From Oceanospirillum beijerinckii DSM 7166 (lineage in GTDB: Bacteria; Pseudomonadota; Gammaproteobacteria; Pseudomonadales; Halomonadaceae), in contig NZ_AULT01000056.1 in NCBI RefSeq assembly GCF_000422425.1, positions 1 to 36,987 of the forward strand: a stretch of 36,987 bases of DNA, read 5' to 3'. This document shows, one piece after another, positions 1-36,987 of this stretch. The position numbers and the translations under genes were made by a program. The notes under the pieces were generated by a model. That model saw only the letters and a program-made list of their open reading frames with translations. It had not been told where the DNA came from and searched no databases. How positions within the stretch are numbered: the stretch's first letter is position 1; every line of letters starts with the position of its first letter.

Positions 1-182
1 CCCACCACCGGGGAGACGGTTACCGCAATATCCACTTCGTCATCCACTTCATCCAGATAGATATCTTCTGAATTCGAGGTGTACACATTGGGATAAAACA
101 ACGCCAGATACAGCGCCGTGAATTTAGATTTTTTCTGCACAACACCCATCAGGTCCGCTGTGCCGTAGGTATCCAATGCCAT
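1..182 (-). CDS. E: Major capsid protein, N-terminal part (lambda gpE family), cut by window edge
   Basis: Reading leftward from the ATG at 182, the frame stays open to the window edge. It begins MALDTYGTADLMGVV, the typical start of lambda gpE-type major capsid proteins, which build the T=7 head shell. Only about 60 residues are visible against roughly 340 for the family. The gene follows the gpD-like gene, the same order as in lambda. A short hairpin with a T run sits just upstream in the intergenic gap, so capsid transcription may be partly separated from the upstream genes. The assignment rests on the N-terminal signature and on synteny; the shell domain itself is outside the window. Confidence 0.88.
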   Translation of the reverse strand, partial: MALDTYGTADLMGVVQKKSKFTALYLALFYPNVYTSNSEDIYLDEVDDEVDIAVTVSPVV

Positions 183-201
183 TTTCTTTTACCCTATAAA
201 C

Positions 202-222
202 AAAAAAAGCCGCTTACGCGAC
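202..222 (-). terminator. Small hairpin plus T run between decoration and capsid genes
   Basis: On the minus strand a 5-bp stem (GTCGC with GCGGC, one G-T pair) closes a GTAA loop and is followed by seven T residues. It looks like a weak Rho-independent terminator or an RNA-processing and stability element between the decoration and capsid genes. Confidence 0.45.
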
Positions 223-245
223 CCGTTCAAACCTGCAAAACAGGA

Positions 246-593
246 CTAACCCGGTAACTGCAGACCAATCGGCGTACCCACAAAAGCACAAGCCTTCTGC
301 ACATCCGTTGCCGCCCCCGGCCAGGCCACCAGATCAGGGTTAAAGGTGCCTGCTTTGATCAACTGAACACTGACCGCACCGCCGGTACTATCCAGCACCG
401 CAGGTGCCAGGCGCACCGCCACTTCAGTACCATCCGTGGCCGCAGGGTCCCAGATATGGAACTCCCCCGTTGATTTCTTCAAACCCAGCGGCGTATATTT
501 CGCCACCGTCAGACCAGCGGCTAATTTACCCTCAACCGTCACCAGAGGTTCCGAGCCTGTTACCCAGGTTTCTGGAATGTACTGCTCTATCAT
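246..593 (-). CDS. D: Head decoration protein (lambda gpD family)
   Basis: This 115-residue protein matches the lambda gpD family in size (110 residues in lambda) and in its C-terminal half, where a KAGTF motif followed by LVAWP and AFVGTPI mirrors the gpD segment around KSGTF, VLWP and AFAGTAI. gpD trimers bind the expanded capsid on its outer face and stabilise it after DNA packaging. The start ATG at 593 has an AAGGGG ribosome site 8-9 bases upstream. The gene directly follows the protease/scaffold gene and precedes the major capsid gene, exactly as C-Nu3-D-E in lambda. The identification is seen in the sequence and supported by synteny. Confidence 0.9.
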   Translation of the reverse strand: MIEQYIPETWVTGSEPLVTVEGKLAAGLTVAKYTPLGLKKSTGEFHIWDPAATDGTEVAVRLAPAVLDSTGGAVSVQLIKAGTFNPDLVAWPGAATDVQKACAFVGTPIGLQLPG

Positions 594-595
594 AA

Positions 596-1069
596 TTACC
601 CCTTATCACCCGTCGCTTTTTCATAAGATGCCAGCAGGGCATTGCCTGCCGGAGCATCACCCGCATCCGCATCAATATCTGGCTGCTGCTCATTAGCCAT
701 CAGCTTATCCAGCGCGGTATTCATCTGATTCGATGCCGGAGCCGCCGGAATAGTCGCCATCACACCAATCGCTTCCTCTTTCGTCAGATTGGTGTTGAAT
801 GCCAAATAGTTGGCCGTAGCCTCACAACCCTTAGCTTCTTCAGCCTGCAAGATGCCACCAATACGGTCCTGCATCGCTGCAGCGGCATCAGCCGCACCCG
901 TATCAACAGAAGCCGCTGCAGCCTGTTGAGCGGCAGGAGTAGGAGCCGGTTGCTGTGCTTCTGAATTAACAGGCGGCTGTTCCGCTACCTGCGTCGTACC
1001 GGATTGATCCGCCTTTAACTGCTGTTGTGTTCCTGCAGCCGCTGCAGCAGGATTGTTTTGATCAGACAT
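596..1069 (-). CDS. Probable nested capsid scaffold (Nu3-like), in-frame internal start
   Basis: An ATG at 1069, in the protease frame, opens a 157-residue C-terminal product beginning MSDQNN. It is preceded by an AGGT ribosome site about 7 bases upstream. The product is low in complexity (Ala, Gln, Pro runs) and then helical, as expected of a capsid scaffold. Lambda makes Nu3 from an internal in-frame start in gene C in the same way. The internal start and ribosome site are visible; production of a separate protein is inferred. Confidence 0.55.
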   Translation of the reverse strand: MSDQNNPAAAAAGTQQQLKADQSGTTQVAEQPPVNSEAQQPAPTPAAQQAAAASVDTGAADAAAAMQDRIGGILQAEEAKGCEATANYLAFNTNLTKEEAIGVMATIPAAPASNQMNTALDKLMANEQQPDIDADAGDAPAGNALLASYEKATGDKG

Positions 1070-2005
1070 AGCACTACCTGTTGTTGATCCCAATGTGATA
1101 ACCCTGCCCTGACTGGACAGGTATTCTGAAAAATACTGCACGGCCTCATGACCGTTGATTAACTCATCTGCAAAACCAATATCCACCGCCTCTTGGCCGG
1201 TATAGACACCCGCCTCAGTCGCCAGCACTGCCTCTACAGACATACCCGTGTGATCCGCGACAATTTGCGCAAACTGCTGACGCAGCTTATCGGTAGACAT
1301 CTGGAACTTATCCCGCACCTCATCCGGTAACGCCTGATAAGGATTACCCTCAACCTTGCATGCCCCGGAGTGAATCAGCGTGACTTCGACCCCATTCTCT
1401 TCCATCTGCCTAGCCCGACTGACATGAGCCATCACCACACCCACCGAACCCGCGATACCTGTTTGAGTAATCAAACGCCGATGAGCCGCACTTGCCAGCG
1501 CTTGGCCTGCAGAACAATTCATATCATTGCAGAGTGACCACAACGGCTTGCCCGCTGCATCCGCCATCTTGCGCAAGGTTTGCACCGTATCAAAACAGCC
1601 GGACACCTCCCCGCCAGGCGTGTGATTATCAAACATCACCCCCTTAACCCCAGCGTCTGCACAAGCCTGAGCCATATTCGCAATGATGCCGTCATAACCC
1701 GTGCTACCACTGTATGGCTGAATATGGCCGTATCGATGCCGCAATGAACCCGTCACAGGAACAACCGCTACACCGCCATGAACAAAATAAGGGCGCCTGT
1801 CGCACTCCACCCCATCATGCTCAGCCCGAAACCCCTTTGCAGGCTCCTGCAGCTTATGACCGGCCAGCACCTCACCTTCGACATCAACCAGACGCGAGAT
1901 ACCAAACCGATCCGCCAGCGCACTAAAGAACACCCGCGCATAACCCGGCTCAACCAGCAGAGGCCGGTTAAACACCTTTGCTGAAAGATGAGGTAAACCA
2001 CTCAT
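596..2005 (-). CDS. C: Head maturation protease, S49 family (lambda gpC-like)
   Basis: The protein is an S49/SppA-type serine peptidase of about 469 residues. The Ser165 nucleophile lies in NCSAGQALAS and a candidate general-base Lys217 lies in GACKVEGNPY; a 52-residue spacing is typical of the SppA Ser-Lys dyad. In lambda, gpC processes the portal and scaffold during prohead maturation. I chose the ATG at 2005 because CAGGGTGAT gives a ribosome site just upstream. The longer frame (to 2068) would start inside a transcription terminator. The last 150 residues are Ala/Gln/Pro rich and correspond to a nested scaffold, as with lambda C/Nu3. The gene lies immediately downstream of the cargo block and begins right after its terminator, so its transcription must come through from upstream or from a local promoter. 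Confidence 0.85.
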   Translation of the reverse strand: MSGLPHLSAKVFNRPLLVEPGYARVFFSALADRFGISRLVDVEGEVLAGHKLQEPAKGFRAEHDGVECDRRPYFVHGGVAVVPVTGSLRHRYGHIQPYSGSTGYDGIIANMAQACADAGVKGVMFDNHTPGGEVSGCFDTVQTLRKMADAAGKPLWSLCNDMNCSAGQALASAAHRRLITQTGIAGSVGVVMAHVSRARQMEENGVEVTLIHSGACKVEGNPYQALPDEVRDKFQMSTDKLRQQFAQIVADHTGMSVEAVLATEAGVYTGQEAVDIGFADELINGHEAVQYFSEYLSSQGRVITLGSTTGSAMSDQNNPAAAAAGTQQQLKADQSGTTQVAEQPPVNSEAQQPAPTPAAQQAAAASVDTGAADAAAAMQDRIGGILQAEEAKGCEATANYLAFNTNLTKEEAIGVMATIPAAPASNQMNTALDKLMANEQQPDIDADAGDAPAGNALLASYEKATGDKG

Positions 2006-2029
2006 ATCATCACCCTGAATTTCACCCAT

Positions 2030-2057
2030 AAAAAAACCCGGCCAAATGACCGGGTTT
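2030..2057 (-). terminator. Rho-independent terminator after the antirepressor gene
   Basis: On the minus strand AACCCGG and CCGGGTT pair around a short loop and are followed by seven T residues. It closes the antirepressor unit. The T run leads into ATGGGTGAAATTC, a variant of a tail found after four other minus-strand terminators in this prophage. Confidence 0.8.
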
Positions 2058-2074
2058 CGAGAAACCATTAACGA

Positions 2075-3112
2075 TTAATGCAGCAGCCTATGCCGCTCTG
2101 ACCAAGACAGCGCCTTCATTTGAAAATCGCCCATCTGCCTTACATTCTCTTGCGGCGATCCTGTACCACCTGCCAGCAACCTGACAAACCGTACTAACAA
2201 AGCGTCTGCCTCAGCCTGTCGAGCAAAACGACCACCTTGAACACCAGCACTGAGATGACCATTTACCTGCCCCTCCCAGTCTAAAATCTGGACTACACGC
2301 TCTGCACCGTCCTCAATCTGCTGGATTTGCTGCCACACCTGCAGCAGCCGGAACGCCTCAGCATAATAGGCGATCTCTGCAGGCTCGGTAGACTCCAGCG
2401 CACCGACAGAGAAATATTCCGCAATCACCCGCTCTACCAACGCCATATCAACACCGGCCATCAGCATCTGATAACCCGTCACAGTCAGCACATATTCAGC
2501 TGGGCCATCCGCCACACCAATGCGATCCATACCATCCGCCCGGATCGACAACAGAAAATAATGCCGACCATACTCAAAATGACCTTGACCCAACAACTGA
2601 CGGAACTTATCCATCACATAACCCGGACGACTATGAATCCGCTCAATATCACCCACTGTCAAACAGCGACGCCCCAGGTACTCTACAGGGATGTTGATCT
2701 CCAGCGGGGATTCATAACCAAATACCTGCTGTTTGGGCTGACAACGAGGATTTACAGCACCGCCGTTCTGCCAGTAATCCGACAAAACCTTGTAGCATTC
2801 TTTTTTGTACTGAATCAGGCGCTGTTTGATTTCCGGCTTAACTCTCTTTTCGTCTACGCCAAATAACCAACCGTTCAAATACTCAACAGGTAAGCAAAGT
2901 AGCTGGCGGTTTTTACCATCTTCAGCAACTGCGTGCATCATACACGCAGTTGAACTCAGCACTTCGTCACGCTGAATTCGCTGATTCTGTGCTCGCCACT
3001 GAAGCCCGATGTTTTCACATATTGGTTTCATGGCAACATACAATTGATTATTTTTAGGTATTACGGAAAGAGGTTGACCGTGAAAGTCTACAGTAGAGAT
3101 TTGAATAGCCAT
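2075..3112 (-). CDS. Phage antirepressor with P22_AR_N-type N-terminal domain
   Basis: The first 110 residues resemble the phage antirepressor N-terminal domain (P22_AR_N type): a strand-rich start (ISTVDFHGQPLSVI), then MKPICENIGLQWRAQNQRI and LPVEYLNGWLFGVD, and a lysine-rich helix ending near VLSDYW. The rest (345 residues in total) is helical without a second family I recognise. Such proteins bind prophage repressors and release lysis genes, or act on other prophages. The start ATG has AGGAG 8 bases upstream. The gene lies in the head region, not with the immunity genes. It has its own promoter with an overlapping dyad, a leader of over 200 bases and a terminator, so it looks like an independently expressed unit. 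Confidence 0.78.
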   Translation of the reverse strand: MAIQISTVDFHGQPLSVIPKNNQLYVAMKPICENIGLQWRAQNQRIQRDEVLSSTACMMHAVAEDGKNRQLLCLPVEYLNGWLFGVDEKRVKPEIKQRLIQYKKECYKVLSDYWQNGGAVNPRCQPKQQVFGYESPLEINIPVEYLGRRCLTVGDIERIHSRPGYVMDKFRQLLGQGHFEYGRHYFLLSIRADGMDRIGVADGPAEYVLTVTGYQMLMAGVDMALVERVIAEYFSVGALESTEPAEIAYYAEAFRLLQVWQQIQQIEDGAERVVQILDWEGQVNGHLSAGVQGGRFARQAEADALLVRFVRLLAGGTGSPQENVRQMGDFQMKALSWSERHRLLH

Positions 3113-3114
3113 AA

Positions 3115-3183
3115 CTAGGCTCCTGTGATTTTTTCGTTAAAACCCATTTCGACGTGGGTGCCAGGAGGTTCGAAACGGTTCAC
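3115..3183 (-). CDS. Candidate leader peptide directly upstream of the antirepressor
   Basis: A 22-codon frame starts with GTG at 3183, encodes a peptide containing EPPGTHVEMGFNEKITG, and stops three bases before the antirepressor ATG, with the downstream ribosome site inside its end. I recall similar peptides ahead of antirepressor-type genes in enterobacterial prophages and satellites, but cannot verify this here. The tight spacing suggests translational coupling. Its own ribosome site is weak, so expression is uncertain. Confidence 0.35.
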   Translation of the reverse strand: MNRFEPPGTHVEMGFNEKITGA

Positions 3184-3205
3184 AGAGACCGCGGACTTAT
3201 TCCCC

Positions 3206-3292
3206 TTACAGGTATTTTATTCGTCGCCCTCCCGACCAGAATGGCGCATTACGAGCGCAACTCGGGCAAGGAAAATGCCAAATTTCAGGCAC
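3206..3292 (-). CDS. Candidate Cys-containing leader peptide
   Basis: A 28-codon frame starts with GTG at the end of a terminator T run and encodes a peptide starting PEIWHFPCPSCARN, with a CPSC pair like half of a zinc ribbon. It lies in the antirepressor leader. No clear ribosome site is present upstream because the hairpin occupies that place. It may be a real small ORF, a relic of a zinc-ribbon gene, or chance. Confidence 0.25.
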   Translation of the reverse strand: MPEIWHFPCPSCARNAPFWSGGRRIKYL

Positions 3293-3318
3293 AAAAAAAC
3301 AACGCTTACGGGGTTGTT
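3293..3318 (-). terminator. Possible attenuator in the antirepressor leader
   Basis: On the minus strand ACAAC and GTTGT form a 5-bp stem followed by seven T residues. It lies about 35-60 bases after the predicted antirepressor transcription start, so it could stop most transcripts early. The stem is weak compared with the other terminators here. Confidence 0.45.
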
Positions 3319-3344
3319 GACCGTCTGTGAAAAGAGGTTTCGAC

Positions 3345-3386
3345 GCCTCAGCCCAAATACTAGGGCTGAGGCATAAGCAATGTCAA
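3345..3386 (-). promoter_or_regulatory. Antirepressor promoter with a dyad around the -10 box
   Basis: On the minus strand TTGACA (3386-3381) is a consensus -35 box. After 18 bases comes TAGTAT (3362-3357), a 4/6 match to -10. Perfect 10-base inverted arms GCCTCAGCCC and GGGCTGAGGC (3345-3354 and 3363-3372) flank the -10 exactly, leaving it in the 8-base centre. A bound dimeric repressor would block RNA polymerase. The dyad could also form an RNA hairpin at the start of the transcript. Confidence 0.65.
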
Positions 3387-3389
3387 GAA

Positions 3390-4769
3390 CTAAACTAGTA
3401 CTTCGACAGGTTCATCTTTATTTAACCGCTGTGACAATTTAATAGACTGATAATACTCATCCGCACTCGCCACTTTATTAATCAGAGCATTGATACCCAG
3501 CTCTTCCAGCTTTTGCTCAATCTCATCAATCGTGACATTAAAGTATTCTTTGCGACGATTCACCTTATTCACCCGGCGATCATCAAACACTTTATGCAGA
3601 GAAGACTCCAACTCAGGCGCATCATCAGACTCAATCAACGCATGCACATCAAAGGTAAAAGGCACACCCGCATCACCCAACTCTCTCACCCTATCCATAG
3701 GCTCCATGCGGCGAGTCATACCGATTTTTAATACATCCTCACCAAAACTACCGATATTGGAGATCACATAAACATGACCCTGCCTTGTTTCCTGCGCACG
3801 ACTCTTAGCCCGCTCAAATCGCTGATGAGCCTCTTCAAGCTCAGCCTTCAGCCTCAAAAGCTCTTCTTCAAATCCAGCTCTATCAGCCTCTGATTGCTCA
3901 GCCATTTTCCTTTCCATTTCAGCAATGGCTTCTTGCTTGATTTTCTCTTCTTTCTCAGCCTCTTTCTGAATACGCTCAGCTTCCTGCCGTGCTTTCTTCT
4001 CTTCCCGTTCTTGTTCGCGTAGTTCTCTTTGCTGCTCTTTAGCAAGCTGCCTAGCCTTTTTGAAATTAATCTCAATTTCTAAACGCTTTACTAACAACTC
4101 TATAAACAAAGGCTTAATAAACGCTCTACTATCCAGACATTTAATTAACGCCTCTGTCGCTACAATTGATTCTGTCAATTTCTCTAATGACTGATGACCA
4201 TTATTAGCCGTTGTTTTAGAGCACAGCATTTCAACGGTAGTTAACAGCAGAGCACCGGCCATATCAGCCTTAGTAGAGATAGCAACAAACTTACCTATAT
4301 TGACATCTGAGCCACCAATTCTAATACCATCAATAGCATTGATAGCCAGCTTTTTAAGCTCAGCTTTGACCTGTTTACGATCCTCTTGATAGGTCTGACT
4401 TGATAGCAAATCCTCTTCATTGATTAGATCAACATCCGCAGCTATAGCACTGCTTCTATCAGTGATCTCATCAATCAATAATCTGGATTCCCTTAGTCGA
4501 GCTGCTATCTCTTTATCCGTGCTTTCAAGCCGCCTAACCCTATCCTCGCATTGACCAACCTTTTTCTGAGCATCTAGATCTACCTTTACCGCCTCTTTTC
4601 TGCTGGCAGAAACAATTTCTTCAGCTTTCTTTTGGGCCTCACCTATAAGCCCTGCAACACGAGCCTCAGCCCTATTAATAATATCTTCGCGTTTATTTGT
4701 TGTTCGAACAATTAAAACAACATTAATAATAGAGAGCACTAGACCCGTGATTAAAACCACTATCTCCAT
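3390..4769 (-). CDS. Membrane-anchored coiled-coil protein with C-terminal T5orf172 (GIY-YIG-like) domain
   Basis: The 459-residue protein starts with one hydrophobic helix (about 3-22). A coiled coil follows (30-100), then a helical region resembling DUF4041 (about 100-235), a very charged Glu/Lys/Arg coiled coil (235-340), and a T5orf172/MUG113 domain (about 345-430) with HVYVISN, LKIGMTRR and a late RRKEYF segment. T5orf172 belongs to the GIY-YIG nuclease superfamily. From memory, DUF4041-T5orf172 proteins are common phage and prophage cargo, and relatives have come up in anti-phage screens; I cannot confirm a match. The likely picture is a membrane-tethered nuclease or DNA-binding sensor. 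It is visibly more AT-rich than the head genes around it, has its own upstream dyads, and the antirepressor promoter begins right at its stop. Confidence 0.7.
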   Translation of the reverse strand: MEIVVLITGLVLSIINVVLIVRTTNKREDIINRAEARVAGLIGEAQKKAEEIVSASRKEAVKVDLDAQKKVGQCEDRVRRLESTDKEIAARLRESRLLIDEITDRSSAIAADVDLINEEDLLSSQTYQEDRKQVKAELKKLAINAIDGIRIGGSDVNIGKFVAISTKADMAGALLLTTVEMLCSKTTANNGHQSLEKLTESIVATEALIKCLDSRAFIKPLFIELLVKRLEIEINFKKARQLAKEQQRELREQEREEKKARQEAERIQKEAEKEEKIKQEAIAEMERKMAEQSEADRAGFEEELLRLKAELEEAHQRFERAKSRAQETRQGHVYVISNIGSFGEDVLKIGMTRRMEPMDRVRELGDAGVPFTFDVHALIESDDAPELESSLHKVFDDRRVNKVNRRKEYFNVTIDEIEQKLEELGINALINKVASADEYYQSIKLSQRLNKDEPVEVLV

Positions 4770-4836
4770 GACAAAAACATCCTTTCAGTTCTATGAGCAA
4801 ACTTTGAAGTCTGTCTTTATGGAAACCTTATATCAA

Positions 4837-4970
4837 CTAGGGAAAACCCTAGGCTGCCGCAATTTGAGCCGAGCTATGTACCCAACCTGGGTACACAGCT
4901 TTGACAAAAGGTGCAGCCGGGCCAATGGAAAACACCGAGCACTGACCTTTCGGGAGCTACCCTAGGCTGC
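4837..4970 (-). promoter_or_regulatory. Dyad-rich control region upstream of the T5orf172 gene
   Basis: Two perfect inverted repeats lie here. CTAGGG-AAAA-CCCTAG is at 4837-4852. TGTACCCA-ACC-TGGGTACA is at 4877-4895, with AGCT outer arms extending it to about 29 bases. The 11-mer CCCTAGGCTGC occurs at 4847 and again at 4960. The spacing suits operator sites for a dimeric regulator or leader hairpins. I could not place a convincing promoter. Confidence 0.5.
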
Positions 4971-4988
4971 ACACAAACCTGCAGGCAT

Positions 4989-5013
4989 AAAAAAACCCGC
5001 CGAAGCGGGTTTA
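4989..5013 (-). terminator. Rho-independent terminator after the 106-residue gene
   Basis: On the minus strand AACCCGC and GCGGGTT pair across a short TTCG loop and are followed by seven T residues, then ATGCCTGCAGG, a variant of the recurrent terminator tail. Confidence 0.82.
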
Positions 5014-5028
5014 TTTAAAACAACCTGA

Positions 5029-5349
5029 TTACTTATCTTTTTCTTTGAAGTAGTCGAGCAAAGAATCAAGCCCTTCGCCATGCGGGCCATCAAAAATATG
5101 CCACGAATTACTGACTTCAAAATAAATAGCACAATCTTCGTTAGACCAGTTATTACTAAAAACTACTGGCTCAGCATAAAAGACATCCGTATCTTCCTCT
5201 GACCGATCCACAACCCTCCACGCAATAACAGGCTCTTTGCTAAGCCGCACAATCCCGTCATCATCTTCTTCAGGAAGCACTACGTAAGCCTTCTTATTAT
5301 CCGGGACTACTTGGACAATTTTATTCACCGTCTTAATACTCTTACTCAT
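5029..5349 (-). CDS. Small acidic hypothetical protein in the cargo block
   Basis: This is a 106-residue, strongly acidic protein with no signal peptide or membrane segment and no family that I recognise. It has a Glu/Asp-rich patch (PEEDDDG, then RSEEDTD) and several Trp residues (IAWRVVD, NNWSNED, NSWHIFDG). An AGGGG ribosome site precedes the ATG at 5349. It is isolated by terminators on both sides (5380-5408 upstream and 4989-5013 downstream), so it should be a separate transcription unit. Acidic, compact phage proteins of this size can be DNA mimics or inhibitors; that idea rests only on composition. Confidence 0.55.
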   Translation of the reverse strand: MSKSIKTVNKIVQVVPDNKKAYVVLPEEDDDGIVRLSKEPVIAWRVVDRSEEDTDVFYAEPVVFSNNWSNEDCAIYFEVSNSWHIFDGPHGEGLDSLLDYFKEKDK

Positions 5350-5379
5350 AACGCCCCTGTTTATTTCATAAACCTGAAC

Positions 5380-5408
5380 AAAAAAGCCTGACCAATTGGC
5401 CAGGCTTT
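5380..5408 (-). terminator. Strong terminator after the two-gene cargo pair
   Basis: AGCCTG and CAGGCT form a near-palindromic stem around CCAATTGG (5385-5406), followed on the minus strand by six T residues. It lies about 20 bases past the stop of the membrane coiled-coil gene. Confidence 0.8.
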
Positions 5409-5427
5409 AAAACCTAAAACTAAAGCT

Positions 5428-5958
5428 TTATTTCTCTGATGTTTCGAGAAGCTTATTCATCTTTTCAAGAAGCTCTCTGTTAACCCGATCCGATTCATCT
5501 AGCTTTTTAGAAATGGCCTTAACCTCTTTTTCTAGGTCTTTGATAGCATCCTCATTGGATTCTTCCAGGTCATCAAGCTTATCTTGAACCACTTCAAGCT
5601 TTGTGTCTGCAACCTGAGTCGTGGCATTGAGATCATAAAGTTGCAATGCACCCCAGCCAAAGACAGCAAGAAGCGCAAGCAAAACAGCAACCGCAATATT
5701 GAGCCTATCTTCAACTTTACTTACACCAGCTGGCACCCCACCCAGAGCACCGATATCAGATTGCACTCTACCAATATCAGACTGAATACTACTTACATCA
5801 GTCCCAACAGAGTCAACTTTTTCTTTAAGGTCCGATATCTGATCACTATGCTCAGAAGAAGCATGAAGAACCCAGTCAAGTTTCTGCTTATCATCCGCAC
5901 CACCTGACGGCACCCCGGATAATGGAGGCGGCTGGTTTTGAGATCCTGCTTGCATCAT
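5428..5958 (-). CDS. Membrane coiled-coil protein, second gene of a coupled cargo pair
   Basis: The protein has about 176 residues. A Pro/Gly-rich head is followed by a coiled coil with repeated heptads (SDIGRVQSDIG, about residues 35-75), one transmembrane helix (about 88-109, NIAVAVLLALLAVFGWGAL), and a charged coiled coil to the end. Its ATG overlaps the stop of the upstream 95-residue gene as TGATG and has AGGGGG upstream, so the two are translationally coupled. No enzyme motif is visible. It could be a membrane effector, a holin-like or exclusion protein, or an anchor for its partner. The arrangement of small soluble protein plus membrane coiled coil is what I would look for in a phage-exclusion or toxin-type pair; this is inference. 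Confidence 0.6.
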   Translation of the reverse strand: MMQAGSQNQPPPLSGVPSGGADDKQKLDWVLHASSEHSDQISDLKEKVDSVGTDVSSIQSDIGRVQSDIGALGGVPAGVSKVEDRLNIAVAVLLALLAVFGWGALQLYDLNATTQVADTKLEVVQDKLDDLEESNEDAIKDLEKEVKAISKKLDESDRVNRELLEKMNKLLETSEK

Positions 5959-6245
5959 CACATCCCCCTATGATTCAGCCACTCCCAAGTCTCTTTATCA
6001 TGATACCCCCAGTAACCACTAAAACTAGAAACTATATGAGGACCATAGATATTCACGGGATTCTGACCACTACCAAGCAGCACCATATCAACATCATGCG
6101 GGGTAATAGCTTTCGAATCACTCACAAGCCATGCTAACTCACCAACCTTCTTGTGATCATTAGGATATTTACTCTTTATCGCATCCTCAATGTTAGGTGC
6201 ATTACCCACAGGAGGCTCCGCCAATGTAACAAGAAAGACAGCCAT
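5958..6245 (-). CDS. Small protein, possibly SinR/Cas2-like fold, first gene of a coupled pair
   Basis: This 95-residue protein begins with a beta strand (MAVFLVTL). It continues with a helix (NIEDAIKSKYP), a second strand with AWLVSDSKAI, and a C-terminal FSGYWGYHDKETWEWL segment. This strand-helix-strand layout and the closing Trp-rich segment resemble small SinR-like proteins with a Cas2-type ferredoxin fold, some of which are found in toxin or defence contexts. The resemblance is by eye and weak. The ATG at 6245 has GGGAG upstream. It lies directly after the portal gene in the direction of transcription, with a 149-base gap, and is coupled to the membrane coiled-coil gene. Confidence 0.5.
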   Translation of the reverse strand: MAVFLVTLAEPPVGNAPNIEDAIKSKYPNDHKKVGELAWLVSDSKAITPHDVDMVLLGSGQNPVNIYGPHIVSSFSGYWGYHDKETWEWLNHRGM

Positions 6246-6394
6246 ATCTCACTCCCAACCTAAAGACACAAGCGCTAAGAAACCAAACCTCTTAACGTTT
6301 CTAAATAACAATGATAGCCGGGATGGTAACGCAACAACCTACAGAAAACTACAGCGAACGACACAAGCCTCTGTCTAACCGGCTATTTCATCAC

Positions 6395-8002
6395 TTAAGC
6401 CGCTTCCTGATCCGACTGCATTTCACCCATAATCTTGGCCGCATTCAGACTAATCAGGTCAGTCGGTAAGCCTTTCTCTTTGCGCTCTGCGATCTCCCGC
6501 ATTTGCTGATCAAACACCTCTTGATAATCCTTACCCATTACGGCCAGTTCATCCTCATGGGTACTAGGGCCAGCCTCAATCCTGAGAATAGCCTCTTTCA
6601 CTTCTTTCAGGCCGTCAATGGCAATGCGGCCCGTGCCGATCCAGCGGCAGCGAGTCCAGGCATTAATCCCCTGATAAAAATCACGGGTTGCACCTTTAGG
6701 CAGAGAAACCAGATTACGGAACAGCACTTCTTCCAGCACACAGCGAAAGATGATGGTCGCCTTGCGCTCTGCAATAATCTTGCGACGCCCCATAAAGTAA
6801 CGCCAGTTCTCACCCAACGACGCCTTAACCGTACTGAAGGACATCTGTTTGAAATTCTTACTCAGCGTCTCAACCGGCAAATTCAAGCCCGCCGCCAGCC
6901 AACGCATTAAAGATTCCTCAAAATCCACATAGCCGTTATCGACATTACCGGGAGACTGTACATTTAGGCGCTCACCATTCATTAAGTGTGGCACCCGGAC
7001 ACCGTTCAATTTCAACCCTAAGTTGCTGTGATACGCATCCACAGTATTCATATGGTTCAGTAGATTCTGACTAGATAAATTACCGCCGCCCAGAATCTCT
7101 GATACCACATCCGGCGGCATATCACTCTCAATCGTAGCGGCAAACATGGCACTGGCCGCTGCATTTTGCAGTCGGATATGATGCGCTTTTGGCAGCATAT
7201 GCATCTGTTCCAGTACGGTCAGAAACTGGTTAGCACCACGGGTTTGACCATCCTCAGACGGCTCAAAGATATGAACGAACTTTGGCCGACCATGGCGGGT
7301 TTCACGACTGACATAGCGCCATTCGTTACCCATGCCATGACCCAGGCCATAACCATCTGACTGACCACTCCGCACATGGTAGCCAGTCGCTGCACCATGA
7401 CGATTAATAACGACACCTGCCTTCAGGCCATTACCATCCATCAGGCCGCCGGGGTTACTGACCCGTTTCGGTGCCACGGATTTAATGGCGGTAGAGATAT
7501 AAGAGCCATTGCGCGGAATCCACTCAATCGCAAACATGTCTTCACCCGCTCTGGTATGAACCCCCACACCCTCACGAATCATCATTGTAAAGGTGCGCTT
7601 GCGTTCCGCATCCAGATAGCAACCAGTTGGATCTTCTGCGACCTCTTGCCAGACGGCTTCTACATCACGGGCAAACGCTCTGGCATCTTCTTGGCTGATC
7701 CCAAGCACCAGATGATTAGGCTTGTAGCTGAGCCGGAACAGCTCACCCACAATATTATCAATGTGCAGCTGTACGCCGTTGCTGGCAAAGGCGTTATTGC
7801 GCACCACATCCTCAGCTCTGGCATTACCCAGCCCCAAGTTAGGCAACAGAGCGGCATCCGCTGTTTTAACACTCGGATACCAGTCGGCCAGCTGACCACC
7901 AAAACCGGCACCGGCACCCTGATAACTCATATCCTGCCGCAAGGGCTGACCATCCAGGCCAACCAGTTGCGGTGATTGTGTCGATGCGATTGGTGCGTTC
8001 AT
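6395..8002 (-). CDS. B: Portal protein (lambda gpB family)
   Basis: At 535 residues the protein has almost the same length as lambda gpB (533). It shows family features such as an N-terminal segment with NNAFASNGVQLHIDNIVG, a central TRAGEDMFAIEWIPR, and WLAAGLNLPVETLSKNF with FSTVKASLGENWR near residue 400. The portal is the dodecameric ring at one capsid vertex through which the terminase pumps DNA. The ATG at 8002 has AGGT 5 bases upstream and starts 8 bases after the gpW stop. In lambda the next gene is the protease; here the cargo block intervenes. Confidence 0.92.
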   Translation of the reverse strand: MNAPIASTQSPQLVGLDGQPLRQDMSYQGAGAGFGGQLADWYPSVKTADAALLPNLGLGNARAEDVVRNNAFASNGVQLHIDNIVGELFRLSYKPNHLVLGISQEDARAFARDVEAVWQEVAEDPTGCYLDAERKRTFTMMIREGVGVHTRAGEDMFAIEWIPRNGSYISTAIKSVAPKRVSNPGGLMDGNGLKAGVVINRHGAATGYHVRSGQSDGYGLGHGMGNEWRYVSRETRHGRPKFVHIFEPSEDGQTRGANQFLTVLEQMHMLPKAHHIRLQNAAASAMFAATIESDMPPDVVSEILGGGNLSSQNLLNHMNTVDAYHSNLGLKLNGVRVPHLMNGERLNVQSPGNVDNGYVDFEESLMRWLAAGLNLPVETLSKNFKQMSFSTVKASLGENWRYFMGRRKIIAERKATIIFRCVLEEVLFRNLVSLPKGATRDFYQGINAWTRCRWIGTGRIAIDGLKEVKEAILRIEAGPSTHEDELAVMGKDYQEVFDQQMREIAERKEKGLPTDLISLNAAKIMGEMQSDQEAA

Positions 8003-8009
8003 AACTACC

Positions 8010-8210
8010 TCAGAAAACTCTAAATGCCCGGCGACGTTGGCTGGATGCCAATACGGATTCCAGCTCTCGAATATAGCTTCTTAGCTCACTCACATTGACC
8101 GGGGTATACTCCACCTTCCGGCCATCCTTTTGGATGCTTGCCACCCCTTTACCAGTAGTGACTTTATGTAACGCCGCTTTTGCTTCGTCTAACTGCGCTT
8201 GTGTAGCCAT
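8010..8210 (-). CDS. W: Head-tail joining protein (lambda gpW family)
   Basis: This 66-residue protein aligns along its length with lambda gpW (68 residues): an N-terminal helix with EAKAALH, then TGKGVASIQKDGRKVEYTP, a helix with ELRSYIRELE, and a closing QRRR. gpW completes the packaged head and forms the site to which the tail connects. It sits between terminase and portal as in lambda, with short gaps. The match in length, motif order and position leaves little doubt. Confidence 0.93.
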   Translation of the reverse strand: MATQAQLDEAKAALHKVTTGKGVASIQKDGRKVEYTPVNVSELRSYIRELESVLASSQRRRAFRVF

Positions 8211-8224
8211 CAGCTTTCCTGTTG

Positions 8225-10408
8225 TTAACCGCCCATTCTGCGCCCCAGTTCGGCCAGTTGGTCAGCCACGCTTTTACCCGCTGCAGCGGGCGGAGGGTTT
8301 GGCCGATCCGTTTGGTGCCGGGTACTGGTCTGGGGTTTGAAGGTGCGGGTTTTGGGTTTAGGTTTAGAAGATTCTGGTTGTGGGAATTGGGTTTGTTTGG
8401 GTTCGACTGTTTCAGCCACATCCCCAACCACGATATCAATCGACTCAGCCTCTACCGTGCGCTCACAATGAATTTCAGTGATCAACTCACCTTCATCTTC
8501 ACCGCTGAGCAAGTCAGTTTGCATCAGCCCTGCTTCAAACTGATCCCAGCGCTCAGGGCTCCACAGGTGAATACGCTCTGTTCGAGCACCATGCATGGCG
8601 TAGTTTTCACAATCCAAGGCCTCTACCCTAGCACCCGACCTTTTGATCCACTTCTTCTTACCGCCATGTTTGCGGGATGGAATCTTACTTTCACCCAACA
8701 ACTGATCAGGGTAGTCATAGCGAACATCTTTATAGGCGTGCATTCTGCCTGACCCGCTACCAGTAAGCTTCAGCCTCTCAGAGACTAGATCTTTACCTTT
8801 TTCTACACCGACAATCCAAACCTGCAGACCAAGCTTGGAGGCTTTGGTTGTGGCGCTCAGATCAATCTTTTTCGGCGGCGTTGTGATTGCGCGCTCCAGG
8901 TCATTACTACCTTTAATCGCACGAACATTTACGCCCCGCCCCTGACGGGTTCGCACGTAGTGATAAACTGCATCAGTGTTGTCACCTGAGTCGATATGCA
9001 TGGCAGTGACCGGCACCGAGCCAAAACGCACATGCGGATAGCGACCAAATACAATGCGGTCCAGCTCATCCCAAACGGGGTCATTTACATCACTGACACC
9101 GGCCTTAGCCAGAATCTCACCCCACCAGATCAGCCAGCTCTCCTCACCCTTACCCCAAGCGCGAATTACTATAGCCAATCGATCATCCTGAACATCAACA
9201 CCGATAGTCAGCATCAGGCCGTTATAGGGCACGACCAGTTCCGGGTAATCTTCCAGCCGGTCGCGGATCTCATCCACGCCCGGTGAGCCGTCTTTATATT
9301 CGTAGGCTTCGCCGCAGGTGTTGTTGACGAAGCTGATCATCTCGGACTCATCACCCTGGTTCAGCTTGTGCAATGCCTTCAGGTAACGCTCCATCAGTAC
9401 CGAGAGTTTGGAGCCATCAAACGGGGAATACAGCTCGTTGATATAAAACCCTACGGTGTCTTTAATCTCCGGCTTGTTGACCACCGGCACCAGTTTTTTG
9501 ACGTTGCGGTTTTTGTCTTTATCGCTCCAGGGCTTTCCGCAACAGGGCGCCAGATAATAGGCAGTGTCGGGCAGGTAATCCCCGTAAATTTCGTGATTCC
9601 TGCCAGGCTGAATATCACAGGCGACGTATTCCCATTTCAGTACATGGGATTTACCACAATGGTGACAGGGCACCAGAAACTCAGTCTGGTTAGAGTGCCG
9701 GTACTCTTCTGCGATACGGCTATGGCCTTTAATTGTGGGGGTGCCACCAAAAATCACTTTCCGGTTTGGGAAGCTTTTAGCCCGCTGTTCCAGCAGGGCC
9801 ACCGAATCCCCCTGACCTTTTACATCACTGGAACAGTCGTCGGGTTCTTCCACTGCTACCACAGGGGCTGACAGAGATTTGATATTGTCCGGTGCATTGG
9901 ACGCGGCCAGTGCCAGAAAGCCTCCGGGAAAACGAATAAAGTCCAGCCGGTTGCCACTGGATTTGCTGGTCGAGACATCCACCAGCTCTCTCAGTACCGG
10001 CGTGGCCCGGATCGACGGGTCATATTTCTGGTCGCGGTACTTGCGAATTGTTTTCTCTTTCGGGAACAGCAATACCACCGGGCAGGGCTCCAGATGCGTC
10101 CGCTTAAACAGGTAGTTGTTCCACGCTCCATCAGTCCAGGCGGCCTGCGCTGATTTAAGGCAGATAATCTTGCGAACCTTCGGATCGTCCATCGCCGCCA
10201 GCATGTATTTAATCCAAGGTGTCGGGGCATCTTTGTATTTACCGGGGCGGGCGGTCTGTTCCGGTGCCATAAAGCGATATTTATTCGCCCATTCCACACT
10301 GCTCATCTTCGGTGGCGGTGCAAACTTCTTCAGCGCCCGTTCCAGCACCCGATTCAGATTCGAGACTAATTTCAGATAAACCTTCGAGGATTTGTCGAGA
10401 GTGGTCAT
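8225..10408 (-). CDS. A: Terminase large subunit (lambda gpA family)
   Basis: A 727-residue packaging ATPase and cos endonuclease. A Walker A-like KSAQAAWTDG lies at about 85-94, and Walker B with the catalytic acid (VVAVEEPDD) at about 183-191. A zinc-binding CHHC and CC group lies at about 248-290. The nuclease region begins near residue 400 with GVDVQDDRLAIVI, and YEYKDG-type sequences precede it. The family cuts cos and drives DNA into proheads. The last 60 residues are Pro/Lys/Thr-rich and look like an extension. The reading frame overlaps the small-subunit gene by 128 bases and no strong ribosome site precedes the ATG at 10408. The true start may therefore lie a little downstream (Met35), or translation may be coupled. 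Confidence 0.93.
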   Translation of the reverse strand: MTTLDKSSKVYLKLVSNLNRVLERALKKFAPPPKMSSVEWANKYRFMAPEQTARPGKYKDAPTPWIKYMLAAMDDPKVRKIICLKSAQAAWTDGAWNNYLFKRTHLEPCPVVLLFPKEKTIRKYRDQKYDPSIRATPVLRELVDVSTSKSSGNRLDFIRFPGGFLALAASNAPDNIKSLSAPVVAVEEPDDCSSDVKGQGDSVALLEQRAKSFPNRKVIFGGTPTIKGHSRIAEEYRHSNQTEFLVPCHHCGKSHVLKWEYVACDIQPGRNHEIYGDYLPDTAYYLAPCCGKPWSDKDKNRNVKKLVPVVNKPEIKDTVGFYINELYSPFDGSKLSVLMERYLKALHKLNQGDESEMISFVNNTCGEAYEYKDGSPGVDEIRDRLEDYPELVVPYNGLMLTIGVDVQDDRLAIVIRAWGKGEESWLIWWGEILAKAGVSDVNDPVWDELDRIVFGRYPHVRFGSVPVTAMHIDSGDNTDAVYHYVRTRQGRGVNVRAIKGSNDLERAITTPPKKIDLSATTKASKLGLQVWIVGVEKGKDLVSERLKLTGSGSGRMHAYKDVRYDYPDQLLGESKIPSRKHGGKKKWIKRSGARVEALDCENYAMHGARTERIHLWSPERWDQFEAGLMQTDLLSGEDEGELITEIHCERTVEAESIDIVVGDVAETVEPKQTQFPQPESSKPKPKTRTFKPQTSTRHQTDRPNPPPAAAGKSVADQLAELGRRMGG

Positions 10409-10802
10409 GCAGAATATCCACGTCTATATCTGTATCGTATTCGGTATCCAGTTCGGCTTTCAGCTGAGCGTTACCGTTCAGTAGATCAGAGCGAATCGCG
10501 ATCACGACATTGGTCAGCCGTTCTTCCACCAGATCGGCGGGCACCAGTTCTTCCAGATCTTTGGCATACGCCAACTCTTCACGGTTGGCCCGAATACTGT
10601 CTAATCGCTCTTTTGCGGTTTCAGTGTTCTTACCCGCCTCTTTCCGAACCAACCACTTAAACACCGCAACGGTGTCATAGGTGTTCGTTTTTCCCCGACC
10701 AGCATCATCCTTAATCGGAAAATTCGGGTGCCGCTGATACTCAGTAAAGGTGCGCTCTGAGATGCCGAATATCTCAGCCAGTTGCTTTTTATTCACATCC
10801 AT
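10281..10802 (-). CDS. Nu1: Terminase small subunit (lambda Nu1 family)
   Basis: The N-terminus VNKKQLAEIFGISERT is nearly that of lambda Nu1 (VNKKQLADIFGASIRT), the winged helix-turn-helix that binds cosB. After a YDTVAVFKWLV segment the protein is helical, with an acidic tail (173 residues in total, 181 in lambda). It recognises the cos site lying just upstream of its own gene and recruits the large subunit. The 3' end overlaps the large-subunit frame. This is secure from sequence and position. Confidence 0.92.
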   Translation of the reverse strand: MDVNKKQLAEIFGISERTFTEYQRHPNFPIKDDAGRGKTNTYDTVAVFKWLVRKEAGKNTETAKERLDSIRANREELAYAKDLEELVPADLVEERLTNVVIAIRSDLLNGNAQLKAELDTEYDTDIDVDILHDHSRQILEGLSEISLESESGAGTGAEEVCTATEDEQCGMGE

Positions 10803-10831
10803 AAATCACCCATCACAAAGTAAAAATCAGC

Positions 10832-10939
10832 TAACTTATTGATCCAATTGAAAAAGGAAGGAAGGTATAGGATCTCCCCCATCTACGAAAACTCCGCGAC
10901 TCTACGACCCCGTATTACCAAAAGCCGCCAGAAGGACCC
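10832..10939 (-). other. cos packaging site: cosQ, cosN and an IHF-type site
   Basis: Read on the minus strand, GGGTCCT (10939-10933) equals lambda cosQ. After 22 bases (23 in lambda) comes TACG, then GGGTCGTAGAGT (10910-10899), then CGCGGAGTTTTCG, which matches lambda TACG, GGGCGGCGACCT and CGCGGGTTTTCG. The 12-base middle part is the predicted cohesive end. Further on, ATCAATAAGTTA (10843-10832) fits the IHF consensus at the place of lambda site I1 before Nu1. A pyrimidine stretch between them (CCTTCCTTCC) could hold the R sites, but I cannot identify these clearly. Confidence 0.88.
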
Positions 10940-11087
10940 GCTGTTTTCAGAGGGTTACAGCCGATCCGGCCAGAAAGCCGAATCAAAAAAGAAAAGGGCA
11001 GTGACTGGCACTGCGATTCAAATTCATCTTAGTGCTGACTGCCAGTATGCCCAATGCCAGGATAACGCCTGACTCGTTTACGGAGCC

Positions 11088-11351
11088 CTACAGACCCAAA
11101 TGATCAATAGCCTGTTCCAGCTTTGTGCGCAGAGTTGACTCAGTTTCACGAACCAGCGCCTTACCACCCGTCTGCTTAACCAACTCCAGCGCCTTTGCCA
11201 TCTTTGCACTGCCTTTCAGATCAGACTTTTCAGCAGTCTGAACCGCATTCACCACAGCCGTTCTCAGCTGCTTATCCATCGCGGCCCGCAACAGAACACG
11301 ACCTAAAAAGATCAAACCACGAACAACCAACGCCTTAACCATCATCCTCAC
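11088..11351 (-). CDS. Small basic protein, end of the putative lysis cassette
   Basis: This 87-residue protein has an N-terminal hydrophobic/amphipathic helix (VKALVVRGLIFLGRVLLRAAM) followed by a helical, charged region. Its frame overlaps the end of the upstream M15-like gene, and the start could be any of three Met codons within the first four; the later ones have GGGGTGAGG upstream. It lies just before cos, where lambdoid phages keep lysis genes, so a holin or spanin-related role is possible. I do not recognise the family. Confidence 0.5.
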   Translation of the reverse strand: MRMMVKALVVRGLIFLGRVLLRAAMDKQLRTAVVNAVQTAEKSDLKGSAKMAKALELVKQTGGKALVRETESTLRTKLEQAIDHLGL

Positions 11352-11883
11352 CCCACTCAGTCAAATAACGCATGTAATCCTGCATTTCCTGCTTAGAGCG
11401 CAACGGATAGATATAGCGCTCCTTGCCGTTTTCCTTCACCCGCATCCACATCACGCGACCAGGCCGCAGATCCAGATGCAACATCGGCTCAGGCTTACCG
11501 CTCGGGCCAATGGTATCCAGATAAACACCGATACCGCCCCACCAAGGGCAACCCATAGCCACCAGCAAAGCTTTGCGGATATCACATTGCGGGAACACAT
11601 CGCCCGCATCACTCAGCCGCTGCACTGCATAGTGACGACTGGTCATACTGCCATCGAAACGATACCAACCCCCCGGAAGCGGTGACGGAATCACTCGCTC
11701 ACCTAACAGATCCCGATAGCCATCCAGAAAATAAATCAGCTTAGCTTCGAGATTCTCCAGCGATCCCTCAGGAAATTCATCAGGCTCAAACCATTTGATA
11801 TCATCCCAGTCCATATCTAACGCATGATCAGGTACGACCCGCAGCTCACCACCGCCAGGCTTGTACTCAGTTTGCTCTTGCAT
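11335..11883 (-). CDS. Putative M15-like peptidase, candidate endolysin
   Basis: A 182-residue protein. The segment SMTSRHYAVQRLSDAGDVF (about residues 85-105) followed by GGIGVYLDT and MLHLDLRP resembles the metal-binding layout of M15 peptidases: an early His and Asp, then a later H-x-D. The spacing of the first pair differs from the canonical S-x-H-(6)-D, so activity is uncertain. M15 enzymes cut peptide cross-links of the cell wall and serve as endolysins in several phages. The gene lies between a holin-like gene and a small basic gene, with overlapping ends on both sides, and cos follows. Context supports a lysis role; a structural or maturation protein is the alternative. Confidence 0.5.
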   Translation of the reverse strand: MQEQTEYKPGGGELRVVPDHALDMDWDDIKWFEPDEFPEGSLENLEAKLIYFLDGYRDLLGERVIPSPLPGGWYRFDGSMTSRHYAVQRLSDAGDVFPQCDIRKALLVAMGCPWWGGIGVYLDTIGPSGKPEPMLHLDLRPGRVMWMRVKENGKERYIYPLRSKQEMQDYMRYLTEWGEDDG

Positions 11884-12142
11884 TGCTCATCCCCGCTTGC
11901 CGCTCCAGAGCACCAACCCGATACTCCAGCGCACTAACCTTGCCCATCACGTCCGCTCTCTCCAGCCGATCCAGCTTTGACTCAATCGTCTTCAGACGCT
12001 CATCAAAACGAACCAGCGTCTCAAGACCCTCAGACGCCTTATTGGCACCCCAGCCCAGCACCGCCACAATGATCACTGCCAAACCAGTTTGCACATGACG
12101 CTCAAAACCACTAACGCCACCACCTGTTGCTTCCGCCGCCAT
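11867..12142 (-). CDS. Holin-like membrane protein with C-terminal coiled coil
   Basis: A 91-residue protein with one transmembrane helix (about 16-34, VQTGLAVIIVAVLGWGAN) and then an amphipathic coiled coil (ETLVRFDERLKTIESKLDRLE). This layout is common among phage holins and holin-associated (XhlA-like) proteins. GGGAG precedes the ATG. It is the first gene after the tandem terminators and so the first to be expressed once late antitermination starts. It overlaps the next gene by 17 bases. Confidence 0.55.
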   Translation of the reverse strand: MAAEATGGGVSGFERHVQTGLAVIIVAVLGWGANKASEGLETLVRFDERLKTIESKLDRLERADVMGKVSALEYRVGALERQAGMSNARAN

Positions 12143-12166
12143 TCAACACTCCCAAAATTCAGACAT

Positions 12167-12195
12167 AAAAAAACCCGGCCATTGCTGACCGGGTT
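12167..12195 (-). terminator. Second of two tandem terminators before the late genes
   Basis: Minus-strand stem AACCCGG/CCGGGTT followed by seven T residues, with the tail ATGTCTGAATTTTGG. It lies about 25 bases upstream of the holin-like gene. Confidence 0.8.
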
Positions 12196-12232
12196 AAACC
12201 CCATGAGTAGATCACCGCCGAATTTCAGGCAT

Positions 12233-12262
12233 AAAAAAACCCGAGGCGGTTAACCTCGGGTT
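12233..12262 (-). terminator. First of two tandem terminators before the late genes
   Basis: Minus-strand stem AACCCGAGG/CCTCGGGTT (9 bp) followed by seven T residues and the tail ATGCCTGAAATTC. With the next terminator it forms a double stop resembling lambda tR', which Q overrides. Confidence 0.85.
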
Positions 12263-12295
12263 TTATTTGGTCGCACGAATACGACGATGCCTGAA

Positions 12296-12340
12296 CTCTA
12301 ACGACCCAGTGCACAATGTGTCAAACACTTTTTTGACACA
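12296..12340 (-). promoter_or_regulatory. Candidate late promoter region with a 9-bp dyad
   Basis: Perfect inverted arms TGTGTCAAA and TTTGACACA (12317-12325 and 12332-12340) lie between the Q-like gene and the tandem terminators. On the minus strand one arm supplies TTGACA as a -35 box, but 17 bases further on the hexamer TTAGAG is a poor -10, so the exact promoter is unsure. Position fits a Q-dependent late promoter. Confidence 0.45.
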
Positions 12341-12357
12341 CATACTCAAAAATACCT

Positions 12358-12822
12358 CTAAAAACCTCCCTGAGCCCCGCCACGCGGCGATCTCAATAAC
12401 ATTAATATTTTTTTATGAGCATCACCAAGACGGTAGTGAAACGCTCTATGCTTACACCCACACTTTTCAGCCTTCTCATCTCGTGTTAAATCTAAGCACA
12501 TGTACTGCACCTCAACCGCCATCTGCAGCTTGACCGGCAACTTTGATACCGCCTGATCCGTATCAAAAACATCATCCGGCATACTGCCTGCGCTTGGATT
12601 TGTAGTACGTGACAGCTGACCACCACCGTCGATCAGCTTACCCAACATGCTGCTACCCGCCGCCTCTGTTGACCACTGACCGTCGTTTGCTAACCGCCAT
12701 TCCCCCCAAATTTGCAAGCGGCGGTCGATAACAGGGATCAACCCAGCCCGCTTAGGACCAACCCGCTTAGGCTTAACCACTTCCGCTAAATCAAGATCAT
12801 CCAGATCCTCCCTTACTCCCAT
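12358..12822 (-). CDS. Q-like late antitermination protein
   Basis: This 154-residue protein resembles the phage antitermination Q family: an N-terminal RRLQIWGEWRLAND segment, a middle region ending VSKLPVKLQMAVEVQYM, and a C-terminal helix-turn-helix-like stretch (TRDEKAEKCGCKHRAFHYRLGDAHKKIL). Q proteins load on RNA polymerase at the late promoter and carry it through terminators into lysis and head genes. AGGAGG sits 8 bases before the ATG, overlapping the end of the P-like gene. A candidate promoter and two terminators follow directly downstream, as in lambda Q-pR'-tR'. Confidence 0.75.
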   Translation of the reverse strand: MGVREDLDDLDLAEVVKPKRVGPKRAGLIPVIDRRLQIWGEWRLANDGQWSTEAAGSSMLGKLIDGGGQLSRTTNPSAGSMPDDVFDTDQAVSKLPVKLQMAVEVQYMCLDLTRDEKAEKCGCKHRAFHYRLGDAHKKILMLLRSPRGGAQGGF

Positions 12823-12823
12823 C

Positions 12824-13678
12824 TCAACCTCCTAACGCCTGTTTCATTTGGCCCAGCCAATGCTGAGCGGTTTGTTTTTGCTGAACCGTTCGCACCTCCT
12901 GCCCGTTTCTGTGCTGAGTCAGTGACCGACCATCACAGCGCGGCAGCTCAAACTGTTCCCCCGCCATAGCCCGCTGGCACAGCCCCTGATAAACCTTCGC
13001 AAACCGCCGTTCCGCACCGTTAGCCGACTGATGCATATCGAACCAACCCACCTCACGCCCCGCGTGATAAACCACCCCATGAGACCACCTCGCAGCCCCC
13101 GGAGCATGAGCCGCCCGACACGCCTCACGGTAAGCAAACTCAACATCCGGCAGACCAAACTCAGCCGGATCAGGCCGACAGCACTTCAGAAACTCTGTCA
13201 GACTGGGTGGCTTATCGTACCGGGTCTTGCAACGCTCGATACCTGAGTCCAGCTCCTCATCTGTGAACTGAGACAGAGCGTTATCCCACTCGTTTTTAGC
13301 CACCTGAAGCGCCTCTGGCACCGGCCAACTACTGGTCCAGAGATGCCTGTAAATCCCCTGCATCCGCAGAAAAAACGCATCAATTCGCCTCGGAGCCTGC
13401 CGGGTAATACTGCTCGTATCCTGCCGGGGAGGTGTCATGGCCTGAGGAAAATTCGCCGTTCTGACCGTATTGCACCGACCCTGAGGTGAACTGGCCGGTA
13501 ATGAGTTCGCCGCCTCCTGCTGAGGCATCATCCTGGCAAGACCATCCCTGACCGTCATACGGCCCGTGCGATCCGCAGGCGGCCTGATCGGCGTAGTAGT
13601 CCCATGCTCCTGCGCAACTTTCGGCATGGAGCTGGGCCGCTGATTTAGGTTTCTCAGAATGTCTTGATTGTTTTGCAT
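12824..13678 (-). CDS. Replication protein P-like (helicase loader)
   Basis: From about residue 100 onward the 284-residue protein resembles the lambda P family: DAFFLRMQGIYRHLW, FTDEELDSGIERCKTRYDKPPSLTEFLKCCRPDP, then LPDVEFAYREACRAAH. P proteins bring host DnaB to the phage origin. I chose the ATG at 13678 because GGAG lies 7 bases before it. That start makes the first 100 codons overlap the O-like gene in another frame by 299 bases. A later ATG at 13438 would cut the overlap to 59 bases but lacks a well-spaced ribosome site. The N-terminal 95 residues are Pro/Arg/Gln-rich and unlike the family. Confidence 0.75.
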   Translation of the reverse strand: MQNNQDILRNLNQRPSSMPKVAQEHGTTTPIRPPADRTGRMTVRDGLARMMPQQEAANSLPASSPQGRCNTVRTANFPQAMTPPRQDTSSITRQAPRRIDAFFLRMQGIYRHLWTSSWPVPEALQVAKNEWDNALSQFTDEELDSGIERCKTRYDKPPSLTEFLKCCRPDPAEFGLPDVEFAYREACRAAHAPGAARWSHGVVYHAGREVGWFDMHQSANGAERRFAKVYQGLCQRAMAGEQFELPRCDGRSLTQHRNGQEVRTVQQKQTAQHWLGQMKQALGG

Positions 13679-14465
13679 AACCGAACTCCGTGTTATCCGT
13701 GTTAAACACACCACGACGTATGCCGCGCTGCAGATGCTGAGCCAGTTTGTTTTCCCACAGGCTCTGGGTAAGAACCGTTTCTGGTCGGGCCATCCAGTAG
13801 CAGACGAAATCTCTGACTTCATCGCTCAGGATGTGAGGATCAAGTTTCTCCAGCAGCAATCCACGAATCTGGCAACTCTGCAGAAAGCTTTCCTGCACTT
13901 CCCAGTCTGCAAACATCACAAATCGTGGCCGGGTATCCCCCCCCGGATCTGGAAAATCATCTTCGCGCGCACACGCACGAGTGCTGCTGGGTTCACTGAC
14001 AGGTTCAAAAGAGTGACAGGTTCTGGGTGACACTGTGTCACCCTCCCCCCCTGACACTGTGTCACCCTCCCCTGACAGATTGTCACCCTCTTGAAATGGG
14101 GGTGTCAGATTGTCACCCTCTCTATCACTGGCCTCTGGGGTTTGCGCCTGCTTATCACCACCATCTGAATCAGAGCCTGACGAAAACTCCTGACCCTCGG
14201 TGAATTTCAGCGTGTAGAGGTTGCTTTGATTCACAAAATTATTGCGCTTTCGCTCCTCAATCTGGACGAAACCAGCCTCTTCCAGATCCTTCAAATGCCT
14301 GCGCACTGTCCGGGTACTCATCTCACACTGATCAGCGATATGCTGGATACTAGGCCAGCACACGCCACTATCATTCGCATTGTCTGACAACTTAATCAGC
14401 ACGAGCTTACGGCTAGGATTCTTAACCTTGCAGCTAAGCGCCTTTACCATCCAAATCAAACTCAT
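13380..14465 (-). CDS. Replication initiator, O-like, with DnaT-like C-terminal domain and internal iterons
   Basis: Residues 1-80 form a helix-turn-helix of the HTH_36 type (SIQHIADQCEMSTRTVRRHLKDLEEAGF). A low-complexity linker (about 100-150) repeats EGDN and EGDT units. Residues about 180-255 match the DnaT/PriB-side single-strand-binding region found in many phage initiators (FADWEVQESFLQSCQIRG then LWENKLAQHLQRGI). It should bind the phage origin and start theta replication with the P-like protein. The linker is encoded by iterons, which are probably its own binding sites. The ribosome site is GGAGGGAGGGG. The C-terminal 100 codons overlap the P-like gene. Confidence 0.78.
   Translation of the reverse strand: MSLIWMVKALSCKVKNPSRKLVLIKLSDNANDSGVCWPSIQHIADQCEMSTRTVRRHLKDLEEAGFVQIEERKRNNFVNQSNLYTLKFTEGQEFSSGSDSDGGDKQAQTPEASDREGDNLTPPFQEGDNLSGEGDTVSGGEGDTVSPRTCHSFEPVSEPSSTRACAREDDFPDPGGDTRPRFVMFADWEVQESFLQSCQIRGLLLEKLDPHILSDEVRDFVCYWMARPETVLTQSLWENKLAQHLQRGIRRGVFNTDNTEFGYAKQSRHSEKPKSAAQLHAESCAGAWDYYADQAACGSHGPYDGQGWSCQDDASAGGGELITGQFTSGSVQYGQNGEFSSGHDTSPAGYEQYYPAGSEAN
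13996..14115. repeat. Iteron cluster, probable phage replication origin inside the O-like gene
   Basis: Four 13-base units, each followed by CCCTC, start at 14028, 14052, 14073 and 14103. The first two are TGACACTGTGTCA (perfect dyads). The third is TGACAGATTGTCA (perfect dyad). The fourth is TGTCAGATTGTCA (one arm changed). Two further TGACAGGTTC half units lie at about 13996 and 14014. Spacing is 21-30 bases. Lambda has its origin iterons at the same place in gene O. Confidence 0.75.
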
Positions 14466-14597
14466 AAACCCCTCCCTCCAGGCGCAAAATGCCCCTGCGG
14501 CCTGAACGGCACAGTAAAAACAAAAGAAAATGTAAAAAAGAAAAAAACGGGCCGCTAAGGGCCGGAATAGAGACCTAGCAACCCGGTCAGGCAGACG

Positions 14598-15548
14598 CTA
14601 ACCAGCATCACACAATCCATAAGAACTGCTACACGCAGCCGGATCAGCCGACGCTGCCAGCAGATCAAACTGACGACCACCGCGCGACGTTTTCGACCAT
14701 TCCACCATTCGCCCGATCCCGTGCCGCTCATAGCTCACATCAGCATCAGAGGAAATCATAGGATCAGTCACAACAGGGAAAAATGTTGCAGATGCGCGAC
14801 GGGCCGCATCGCTAACCAACCGCTCCCATTCCATAACACGCTCAACCTCTTCTGGCATTCTGAGCGCGATATTCTGCAACTCATCTTTGTTGCAGTTGAC
14901 GCATGGCATACAACCCACACGACTCATACCCATCTTGTAGAGCGGATTAGGCTCTATTCCCATAACGCGATGAGCCTCAAACACAGACTCAGCAGACCAG
15001 CGCGCGATTGGTCGATAGTTAAATAACCCACCCCCAACCTCTTCAAATTCAGGTGCATAGCGTCGTGCTGGCGACTCATCCCGCCGGACCCCCTGCCAAC
15101 TCCAAACAACATCACCCGCATCCAAGGCCGGGAGAAACACCTGCTCAATAATCGGATCACGCTTTAAAAAATCAGTACAGAAACGAGCCTTAGCAGATGG
15201 GAAGCGCCCCTTCCACATACACAGATCAAGAAACGGATTCCCCGTCGGCTTCAATACCGCCAACGCCCGATCCCGAGCTGCATCCGTCCAACCAGGCAAA
15301 TCACCGGATTCCAACTTGCGCCGCTTACGCTCAATCTGAAATGAGAAATCAGCCTTCACCGTCTGTATTGGCAAGCCCACTGCATCGGACAGATACACCA
15401 GATAGTCATAGACCAATGGGTGCTCATGCCCTGTATCAGCAAAGACTAGCGCTAGGTTTTCAGCCTCCAAAGCCTGAGCAAGCAACACTGTCGCAGTCGA
15501 ATCTTTTCCGCCGCTGACAGAGACAATATTCCACTTAACCACCTCCAT
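14598..15548 (-). CDS. PAPS reductase/DndC-like PP-loop protein
   Basis: A 316-residue ATP-pyrophosphatase-fold protein. The PP-loop SGGKDST lies at about 12-18, followed by LALVFADTGHEHP. Cysteines fall at about 124 (RFCTDFLKR) and at 213, 216 and 219 (GCMPCVNC), a set that could hold an Fe-S cluster, as in relatives of DndC and phage PAPS-reductase-like proteins. The family activates sulfur or modifies nucleotides and nucleic acids; the phage members are mostly uncharacterised. AAGGAGG overlaps the ATG at 15548, so translation may really start at a GTG two to three codons later. It lies in the leftward early operon between a hypothetical gene and the O-like gene. Confidence 0.75.
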   Translation of the reverse strand: MEVVKWNIVSVSGGKDSTATVLLAQALEAENLALVFADTGHEHPLVYDYLVYLSDAVGLPIQTVKADFSFQIERKRRKLESGDLPGWTDAARDRALAVLKPTGNPFLDLCMWKGRFPSAKARFCTDFLKRDPIIEQVFLPALDAGDVVWSWQGVRRDESPARRYAPEFEEVGGGLFNYRPIARWSAESVFEAHRVMGIEPNPLYKMGMSRVGCMPCVNCNKDELQNIALRMPEEVERVMEWERLVSDAARRASATFFPVVTDPMISSDADVSYERHGIGRMVEWSKTSRGGRQFDLLAASADPAACSSSYGLCDAG

Positions 15549-16080
15549 CCTCCTTACCACCAAACTCAACCCAGCCCGCACTTGAGTGCAGCTGATTTAA
15601 ATCCCGTGCCGCCTTCGCAATCCCATGCCGCAACACCAGAAACTGCTCCGAATTCAACTCAGACTCAGAATATTCACCGCCCTCCATCGCCTGCCCGGCC
15701 AGCATCACCAGCTCAGCAGCCTGAGCCAACAACTGACACGGCGACGGCGGCTTATCGCCCTTTAGCGGCTGCACCTTGTAGTCACACTTAAAATCCCGGT
15801 CCGGGTGCCACTGCTCACCATCAGAATCAATTCCATCCTCATCCAGATCATCAGGGCGATCCTTACGATTAGCCTCCCGAGAAACGCCAGTCACAAAACC
15901 AACGAACACATTGGTCACTTCCTCATCCCAGAACTCATCCATGTAGGTCTCTACCACCTCTTCGGCTGCCGCATCACGCTCAGCCCGAGTCGCGAAAAAC
16001 TCAGTATCACCCGCCGGATCACAAACAAAAAACGGCTTATCCGCCACCGGATCTGTTACCGGCCAATCCTTATTACTCAT
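15535..16080 (-). CDS. Hypothetical acidic phage protein
   Basis: A 181-residue protein with no family that I recognise. It is acidic in the middle (DDLDEDGIDSDGE) and shows a helical C-terminal part with SELNSEQFLVLRHGIAKAARDLNQL. Its ATG overlaps the stop of the CII-like gene by four bases (ATGA) and its end overlaps the PAPS-reductase-like gene, so it belongs to the leftward early operon. No membrane segment or signal peptide is visible. Confidence 0.65.
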   Translation of the reverse strand: MSNKDWPVTDPVADKPFFVCDPAGDTEFFATRAERDAAAEEVVETYMDEFWDEEVTNVFVGFVTGVSREANRKDRPDDLDEDGIDSDGEQWHPDRDFKCDYKVQPLKGDKPPSPCQLLAQAAELVMLAGQAMEGGEYSESELNSEQFLVLRHGIAKAARDLNQLHSSAGWVEFGGKEDGGG

Positions 16081-16562
16081 ACCGCAACCTCACCTTGATA
16101 ATGCGCCGCCAGCCTTCCAATCAGATGCAACTGCCTTTGCGCCTCATAAACCGCCGCATCAATACGACGGGCTTCACGCTGATCAATCTCACCATCTTCC
16201 AACGATGTAACCAGCTCCTGTACCGCCCCGTTAGCCGCATCCATAGCAGCTGCCCCGCGACGCAAAACATCCAGATCACCCCGGCCCTGCACCTCATACA
16301 TAAAATGCCAAATGGCACCCGCCGGTCGCAGCATCGCCGCCGCGATCCGCTCATCTTTCGTCAGAGAGAAAATCGCCGCTGCCTCTTCACCTGTCAGAAC
16401 ATGCGTCGCCATGTTGCTGTTCAGCTTGTTAGCCAGGGTCCGAGGGTTCCATGCAAAATAGCTCGCAACCGCCGCAATCCCGCCGGGGTATTCATAAACA
16501 GCGTGATAACACGCCTGTGTAACCGTCAGCGTCCCGCCATCGTGTTTTGTGTGACCACCCAT
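16077..16562 (-). CDS. CII/CP76-type phage regulatory protein
   Basis: This 161-residue protein fits the Phage_CP76 regulatory family. It has ACYHAVYEYPGGIAAVASYFAWNP near the N-terminus, followed by TLANKLNSN, a helix-turn-helix used by these CII-like regulators, then VLTGEEAAAIFSLTKDERI. Such proteins stand second in the leftward operon of many prophages and influence the lysis-lysogeny choice. AAGGAG lies upstream of the ATG at 16562. The stop overlaps the next start, so the operon is coupled. Confidence 0.75.
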   Translation of the reverse strand: MGGHTKHDGGTLTVTQACYHAVYEYPGGIAAVASYFAWNPRTLANKLNSNMATHVLTGEEAAAIFSLTKDERIAAAMLRPAGAIWHFMYEVQGRGDLDVLRRGAAAMDAANGAVQELVTSLEDGEIDQREARRIDAAVYEAQRQLHLIGRLAAHYQGEVAV

Positions 16563-16588
16563 GTGTCAAACTCCTTTTTTTCTACGTG

Positions 16589-16813
16589 TTACTGCCCAGT
16601 CTCTAATGGCAGAATCGGAAACAACTCTTCAACAGAGCAACCAAGAACCTGGGAATAGCGAAGCGCCTGATACACATCAGGTACACGCTTTCCACGCTCG
16701 TGGTACGAAACCGCAACCTGGGTCAGCGGAGGATCAAAAGCTTGACCAAGCTCGCCCTGACCAAGCTTTAACCGCTTCCTGACCATCAAAATGTTGTTTT
16801 TTGGTTTATTCAT
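16589..16813 (-). CDS. Cro-like XRE-family repressor
   Basis: A short (about 74 residues) XRE helix-turn-helix protein: ILMVRKRLKLGQGELGQAFDPPLTQVAVSYHERGKRVPDVYQALRYSQVLGCSVEELF. It is the first gene of the leftward operon and diverges from the CI-like gene, the classical place for Cro. I use the ATG at 16813. There is no clear ribosome site, so translation may be weak or leaderless. The probable role is repression at the shared intergenic operators. Confidence 0.7.
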   Translation of the reverse strand: MNKPKNNILMVRKRLKLGQGELGQAFDPPLTQVAVSYHERGKRVPDVYQALRYSQVLGCSVEELFPILPLETGQ

Positions 16814-16895
16814 AATCAAAACATACCACAGAGTTATTTTTATGCAAAGCGTTAAGCTTTAAATAAAACACCAAACAACGTGTTATAACTTAGAA
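16814..16895. promoter_or_regulatory. Divergent control region between Cro-like and CI-like genes
   Basis: The 82-base gap contains AGAGTTATTTTTA (about 16830) and the palindrome GTTATAAC (about 16881-16888). The AGAGTTATT element recurs at the -10 of the rightward early promoter near 17794, so one repressor probably controls both. I see no single clear -35/-10 pair for the leftward promoter. Confidence 0.5.
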
Positions 16896-17354
16896 ATGGA
16901 TATCGGAAAGTTTATAAAACAAGCAAGAAAAGAAGCCGGACTAACCCAAGAAGAGTTAGGGATAGCCTGTGGCTGGGACGGCGGAACCCCTCAGGTTCGC
17001 ATCGGCTATTACGAGAACAACAAGAGAAAGATATCCGCAGAAGACCTAGCAAAGATAGCTAAAACACTAAAAAAGCCAATATCCTACTTCTATCAAGACG
17101 CAGAAGCGCACGGACTGATCTCTGAATCAGCCGCGCTATACTTAGCAGAAACACAAACAAGCTCGACTCAAGAAATGGAGCGCTTAACACGCATAATCAC
17201 TAAAGTCGAGCAAATCACCCAGGACAATCAAATAACACTGACACCAGAACAACGCGCCAGAGTTATAGTCGCGGTCATTGAAACCGAAAAAACCGAACAA
17301 GAAGAATCATCAGCCGCCACTATCAAAGCAGCCCTCAGAATGGCCTGTTTCTAA
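16896..17354 (+). CDS. CI-like XRE repressor without peptidase domain
   Basis: A 152-residue protein whose first 65 residues form an XRE helix-turn-helix (IKQARKEAGLTQEELGIACGWDGG, then VRIGYYENNKRKISAEDLAKIAKTL). The rest is helical (QEMERLTRIITKVEQI) and probably dimerises. There is no S24/LexA-type Ala-Gly cleavage site or Ser-Lys dyad, so classical RecA-stimulated self-cleavage is not expected. It is transcribed away from the Cro-like gene and converges with a small ORF whose end overlaps its own. No ribosome site precedes the ATG, and a leaderless message is possible. It is the likely prophage maintenance repressor. Confidence 0.75.
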   Translation: MDIGKFIKQARKEAGLTQEELGIACGWDGGTPQVRIGYYENNKRKISAEDLAKIAKTLKKPISYFYQDAEAHGLISESAALYLAETQTSSTQEMERLTRIITKVEQITQDNQITLTPEQRARVIVAVIETEKTEQEESSAATIKAALRMACF

Positions 17355-17477
17355 ACACTCCGCCCAATAATACACGCGATCCTGCCACTCAGATAACGCA
17401 ACAACACGACCTACAGGGTCGCTAATATCTTGAATATCAACCCACGCCTTTAACAACTCTACCGCTAACTCGTCCAT
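17310..17477 (-). CDS. Small hypothetical protein convergent with the repressor
   Basis: A 55-residue acidic protein (MDELAVELLKAWVDIQDIS and so on) with a well-placed GAGG ribosome site before the ATG at 17477. Its last 45 bases overlap the 3' end of the CI-like gene on the other strand. The upstream codons of the longer open frame are Cys/Leu-rich and unlikely to be translated. Function is unknown. Position in an immunity region suggests a regulator or exclusion protein, but nothing in the sequence proves it. Confidence 0.45.
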   Translation of the reverse strand: MDELAVELLKAWVDIQDISDPVGRVVALSEWQDRVYYWAECLETGHSEGCFDSGG

Positions 17478-17777
17478 CAAACACCTCAACAAAAAACATT
17501 CTTCCTTACCTAGCAAACTATCGTGGGGGGATAGGCAAATCACGCTACAACACAAAAAACAGCAAAGTAAATACACCTACAGACAAAGCATCACTTCCCC
17601 ACCCAAAGTACCATCCCGCACAGCACTCCGTGAAACACCGCTCCAGAACACCATCAGCAACACGCAACCCACACACCCCATTCCTCTTAAATCTTGTAAA
17701 GCAGACAAACAAGGTCGCTATAAACCTAAAGGCCACCACCAATCACAAGCCTGAAAAATATTTTTTGAAAAATTCTC
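17478..17777. other. Gene-free stretch before the early promoter
   Basis: I see no convincing gene, repeat or RNA here. Open frames on the minus strand have no ribosome site and unnatural composition. The right part becomes AT-rich as the rightward promoter approaches. Confidence 0.4.
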
Positions 17778-17814
17778 TTGAAAAAATTAACAGAGAGTTA
17801 TTATTATAAATAAC
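17778..17814 (+). promoter_or_regulatory. Rightward early promoter with operator over the -10 box
   Basis: TTGAAA (17778-17783), an 18-base spacer and TATTAT (17802-17807, 5/6 match) form a good promoter. The dyad GTTATT-ATTATA-AATAAC (17797-17814) lies over the -10 box. A second TTGAAA at 17765 is an alternative -35. AGAGTTATT is shared with the CI/Cro intergenic region. Confidence 0.65.
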
Positions 17815-17837
17815 ACTTAGTTATTTAAAGCTAAGAC

Positions 17838-17894
17838 GCTCTTTAACAATTGAACTCAAAAACAGACTGATCCGTAAAACATCCACATGGATGT
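17838..17894 (+). promoter_or_regulatory. nut-like leader: rrn-type boxA plus hairpin
   Basis: CGCTCTTTAACA (from 17837) matches 11 of 12 bases of the E. coli rRNA boxA and resembles lambda boxA. About 30 bases later ACATCC-ACAT-GGATGT (17879-17894) can form a hairpin in the boxB or boxC position. BoxA binds NusB/NusE and makes RNA polymerase resistant to termination. Confidence 0.6.
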
Positions 17895-17933
17895 GCGTCA
17901 CGATTCGATTAAGCACATACAACGCGCATAAAG

Positions 17934-17948
17934 TTTGCACTTTGCAAA
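17934..17948 (+). promoter_or_regulatory. Dyad upstream of the early XRE gene
   Basis: TTTGCA-CTT-TGCAAA is a perfect 15-base inverted repeat 60 bases before the XRE gene at 18009. It could be an operator for autoregulation. Confidence 0.4.
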
Positions 17949-18008
17949 TGGCACAGCTAATGCTTAGTTAGATGATATTTAAACTCATCTTTACCGGAGC
18001 GACAGCCT

Positions 18009-18290
18009 ATGACCCCACCACAGGCAGCCCGACTCAAGGATGCGAGACGCAAAAAAGGTTTAACGCAGAAAGAGATAGCCCGACAGCTCAACGTCTCTAC
18101 ACCGACGTATAGAGCTTGGGAGCGACCCGGAGGCGCTGAACCGAATACGATCAGCAAACTAATTGAGCTATGCGAACTATTAGAAATACCAATTGACTGG
18201 CTACTGACTGGCAAGACTGGATTACAGATCAACAAGCAGCAACGCGCCGCAATTGAGAATCTAATTGTCGCATTCTCTGAAACTCACTAA
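18009..18290 (+). CDS. Early XRE-family regulator
   Basis: A 93-residue helix-turn-helix protein: RLKDARRKKGLTQKEIARQLNVSTPTYRAWERPGG, then a C-terminal helix. It is the first gene after the rightward early promoter and boxA leader, with GGAG about 9 bases before the ATG, and is followed at once by a strong terminator. It may regulate its own leader (dyad at 17934) or the immunity switch. As the only gene before the first terminator, it would be made even without antitermination. Confidence 0.75.
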   Translation: MTPPQAARLKDARRKKGLTQKEIARQLNVSTPTYRAWERPGGAEPNTISKLIELCELLEIPIDWLLTGKTGLQINKQQRAAIENLIVAFSETH

Positions 18291-18298
18291 CCAAAAAA

Positions 18299-18334
18299 AA
18301 CGCCACACCCGTTTAAACAGGTGTGGCGTTTTTT
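18299..18334. terminator. Bidirectional terminator shared by XRE and WYL-like genes
   Basis: CGCCACACC and GGTGTGGCG (9 bp) pair around a GTTTAAAC-containing loop, with an A run before and a T run after. It ends the XRE gene from the left and the minus-strand gene from the right. Confidence 0.9.
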
Positions 18335-18347
18335 ATAAGGAGGCAGA

Positions 18348-18731
18348 TTAATAAAACTTACTTATCAAGCGATACTCCCAGGCGTACGAACTCATAATTT
18401 CGCCTGTACCAAGAATTAAAACCTCTTCATTCACAATGCGGTCAAAGCGAAAAGTTCTAACCTCACCCCTGAGATAACAATGCCCTGTAAAGCAATCACT
18501 GCTCACGGAATCAATGCTAACTTCTCGCTCAGATATAGAACCACCGGCATCTTGATAGACAAAAGAAACCTTGCGCAACTCATCAAGCGTAAGGGCGCTC
18601 GCCCTTAATGCCTCTTCCTCTCGCCGCCTTGCAGCTGCTCTTATACGTGCATTTTCACGGATCTTCTTAAATACAAGAAAAACCACCATCAAAACAGCAC
18701 CAAGCAAGAGCGCAAACTCATCCTCTGTCAT
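18348..18731 (-). CDS. Membrane-anchored WYL-like domain protein, reversed within the early region
   Basis: A 127-residue protein with one N-terminal transmembrane helix (about 7-22, ALLLGAVLMVVFLVF), an Arg/Glu-rich stalk, and a C-terminal beta-rich region: VSFVYQDAGGSISEREVSI, then FTGHCYLRGEVRTFRFDRI. The last part resembles the WYL domain (Y-L near R-x-F-R-x-D-R-I), a ligand-sensing module usually attached to a DNA-binding domain, which is missing here. It runs opposite to its neighbours and lies between two plus-strand terminators, as expected for a lysogenically expressed moron. AAGGAG precedes the ATG and overlaps an inverted repeat. A function in sensing or exclusion is possible, not shown. 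Confidence 0.6.
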   Translation of the reverse strand: MTEDEFALLLGAVLMVVFLVFKKIRENARIRAAARRREEEALRASALTLDELRKVSFVYQDAGGSISEREVSIDSVSSDCFTGHCYLRGEVRTFRFDRIVNEEVLILGTGEIMSSYAWEYRLISKFY

Positions 18732-18740
18732 AAAACACTC

Positions 18741-18769
18741 CTTGATAGAAAAACAGTCACGCTATCAAG
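18741..18769. promoter_or_regulatory. Inverted repeat overlapping the ribosome site of the WYL-like gene
   Basis: CTTGATAG and CTATCAAG (8-base perfect arms, 13-base spacer) lie just upstream of the WYL-like gene. The inner arm on the minus strand runs into AAGGAG. It can act as an operator or as a hairpin hiding the ribosome site. Confidence 0.5.
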
Positions 18770-18813
18770 AAGCAAGACAGAAAACTATTACACATACATA
18801 CAATCAACCACTT

Positions 18814-18854
18814 GCCCCGCTATCACCCTCCCTAAGTCGTAGCGGGGCTTTTTT
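18814..18854 (+). terminator. Strong plus-strand terminator before the early accessory genes
   Basis: GCCCCGCTA and TAGCGGGGC (9 bp) with a 17-base loop and six T residues. It stands 14 bases before the next gene start, so the downstream genes need antitermination or another promoter. Confidence 0.88.
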
Positions 18855-18867
18855 AGGAATCATCAGC

Positions 18868-19053
18868 ATGGACAAACCACAATCACGCTGCAGCCAGTGT
18901 GGTGCAGCCCGAGCAGACCACGAGCTTAACGGCGTCGATCCTCTTGCAGACACACACGCCGAGAAATACGAACACGCCTACTGCCGCAACATTGCAGACT
19001 GCAACAGTGCAAAAGCCACAGAGCAAATCGCCGATCTACTTAACCACCTTTAG
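18868..19053 (+). CDS. Small Cys-rich early protein
   Basis: A 61-residue protein with CSQCG near its N-terminus and later Cys and His residues (HAYCRNIADC), suggesting a small zinc-binding fold. AGGA lies about 12 bases before the ATG, just after the terminator T run. It opens a run of six or more plus-strand early genes. Function unknown. Confidence 0.6.
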   Translation: MDKPQSRCSQCGAARADHELNGVDPLADTHAEKYEHAYCRNIADCNSAKATEQIADLLNHL

Positions 19054-19062
19054 GACTGAGCC

Positions 19063-19872
19063 ATGCGCTACTTATGGACCATCACCGCCGCGATACTCTT
19101 TATCGCCAGCTGCTTTTTCAGCACTCGCTTGCTGCTGCAGCTAGCCGACGACACCGCCACCGCAGTGGCTTACACGGCGGTAGCGGTGGCCTTGGCCCTA
19201 GTGCAATACGCATCACTCCCCAGAGCAATTGCGCTCTGGTCAGAGAACAAACTGAGCAGCGGCATCCACTTTGCTACTTTCGGGCTTTTAACAAGCCTGA
19301 GCATTGCAGCGAGTACCGGCGCTCTGATTGGTGACACGAGCCATCAACAGCAACAGGCTGTCACAAGCAGCACAGAATATCAGCTAATCATCAGCCAGAT
19401 AGGGCAGCAACAGCAGCTCATCAAACAACTGCAGCAGACCGCCGCCATCGATGCTGATAACGGCTACCGCAGCCGATCCATTGCGACACTGAACAAGATC
19501 CCAGCGATACAGAACCAGATCAACCAACTGCAGCAGGAGCTGAGCAGCATCAAACCTCAGTCCAACACTGCAGCCACGGAATTATTTACCCGCATCGCCA
19601 GCCGCACAGAACTGGATGCAAACACGGTAATGACCGCTACTTATATCGCAATAGCGGTACTGATCGAATTAGCGCTGACCATCTCAGTCGCTGCAGCTGC
19701 AGAGCCTGCCCACAGATCAGAAGCTAGGGCACAGGCACAGGCAAAGAAAAGCCGGACATTTAGCGAATACATTTTCGATTCCGCAAAAAAAGAATGGGAA
19801 GAAATCAACGGAACACCATTCACGCCGGAATCGCAAATAGACAACCAGGCAATCAAAGCCGCACCGACGTAA
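19063..19872 (+). CDS. Membrane protein with central Gln-rich coiled coil
   Basis: A 269-residue protein. Three hydrophobic segments lie in the first 95 residues (about 5-27, 33-55, 70-92). A soluble Gln-rich coiled coil (IGQQQQLIKQLQQTAAI, later QNQINQLQQELSS) follows, then a further transmembrane helix near 190-212 (TYIAIAVLIELALTISVAAAA) and a charged tail. No family recognised. The gene follows the small Cys-rich gene by nine bases. A role at the inner membrane is clear from the sequence; superinfection exclusion is one candidate. Confidence 0.6.
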   Translation: MRYLWTITAAILFIASCFFSTRLLLQLADDTATAVAYTAVAVALALVQYASLPRAIALWSENKLSSGIHFATFGLLTSLSIAASTGALIGDTSHQQQQAVTSSTEYQLIISQIGQQQQLIKQLQQTAAIDADNGYRSRSIATLNKIPAIQNQINQLQQELSSIKPQSNTAATELFTRIASRTELDANTVMTATYIAIAVLIELALTISVAAAAEPAHRSEARAQAQAKKSRTFSEYIFDSAKKEWEEINGTPFTPESQIDNQAIKAAPT

Positions 19873-19882
19873 GGATAGACAA

Positions 19883-20551
19883 ATGAGCAACCCAGACCGC
19901 ATCAGATCAAAGATCCAAAAACTGCTACGACTTGCAGGATCAGACAACCCTCATGAAGCCGAACGCGCCAAGGCACAAGCAAAAGCACTGATGGCCAAGC
20001 ACAACACGTCAGAGAACGAACTAGAGATCATTGAAACCAAAGGCAAGCACATCCCACGCAAAAAGCTCAAAGACTACGAAAACTGGATAATCAGCAAACT
20101 AAAAGAAATCTCCGGTTGCGAAGTCATTCTTCACCACAGCGCCACACCTACTGGCAAATACCAAACCCATCCGACATTCCTCGCCCCTCAGGCCGAATCA
20201 GAAATTGCAGCGTACACATGGGACGTACTACAAGACCAAATCAAGGATTACCGGAAAAAGCATGCAAAAATTGGATTCAACACAGCTGAAATAGACACAC
20301 TCCTAGTCGGCTGGACAGTATCTGTATGCGACAAAATAAGCGACATTTTCCCCAAAAAAGAAACACACCCAGGAGCCAGATCAATACTAGACAAGCAAGA
20401 CCTGCCCACAGCCAAGACACTAAAGCGCAAGATTCCTCAGCAGCATATTGGGCTTGAGCAAAAAGGAATGCACGATGGGCTATCAGCAACACTGCATATC
20501 GCAGCCAGCAATCAAACCAAACAGACAGCCCTTTTAGAACAAGCAAGATAA
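19883..20551 (+). CDS. DUF2786-domain protein
   Basis: A 222-residue protein. Its N-terminus (RIRSKIQKLLRLAGSDNPHEAERAKAQAKALMAKHN) is the DUF2786 signature, commonly seen in phages and mobile elements. The remaining part has conserved-looking segments (SEIAAYTWDVLQDQIK, IDTLLVGWTVSVCDKI) typical of the region that accompanies DUF2786. The biochemical role is unknown. It begins 10 bases after the membrane-protein gene and is in the same operon. Confidence 0.75.
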   Translation: MSNPDRIRSKIQKLLRLAGSDNPHEAERAKAQAKALMAKHNTSENELEIIETKGKHIPRKKLKDYENWIISKLKEISGCEVILHHSATPTGKYQTHPTFLAPQAESEIAAYTWDVLQDQIKDYRKKHAKIGFNTAEIDTLLVGWTVSVCDKISDIFPKKETHPGARSILDKQDLPTAKTLKRKIPQQHIGLEQKGMHDGLSATLHIAASNQTKQTALLEQAR

Positions 20552-20571
20552 AAACCAAGGAGACCAAACTA

Positions 20572-21012
20572 ATGACCACACTCAACCCATGCCCAGCTTG
20601 CGACAGCGAACTACCAACCCACGAATCCTCACGAGAAACACAACAATCATGCATCAACAACCGAGTGCTCGCCCCCTTAGAACCAGCTCGCAGCATTAGC
20701 GGCTACTGGATACACCCCACGATACAGGCCAGCTACACCGAAACCACCTCTATCGCCGAACTCATCATAGAGGCATCGGAAGGCGAACTGACAGGCGAAA
20801 CAATACTATTTGAAGAAGACGCAATACCACCCCACTGGAACCAATACATAGATGGCACTCCAGCCGAGTCATTTGCCGCGATACACAATTGGCACCCAAA
20901 ATCCACCCATCCAAACGGCTTTTTGGTCGCCCTCTACAACGATGAAAACACAGGCCCGACAGCCATTTTTGCAGTACCAGAAGAACACATAGAAAAGGAA
21001 GACACCCAATGA
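20572..21012 (+). CDS. Hypothetical early protein with N-terminal CPAC pair
   Basis: A 146-residue acidic protein starting NPCPACDSELP, which looks like half of a zinc ribbon; a lone later Cys may complete it. The rest has aromatic and acidic patches and no known family. AAGGAG precedes the ATG. The stop overlaps the next ATG by four bases (ATGA), showing coupling. Confidence 0.6.
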   Translation: MTTLNPCPACDSELPTHESSRETQQSCINNRVLAPLEPARSISGYWIHPTIQASYTETTSIAELIIEASEGELTGETILFEEDAIPPHWNQYIDGTPAESFAAIHNWHPKSTHPNGFLVALYNDENTGPTAIFAVPEEHIEKEDTQ

Positions 21013-22160
21013 AAACCCTGAGCGAAATCAACGCATTCATTAAAAACCTGACAAACTCCAGCGCGATCAGCCACACCGAAAAAGCAAACCTGCTTAAAGC
21101 CACTCAAAATATTGATGAGTACCTGAACGAACGCGATATGCTGGCATGGCTATACGATAAAAATATGGTCGCGATGCAAGCGGCCTGTATCGATGCCCAG
21201 GAAAATAGCGCCGCCGAGGGCATGAAGTGGATCTTCAACACCTTAAGCGGTCCCGGCCTGATCCCAGATGAAGATGAGCCTTATCACAATGACGCTCAAA
21301 AATACTTCAACCACCACGGCCCCGACGCCTGCCACTGCATTGTATGCGGCGAACCATCCCGTGTTATCGGCAAAGAAGTCATCTGCTCCGCCGCCTGCGA
21401 ACGCGAACAACTTAAAGACAACGTACCCGCCGAGCAACACGCGCTATACGACCTAATCACGCCGTTCTGTGACAACAGACTGCACTCGATACGGAATTTC
21501 AAACTACCGTTCAGCCACGGCGATTATACCTACGCCACGAACAGCAACATCATCATCAGAACCCAGCGGATTGATGGCGTACCAGAGCGAAACAAAGAAC
21601 ATCAGCCACCCGTCGAGACAATAGTAAAGCTACTGCCCGACGAACACAGCTCGTTTGCAGTCACAACAGCACTCCATATACCCGAGAAATGCCCGGACTG
21701 CAAAGACGGCTCGGTCACATTCACCTCTGGCAACTGGATATATGAAACCCCATGTGCCAGCTGCAACGGAACAACAAGCGGTATATCAGATTCGATCTAC
21801 TACACCCCAGAAGGTTTCAGCAGGCCTTTCCGAACCAGCAGCCTGGCACTCATCAAAGACCTGCCCGATCTCGAATTCTGCGCAGACCCAACCGACGGTC
21901 ATCTACTGTTCTGGTTTCGCGACGGCTCAGGAAAAATCATGGGAGCAGACACCCCCGTCAAAAACCACGACAACACGCCCGGCACAACCCAAGAGTTTTA
22001 CGCCTTGGTCACGCTGAAAGACGGATACGAAGTCGCCGCCCGACACAGATACAACCAAGCAAAGCAGCAGCACACATGGCACACGATCCGCGACCACACC
22101 CCCATCGATCACTACGATATTCGAGAGTGGACAGTAAAAAATTACTACTACCGATACTGA
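21009..22160 (+). CDS. Hypothetical early protein with two zinc-binding cysteine groups
   Basis: A 383-residue protein, the largest of the early accessory set. One Cys group is CHCIVCGEP followed by CSAACERE at about residues 110-140. A second is CPDCKDG followed by CASCNGT at about 225-255, of the DnaJ type (two CxxC pairs). A C-terminal region with FWFRDGSGKIMG may bind nucleotide or DNA, but no family is recognised. It is translationally coupled to the previous gene. Confidence 0.62.
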   Translation: MKTLSEINAFIKNLTNSSAISHTEKANLLKATQNIDEYLNERDMLAWLYDKNMVAMQAACIDAQENSAAEGMKWIFNTLSGPGLIPDEDEPYHNDAQKYFNHHGPDACHCIVCGEPSRVIGKEVICSAACEREQLKDNVPAEQHALYDLITPFCDNRLHSIRNFKLPFSHGDYTYATNSNIIIRTQRIDGVPERNKEHQPPVETIVKLLPDEHSSFAVTTALHIPEKCPDCKDGSVTFTSGNWIYETPCASCNGTTSGISDSIYYTPEGFSRPFRTSSLALIKDLPDLEFCADPTDGHLLFWFRDGSGKIMGADTPVKNHDNTPGTTQEFYALVTLKDGYEVAARHRYNQAKQQHTWHTIRDHTPIDHYDIREWTVKNYYYRY

Positions 22161-22179
22161 TTAACCGGAGCAAAAACCA

Positions 22180-22440
22180 ATGACCACACGACTCTGCCTT
22201 AACTGCAGAACAATTCTCACCCACGGCCAACTTAAATTCTGCAGCAGACTGTGCGAGAAGCGCAGTCAGCGACAACAACAACTAGCAAGAGATCACAGCA
22301 TCACCAAGGGCAATATTGAAATCATCGCGCGATTGGGCGAGAACAACCGACCGGAATGGATACTACCCGGCTGCATAGTAACCAGAGACAGAAGAAAAGC
22401 CGAGCAGACAGCAGCAACACTCAGCAGGCTCACACAATAA
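22180..22440 (+). CDS. Small zinc-ribbon early protein
   Basis: An 86-residue basic protein with LCLNCRTIL followed by KFCSRLCEKR, a treble-clef or zinc-ribbon pattern of four Cys residues often found in phage proteins that bind nucleic acid. CGGAG lies before the ATG. No further function can be read. Confidence 0.6.
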   Translation: MTTRLCLNCRTILTHGQLKFCSRLCEKRSQRQQQLARDHSITKGNIEIIARLGENNRPEWILPGCIVTRDRRKAEQTAATLSRLTQ

Positions 22441-22456
22441 CGCAGGAGACCACCGC

Positions 22457-22738
22457 ATGGCTTTGATGAGCATTGAAGATGCTGCAAAAGAGCTGAAGTT
22501 CCCAGGAGGCCGCAACGGCCTCTATAAATTCCTACGCAAGCACAGCGAGTTTCAAGGCACTGTCCCGCCCTATCATCTGTGCCAAATAAACAAATTCTTT
22601 GCCCGCGTAGATAGCCACTACATGCGCGGTGAGCGAATGATTCCCACGCAGCTCACAAAAGTGACCAACGACGGCATGACGTACATTGCCCAGCTAATGA
22701 GCGAACATCTACCAAAACCAGAGAAGGAGAAAGAGTGA
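22457..22738 (+). CDS. KilAC/antirepressor C-terminal-like small protein
   Basis: A 93-residue protein resembling the KilAC (ANT) domain found at the C-terminus of phage antirepressors: a helix-turn-helix start (SIEDAAKELKFPGGRNGLYKFLRK), then TQLTKVTNDGMTYIAQLMSEHL. Here it stands alone, without the usual BRO or Rha N-terminus. An AGGAG ribosome site is present. Its stop overlaps the start of the PrtN-like gene (GTGATG), so the two are coupled. Probably DNA-binding. Confidence 0.6.
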   Translation: MALMSIEDAAKELKFPGGRNGLYKFLRKHSEFQGTVPPYHLCQINKFFARVDSHYMRGERMIPTQLTKVTNDGMTYIAQLMSEHLPKPEKEKE

Positions 22739-23004
22739 TGGCCTCGACATATTTTGGATTATTAGCAGAATACGAAACCGCAGAAATCCCATTAGAAAGC
22801 ATCTGCACAAAATACTTCAGCATTAGCTTTTCTGTCGCGAAAAACCGAGCCAACAACCAGCAACTGCCTGTGCCTGCATACAAAGCAGGCACCAATAAAA
22901 GCCCTTGGCTAGTCAGCGCAGCCGATCTAGCCAAATATTTAGACGAAAGAAAAGAACAAGCACGCAGAGAGTGGGAGCAAATGAACCGACAACATGTGGC
23001 GTAG
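22738..23004 (+). CDS. PrtN-like activator / excisionase-like protein
   Basis: An 88-residue protein that fits the pyocin activator PrtN family: STYFGLLAEYETAEIPLESICTKYF, then KNRANNQQLPVPAY, SPWLVSAADLAKYLDERK. PrtN activates pyocin genes in Pseudomonas. Short relatives next to integrases are common and may work as excisionase or as early activators. I use the ATG at 22738 with GGAG upstream; a GTG one codon earlier is possible. The gene ends five bases before the convergent integrase gene. Confidence 0.72.
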   Translation: MASTYFGLLAEYETAEIPLESICTKYFSISFSVAKNRANNQQLPVPAYKAGTNKSPWLVSAADLAKYLDERKEQARREWEQMNRQHVA

Positions 23005-23009
23005 CATTG

Positions 23010-24059
23010 CTACGCCAGGTCTTCTGGCTTCAAATGCGTGTACCGCTTCAGCGTTTTCCAATCCTCATGCAGTGTAAATAGCTGCACCTGTTCAATACCA
23101 TAACCCGCCTCAAACAATCGACTCGTTGCTTCGTGCCGCAGATCATGAAAATGCAGATCCTCAATTCCCAACACAGTACAAGCCCGCCTCCAAGAAGTAG
23201 AGACAGACTTAGGATCGTAAGGAAAAATATACTCCCCGTCTTTCGGTTGCTTCTGAATAATCTTCCACGCTGACGGCGTGTACTTAAACCGTTTGTGATT
23301 CCCCTTCTTAAACATCGGATGCTTGGCATCCCTCACCATGCCCGTTTGCCGCTCGTTATTATTATCATCCCACCGCAAACGACAGGTCTCAGCATCCCGC
23401 CGGGCACTGTAAATCTGAAACCACATAATATCTAACATTGGGATCTTGTTACGCCGATCCCGGTACTGCTTACGCCAGAAATACCGGCTCAACTTCCAAA
23501 GCTCGGTAGGCGTTGGCCGCCGCTCTCTCTGATTTGACCGGGCAATCAGTTTATGCTGACGACAGATCATCCGCGCATCCTCAATTACACCCAGATCCAA
23601 TGGAATACCTCTGGCCACCCTCATTGCTTTAAAGATCACCCCGAGCCAGATCAGATCGTTATTCACCGTGGCTGGAGAGACACCACCAGATATCCGCCAC
23701 CGAACGTGCTCAATCAAATCCTGAGACGTAACAACAACCGCCGGAATCTCTGCCAGCTTATATGTTTTCAGCCGAGCCAGGTCATAACCTTTGCTGCGCC
23801 CCCAGCCCTCAGCAGGCTCAAATAGCCCCTCATACTGCTCTATCACATCGCCGATCAAGGTGCCCGCATGGCGCACTTTTTCCAGGCCGCTTTGGTCCTG
23901 CAGTTCAAGCTCACGCTTGTTTGCCCACTCTTCTGCCAACTTCTTTCTATCGAACGTGCGTGACTCCCTGTGTATAATCCGGCCTGCCTTTTTTATTCGT
24001 ATATCCGCCTTATACTTAGCCTTACCGGCTGCGGTTTCTCTTTTCGTAATCGTTGCCAT
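23010..24059 (-). CDS. int: Tyrosine-type integrase
   Basis: A 349-residue tyrosine recombinase. The catalytic set is visible: Arg220 (SARRDAETCRLRW), a Lys in the 244-253 loop, His305 and Arg308 (HDLRHE), His331 (TLHEDWKTLKRY) and Tyr340 (RYTHL). N-terminal residues 1-60 form an arm-binding-type domain and about 65-165 the core-binding domain. It catalyses integration and excision at the att sites. It is transcribed away from the host junction, and the sequence directly upstream (24061-24242) holds repeated motifs suited to arm sites. Confidence 0.93.
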   Translation of the reverse strand: MATITKRETAAGKAKYKADIRIKKAGRIIHRESRTFDRKKLAEEWANKRELELQDQSGLEKVRHAGTLIGDVIEQYEGLFEPAEGWGRSKGYDLARLKTYKLAEIPAVVVTSQDLIEHVRWRISGGVSPATVNNDLIWLGVIFKAMRVARGIPLDLGVIEDARMICRQHKLIARSNQRERRPTPTELWKLSRYFWRKQYRDRRNKIPMLDIMWFQIYSARRDAETCRLRWDDNNNERQTGMVRDAKHPMFKKGNHKRFKYTPSAWKIIQKQPKDGEYIFPYDPKSVSTSWRRACTVLGIEDLHFHDLRHEATSRLFEAGYGIEQVQLFTLHEDWKTLKRYTHLKPEDLA

Positions 24060-24060
24060 G

Positions 24061-24242
24061 GGTGCGCCCTATTTAATCTCGGTGCGCCTTGCGAAAAAAG
24101 GCGCACTATAGGCGCACTAATATACGAAAAAAGGTTAAAAACGTGCAATAAAAGATAGGTAAATATACAGTGACCGAGACCACCAAAACCGCAAGCGCTC
24201 CTTTAAAATCAAGCGCTTACCCTAATATACGGTTTTCGGTGG
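24061..24242. other. Right attachment region (attR) with repeated motifs
   Basis: GGTGCGCC occurs at 24061 and 24081, and its inverse GGCGCAC at 24100 and 24111. The 10-mer CTAATATACG occurs at 24117 and 24222. CCACCAAAACCG (24180-24191) faces CGGTTTTCGGTGG (24230-24242) as an imperfect inverted pair with two AAGCGCT copies inside. This is the usual arrangement of integrase arm sites and a core. The exact core needs the left end, which is outside the window. Confidence 0.55.
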
Positions 24243-24245
24243 CCC

Positions 24246-25247
24246 CTATGTCGTACTGGACAGATTGCGGATAGCATCGGTATTGGTCAACATGGAAGCA
24301 AACTCCTGCTTTAGCGCATCCATCACCTGAGCAATTTCAGCGGAAGCTTTTCTGGAGTCTTCGGCAAGACTGCGTACCTCATCAGCCACAATGGAGAATC
24401 CCCGGCCGTGTTCACCGGCCCGGGCCGCTTCAATGGCGGCATTCAGTGCCAACAAATTGGTTTGGTCGGCAATGGTCGTAATCAGGTTCACCGAGGCAGA
24501 GACCTTCTCCTGATGCTCATTCACGACTTCAACAGCACGTACGGTCTGATCAATGGTACCGGCTAATTGACCAAAGTGTGCTTTCATCTCGGTCAGGGCT
24601 GCAATACTGCTGTGAGCGGATTGGGCATTTTCTACCGACAGGCTTTCCAGCTCTTCCGAAGCGGCGACGATACCCAGCATATCCTTCTGACTGGTGGTCA
24701 GGTTCTTCAGCAGGTTCTCCGCATTCAAGTTACCCAGTTTGGACAGTAGGTTATTGCGTTTCTCGTGTTTGCTGTTTTCCAGCAAAATATCCAGCGATTG
24801 GTTGCCCTTTTTCAACGCCTCTTTATAAGCACCGTGCAGGCCAGAGGTCTGCATCTTGCGGTAGAATTTGCCTTCACTGGCAAACTTCAGTGCCGTGGAT
24901 TGTTCCCTAAAGCAGGTTTCCAGCTGATCCAGCATATTGTTGAAGTGCCAACACACCCGGCCCAGTTCATCATCCCGGTCAATATGAGTGATACGGGAGC
25001 CAAGCTTGCCATCACTGATCTCCTGTGCAATACGGGTAATCTCACCAAGGGGACTCAATGCCTGCTTCAGGCTGCGCAGGTAAAGAAAACCACTGCCCAG
25101 GCCAAACCCCATTAACAGCAGAAACCAGACCCAGTCCATCGGTTTGCTGCCATGGGAGATCGCTCCCAATATTCCGGCTACTGTGAGCAGAACATTCAGA
25201 AAGACAACCACATAGGTTGCTTTAGAGAGATAAGATAAATTCTTCAT
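24246..25247 (-). pseudogene. Methyl-accepting chemotaxis receptor, 3' end probably cut off by the prophage
   Basis: The 333-residue frame has two transmembrane helices (about 11-31 and 39-58), a HAMP-like segment (65-115), and the receptor signalling tip with [24 protein letters not shown] (about 261-284) and [10 protein letters not shown]. The stop comes only about 35 residues after the tip helix. In complete receptors the descending arm of the hairpin is as long as the ascending one and often carries a C-terminal domain, so roughly 100 or more residues are missing. The cut falls at the presumed attR. The start overlaps the PAS gene by 26 bases, suggesting that the two form a split Aer-like sensor. 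Confidence 0.72.
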
Positions 25248-25740
25248 AACTGGTATTCAGCTCATCGAGTTTGGATGTTAGCAGGCCCAAAGATGCATTG
25301 ATGGCATCTTTGGTGCCGACACGTTTCTCCTCAGCCAGCATGGCTGCATAAATATCCGTCATCAGTGCCACAGCCTCTTTTTTCGGTCGACGGCGTACAG
25401 AGAAATAACCGTTAATCTGTCCGCGTTCGTCAAAGTCTGGCGTGACATTGGCAAATACCCAATAGTAGCTGCCATCTTTGGCCATGTTCTTCACATACGC
25501 AAAACATTCATTGCCCTGAGCGATGGTTTGCCAGAGAAAATAAAATACGCCGCGTGGCATATCCGGGTGACGAATAATATTGTGTTGAGCCCCTAACAGT
25601 TCCTTCTCCTGATAACCGGATAGTTCCAGAAAGATCTCATTGCAGTAGGTGATACGACCTTTGGTATCGGTCTTGGAAACCACAAAGTCGCCCTCTTTCA
25701 GTACGCGTTCATGGTTGATAGGGGTAATTTTTCTTTTCAT
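25222..25740 (-). CDS. PAS-domain sensor, Aer-like, partner of the chemotaxis receptor
   Basis: A 172-residue protein with an N-terminal PAS domain: [48 protein letters not shown], then [10 protein letters not shown], the pattern of Aer-type redox-sensing PAS domains that hold FAD. After residue 120 comes a helical stalk. I prefer the ATG at 25740, where family members begin, over the ATG at 25818. Its end overlaps the start of the receptor gene. It probably signals energy or redox state to the receptor. Confidence 0.75.
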
Positions 25741-26024
25741 TGGAAAGCAGCCTGATCCTGGGTCGAGCGCATTGGGGTAGTACGAAATCACAGGTCGCCT
25801 GACGGAGTGATCTCTCAATGCTTAATTTCACAGCGCTATTCATTGCTTCACTTTAAAATATAGCAGCTGATCCTGGATGGTCGTTGAGTGTCTGATGGCA
25901 GAGGATATCTCACCGCTGACACGGGATGTTTTTGCTTTTAGCAAGTTAACCTAACGTGTTATTAAGATTGATTCTATTTAAACATAACAGGCTAAATGTA
26001 TGCATCTATAAAGGTTGAGCTTTA

Positions 26025-27377
26025 TCAAGGCTGAGTAGCTTTCTGGAGCATACTGTCACTGTGCTCTGTTTTGATCCAGGCTGGGAAGATGACGGTAAAG
26101 CAGGTTCCCTGATTTAAAACACTTTCTGCCTTAATTGTGCCATTTAAACCCTGAGTGGCCAGATTAAAGGCAATATGCAGTCCCAATCCAGAGCCGCCCT
26201 GATTGCGTCGGGTGGTAAAGAAGGGGGCAAAAATCTTTTTTAGCACCGTAGACTCCATGCCCCGACCGTTATCTTCGACTTGCAGCATGATTTGCTGCTG
26301 GGTATTAGCCTGTTCAATCTTCATTCCTTGCTCATTCTCTACACCTTTTGCACCTTCTACACCCTTTGCACCTTCAATACCTGCTTGCTTGTGTCCCTGA
26401 GGCTGCCGTTTTATCCGGATGGTGATGGTGCCTGCGGGTTGATCAACGAAGGCGTGTTCCAGAGTATTGACAATCAGGTTGGTCAGAATCTGAGAGATAG
26501 CACCGGGGCTGGTATAAACCTGTAGGTTTGCTTCGATCTGCAGTCGTAACTGATGGGGTGAGTTTTTCAGTTTGGGTGACAGACTAAAGAGCACTTCGTG
26601 ACAATATTTGCCCAGATCAAAACGACGCAGGGCATCGGTAGACTGATCCACGGCCACCTGTTTAAAGCTTTGAATCAGATGGCTGGCCCGCTCGATATTG
26701 GACACCATAAACGCCACGGAACGATTGGCGGCTTCGGTGTATCGACTCACCTGAGAGCGTTTTACGCTGCCTGAAGCCATCATTTGCTCAAAGTCCCGGG
26801 TCTTCTCTTCCAAGGCTGTAGCAGCGGTTAACGCAATACCGATAGGGGTATTAATCTCATGGGCTACACCGGCTACCAGACCGCCAAGATAAGCCATCTT
26901 TTCATTTTCGATCAGTAACTCTTGGGCATTATTGAGTTGTTGATGGGCCTCTTTAACCTGTTGTAGCGCATTTCTCATCAATGCCAGGCCGCTGACATAG
27001 CCCAGATAGCGCCCACGTCTGGTGACTAAAATACCCTCATCCAACGCTTTGGGGCTGAACTGGGTGACCCGATTGCTCACTTCGCTGACCCGCTCATGAT
27101 CACATACCACAAAAGGGGCTTCATTCATCAGAAAGGTCACCGGTTTTCTGGCATTAAGCTCACGACCAAACTTACTCAGATAGCGTTCCTGAAACACGAT
27201 GCGGGTGATAATACCCACAGGCCTGTGGTTATGTATCACGGGCAGGGCGCTGATTTCGGTTTGATTAAACAAATGTTCGATGGCAGCACAGACGCAAGTG
27301 TCTTCGATTACAGGGACTGGCTCACAGATTTGAGCAATGCTGATCTGACTGATCGTATTCAGAAGCCGTTGAGTCAT
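26025..27377 (-). CDS. CBS-domain histidine kinase
   Basis: A 450-residue soluble kinase. Two CBS motifs occupy about residues 10-135. A coiled coil leads to the H-box with His173 (VAGVAHEINTPIG). The ATPase domain has the N-box QILTNLIVNTLEHAF, G1 DNGRGM, F-box FAPFFTT and G2 GSGLGLHI. There are no transmembrane segments, so the input is cytoplasmic; CBS pairs usually bind adenine nucleotides. A short in-frame tandem repeat (GAKGVEGAKGVE) lies in the ATPase domain before the G1 box. The gene lies just downstream of the REC-GGDEF-EAL gene, which is a likely phosphorylation partner. Confidence 0.88.
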   Translation of the reverse strand: MTQRLLNTISQISIAQICEPVPVIEDTCVCAAIEHLFNQTEISALPVIHNHRPVGIITRIVFQERYLSKFGRELNARKPVTFLMNEAPFVVCDHERVSEVSNRVTQFSPKALDEGILVTRRGRYLGYVSGLALMRNALQQVKEAHQQLNNAQELLIENEKMAYLGGLVAGVAHEINTPIGIALTAATALEEKTRDFEQMMASGSVKRSQVSRYTEAANRSVAFMVSNIERASHLIQSFKQVAVDQSTDALRRFDLGKYCHEVLFSLSPKLKNSPHQLRLQIEANLQVYTSPGAISQILTNLIVNTLEHAFVDQPAGTITIRIKRQPQGHKQAGIEGAKGVEGAKGVENEQGMKIEQANTQQQIMLQVEDNGRGMESTVLKKIFAPFFTTRRNQGGSGLGLHIAFNLATQGLNGTIKAESVLNQGTCFTVIFPAWIKTEHSDSMLQKATQP

Positions 27378-27458
27378 AGCGGATAATCGATTAAATAGCG
27401 TTTGGCAGAGCAGTTCATCATCGTGGGATGGCGTAACAGGCTGTCGTTGAAGTAAGCA

Positions 27459-29936
27459 TTACTGCAGCGGTTTCAGGCAGCGATTGACAATAAACTCGGT
27501 GGCTTTATCTTCCGGCATCGGGCGGCCAAAGAAATAGCCCTGCAGGTAATCACAGCCCAGTTGTTGCAGCTTCTCGTACTGCGCCTGAGTTTCCACACCC
27601 TCAGCAACCACATCAATATCCAGTTTATGAGCCATTTGAATAATACAGTCGATAATGGCTGCCGTTTGCTCATCCTTCAGCATATTGTGGATAAAAGAGC
27701 GGTCCAGCTTCAAAATATCAAAGGGTAGATGGTTAAGATAACTCATGGAGGAGTAACCGGTGCCAAAGTCATCCAGAGACAACTGCAGCCCCAGATCCTT
27801 GATTGAATGCAGGATATCCCTGGCCTGATCAATATCTTCCATAATCAGGCTTTCAGTAATCTCAAAGCGTAAACCGCCCGGCTGCACCTTATGCTCGTTC
27901 AGCAGGCGCTTCATCTGAGCTTCCAGGTCACTGAACATAATCTGGCGGGCAGAAACGTTAATACTTAATGACAGCTTATCATTACCGCAGCAGCTGAATT
28001 GATTCCACAGCTCGGCCTGTTGTACCGCTTTGCGCAGAATCCAATCCCCCATAGCCAGCATCAGATCGGTGGGTTCGATAACATCCAGAAATGCCCCCGG
28101 AGATACAACGCCTCGGGTCGGATGATGCCAGCGCAGCAGCGCCTCAAACCCTGCCAGTTGACCGCTTTGGCAGTGAATAATAGGTTGGTAATACAGCGCT
28201 AACTCATCACGCTCCAGGGCATAGGTCATGTCTCTGATCAGGGTTAAGCGACTGGGCTGTTTAGTGCGTCCTTTATCGTCACATTTTTCCTTACTGCAAT
28301 CATCGCTGATACACGTGTTACCGCTACAGTCTTCCAGAGGCAGCGTTTGAATGCAGCGATTGCCACCCAGCCGTTTGGCAGAGAGCAATGAGTCTTCCGT
28401 CTGAGACAGCAGCTCATAGCAAGGTTTATTCAGATCATCTACCAGGAGATAACCGATAGAGATCGAAGGAATCAACTCATGTTGTTCAATCTGTAACGGT
28501 TGAGTCAGGGTTTTTCTCAGTTGATCGATCTGGTCATGGAACAAGCGATTTTCGGGCAGATATACCGCAAACTCATCCCCGCCTAAACGTGCCAGAATGG
28601 CTCCCTCTGGAATACAGGCCCGTAAACGTTGTGCAATCATAATCAGAAACTGATCACCGTATGTATAGCCCAGGTCATTATTGATATCGCGAAAGCGGTC
28701 AATACCCAGTACCAGCAGACAGGGTGTAATGTGCGGCGCTGAGCCCAGGGGTATTGAGCCTAGAAGCGTTGAGTTTAGAGGTGTTGAACTAAGAGATGTA
28801 GAGCTTAGGGATGTAGGGCTTTGTAGCTCCTGTGGCCTGTATTGCAAGCGATCAATAATCCCTTGCTGTTTCAGGCGATCGGTTTGTGCAATAAAACGGG
28901 AGCGATTTAATAACCCGGTTAACTGATCGTGATTCTTTTTATACTGCAGACGCTCATAGTAGTTGATGTTGTCAAAACAGATCGCCACCTTGCTGCAGAA
29001 GATTTCCAGCAGCTGTTTATCGGTCACGCTGAGCGGCTTACTGCCAGACAGATAGACCACACTGGTCGCCTGAGTCTGGGTCTTAAACACCAAGGCACAA
29101 TCATGGTCGTTAAAAATATGCTGGTTGCGGTGGATCGCTTGCTCAATCAACGCGCAGGCCTGGGCAGACGCGACATCCTGAATCGGTGTTCCTGGCTGAA
29201 ACGTCAGCTGATCAGTGCCAGCAATCACCTGTATCTGATTGTCTGCTGATAATCGCAACGGATGGGGTAACACACTCGATGGTATCTCAGGTTCCTGAAT
29301 CGCACAGAGCAAGACGCCTTCACTGTGATCTTCAATAAAGGAACGGACCTGCAGCACCACACCCTGCGCAAACTCCGCCATGGAGCGATATTGAAACAGG
29401 GATGACGATGCGGCCAGAATTTTCTCCAGTCCCCTGCGACTCAGTTCCATAGACTTCAGTTGCTGATAAGCCCGCAGCGCTACCAGTGTAGTGGTATACA
29501 AACGGGTCGAAGTCAGCTCGGTTTTCGACTTATAGTCGTTAATATCGTACTGAGTAATGATGCTTTTTTCCGGTGCCTGTCCCGGCTGACCGGTACGCAG
29601 AATAATACGTACCAACCAGTTGTTTTGTTGTTCACGGATAAACCGGATCAGCTGCAAACCTGCATCATCGGTTTCCATCACCACATCGAGAAAGACCAGT
29701 GCGATATCAGGGTGGTTGCGCAGTATCTCCTGAGCCTGGTCCGCACTATAAGCGGAGATAAACTCCAGTGGCTGCCCGAGAAACTCGCAGTCTCCTAATG
29801 CATAGTGGGTGATCGCATGGACTTCGGTATCGTCATCAACAATCAATACCTGATAGGGGTGTCGCTCTTCTGAAGCATCAACACAGAGGTCACTGTCGTC
29901 TTCAATGATCAGAATATCGTCTGGCGTTGTGTTCAT
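27459..29936 (-). CDS. Response regulator with DUF3369, GGDEF and EAL domains
   Basis: An 825-residue protein. The REC domain has Asp84 as phosphate acceptor (LVFLDVVM). A DUF3369-type sensor region follows (about 170-330). The diguanylate cyclase domain has an intact GGDEF motif (LARLGGDEFAVYLP, about 450). The phosphodiesterase domain has EALLRW (about 597) and DDFGTGYSS. Both catalytic motifs look intact, so it may make and break cyclic di-GMP. A Ser/Leu/Pro-rich tandem repeat insert (SLSSTSLSSTPLNST and so on) lies in the first third of the cyclase domain. It is transcribed with the kinase downstream. Confidence 0.9.
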   Translation of the reverse strand: MNTTPDDILIIEDDSDLCVDASEERHPYQVLIVDDDTEVHAITHYALGDCEFLGQPLEFISAYSADQAQEILRNHPDIALVFLDVVMETDDAGLQLIRFIREQQNNWLVRIILRTGQPGQAPEKSIITQYDINDYKSKTELTSTRLYTTTLVALRAYQQLKSMELSRRGLEKILAASSSLFQYRSMAEFAQGVVLQVRSFIEDHSEGVLLCAIQEPEIPSSVLPHPLRLSADNQIQVIAGTDQLTFQPGTPIQDVASAQACALIEQAIHRNQHIFNDHDCALVFKTQTQATSVVYLSGSKPLSVTDKQLLEIFCSKVAICFDNINYYERLQYKKNHDQLTGLLNRSRFIAQTDRLKQQGIIDRLQYRPQELQSPTSLSSTSLSSTPLNSTLLGSIPLGSAPHITPCLLVLGIDRFRDINNDLGYTYGDQFLIMIAQRLRACIPEGAILARLGGDEFAVYLPENRLFHDQIDQLRKTLTQPLQIEQHELIPSISIGYLLVDDLNKPCYELLSQTEDSLLSAKRLGGNRCIQTLPLEDCSGNTCISDDCSKEKCDDKGRTKQPSRLTLIRDMTYALERDELALYYQPIIHCQSGQLAGFEALLRWHHPTRGVVSPGAFLDVIEPTDLMLAMGDWILRKAVQQAELWNQFSCCGNDKLSLSINVSARQIMFSDLEAQMKRLLNEHKVQPGGLRFEITESLIMEDIDQARDILHSIKDLGLQLSLDDFGTGYSSMSYLNHLPFDILKLDRSFIHNMLKDEQTAAIIDCIIQMAHKLDIDVVAEGVETQAQYEKLQQLGCDYLQGYFFGRPMPEDKATEFIVNRCLKPLQ

Positions 29937-30189
29937 GAGCTTAAGGCAACTTGTTCAGAAAGCGGGGGGCAGGACGGGTAAACCAAACCATCGCTGTTTA
30001 CGGCACATATTTTTCTGACACTATAGATTTGCTTTATGACAGTCAGGTGACTGAAACGAGCTGTAATTGTTACTTTTTATTAACGAGGCAAGGGTACTTG
30101 ATTCTCACTGATAGAGAGTAATAAATGGGGATAAACGCTGCTATTGACGCATTAATCTGTTGTTGAAAAATTAATCCACGGCTTAATGG

Positions 30190-31413
30190 CTAGGCGGTAG
30201 CAAGCTGCCAGCACTGCTGCTGATGGTCCTGCACAAATGCCATAATCTGAGTATCAATCTTCCCCTGTTCTGCCAGTTCCGTCAGAATCTGCATCACCTG
30301 ATTTACTGGCATAGAATCCCGATAGGGACGCTTCTGTGCCAGTGCCTGAAAAATATCCGCAATGGTCAGAATGCGGGATTCAAACGGAATCTGATCACCT
30401 TTAAGCTGATAGGGATAACCGGAGCCATCCAAAAACTCATGGTGCTGGCAGGCCCACAGCGCAATCTCTTTAAAGGAAGTCACCCGTTCCAGAATATCCT
30501 GAGCTTCAAAGCCGTGCCGGTGCATCGCCACCGTTTCTTTAGCATTAAGCGGCCCCTCTTTTTCCAGAATATTATCCGGGATATGCAGCTTCCCGATATC
30601 ATGCAGATAACCGGCGATCTTCAGCTGTTGGCAGCGGGCTTCATCCAGCTCCAGCTGCTTGGCGATATAGTAGGCCAACGCACCCACATTCAGGCTGTGC
30701 TCTGCAGTAAAGGGGCTTTTGGCATCGACAGCAGCGGCAAGAATCAAAGCCACGGCTTCCGTTGAAACCAAGTCCAGAGTTATGGATTTCTCAAAATCCA
30801 GGTGCTGCAAATAACGACTGAGGTGGCTTTTCTCAAGATTAAACCAGAAGGCATCAATGGTTGAGGCCTTGACAAAGGCTTCTACCAGCGGTGGATAGAA
30901 AAAACCATCCAGCTGGCTCAGGTTTGTGTGAATAAACTCCCGGGCATGAATTGCTTCATCATCCGGGTTTTGTGCCAGATACTGAAACAGCAGAGCATCC
31001 ACCCGGTCCATCAGAAAAATCAGGCTGGCAGCCTGCTTGCTGCTGTTGGAAATAGGCAGAGGTTGTAGCTTGTCCCAGTGAGTATGGTGATATCGCACCA
31101 CGTCGATGTATTTATGATAGAAGGGCAGATTCTCCAGCAGCTTGACACCCTCAGCGCAGTGAAAACTGGACTTTTCCCAATCCATAAGTGTCACCAGCAG
31201 TTCATGCTCGCGACTGGAAGAAACGCCGATATCATGCAGCAAACCCGCAACCAGCAGATCTTCGGCAGTAAAGCCTTCAATCTCAAGGTGATCCGCACAC
31301 TGCCAGGCCATATAACCCACACGTTTACCATGCTGGGTATCATCCAGGCCAACCTGATCGATCACATCAGAGATCATCAGGGTCAGGTCTTTAAAGCAGT
31401 GATTAGCTTGCAT
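30190..31413 (-). CDS. Tandem HD protein with C-terminal HD-GYP phosphodiesterase
   Basis: A 407-residue protein with two HD-type halves. The N-terminal half has LLHDIGVS and RYHHTHWD and appears to lack the GYP motif. The C-terminal half (about 215-400) has EHSLNVGALAYYIA, GYLHDIGKLHIPD and HHEFLDGSGYP, the HD-GYP signature with Ser in place of the usual Thr. HD-GYP proteins hydrolyse cyclic di-GMP. It lies upstream of the GGDEF-EAL gene on the same strand with a 253-base gap, so it is probably a separate unit in the same signalling cluster. Confidence 0.88.
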   Translation of the reverse strand: MQANHCFKDLTLMISDVIDQVGLDDTQHGKRVGYMAWQCADHLEIEGFTAEDLLVAGLLHDIGVSSSREHELLVTLMDWEKSSFHCAEGVKLLENLPFYHKYIDVVRYHHTHWDKLQPLPISNSSKQAASLIFLMDRVDALLFQYLAQNPDDEAIHAREFIHTNLSQLDGFFYPPLVEAFVKASTIDAFWFNLEKSHLSRYLQHLDFEKSITLDLVSTEAVALILAAAVDAKSPFTAEHSLNVGALAYYIAKQLELDEARCQQLKIAGYLHDIGKLHIPDNILEKEGPLNAKETVAMHRHGFEAQDILERVTSFKEIALWACQHHEFLDGSGYPYQLKGDQIPFESRILTIADIFQALAQKRPYRDSMPVNQVMQILTELAEQGKIDTQIMAFVQDHQQQCWQLATA

Positions 31414-31527
31414 CGTACGTTTCCTAAATTTCAGATCCTGCTTAAATAATAGCAGAGTGTGATGAAAGCAAATCGACAGATGCTGTCTTGCGGTAAAAAG
31501 TAAGTCGGCCTGATGTTAATGGCATTA

Positions 31528-31763
31528 CTTGTCAAAGGCATCATACTGATAATGCTGGCTGCCACCTCTGGGGTTGGTGGTGCGGCCGGGTCTGGTGCCC
31601 CCATCATCCCTGATGACTGATCCGCTGGCTGATCCGGCCCTGAGCCTCGTAACGGAAGGAGACCGGCAGTTGCTGGTTCGTCTGCACCTGCATCAGCTGG
31701 CAGGCTTGGTTCCAGTTCAGCTGTGTGGTATTGCCTTCGGGGGAGGTTTCTGTGGGGCAGGCT
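31528..31763 (-). pseudogene. Fragment of an Rhs gene with a frameshift
   Basis: Minus-strand translation gives an Rhs-like segment (NTTQLNWNQACQLMQVQT, then SFRYEAQGRISQRI) that meets a stop. In another frame it continues TTNPRGGSQHYQYDAFDK, almost identical to NPRGDSQHYQYGAFDK of the Rhs gene at the right window edge. It is a decayed copy of an Rhs core part. Confidence 0.75.
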
Positions 31764-31807
31764 TAAATTCTCTTAAAAATCAAAGAGAAAAATGTGCCTG
31801 TCCTTTA

Positions 31808-31832
31808 TTTCGCTTTCTGTGGGAAAGCGAAA
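31808..31832. other. Perfect 10-bp hairpin upstream of the small interrupted gene
   Basis: TTTCGCTTTC and GAAAGCGAAA are perfect arms around a 5-base loop, with no T run. It may act as an operator or a 5' leader hairpin for the gene at 31884. Confidence 0.5.
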
Positions 31833-32110
31833 CCCATCGGTTCAGATTCAATGAATGGAATTCAAATAAAAGGAGATGGAATAATGGACAATAACGCAGA
31901 CACGATTCAGCAAATTCCTGTACGGAAAGCCTTTCAGATGAATCAGCATTTTGAGACTTTCAGCCACCGCTGTGCTTTCCTGATGATTGCTCTGGAAAAT
32001 ATTGCTTTTGAAGATGCACTGCCTCATAACAAACAAGCCGCTTTAGGAGCATCTTACTTTATAGAGGATATGCTGGAAGAGATGTCGGATATTCAGACCA
32101 TGCTGGATGC

Positions 32111-33158
32111 GGCTATGTTCTGTTTAGTTGTTGGCTATGGTCTAAACTAAAGAGGTCTCTTTCCTGATTCAGTAGAGGCCTCCAATGAAACAGCATGATT
32201 TCGACCAAATACTCTCTCAGCTAGACACCCTTTCAGCTAAACAGCGTCATTCACTCATTGAATGGCTCCATTGCCCAGAAGAAATTCCAGATATTGTTGA
32301 GCATCTCGAACAAAACCTCCATGACCACTTATCCTGCCCTCACTGTGAACACGATAAAATTCATCGCTGGGGGATGAGCCAGGGGATTCAACGTTACCGT
32401 TGTTGTAGCTGCCATAAAACCTTTACGGCTTTAACTAATACCCCGCTGTCAGGCCTACGGATGAGAGAGCGGTGGATAGAATATGCAGAAGGCATGCTTC
32501 AGTCTGAAGTTCTCAGGAGTGCGGCTGCACGTTGTAGCATCCATTTAACCACTTCATTCCGTTGGCGTCATCGTTTCCTAAAACTTGCAGAAACCCTGAA
32601 TGCAGAGGCTCTTGAAGGCATTGTTGAAGCGGATCAGACTCTATTCAGAGAGTCCTTCAAAGGAAAAAGAAATATCGACGAACGACCACCCAGAAAACGA
32701 GGAAATGACAAGAAAAAAGACGTGCACTGGATCTCTGTTTTGGTGGCAAGAGATCGCCATAAACACGAAGCTGACTTCGTCTTACACAACTTCACGATTG
32801 ATCAGGTTGAAGATGTATTATTGCCTCGATTAAGTGCAGATATTGCATTTTGCACAGATGGTCATCTTACCTTTGAAGCCTTCACGAACAAACATGGTTT
32901 CACCCATAAAGTACTGAATGCCAGTGCAGGAGAGCGGGTCAAAGAAGGGGCTTACCATATTCAGGGAGTGAATAGTTATCATCAAAGATTAAAAATATGG
33001 ATTGCTCGTTTCCATGGTGTAGCAACAAAATATCTGCATCGTTATTTAGGTTGGTTCAGGTGGTTTGATCAGCATCGACAAGAAAAATATCAACCCATTG
33101 ATTTTATGATTGATTTTGCTAAGCCAGAAGGTTTTCAACATCTAAACAGAACATAGCC
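32111..33158 (+). mobile_element. Complete IS1595-family insertion sequence, 1048 bp
   Basis: The ends are inverted repeats: GGCTATGTTCTGTTTAG is perfect for 17 bases, and a match continues to about 23 with one mismatch. CTGGATGC is duplicated directly at 32103-32110 and 33159-33166. An 8-base target duplication and about 1 kb length fit the IS1595 family. One intact transposase gene lies inside. Confidence 0.92.
32185..33156 (+). CDS. IS1595-family (ISXO2-like) transposase
   Basis: A 323-residue transposase. An N-terminal zinc-ribbon (CPHCEHDKIHRWG, then YRCCSCHKTFTALTNT, about residues 50-85) is followed by a helix-turn-helix and a DDE-type catalytic core starting at GIVEADQTLF (first Asp). 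FCTDGHLTFEAF carries the second Asp and VNSYHQRLKIWIARF the terminal region, with Asn/His in the ISXO2 manner. The frame is uninterrupted and ends two bases before the end of the element, so it may be active. Confidence 0.9.
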   Translation: MKQHDFDQILSQLDTLSAKQRHSLIEWLHCPEEIPDIVEHLEQNLHDHLSCPHCEHDKIHRWGMSQGIQRYRCCSCHKTFTALTNTPLSGLRMRERWIEYAEGMLQSEVLRSAAARCSIHLTTSFRWRHRFLKLAETLNAEALEGIVEADQTLFRESFKGKRNIDERPPRKRGNDKKKDVHWISVLVARDRHKHEADFVLHNFTIDQVEDVLLPRLSADIAFCTDGHLTFEAFTNKHGFTHKVLNASAGERVKEGAYHIQGVNSYHQRLKIWIARFHGVATKYLHRYLGWFRWFDQHRQEKYQPIDFMIDFAKPEGFQHLNRT

Positions 33159-33320
33159 CTGGATGCGGCAGTTAAAACCCGGGGATAAAATGCAATGAGT
33201 TAAGCCATGTATTTCTGAGAGATACATGGCTTAGTTGAATATCTTTCTTCATGTAGAGATGACCACTTTATGAGAAATCACTAGCATCAATAAATCCACA
33301 CCTAACGTCGAGGAGCCATA
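33159..33320. repeat. Duplicated tail sequence, copy 1
   Basis: This contains the 3' end of the small interrupted gene followed by about 130 bases that recur at 33942-34192 with few changes. A shared hairpin is formed by CCATGTAT and ATACATGG. It lies directly after the stop side of the immunity gene at 33326. Confidence 0.85.
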
Positions 33321-33325
33321 AAAAT

Positions 33326-33661
33326 TCAATTAAAATCATCTTTAAATTCATTAAGCACATCAATCAGTTCCTTGGGTCTTATTCTATAGCTATCAAAATC
33401 TCTAACATCATCCCACTCTTGATCATCGGAGATTTCCATTATAAATGGGTCCAAACCATATTCCTCTATAGCTGACAATATAGTCCTAATTTCCAGATCT
33501 TTGGTTGCATGGTCATTAAGAAATAACTCTGTTGTATAAAACACCCCTTCTTTTAGCCTATTACTTATATATGATATAGATATTCCTGTGACGTTCCTTA
33601 TTTTTTTCACTAACTCTAAATTAACTACTGGACTTGATACTGAAATTGAAATACTTGACAT
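33326..33661 (-). CDS. Putative immunity protein for the displaced GHH toxin tip
   Basis: A 111-residue acidic protein (ending LIDVLNEFKDDFN) with AGGAG 7 bases before the ATG at 33661. I do not recognise the family. It lies 65 bases downstream of a displaced Rhs toxin tip on the same strand, and its 3' side carries the same tail sequence found after the immunity gene at 34207. Position, size and acidity fit an Rhs immunity gene. It is probably kept for protection against sister cells that still carry the matching toxin. Confidence 0.6.
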   Translation of the reverse strand: MSSISISVSSPVVNLELVKKIRNVTGISISYISNRLKEGVFYTTELFLNDHATKDLEIRTILSAIEEYGLDPFIMEISDDQEWDDVRDFDSYRIRPKELIDVLNEFKDDFN

Positions 33662-33726
33662 ATACATCTCCTATATTAAAACTCTTCTTTAAACAATGGG
33701 TTTAATGGCTTCCCTTTTGTATCTTT

Positions 33727-33897
33727 TTAGAAATTACCGCCATACCAACGATATAAATGCTCATCTTTAGTTGCAGGGTATATATTATCAACAGAATCAG
33801 CTAACTGAGGGTAGTCTAAAGCATTATACTTGTGATGCCCCTCCACCGAAGTCCCATTAAACCTAGGCTTACGCCCAGATAATATCCCTTTATTTCC
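33727..33897 (-). pseudogene. Displaced Rhs C-terminal tip with GHH nuclease signature
   Basis: An open frame of 56 codons without start encodes FNGTSVEGHHKYNALDYPQL and ends in LYRWYGGNF and a stop. EGHHKYN is the GHH signature of HNH/Endo VII-type nuclease tips of polymorphic toxins. The 5' part is lost at 33900, where the copy of the small gene begins. It cannot be made without fusion to an Rhs core. Confidence 0.7.
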
Positions 33898-33900
33898 TTA

Positions 33901-34192
33901 GAGGACATGCTGGAAGAGATGTCAGATATTCAGACCATGCTGGATGCCGTAGTTAAAGATCAGGGGTCAAACGCAATAGGTTAAGCCATGTAAGTAGACG
34001 CACACTGCTTTTCCCTGCATAAAGCCCGTATTATCCGGCCGTTTCGGCCGGATAATATCGGAATATTTATGATCGGGTACTTATTTCTGAGAGATACATG
34101 GCTTAGTTGAATATTTTCCTTCATGCAGAGATGACCATTTTATGAGAAATCACTGACATCAATAAATCCACACCCAACGTCGATGACCCAAG
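33901..34192. repeat. Duplicated tail sequence, copy 2, with truncated small gene
   Basis: Positions 33901-33984 encode on the plus strand the last 27 residues of a relative of the gene at 31884 (EDMLEEMSDIQTMLDA, then VVKDQGSNAIG and a stop). The following bases match copy 1 except for an insert of about 90 bases at 33993-34082. The copy ends just before the immunity gene at 34207. Confidence 0.82.
33993..34082. mobile_element. About 90-bp palindrome-bearing insert (MITE- or REP-like)
   Basis: Compared with copy 1, about 90 extra bases stand between GCCATGTA and TTTCTGAGAG. The insert contains a perfect dyad with 12-base arms, ATTATCCGGCCG-TTT-CGGCCGGATAAT (34030-34056). AAGTA and TACTT near its ends are inverted. 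It carries no gene and no T run after the hairpin. Confidence 0.55.
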
Positions 34193-34206
34193 GAATTTAA
34201 AACTAT

Positions 34207-34623
34207 TTAATAATCATCATCAACTAATGGAGACTCATGTTGCCATGATCCGATACAAGATAGTTTACCATTAAAAAAAGCCCGATCATCTTCAGCATTT
34301 AACAGTCTAGAATTCCACAGCATAATAAAACAATTATACTCCCCCCCTCCTGAACGAGCCGTTAACTCTTCAATCAATTCTATTGAATCAACTCCATTAT
34401 TCCTACATAACTCTTCTATACATACAGGTGAATCAACAGCCTCATACCAGATAAAGTCATGGTCATACCAGCACCCCAAATCTTTACTAAACTGTGAAAT
34501 AGGCTCATCATCATCCACGCCACATTCTTCTAAGTAAGATTCAACTGATTCTTCATTTAAACTACCAATCCAAACTGTAACCCAATGATTCTCAGTTGTA
34601 AAAAAAGGTTTATTTTCAAACAT
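34207..34623 (-). CDS. Putative immunity protein (Imm22-like) for the Rhs toxin
   Basis: A 138-residue acidic protein with WVTVWIGSLNEESVESYLEE, then SQFSKDLGCWYDHDFIW, resembling the Imm22 immunity family, and a C-terminal CFIMLWNSRLL segment. AGGAGG lies before the ATG at 34623, nine bases after the Rhs stop, so it is co-transcribed and probably co-translated with the toxin. It should bind and neutralise the Rhs tip in the producer cell. The family name is from memory of the motif; the immunity role follows from position. Confidence 0.68.
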   Translation of the reverse strand: MFENKPFFTTENHWVTVWIGSLNEESVESYLEECGVDDDEPISQFSKDLGCWYDHDFIWYEAVDSPVCIEELCRNNGVDSIELIEELTARSGGGEYNCFIMLWNSRLLNAEDDRAFFNGKLSCIGSWQHESPLVDDDY

Positions 34624-34632
34624 TAATACCTC

Positions 34633-36987
34633 CTACTTCCTTAAGCCTGATGGTAAGTCATTTCGCCCATTTGGTAACCAGCCAGAATATTCTGCCCAGT
34701 TATTTATCTTTCTTTTAAACTGTTCAAAACTATTAGATGAATCTATAATATCACCCAACTCTTTATGAGCTCTTGAAGAAATACTATTATTCCCATGCTT
34801 CTTCACTACTCCAGTCATAGGGTCTCTAAAAAATGTTTCTTTTGTAGGAGAAGCATTTTCTACAATATCTTTATACTTTACTCCCCAGGATCTCATCCTC
34901 GGAGCCCTAGAGACCATTAACCATTCATGGGCACCACCACCATGTCTCAATCTACTTTTAAGAACATTACGAGCATCTGTATCTTTGTACAACTCTGCTA
35001 ATTCAGTAGGTGATTTTGCATCAAACCATTCTTCAAATGCTTTTCCTGATGGGATTCCATGTTTTTCAGCAGAGGTTAACTTTCTCTGAGTCTTACACGA
35101 TTCTCTTGTTAATCCTAACGGATCAATCCACTCAACCGGGTTATGCACATACCCCTGCGGTCTCAGCCCTCCGGCCATACCTATCGGGTCGGGCGTCAGA
35201 TACTGGGCTATCTCGGGATCATAGTAACGGAATCGATTGTAGTACAGACCGGTTTCCTGATCATAAATCTGCCCCTGATATCTCAGGTCACAGACAATCG
35301 GGTCGTTAGCGGCGTCTTCCTGGTAATAACGCTGCACATCGCGGGACTGATGCCATTGTTCGTGTTTGCCCCAGATCTCCTGATAGCCCCGCCAGTGAAT
35401 GTCACCATTTTCACTACACAGTTCTCTCGGTGTGCCGGTCTGGTCGGTGACGATATAGTGCAGTGTGGCCGGTTCCGGGGTGTCCGCGTCTGCCGGGTTC
35501 TGTTTCAGCTGGGCAAAAGGACGGAAGCTGTCCGGTTCATACAGCCAGTGGGTGGCTTCGGCCAGGGTGCCATCGGCGTAGCATTGTTGCTGGCCGATCA
35601 GGTTATTGCCGGTCCATTGATAGCGGTGCTGACGAACGACTTTACCGCCCGGTGAGCCGTTCGGGTTATGTGCTGCCGGGTGATGGATTTTACCAATACG
35701 GCGACCGAAGGGGTCGTACTGGTAATGCCAGGCATCGCCGTTCGGTAATACCACACGAATCAGCTGGTCGTCTTCATCCCATTCATAGCGGGTGCTTTCC
35801 GGGCGGAAGCCGTTGCGGCGGATCACTTTTTCGATCATGCGACCGCAGTCATCATAACGGTAGCTGTGGTTGCCGTGGCTTTCGACCCGTCCGGCGCGCT
35901 GGTATTTCAGCGCTTTTTCCAGTCGTTTTTCCGCCAGGCTGATGACGTTATCCGGCTGAACCTCATTCGGGCCGGTAAAGCCCTGCTCAATACGGGTCAG
36001 GTTCTGTTCGCTGTCGTAACTGAAGGCTTTGTGTTCGGTGTTCTGGCCGCCAAACGGCGCTTTGCGGCTCTGCTGAGTGATCTGGCCGTTGCCGTTCAGC
36101 TGGTAGCGGGATTCGCCCCAGTGGGATTCGTCAATGGCGATAATCTGATCCAGGCTGTCGTACTGGTAACGGCGCTGTAAGTGACGATGACGGCTTTTAC
36201 CGTGGCTCTGCGGCTGGCTGCCCGGCCCTTGGTGGATCTGGCCTGTGGGGATTTGGGGTTGTCCCGGTGCACTGGTCTGGCCGTTCTCCAGCCATTGCTG
36301 TTCCAGCAGGCCGGTCTGGCTCCATTGTTGTTTCAGGTTAAAGCCCAGCGGATTGCTGCGGCTCAGTTCCTGACCCAGTCGGTCGCGCTGAATATGCAGT
36401 GGTTGATGGTTCCCCACCTGCAGCTGTGCCAGCTGGCCCTGATCCCAGCCAAAGGCCAGTGCGATGGCTTCACTGCTCATTGAGGTACGCTGACCGTCAC
36501 CGTTATAGTCGTGTTCGGTGGTGTCGCCATTCAGGGTTTCGCGAATCAGGCGACCGGCGTCGTCATATTCAAACTTAAGCTCTGCCTGCGGATTGGCGGC
36601 ACGGGTCAGTTGTCCGGCCGGGTTGTATTCAAACTGCGTCAGGGCTGTCGGGGTCTGATCCGGGGCGATGTTCTGCTTTTCAATCAGGCGGCCTGCCGGG
36701 TCGTATTTAAACTTTTGCTGACTGTTGTCCGGCTGAATACGGGCGATCAGACGACCGGCCGGGTCATATTCAAACCGGGTGACGCGACCATCGTAATGCT
36801 GCTCCTCAACAATCTGGCCTGCTTCATTGTACTGATAACGCCATTGCTGTTTCTGGCTGTTGGCAACACCGCTGAACTCCGCTTCCCGGTTGTAGAAGTA
36901 CCAGGTGGTGGCGCCCAGAGGGTCGGTGGATTGCAGCAGTTTATCAAAGGCACCGTACTGATAATGCTGGCTGTCACCTCTGGGGTT
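34633..36987 (-). CDS. Rhs-family toxin, C-terminal 784 residues, open at the window edge
   Basis: The frame is open from the right edge to the stop at 34633; the Met at 36480 is internal. YD-repeats are visible throughout (FEYDPAGRLI, FEYNPAGQLTR, YEWDEDDQLIRV, YQYDPFGRRIGK). The Rhs core ends in YYNRFRYYDPEIAQYLTPDPIGMAGG and VEWIDPLGL. After that a variable tip of about 160 residues begins (TRESCKTQRKLTSAEK), with RHGGGAHEWLMVSRAPRM, SSRAHKELGDI and a Trp-rich end. I cannot name the tip family; paired His and Glu residues suggest a nuclease or other hydrolase. The core encloses and delivers the tip, commonly through type VI secretion. An immunity gene follows directly. Confidence 0.9.
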   Translation of the reverse strand, partial: NPRGDSQHYQYGAFDKLLQSTDPLGATTWYFYNREAEFSGVANSQKQQWRYQYNEAGQIVEEQHYDGRVTRFEYDPAGRLIARIQPDNSQQKFKYDPAGRLIEKQNIAPDQTPTALTQFEYNPAGQLTRAANPQAELKFEYDDAGRLIRETLNGDTTEHDYNGDGQRTSMSSEAIALAFGWDQGQLAQLQVGNHQPLHIQRDRLGQELSRSNPLGFNLKQQWSQTGLLEQQWLENGQTSAPGQPQIPTGQIHQGPGSQPQSHGKSRHRHLQRRYQYDSLDQIIAIDESHWGESRYQLNGNGQITQQSRKAPFGGQNTEHKAFSYDSEQNLTRIEQGFTGPNEVQPDNVISLAEKRLEKALKYQRAGRVESHGNHSYRYDDCGRMIEKVIRRNGFRPESTRYEWDEDDQLIRVVLPNGDAWHYQYDPFGRRIGKIHHPAAHNPNGSPGGKVVRQHRYQWTGNNLIGQQQCYADGTLAEATHWLYEPDSFRPFAQLKQNPADADTPEPATLHYIVTDQTGTPRELCSENGDIHWRGYQEIWGKHEQWHQSRDVQRYYQEDAANDPIVCDLRYQGQIYDQETGLYYNRFRYYDPEIAQYLTPDPIGMAGGLRPQGYVHNPVEWIDPLGLTRESCKTQRKLTSAEKHGIPSGKAFEEWFDAKSPTELAELYKDTDARNVLKSRLRHGGGAHEWLMVSRAPRMRSWGVKYKDIVENASPTKETFFRDPMTGVVKKHGNNSISSRAHKELGDIIDSSNSFEQFKRKINNWAEYSGWLPNGRNDLPSGLRK

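Follow-up and report, generated by a model that had tools for sequence, protein, structure and literature searches.

The junction between the portal and protease genes of a prophage head operon in Oceanospirillum beijerinckii DSM 7166 is very probably a moron slot whose cargo is exchanged between prophages, and which here holds a SNIPE-type nuclease together with an antirepressor that a C4-type antisense RNA would control. The analysis covered a 36,987-nucleotide stretch of DNA, referred to as the window, and its relatives.

The cargo block of the head operon

On the minus strand, the genes for terminase large (10408-8225), gpW (8210-8010) and portal (8002-6395) are followed by the cargo, the S49 protease gene (2068-596) and the decoration D gene (593-246). 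The distance from the portal stop to the protease ORF is 4326 nt, and the GC content, calculated in 500-nt windows, is 0.39-0.46 across positions 2751 to 6500 and 0.49-0.56 over 1-2750 and 6501-10500. Coordinates and composition thus bear out the original prediction of ~ 4.3 kb of AT-rich cargo in a lambda-type head operon, and the five ORFs lie where it had placed them (Table 1). Towards its 3' end, the antirepressor gene resembles the flanks in base composition. Two structured RNAs were missing from the predicted anatomy: sRNA-Xcc1 at 3236-3152 and another, here named RNA-A, at ~ 4972-4898. Terminators were located at 5408-5383 and 5012-4993 by the scan and, by reading the sequence, at 2057-2034 and ~ 3318-3291; the inverted repeat at 3372-3345 was rejected as a terminator and is more likely an operator, since it encloses a -10 box and no U-run follows it. 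Over positions 1-11000, 16 terminator-like sites were found (9.7 expected), and the number of promoters from the corresponding scan did not exceed chance overall (7 against 12.2 expected). Matches to the rsmX, istR, Trp/Leu leader, rnk and anti-hemB RNA families all fell below their own cut-offs, and most of them lay on terminator hairpins.

Table 1 Features of the portal-protease junction in the window
Feature	Position	Strand	Basis or remark
Terminator, protease ORF 5' end	2034-2057	-	Arms from repeat scan, T-run by reading the sequence
Antirepressor, P22_AR_N domain	2075-3112	-	PF10547, E 1.6e-39
Shine-Dalgarno of antirepressor gene	3124-3120	-	
Leader targets	3120-3138	-	a2 ~3138-3131 (5-nt match), b2 3128-3123 (6-nt match)
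sRNA-Xcc1 antisense RNA	3152-3236	-	RF02221, 67.7 bits (gathering score 53)
b' loop and a' linker of sRNA-Xcc1	3185-3180; 3175-3170	-	
Terminator-like hairpin and T-run between a1/b1 and sRNA-Xcc1	3291-3318	-	Read from sequence; T-run block conserved
Upstream targets	3325-3343	-	a1 3343-3338, b1 3330-3325; read from sequence, family-wide test
Candidate promoter, TTGACA-18-TAGTAT	3345-3386 (boxes 3386-3357)	-	Promoter scan; 10-bp inverted repeat around -10
SNIPE (PD-lambda-1) homologue	3390-4769	-	N-terminal hydrophobic segment, GIY-YIG, Glu388; profile searches, alignment
Palindrome CTAGGGTTTTCCCTAG, possible SNIPE-gene operator	4837-4852		Also upstream of SWIM/RelA_SpoT cargo in L008
Near-perfect inverted repeat between RNA-A and SNIPE	4872-4900		Repeat scan
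RNA-A, int-alpA-like structured RNA	~4898-4972	-	RF02996, 29.9 bits, below gathering score 35.8
Intrinsic terminator	4993-5012	-	Terminator scan
ORF106, acidic protein	5029-5349	-	97% in L052
Intrinsic terminator	5383-5408	-	Inverted-repeat and terminator scans
ORF177, GTG start, hydrophobic segment and coiled coil	5428-5961	-	98% in L052
ORF95, small protein	5958-6245	-	Identical in L052

Searches with the product of the central cargo gene returned the PADLOC PD-Lambda-1 profile at E 3.3e-95 over residues 27-452, i.e., near full-length, and the GIY-YIG domain matches T5orf172 and MUG113 were above the Pfam cut-off. As in SNIPE/PD-lambda-1 (PMC13190303, in part), the protein has a hydrophobic N-terminus (a predicted transmembrane segment at residues 3-21, mean Kyte-Doolittle 3.03) and GIY-YIG near the C-terminus, and its Glu388 aligns with the catalytic E414 of the PhiR26_1 protein, to which it is 36% identical over 388 aa. 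A separate Pfam DUF4041 match, in contrast to SNIPE, was missing: the PADLOC profile covers that domain, but MUG113 and T5orf172 were the only Pfam matches with E values up to 0.1. No solved structure matched at E up to 0.01. The genomic place also differs, as the PhiR26_1 gene stands beside ren and the homologue in the head operon. A late-operon position is shared by ES18 gp19, a DUF4041/T5orf172 relative that stands among tail genes, has terminators and carries the annotation of a possible moron; unlike that gene, the slot described here is multi-gene, and its antisense-RNA modules are conserved islands. The SNIPE family cuts phage DNA at injection, according to the part of PMC13190303 consulted. 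A defence role is likely for this gene, because of the transmembrane segment, the GIY-YIG domain and the aligned Glu of the homologue. The original prediction had extended defence to the whole cargo, and in that breadth it found no support: the antirepressor is a lysogeny-control gene under an antisense-RNA module, and the profile searches assigned no role to ORF95, ORF177 or ORF106.

The three portal-proximal ORFs gave little in profile searches. ORF95, earlier called SinR-like, matched no family in PHROGs, NCBIfam or PADLOC, and its single Pfam match was below the cut-off and to another family, so the label was dropped; among viral contigs, its relatives were confined to the window's own prophage and the related locus L052, and none were found in plasmids. 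For ORF177, only sub-cut-off matches of the coiled-coil type were obtained, and for ORF106 no family was found.

Cargo and breakpoints in related prophages

Portal matches in phages numbered 465, and four annotated phages were fetched for inspection of the portal-protease junction. The two genes overlap in HK629 and 705R4 and are separated by 82 nt in Vibrio 187P1, while in Marinobacter PS3 a single 297-aa ORF without a known role sits between them. In three sister junctions the slot is occupied by different cargo each time, which excludes the possibility that related phages always carry the same five genes. One sister slot contains an AAA ATPase with a partial match to PD-T4-4_A, and at another genomic place the RNA/KilA-N module occurs with a RelA_SpoT protein matching PDC-S33. 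Two portal regions were left out of the slot comparison, that of O. maris (L333, L334) because it is rearranged, with a transposase ORF close to the portal gene, and that of O. linum (L336) because only a portal remnant is present, and L338 (portal 32%) was searched for operon genes only.

The window and L052 have segments 8299-4907, 3362-3120 and 2708-1 in common, and differ in the SNIPE gene and the antirepressor N-domain. The C-terminal 220 residues of the antirepressor, for which P22_AR_C was not among the Pfam matches, are 96% identical in L052, where they follow a KilA-N domain. The breakpoints of this mosaic fall at the RNA modules, and these modules may seed the exchange of cargo.

The second module, RNA-A, shares the GCCUAG and CGAAA elements of int-alpA RNA (RF02996), from which it differs by its score below the gathering threshold and by preceding BRO-N or SNIPE genes: BRO-N in L007 and L052, SNIPE in the window. 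Positions 5002-4907 of the window are 90% identical in L007, a 186-nt region at this locus folds with z -3.47, and the RF02996 search of the window's own genome gave no match. Pairing between RNA-A and BRO-N leaders was assessed visually, from two sequences that are related to each other; in the int-alpA test, locus length served to place the start of the RNA at some loci, and at least L327 is probably misplaced.

sRNA-Xcc1 and its matched targets

RF02221 exceeded its gathering score in the window and at two further places in the genome. Across the family, a start codon lies 70-110 nt past the RNA core at 132/198 loci, compared with 7/98 antisense and 17.0% of 788 random points, and antirepressor-type domains are the commonest among the downstream genes. 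The candidate promoter's TTGACA and repeat are kept in L007, L008, L335 and L010 and absent in L052 and L016.

Antisense complementarity was assessed at 82 non-redundant loci with 2000 permutations. Complementarity between the P3 loop (b') and the Shine-Dalgarno zone of the gene downstream at the same locus gave z 22.4 (0/2000 permutations), with a match of at least 6 nt at 61/82 loci versus 8.5% of swapped pairs, and that between the linker (a') and an upstream leader element gave z 15.0 (0/2000; 51/82 loci versus 10.7% of swapped pairs). Crossed controls gave z 2.1 and 0.1. Both targets recur upstream of sRNA-Xcc1 as a1/b1 (z 17.5 and 18.7, control z 1.9, n = 78), and between the window and C33, matched changes occur at the loop, the leader target and the upstream target. 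That the P1 3' strand sequesters the Shine-Dalgarno sequence was an alternative suggested by the sequence; it was set aside because the P3 loop explains the covariation. The P1 stem of the window RNA, inspected by eye, carries GG at its 5' end and ACC at its 3' end; a loose 3'-end pattern fits 72/82 loci, which bears weakly on RNase P processing at GGW.

Several observations count against this interpretation. The b' match of at least 6 nt is absent at 21/82 loci, the native leader is best or tied in only 28/82 rows of the pooled test, and the control of b' against the upstream leader is slightly above chance (44/2000). In the genus set, one b' code is common to three of 11 loci (C70, L010, L020), and some foreign loop-target pairs equal own pairs in score. 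For the window itself, the a2 match extends over only 5 nt, and the RNA region folds no better than shuffles (z -0.05).

The likeness to the phage P1/P7 C4 antisense RNA (RF01695; target family RF03163, clan CL00128) lies in an 87-nt RNA with a P1-P2-P3 junction. As far as the part of PMC5320573 consulted describes C4, both RNAs carry b' in the P3 loop over the ribosome-binding site and a' in the linker, have targets both downstream and upstream, and serve clients that include antirepressor-type and SymE-like genes. Unlike C4, sRNA-Xcc1 has an AAUAC...GGGGAAUA internal loop in P2, and Rfam assigns RF02221 to no clan. C4 itself was rejected as the family of the window RNA, as its covariance model gave no match to positions 3060-3330 at E up to 10. 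sRNA-Xcc1 is best read as a putative second class of C4-type immunity RNA.

Proposed control and alternative readings

We propose that the leader region of the antirepressor transcript would give rise to sRNA-Xcc1, that the P3 loop of this RNA would pair with the Shine-Dalgarno zone b2 and its linker with a2, and that antirepressor translation would be blocked in the lysogen because of these pairings; the second target pair, a1/b1, lies upstream, ahead of a terminator. Related prophages in which loop and targets have changed together would no longer repress one another (heteroimmunity). The SNIPE-type membrane nuclease probably cuts superinfecting phage DNA during entry, and the conserved RNA modules flanking the cargo on both sides could provide homology for its swapping by recombination.

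Does sRNA-Xcc1 act as an antisense RNA, or only within its own transcript? As a cis leader (attenuator or riboswitch), it would form a loop-Shine-Dalgarno pseudoknot opened by a signal, with no trans action or immunity role. The constant spacing to the start codon, the hairpin between the RNA and the start codon and the loop complementarity to the leader fit such a leader; we nevertheless consider it unlikely, as it needs no second copy of both targets upstream, yet this copy is present, as in C4 systems, and a discrete RNA of about 88 nt has been mapped in Xanthomonas (PMC2996969, in part). The family entered the literature in 2010 as an orphan sRNA (PMC2996969, in part) and was linked to virulence later; the portions of the Xanthomonas and Xylella literature consulted (PMC2996969, PMC12444791, PMC12189769) treat it as a trans-acting sRNA, whereas here it is a prophage antirepressor leader with matched targets. 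Those published readings speak for a trans regulator of many host genes whose prophage location is incidental. We give this hardly any credence, because host-wide targets would not yield the locus-by-locus tracking of the neighbouring leader by loop and linker, with crossed controls near chance. A third reading, in which the cargo would be functionless debris of a decaying prophage, draws on the rearranged or remnant O. maris and O. linum regions and is very improbable given that all five ORFs are open, the aligned Glu is kept in the SNIPE homologue, ORF95 is unchanged in L052 and the a/b pairs co-vary.

Returning to the antisense reading, we lean, with some reserve, towards a wider form of it, in which sRNA-Xcc1 would be a second structural C4-type class found in phages and genomes far beyond one genus, its changeable loop code would set heteroimmunity groups, and the RNA modules (sRNA-Xcc1, and probably RNA-A and int-alpA RNAs too) would form shared borders for defence-gene swaps, so that control and cargo travel as one cassette. 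The match of the loop to the start of the neighbouring switch gene suggests a role for a poorly understood sRNA family, which would gain a specific, testable mechanism and a readable loop-target code predicting cross-repression between prophages. If this is true, the published virulence readings concern immunity RNAs borne by prophages or integrons, and the stretch from the portal gene to the sRNA-Xcc1 module would be a place to seek new defence genes.

A variable cargo slot at the portal-protease junction

The portal stop and the protease ORF of the lambda-type head operon are separated by 4326 nt in the window. In 500-nt windows, GC is 0.39-0.46 from 2751 to 6500; those that cover 1-2750 and 6501-10500 have 0.49-0.56. 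Portal-protease spacing was compared in four phage records out of 465 with a portal match: the two genes overlap in HK629 and vB_EcoM-705R4, lie 82 nt apart in Vibrio phage 187P1 and enclose a single 297-aa ORF without known role in Marinobacter phage PS3. The long gap, its lower GC and the tight junctions of HK629, 705R4 and 187P1 thus bear out the original prediction of extra AT-rich sequence at this place.

Coordinates of features in the window and in related stretches
Feature	Stretch	Position	Details
Lambda-type head operon	window	first 10.4 kb, - strand	terminase, gpW, portal, then S49 protease, decoration protein
Portal stop	window	6395	
RNA-A	window	about 4972-4898	weak int-alpA match, 29.9 bits (cut-off 35.8)
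CTAGGG-N4-CCCTAG	window	4837-4852	upstream of SNIPE gene
SNIPE (T5orf172 protein)	window	4769-3390	PADLOC PD-Lambda-1 profile, residues 27-452, E 3.3e-95; also phrog_1847
sRNA-Xcc1 (RF02221)	window	3236-3152	67.7 bits (Rfam gathering score 53)
Antirepressor	window	3112-2075	P22_AR_N domain
Protease ORF	window	2068	
RTGCCTG	window	12238, 4994, 3298 (- strand)	follows terminator T-runs in phage
RTGCCTG	L009	near 4765	after T-run behind what appears to be host rpsT
PAPS-reductase-like ORF	window	14598-15581	phage early region; read from sequence
YD-repeat (Rhs-like) ORF, long	window	34207-36987	distinct C-terminal tail, then 138-aa ORF; read from sequence
CTAGGG-N4-CCCTAG, twice	L008 (on contig C70)	375-390, 543-558	upstream of SWIM/RelA_SpoT cargo
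TumE-like toxin + HTH pair	L007	2136-2890	between KilA-N and protease
TumE-like toxin + HTH pair	L335	6082-6836	between KilA-N and protease

Whether related junctions carry other cargo was a check proposed with that prediction. The comparison took in four junctions flanked by the same genes; the portal regions of O. maris and O. linum (rearranged or remnants) were left out. The window slot holds ORF95, ORF177, ORF106, the structured RNA RNA-A, SNIPE, sRNA-Xcc1 and the antirepressor. Sister prophage L052 (IMG/VR; portal 92%) has the same three ORFs and RNA-A, a BRO-N gene replacing SNIPE, sRNA-Xcc1, and a fusion of a KilA-N domain with the C-terminal part of a window-type antirepressor (96% over 221 residues). 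L007 (portal 90%), a further prophage in the genome that the window comes from, carries RNA-A, BRO-N, an intervening stretch, a 315-aa ORF, sRNA-Xcc1, KilA-N, a TumE-like toxin and an HTH gene; L335, from the same genus (portal 71%), carries an AAA ATPase with PD-T4-4_A as its best PADLOC match, a 207-aa ORF, sRNA-Xcc1, KilA-N and the TumE/HTH pair. Each sister junction therefore differs from the window, and the cargo slot is real and variable. The genes of the TumE/HTH pair are 97% and 92% identical between L007 and L335, while the proteases diverge far more; a recent transfer of the pair is likely.

Nucleotide homology between the window and L052 runs from 8299 to 4907, is absent over SNIPE, returns from 3362 to 3120, is absent over the antirepressor N-domain and is back at 2708. 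Within the slot, L007 matches the window at 5002-4907 and 3371-3120, so its shared islands are the two RNA regions, and the single island of L335 (3370-3108) is the sRNA-Xcc1 region. RNA modules such as sRNA-Xcc1 thus border the exchanged cargo, and recombination may take place at them.

Genes of the slot and the module elsewhere

The defence role attributed to the cargo is likely for the SNIPE gene, which very probably encodes a defence nuclease of the PD-lambda-1 family, given the PADLOC match and Glu 388. The protein shares 36% identity over 388 aa with a protein of phage PhiR26_1 that carries the annotation PD-lambda-1. Residue 414 of this phage protein is Glu and aligns with Glu 388; the catalytic residue of SNIPE is numbered 414 in the available text of PMC13190303. 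In the window protein, the segment from residue 3 to 21 is strongly hydrophobic. DUF4041 did not appear as a separate Pfam match, and a sequence comparison with PDB chains gave none at E up to 0.01. The attribution did not extend to ORF95, ORF177 and ORF106, for which profile searches in Pfam, PHROGs and NCBIfam returned no supported family. Elsewhere in the window, the 138-aa ORF could be the immunity gene of the YD-repeat ORF.

The sRNA-Xcc1/KilA-N module is also found outside the slot. On contig C70 of the same genome it lies downstream of SWIM, 165-aa and RelA_SpoT genes and is followed by a 156-aa ORF and then a 1161-aa ORF whose sequence resembles that of a tape measure protein. The corresponding stretch of Vibrio phage VPBES and of E. 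coli phage Rac-SA53 is homologous and sits among tail or baseplate genes. The surroundings of the CTAGGG-N4-CCCTAG palindrome are 84% identical between the window and C70, and this element is possibly a common operator of cargo genes.

RNA-A stands ~30 nt before the BRO-N gene in L007 and L052, and a 186-nt region that includes it forms a better fold than shuffled sequences do (z -3.47). In 30 int-alpA loci (L303-L332; RNA start assumed in some), the hairpin loop matched its own sequence just downstream over 5.43 nt, versus 4.51 nt when swapped (z 5.4, 0/5000), and these RNAs are possibly another antisense-type family.

Distribution and pairing code of sRNA-Xcc1

Available portions of earlier reports describe sRNA-Xcc1 as a new sRNA for which many targets are predicted (PMC2996969), locate it upstream of symE in the Xanthomonas integron cassette that is the most widespread (PMC12444791) and tie it to virulence in Xylella (PMC12189769); the literature searched, which lacks most subscription papers, did not yield it together with "antirepressor" and mentions RF02221 in two papers. 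It occurs at two more places among the genome stretches examined. At E up to 0.001, RF02221 was found in 6/58 relatives (5 above cut-off), 22/321 genomes of the class (12 above cut-off) and 0/14 control genomes. Two pattern scans gave at least 120 viral and at least 118 genome stretches with at least 243 core sites; among the matches listed, 213 sites remained once duplicates and sites with incomplete flanks were set aside, and 198 of these had a same-strand ATG ORF of at least 45 aa within 40-300 nt. The window's own core deviates from the pattern and is absent from this set. Among these listed matches, the start codon lay 70-110 nt past the core in 132/198; the corresponding shares were 7/98 for the antisense strand and 17.0% for 788 random points. 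The 158 downstream proteins kept at 80% identity, again among the matches listed, gave Pfam hits to Bro-N (20), KilA-N (16), P22_AR_N (11), pRha (10) and AntA (4) for 88 from viral contigs, and to Bro-N (25), pRha (5), P22_AR_N (2), AntA (2), KilA-N (1) and SymE (1) for 70 from genomes; the antirepressor-type total is at most 96/158, because rows may overlap.

Pairing was assessed in 82 loci, retained from 135 listed matches whose start codon lay at a distance of 70-115 nt, after dropping those at least 80% similar. The longest Watson-Crick match between the P3 loop zone (b') and the 22 nt preceding the start codon averaged 6.50 in native pairs and 4.15 after swapping (z 22.4), and that between the linker (a') and the leader upstream 5.78 and 4.10 (z 15.0); 0/2000 permutations reached the native value in either case. 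Crossed controls gave z 2.1 (44/2000) and, with a slightly different linker slice, 0.1. Matches of at least 6 nt were present for b' in 61/82 loci and for a' in 51/82; 10 of the 21 loci missing the b' match belong to the antirepressor cluster. When the comparison was pooled, only 28/82 rows had the native leader as the best or a tied match. Upstream copies of both targets were likewise detected (z 17.5 and 18.7, n=78; control further upstream z 1.9, 68/2000), and the leader target of b' recurred verbatim in its own upstream region in 36/58 cases versus 61/4466 foreign regions. Loop, leader target and upstream target change together, being CUGUGA/UCACAG/UCACAG in the window versus CUAUGA/UCAUAG/UCAUAG on contig C33 of the same genome. 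For the three copies that this genome carries, the match of each loop to its own leader is 6 nt long and those to the other two leaders are 3-5 nt; a single code is common to C70, L010 and L020, and some between-strain loop-leader pairs score as high as own pairs. By eye, four SymE-like loci have the same kind of loop-target pairs.

Likeness to C4 RNA

As the available text of PMC5320573 has it, C4, the antisense immunity RNA of phages P1/P7, has three stem-loops and is cut by RNase P at a GGW motif; its b' loop partly covers ribosome-binding sites, and a' gives specificity upstream. The window RNA is not filed as C4, because the C4 covariance model (RF01695) gave no match at E up to 10. The region of sRNA-Xcc1 in the window folds no better than shuffles (z -0.05). 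At eight C4 loci examined by eye, the order of elements was the same as at sRNA-Xcc1 loci, and one had an upstream match to the C4 target family RF03163, below its cut-off. Judged by this analogy, the window's sRNA-Xcc1 appears to work like C4; it would be expressed, act in repression and may contribute to heteroimmunity. More broadly, sRNA-Xcc1 behaves as what would be a second class of C4-type antisense immunity RNA.
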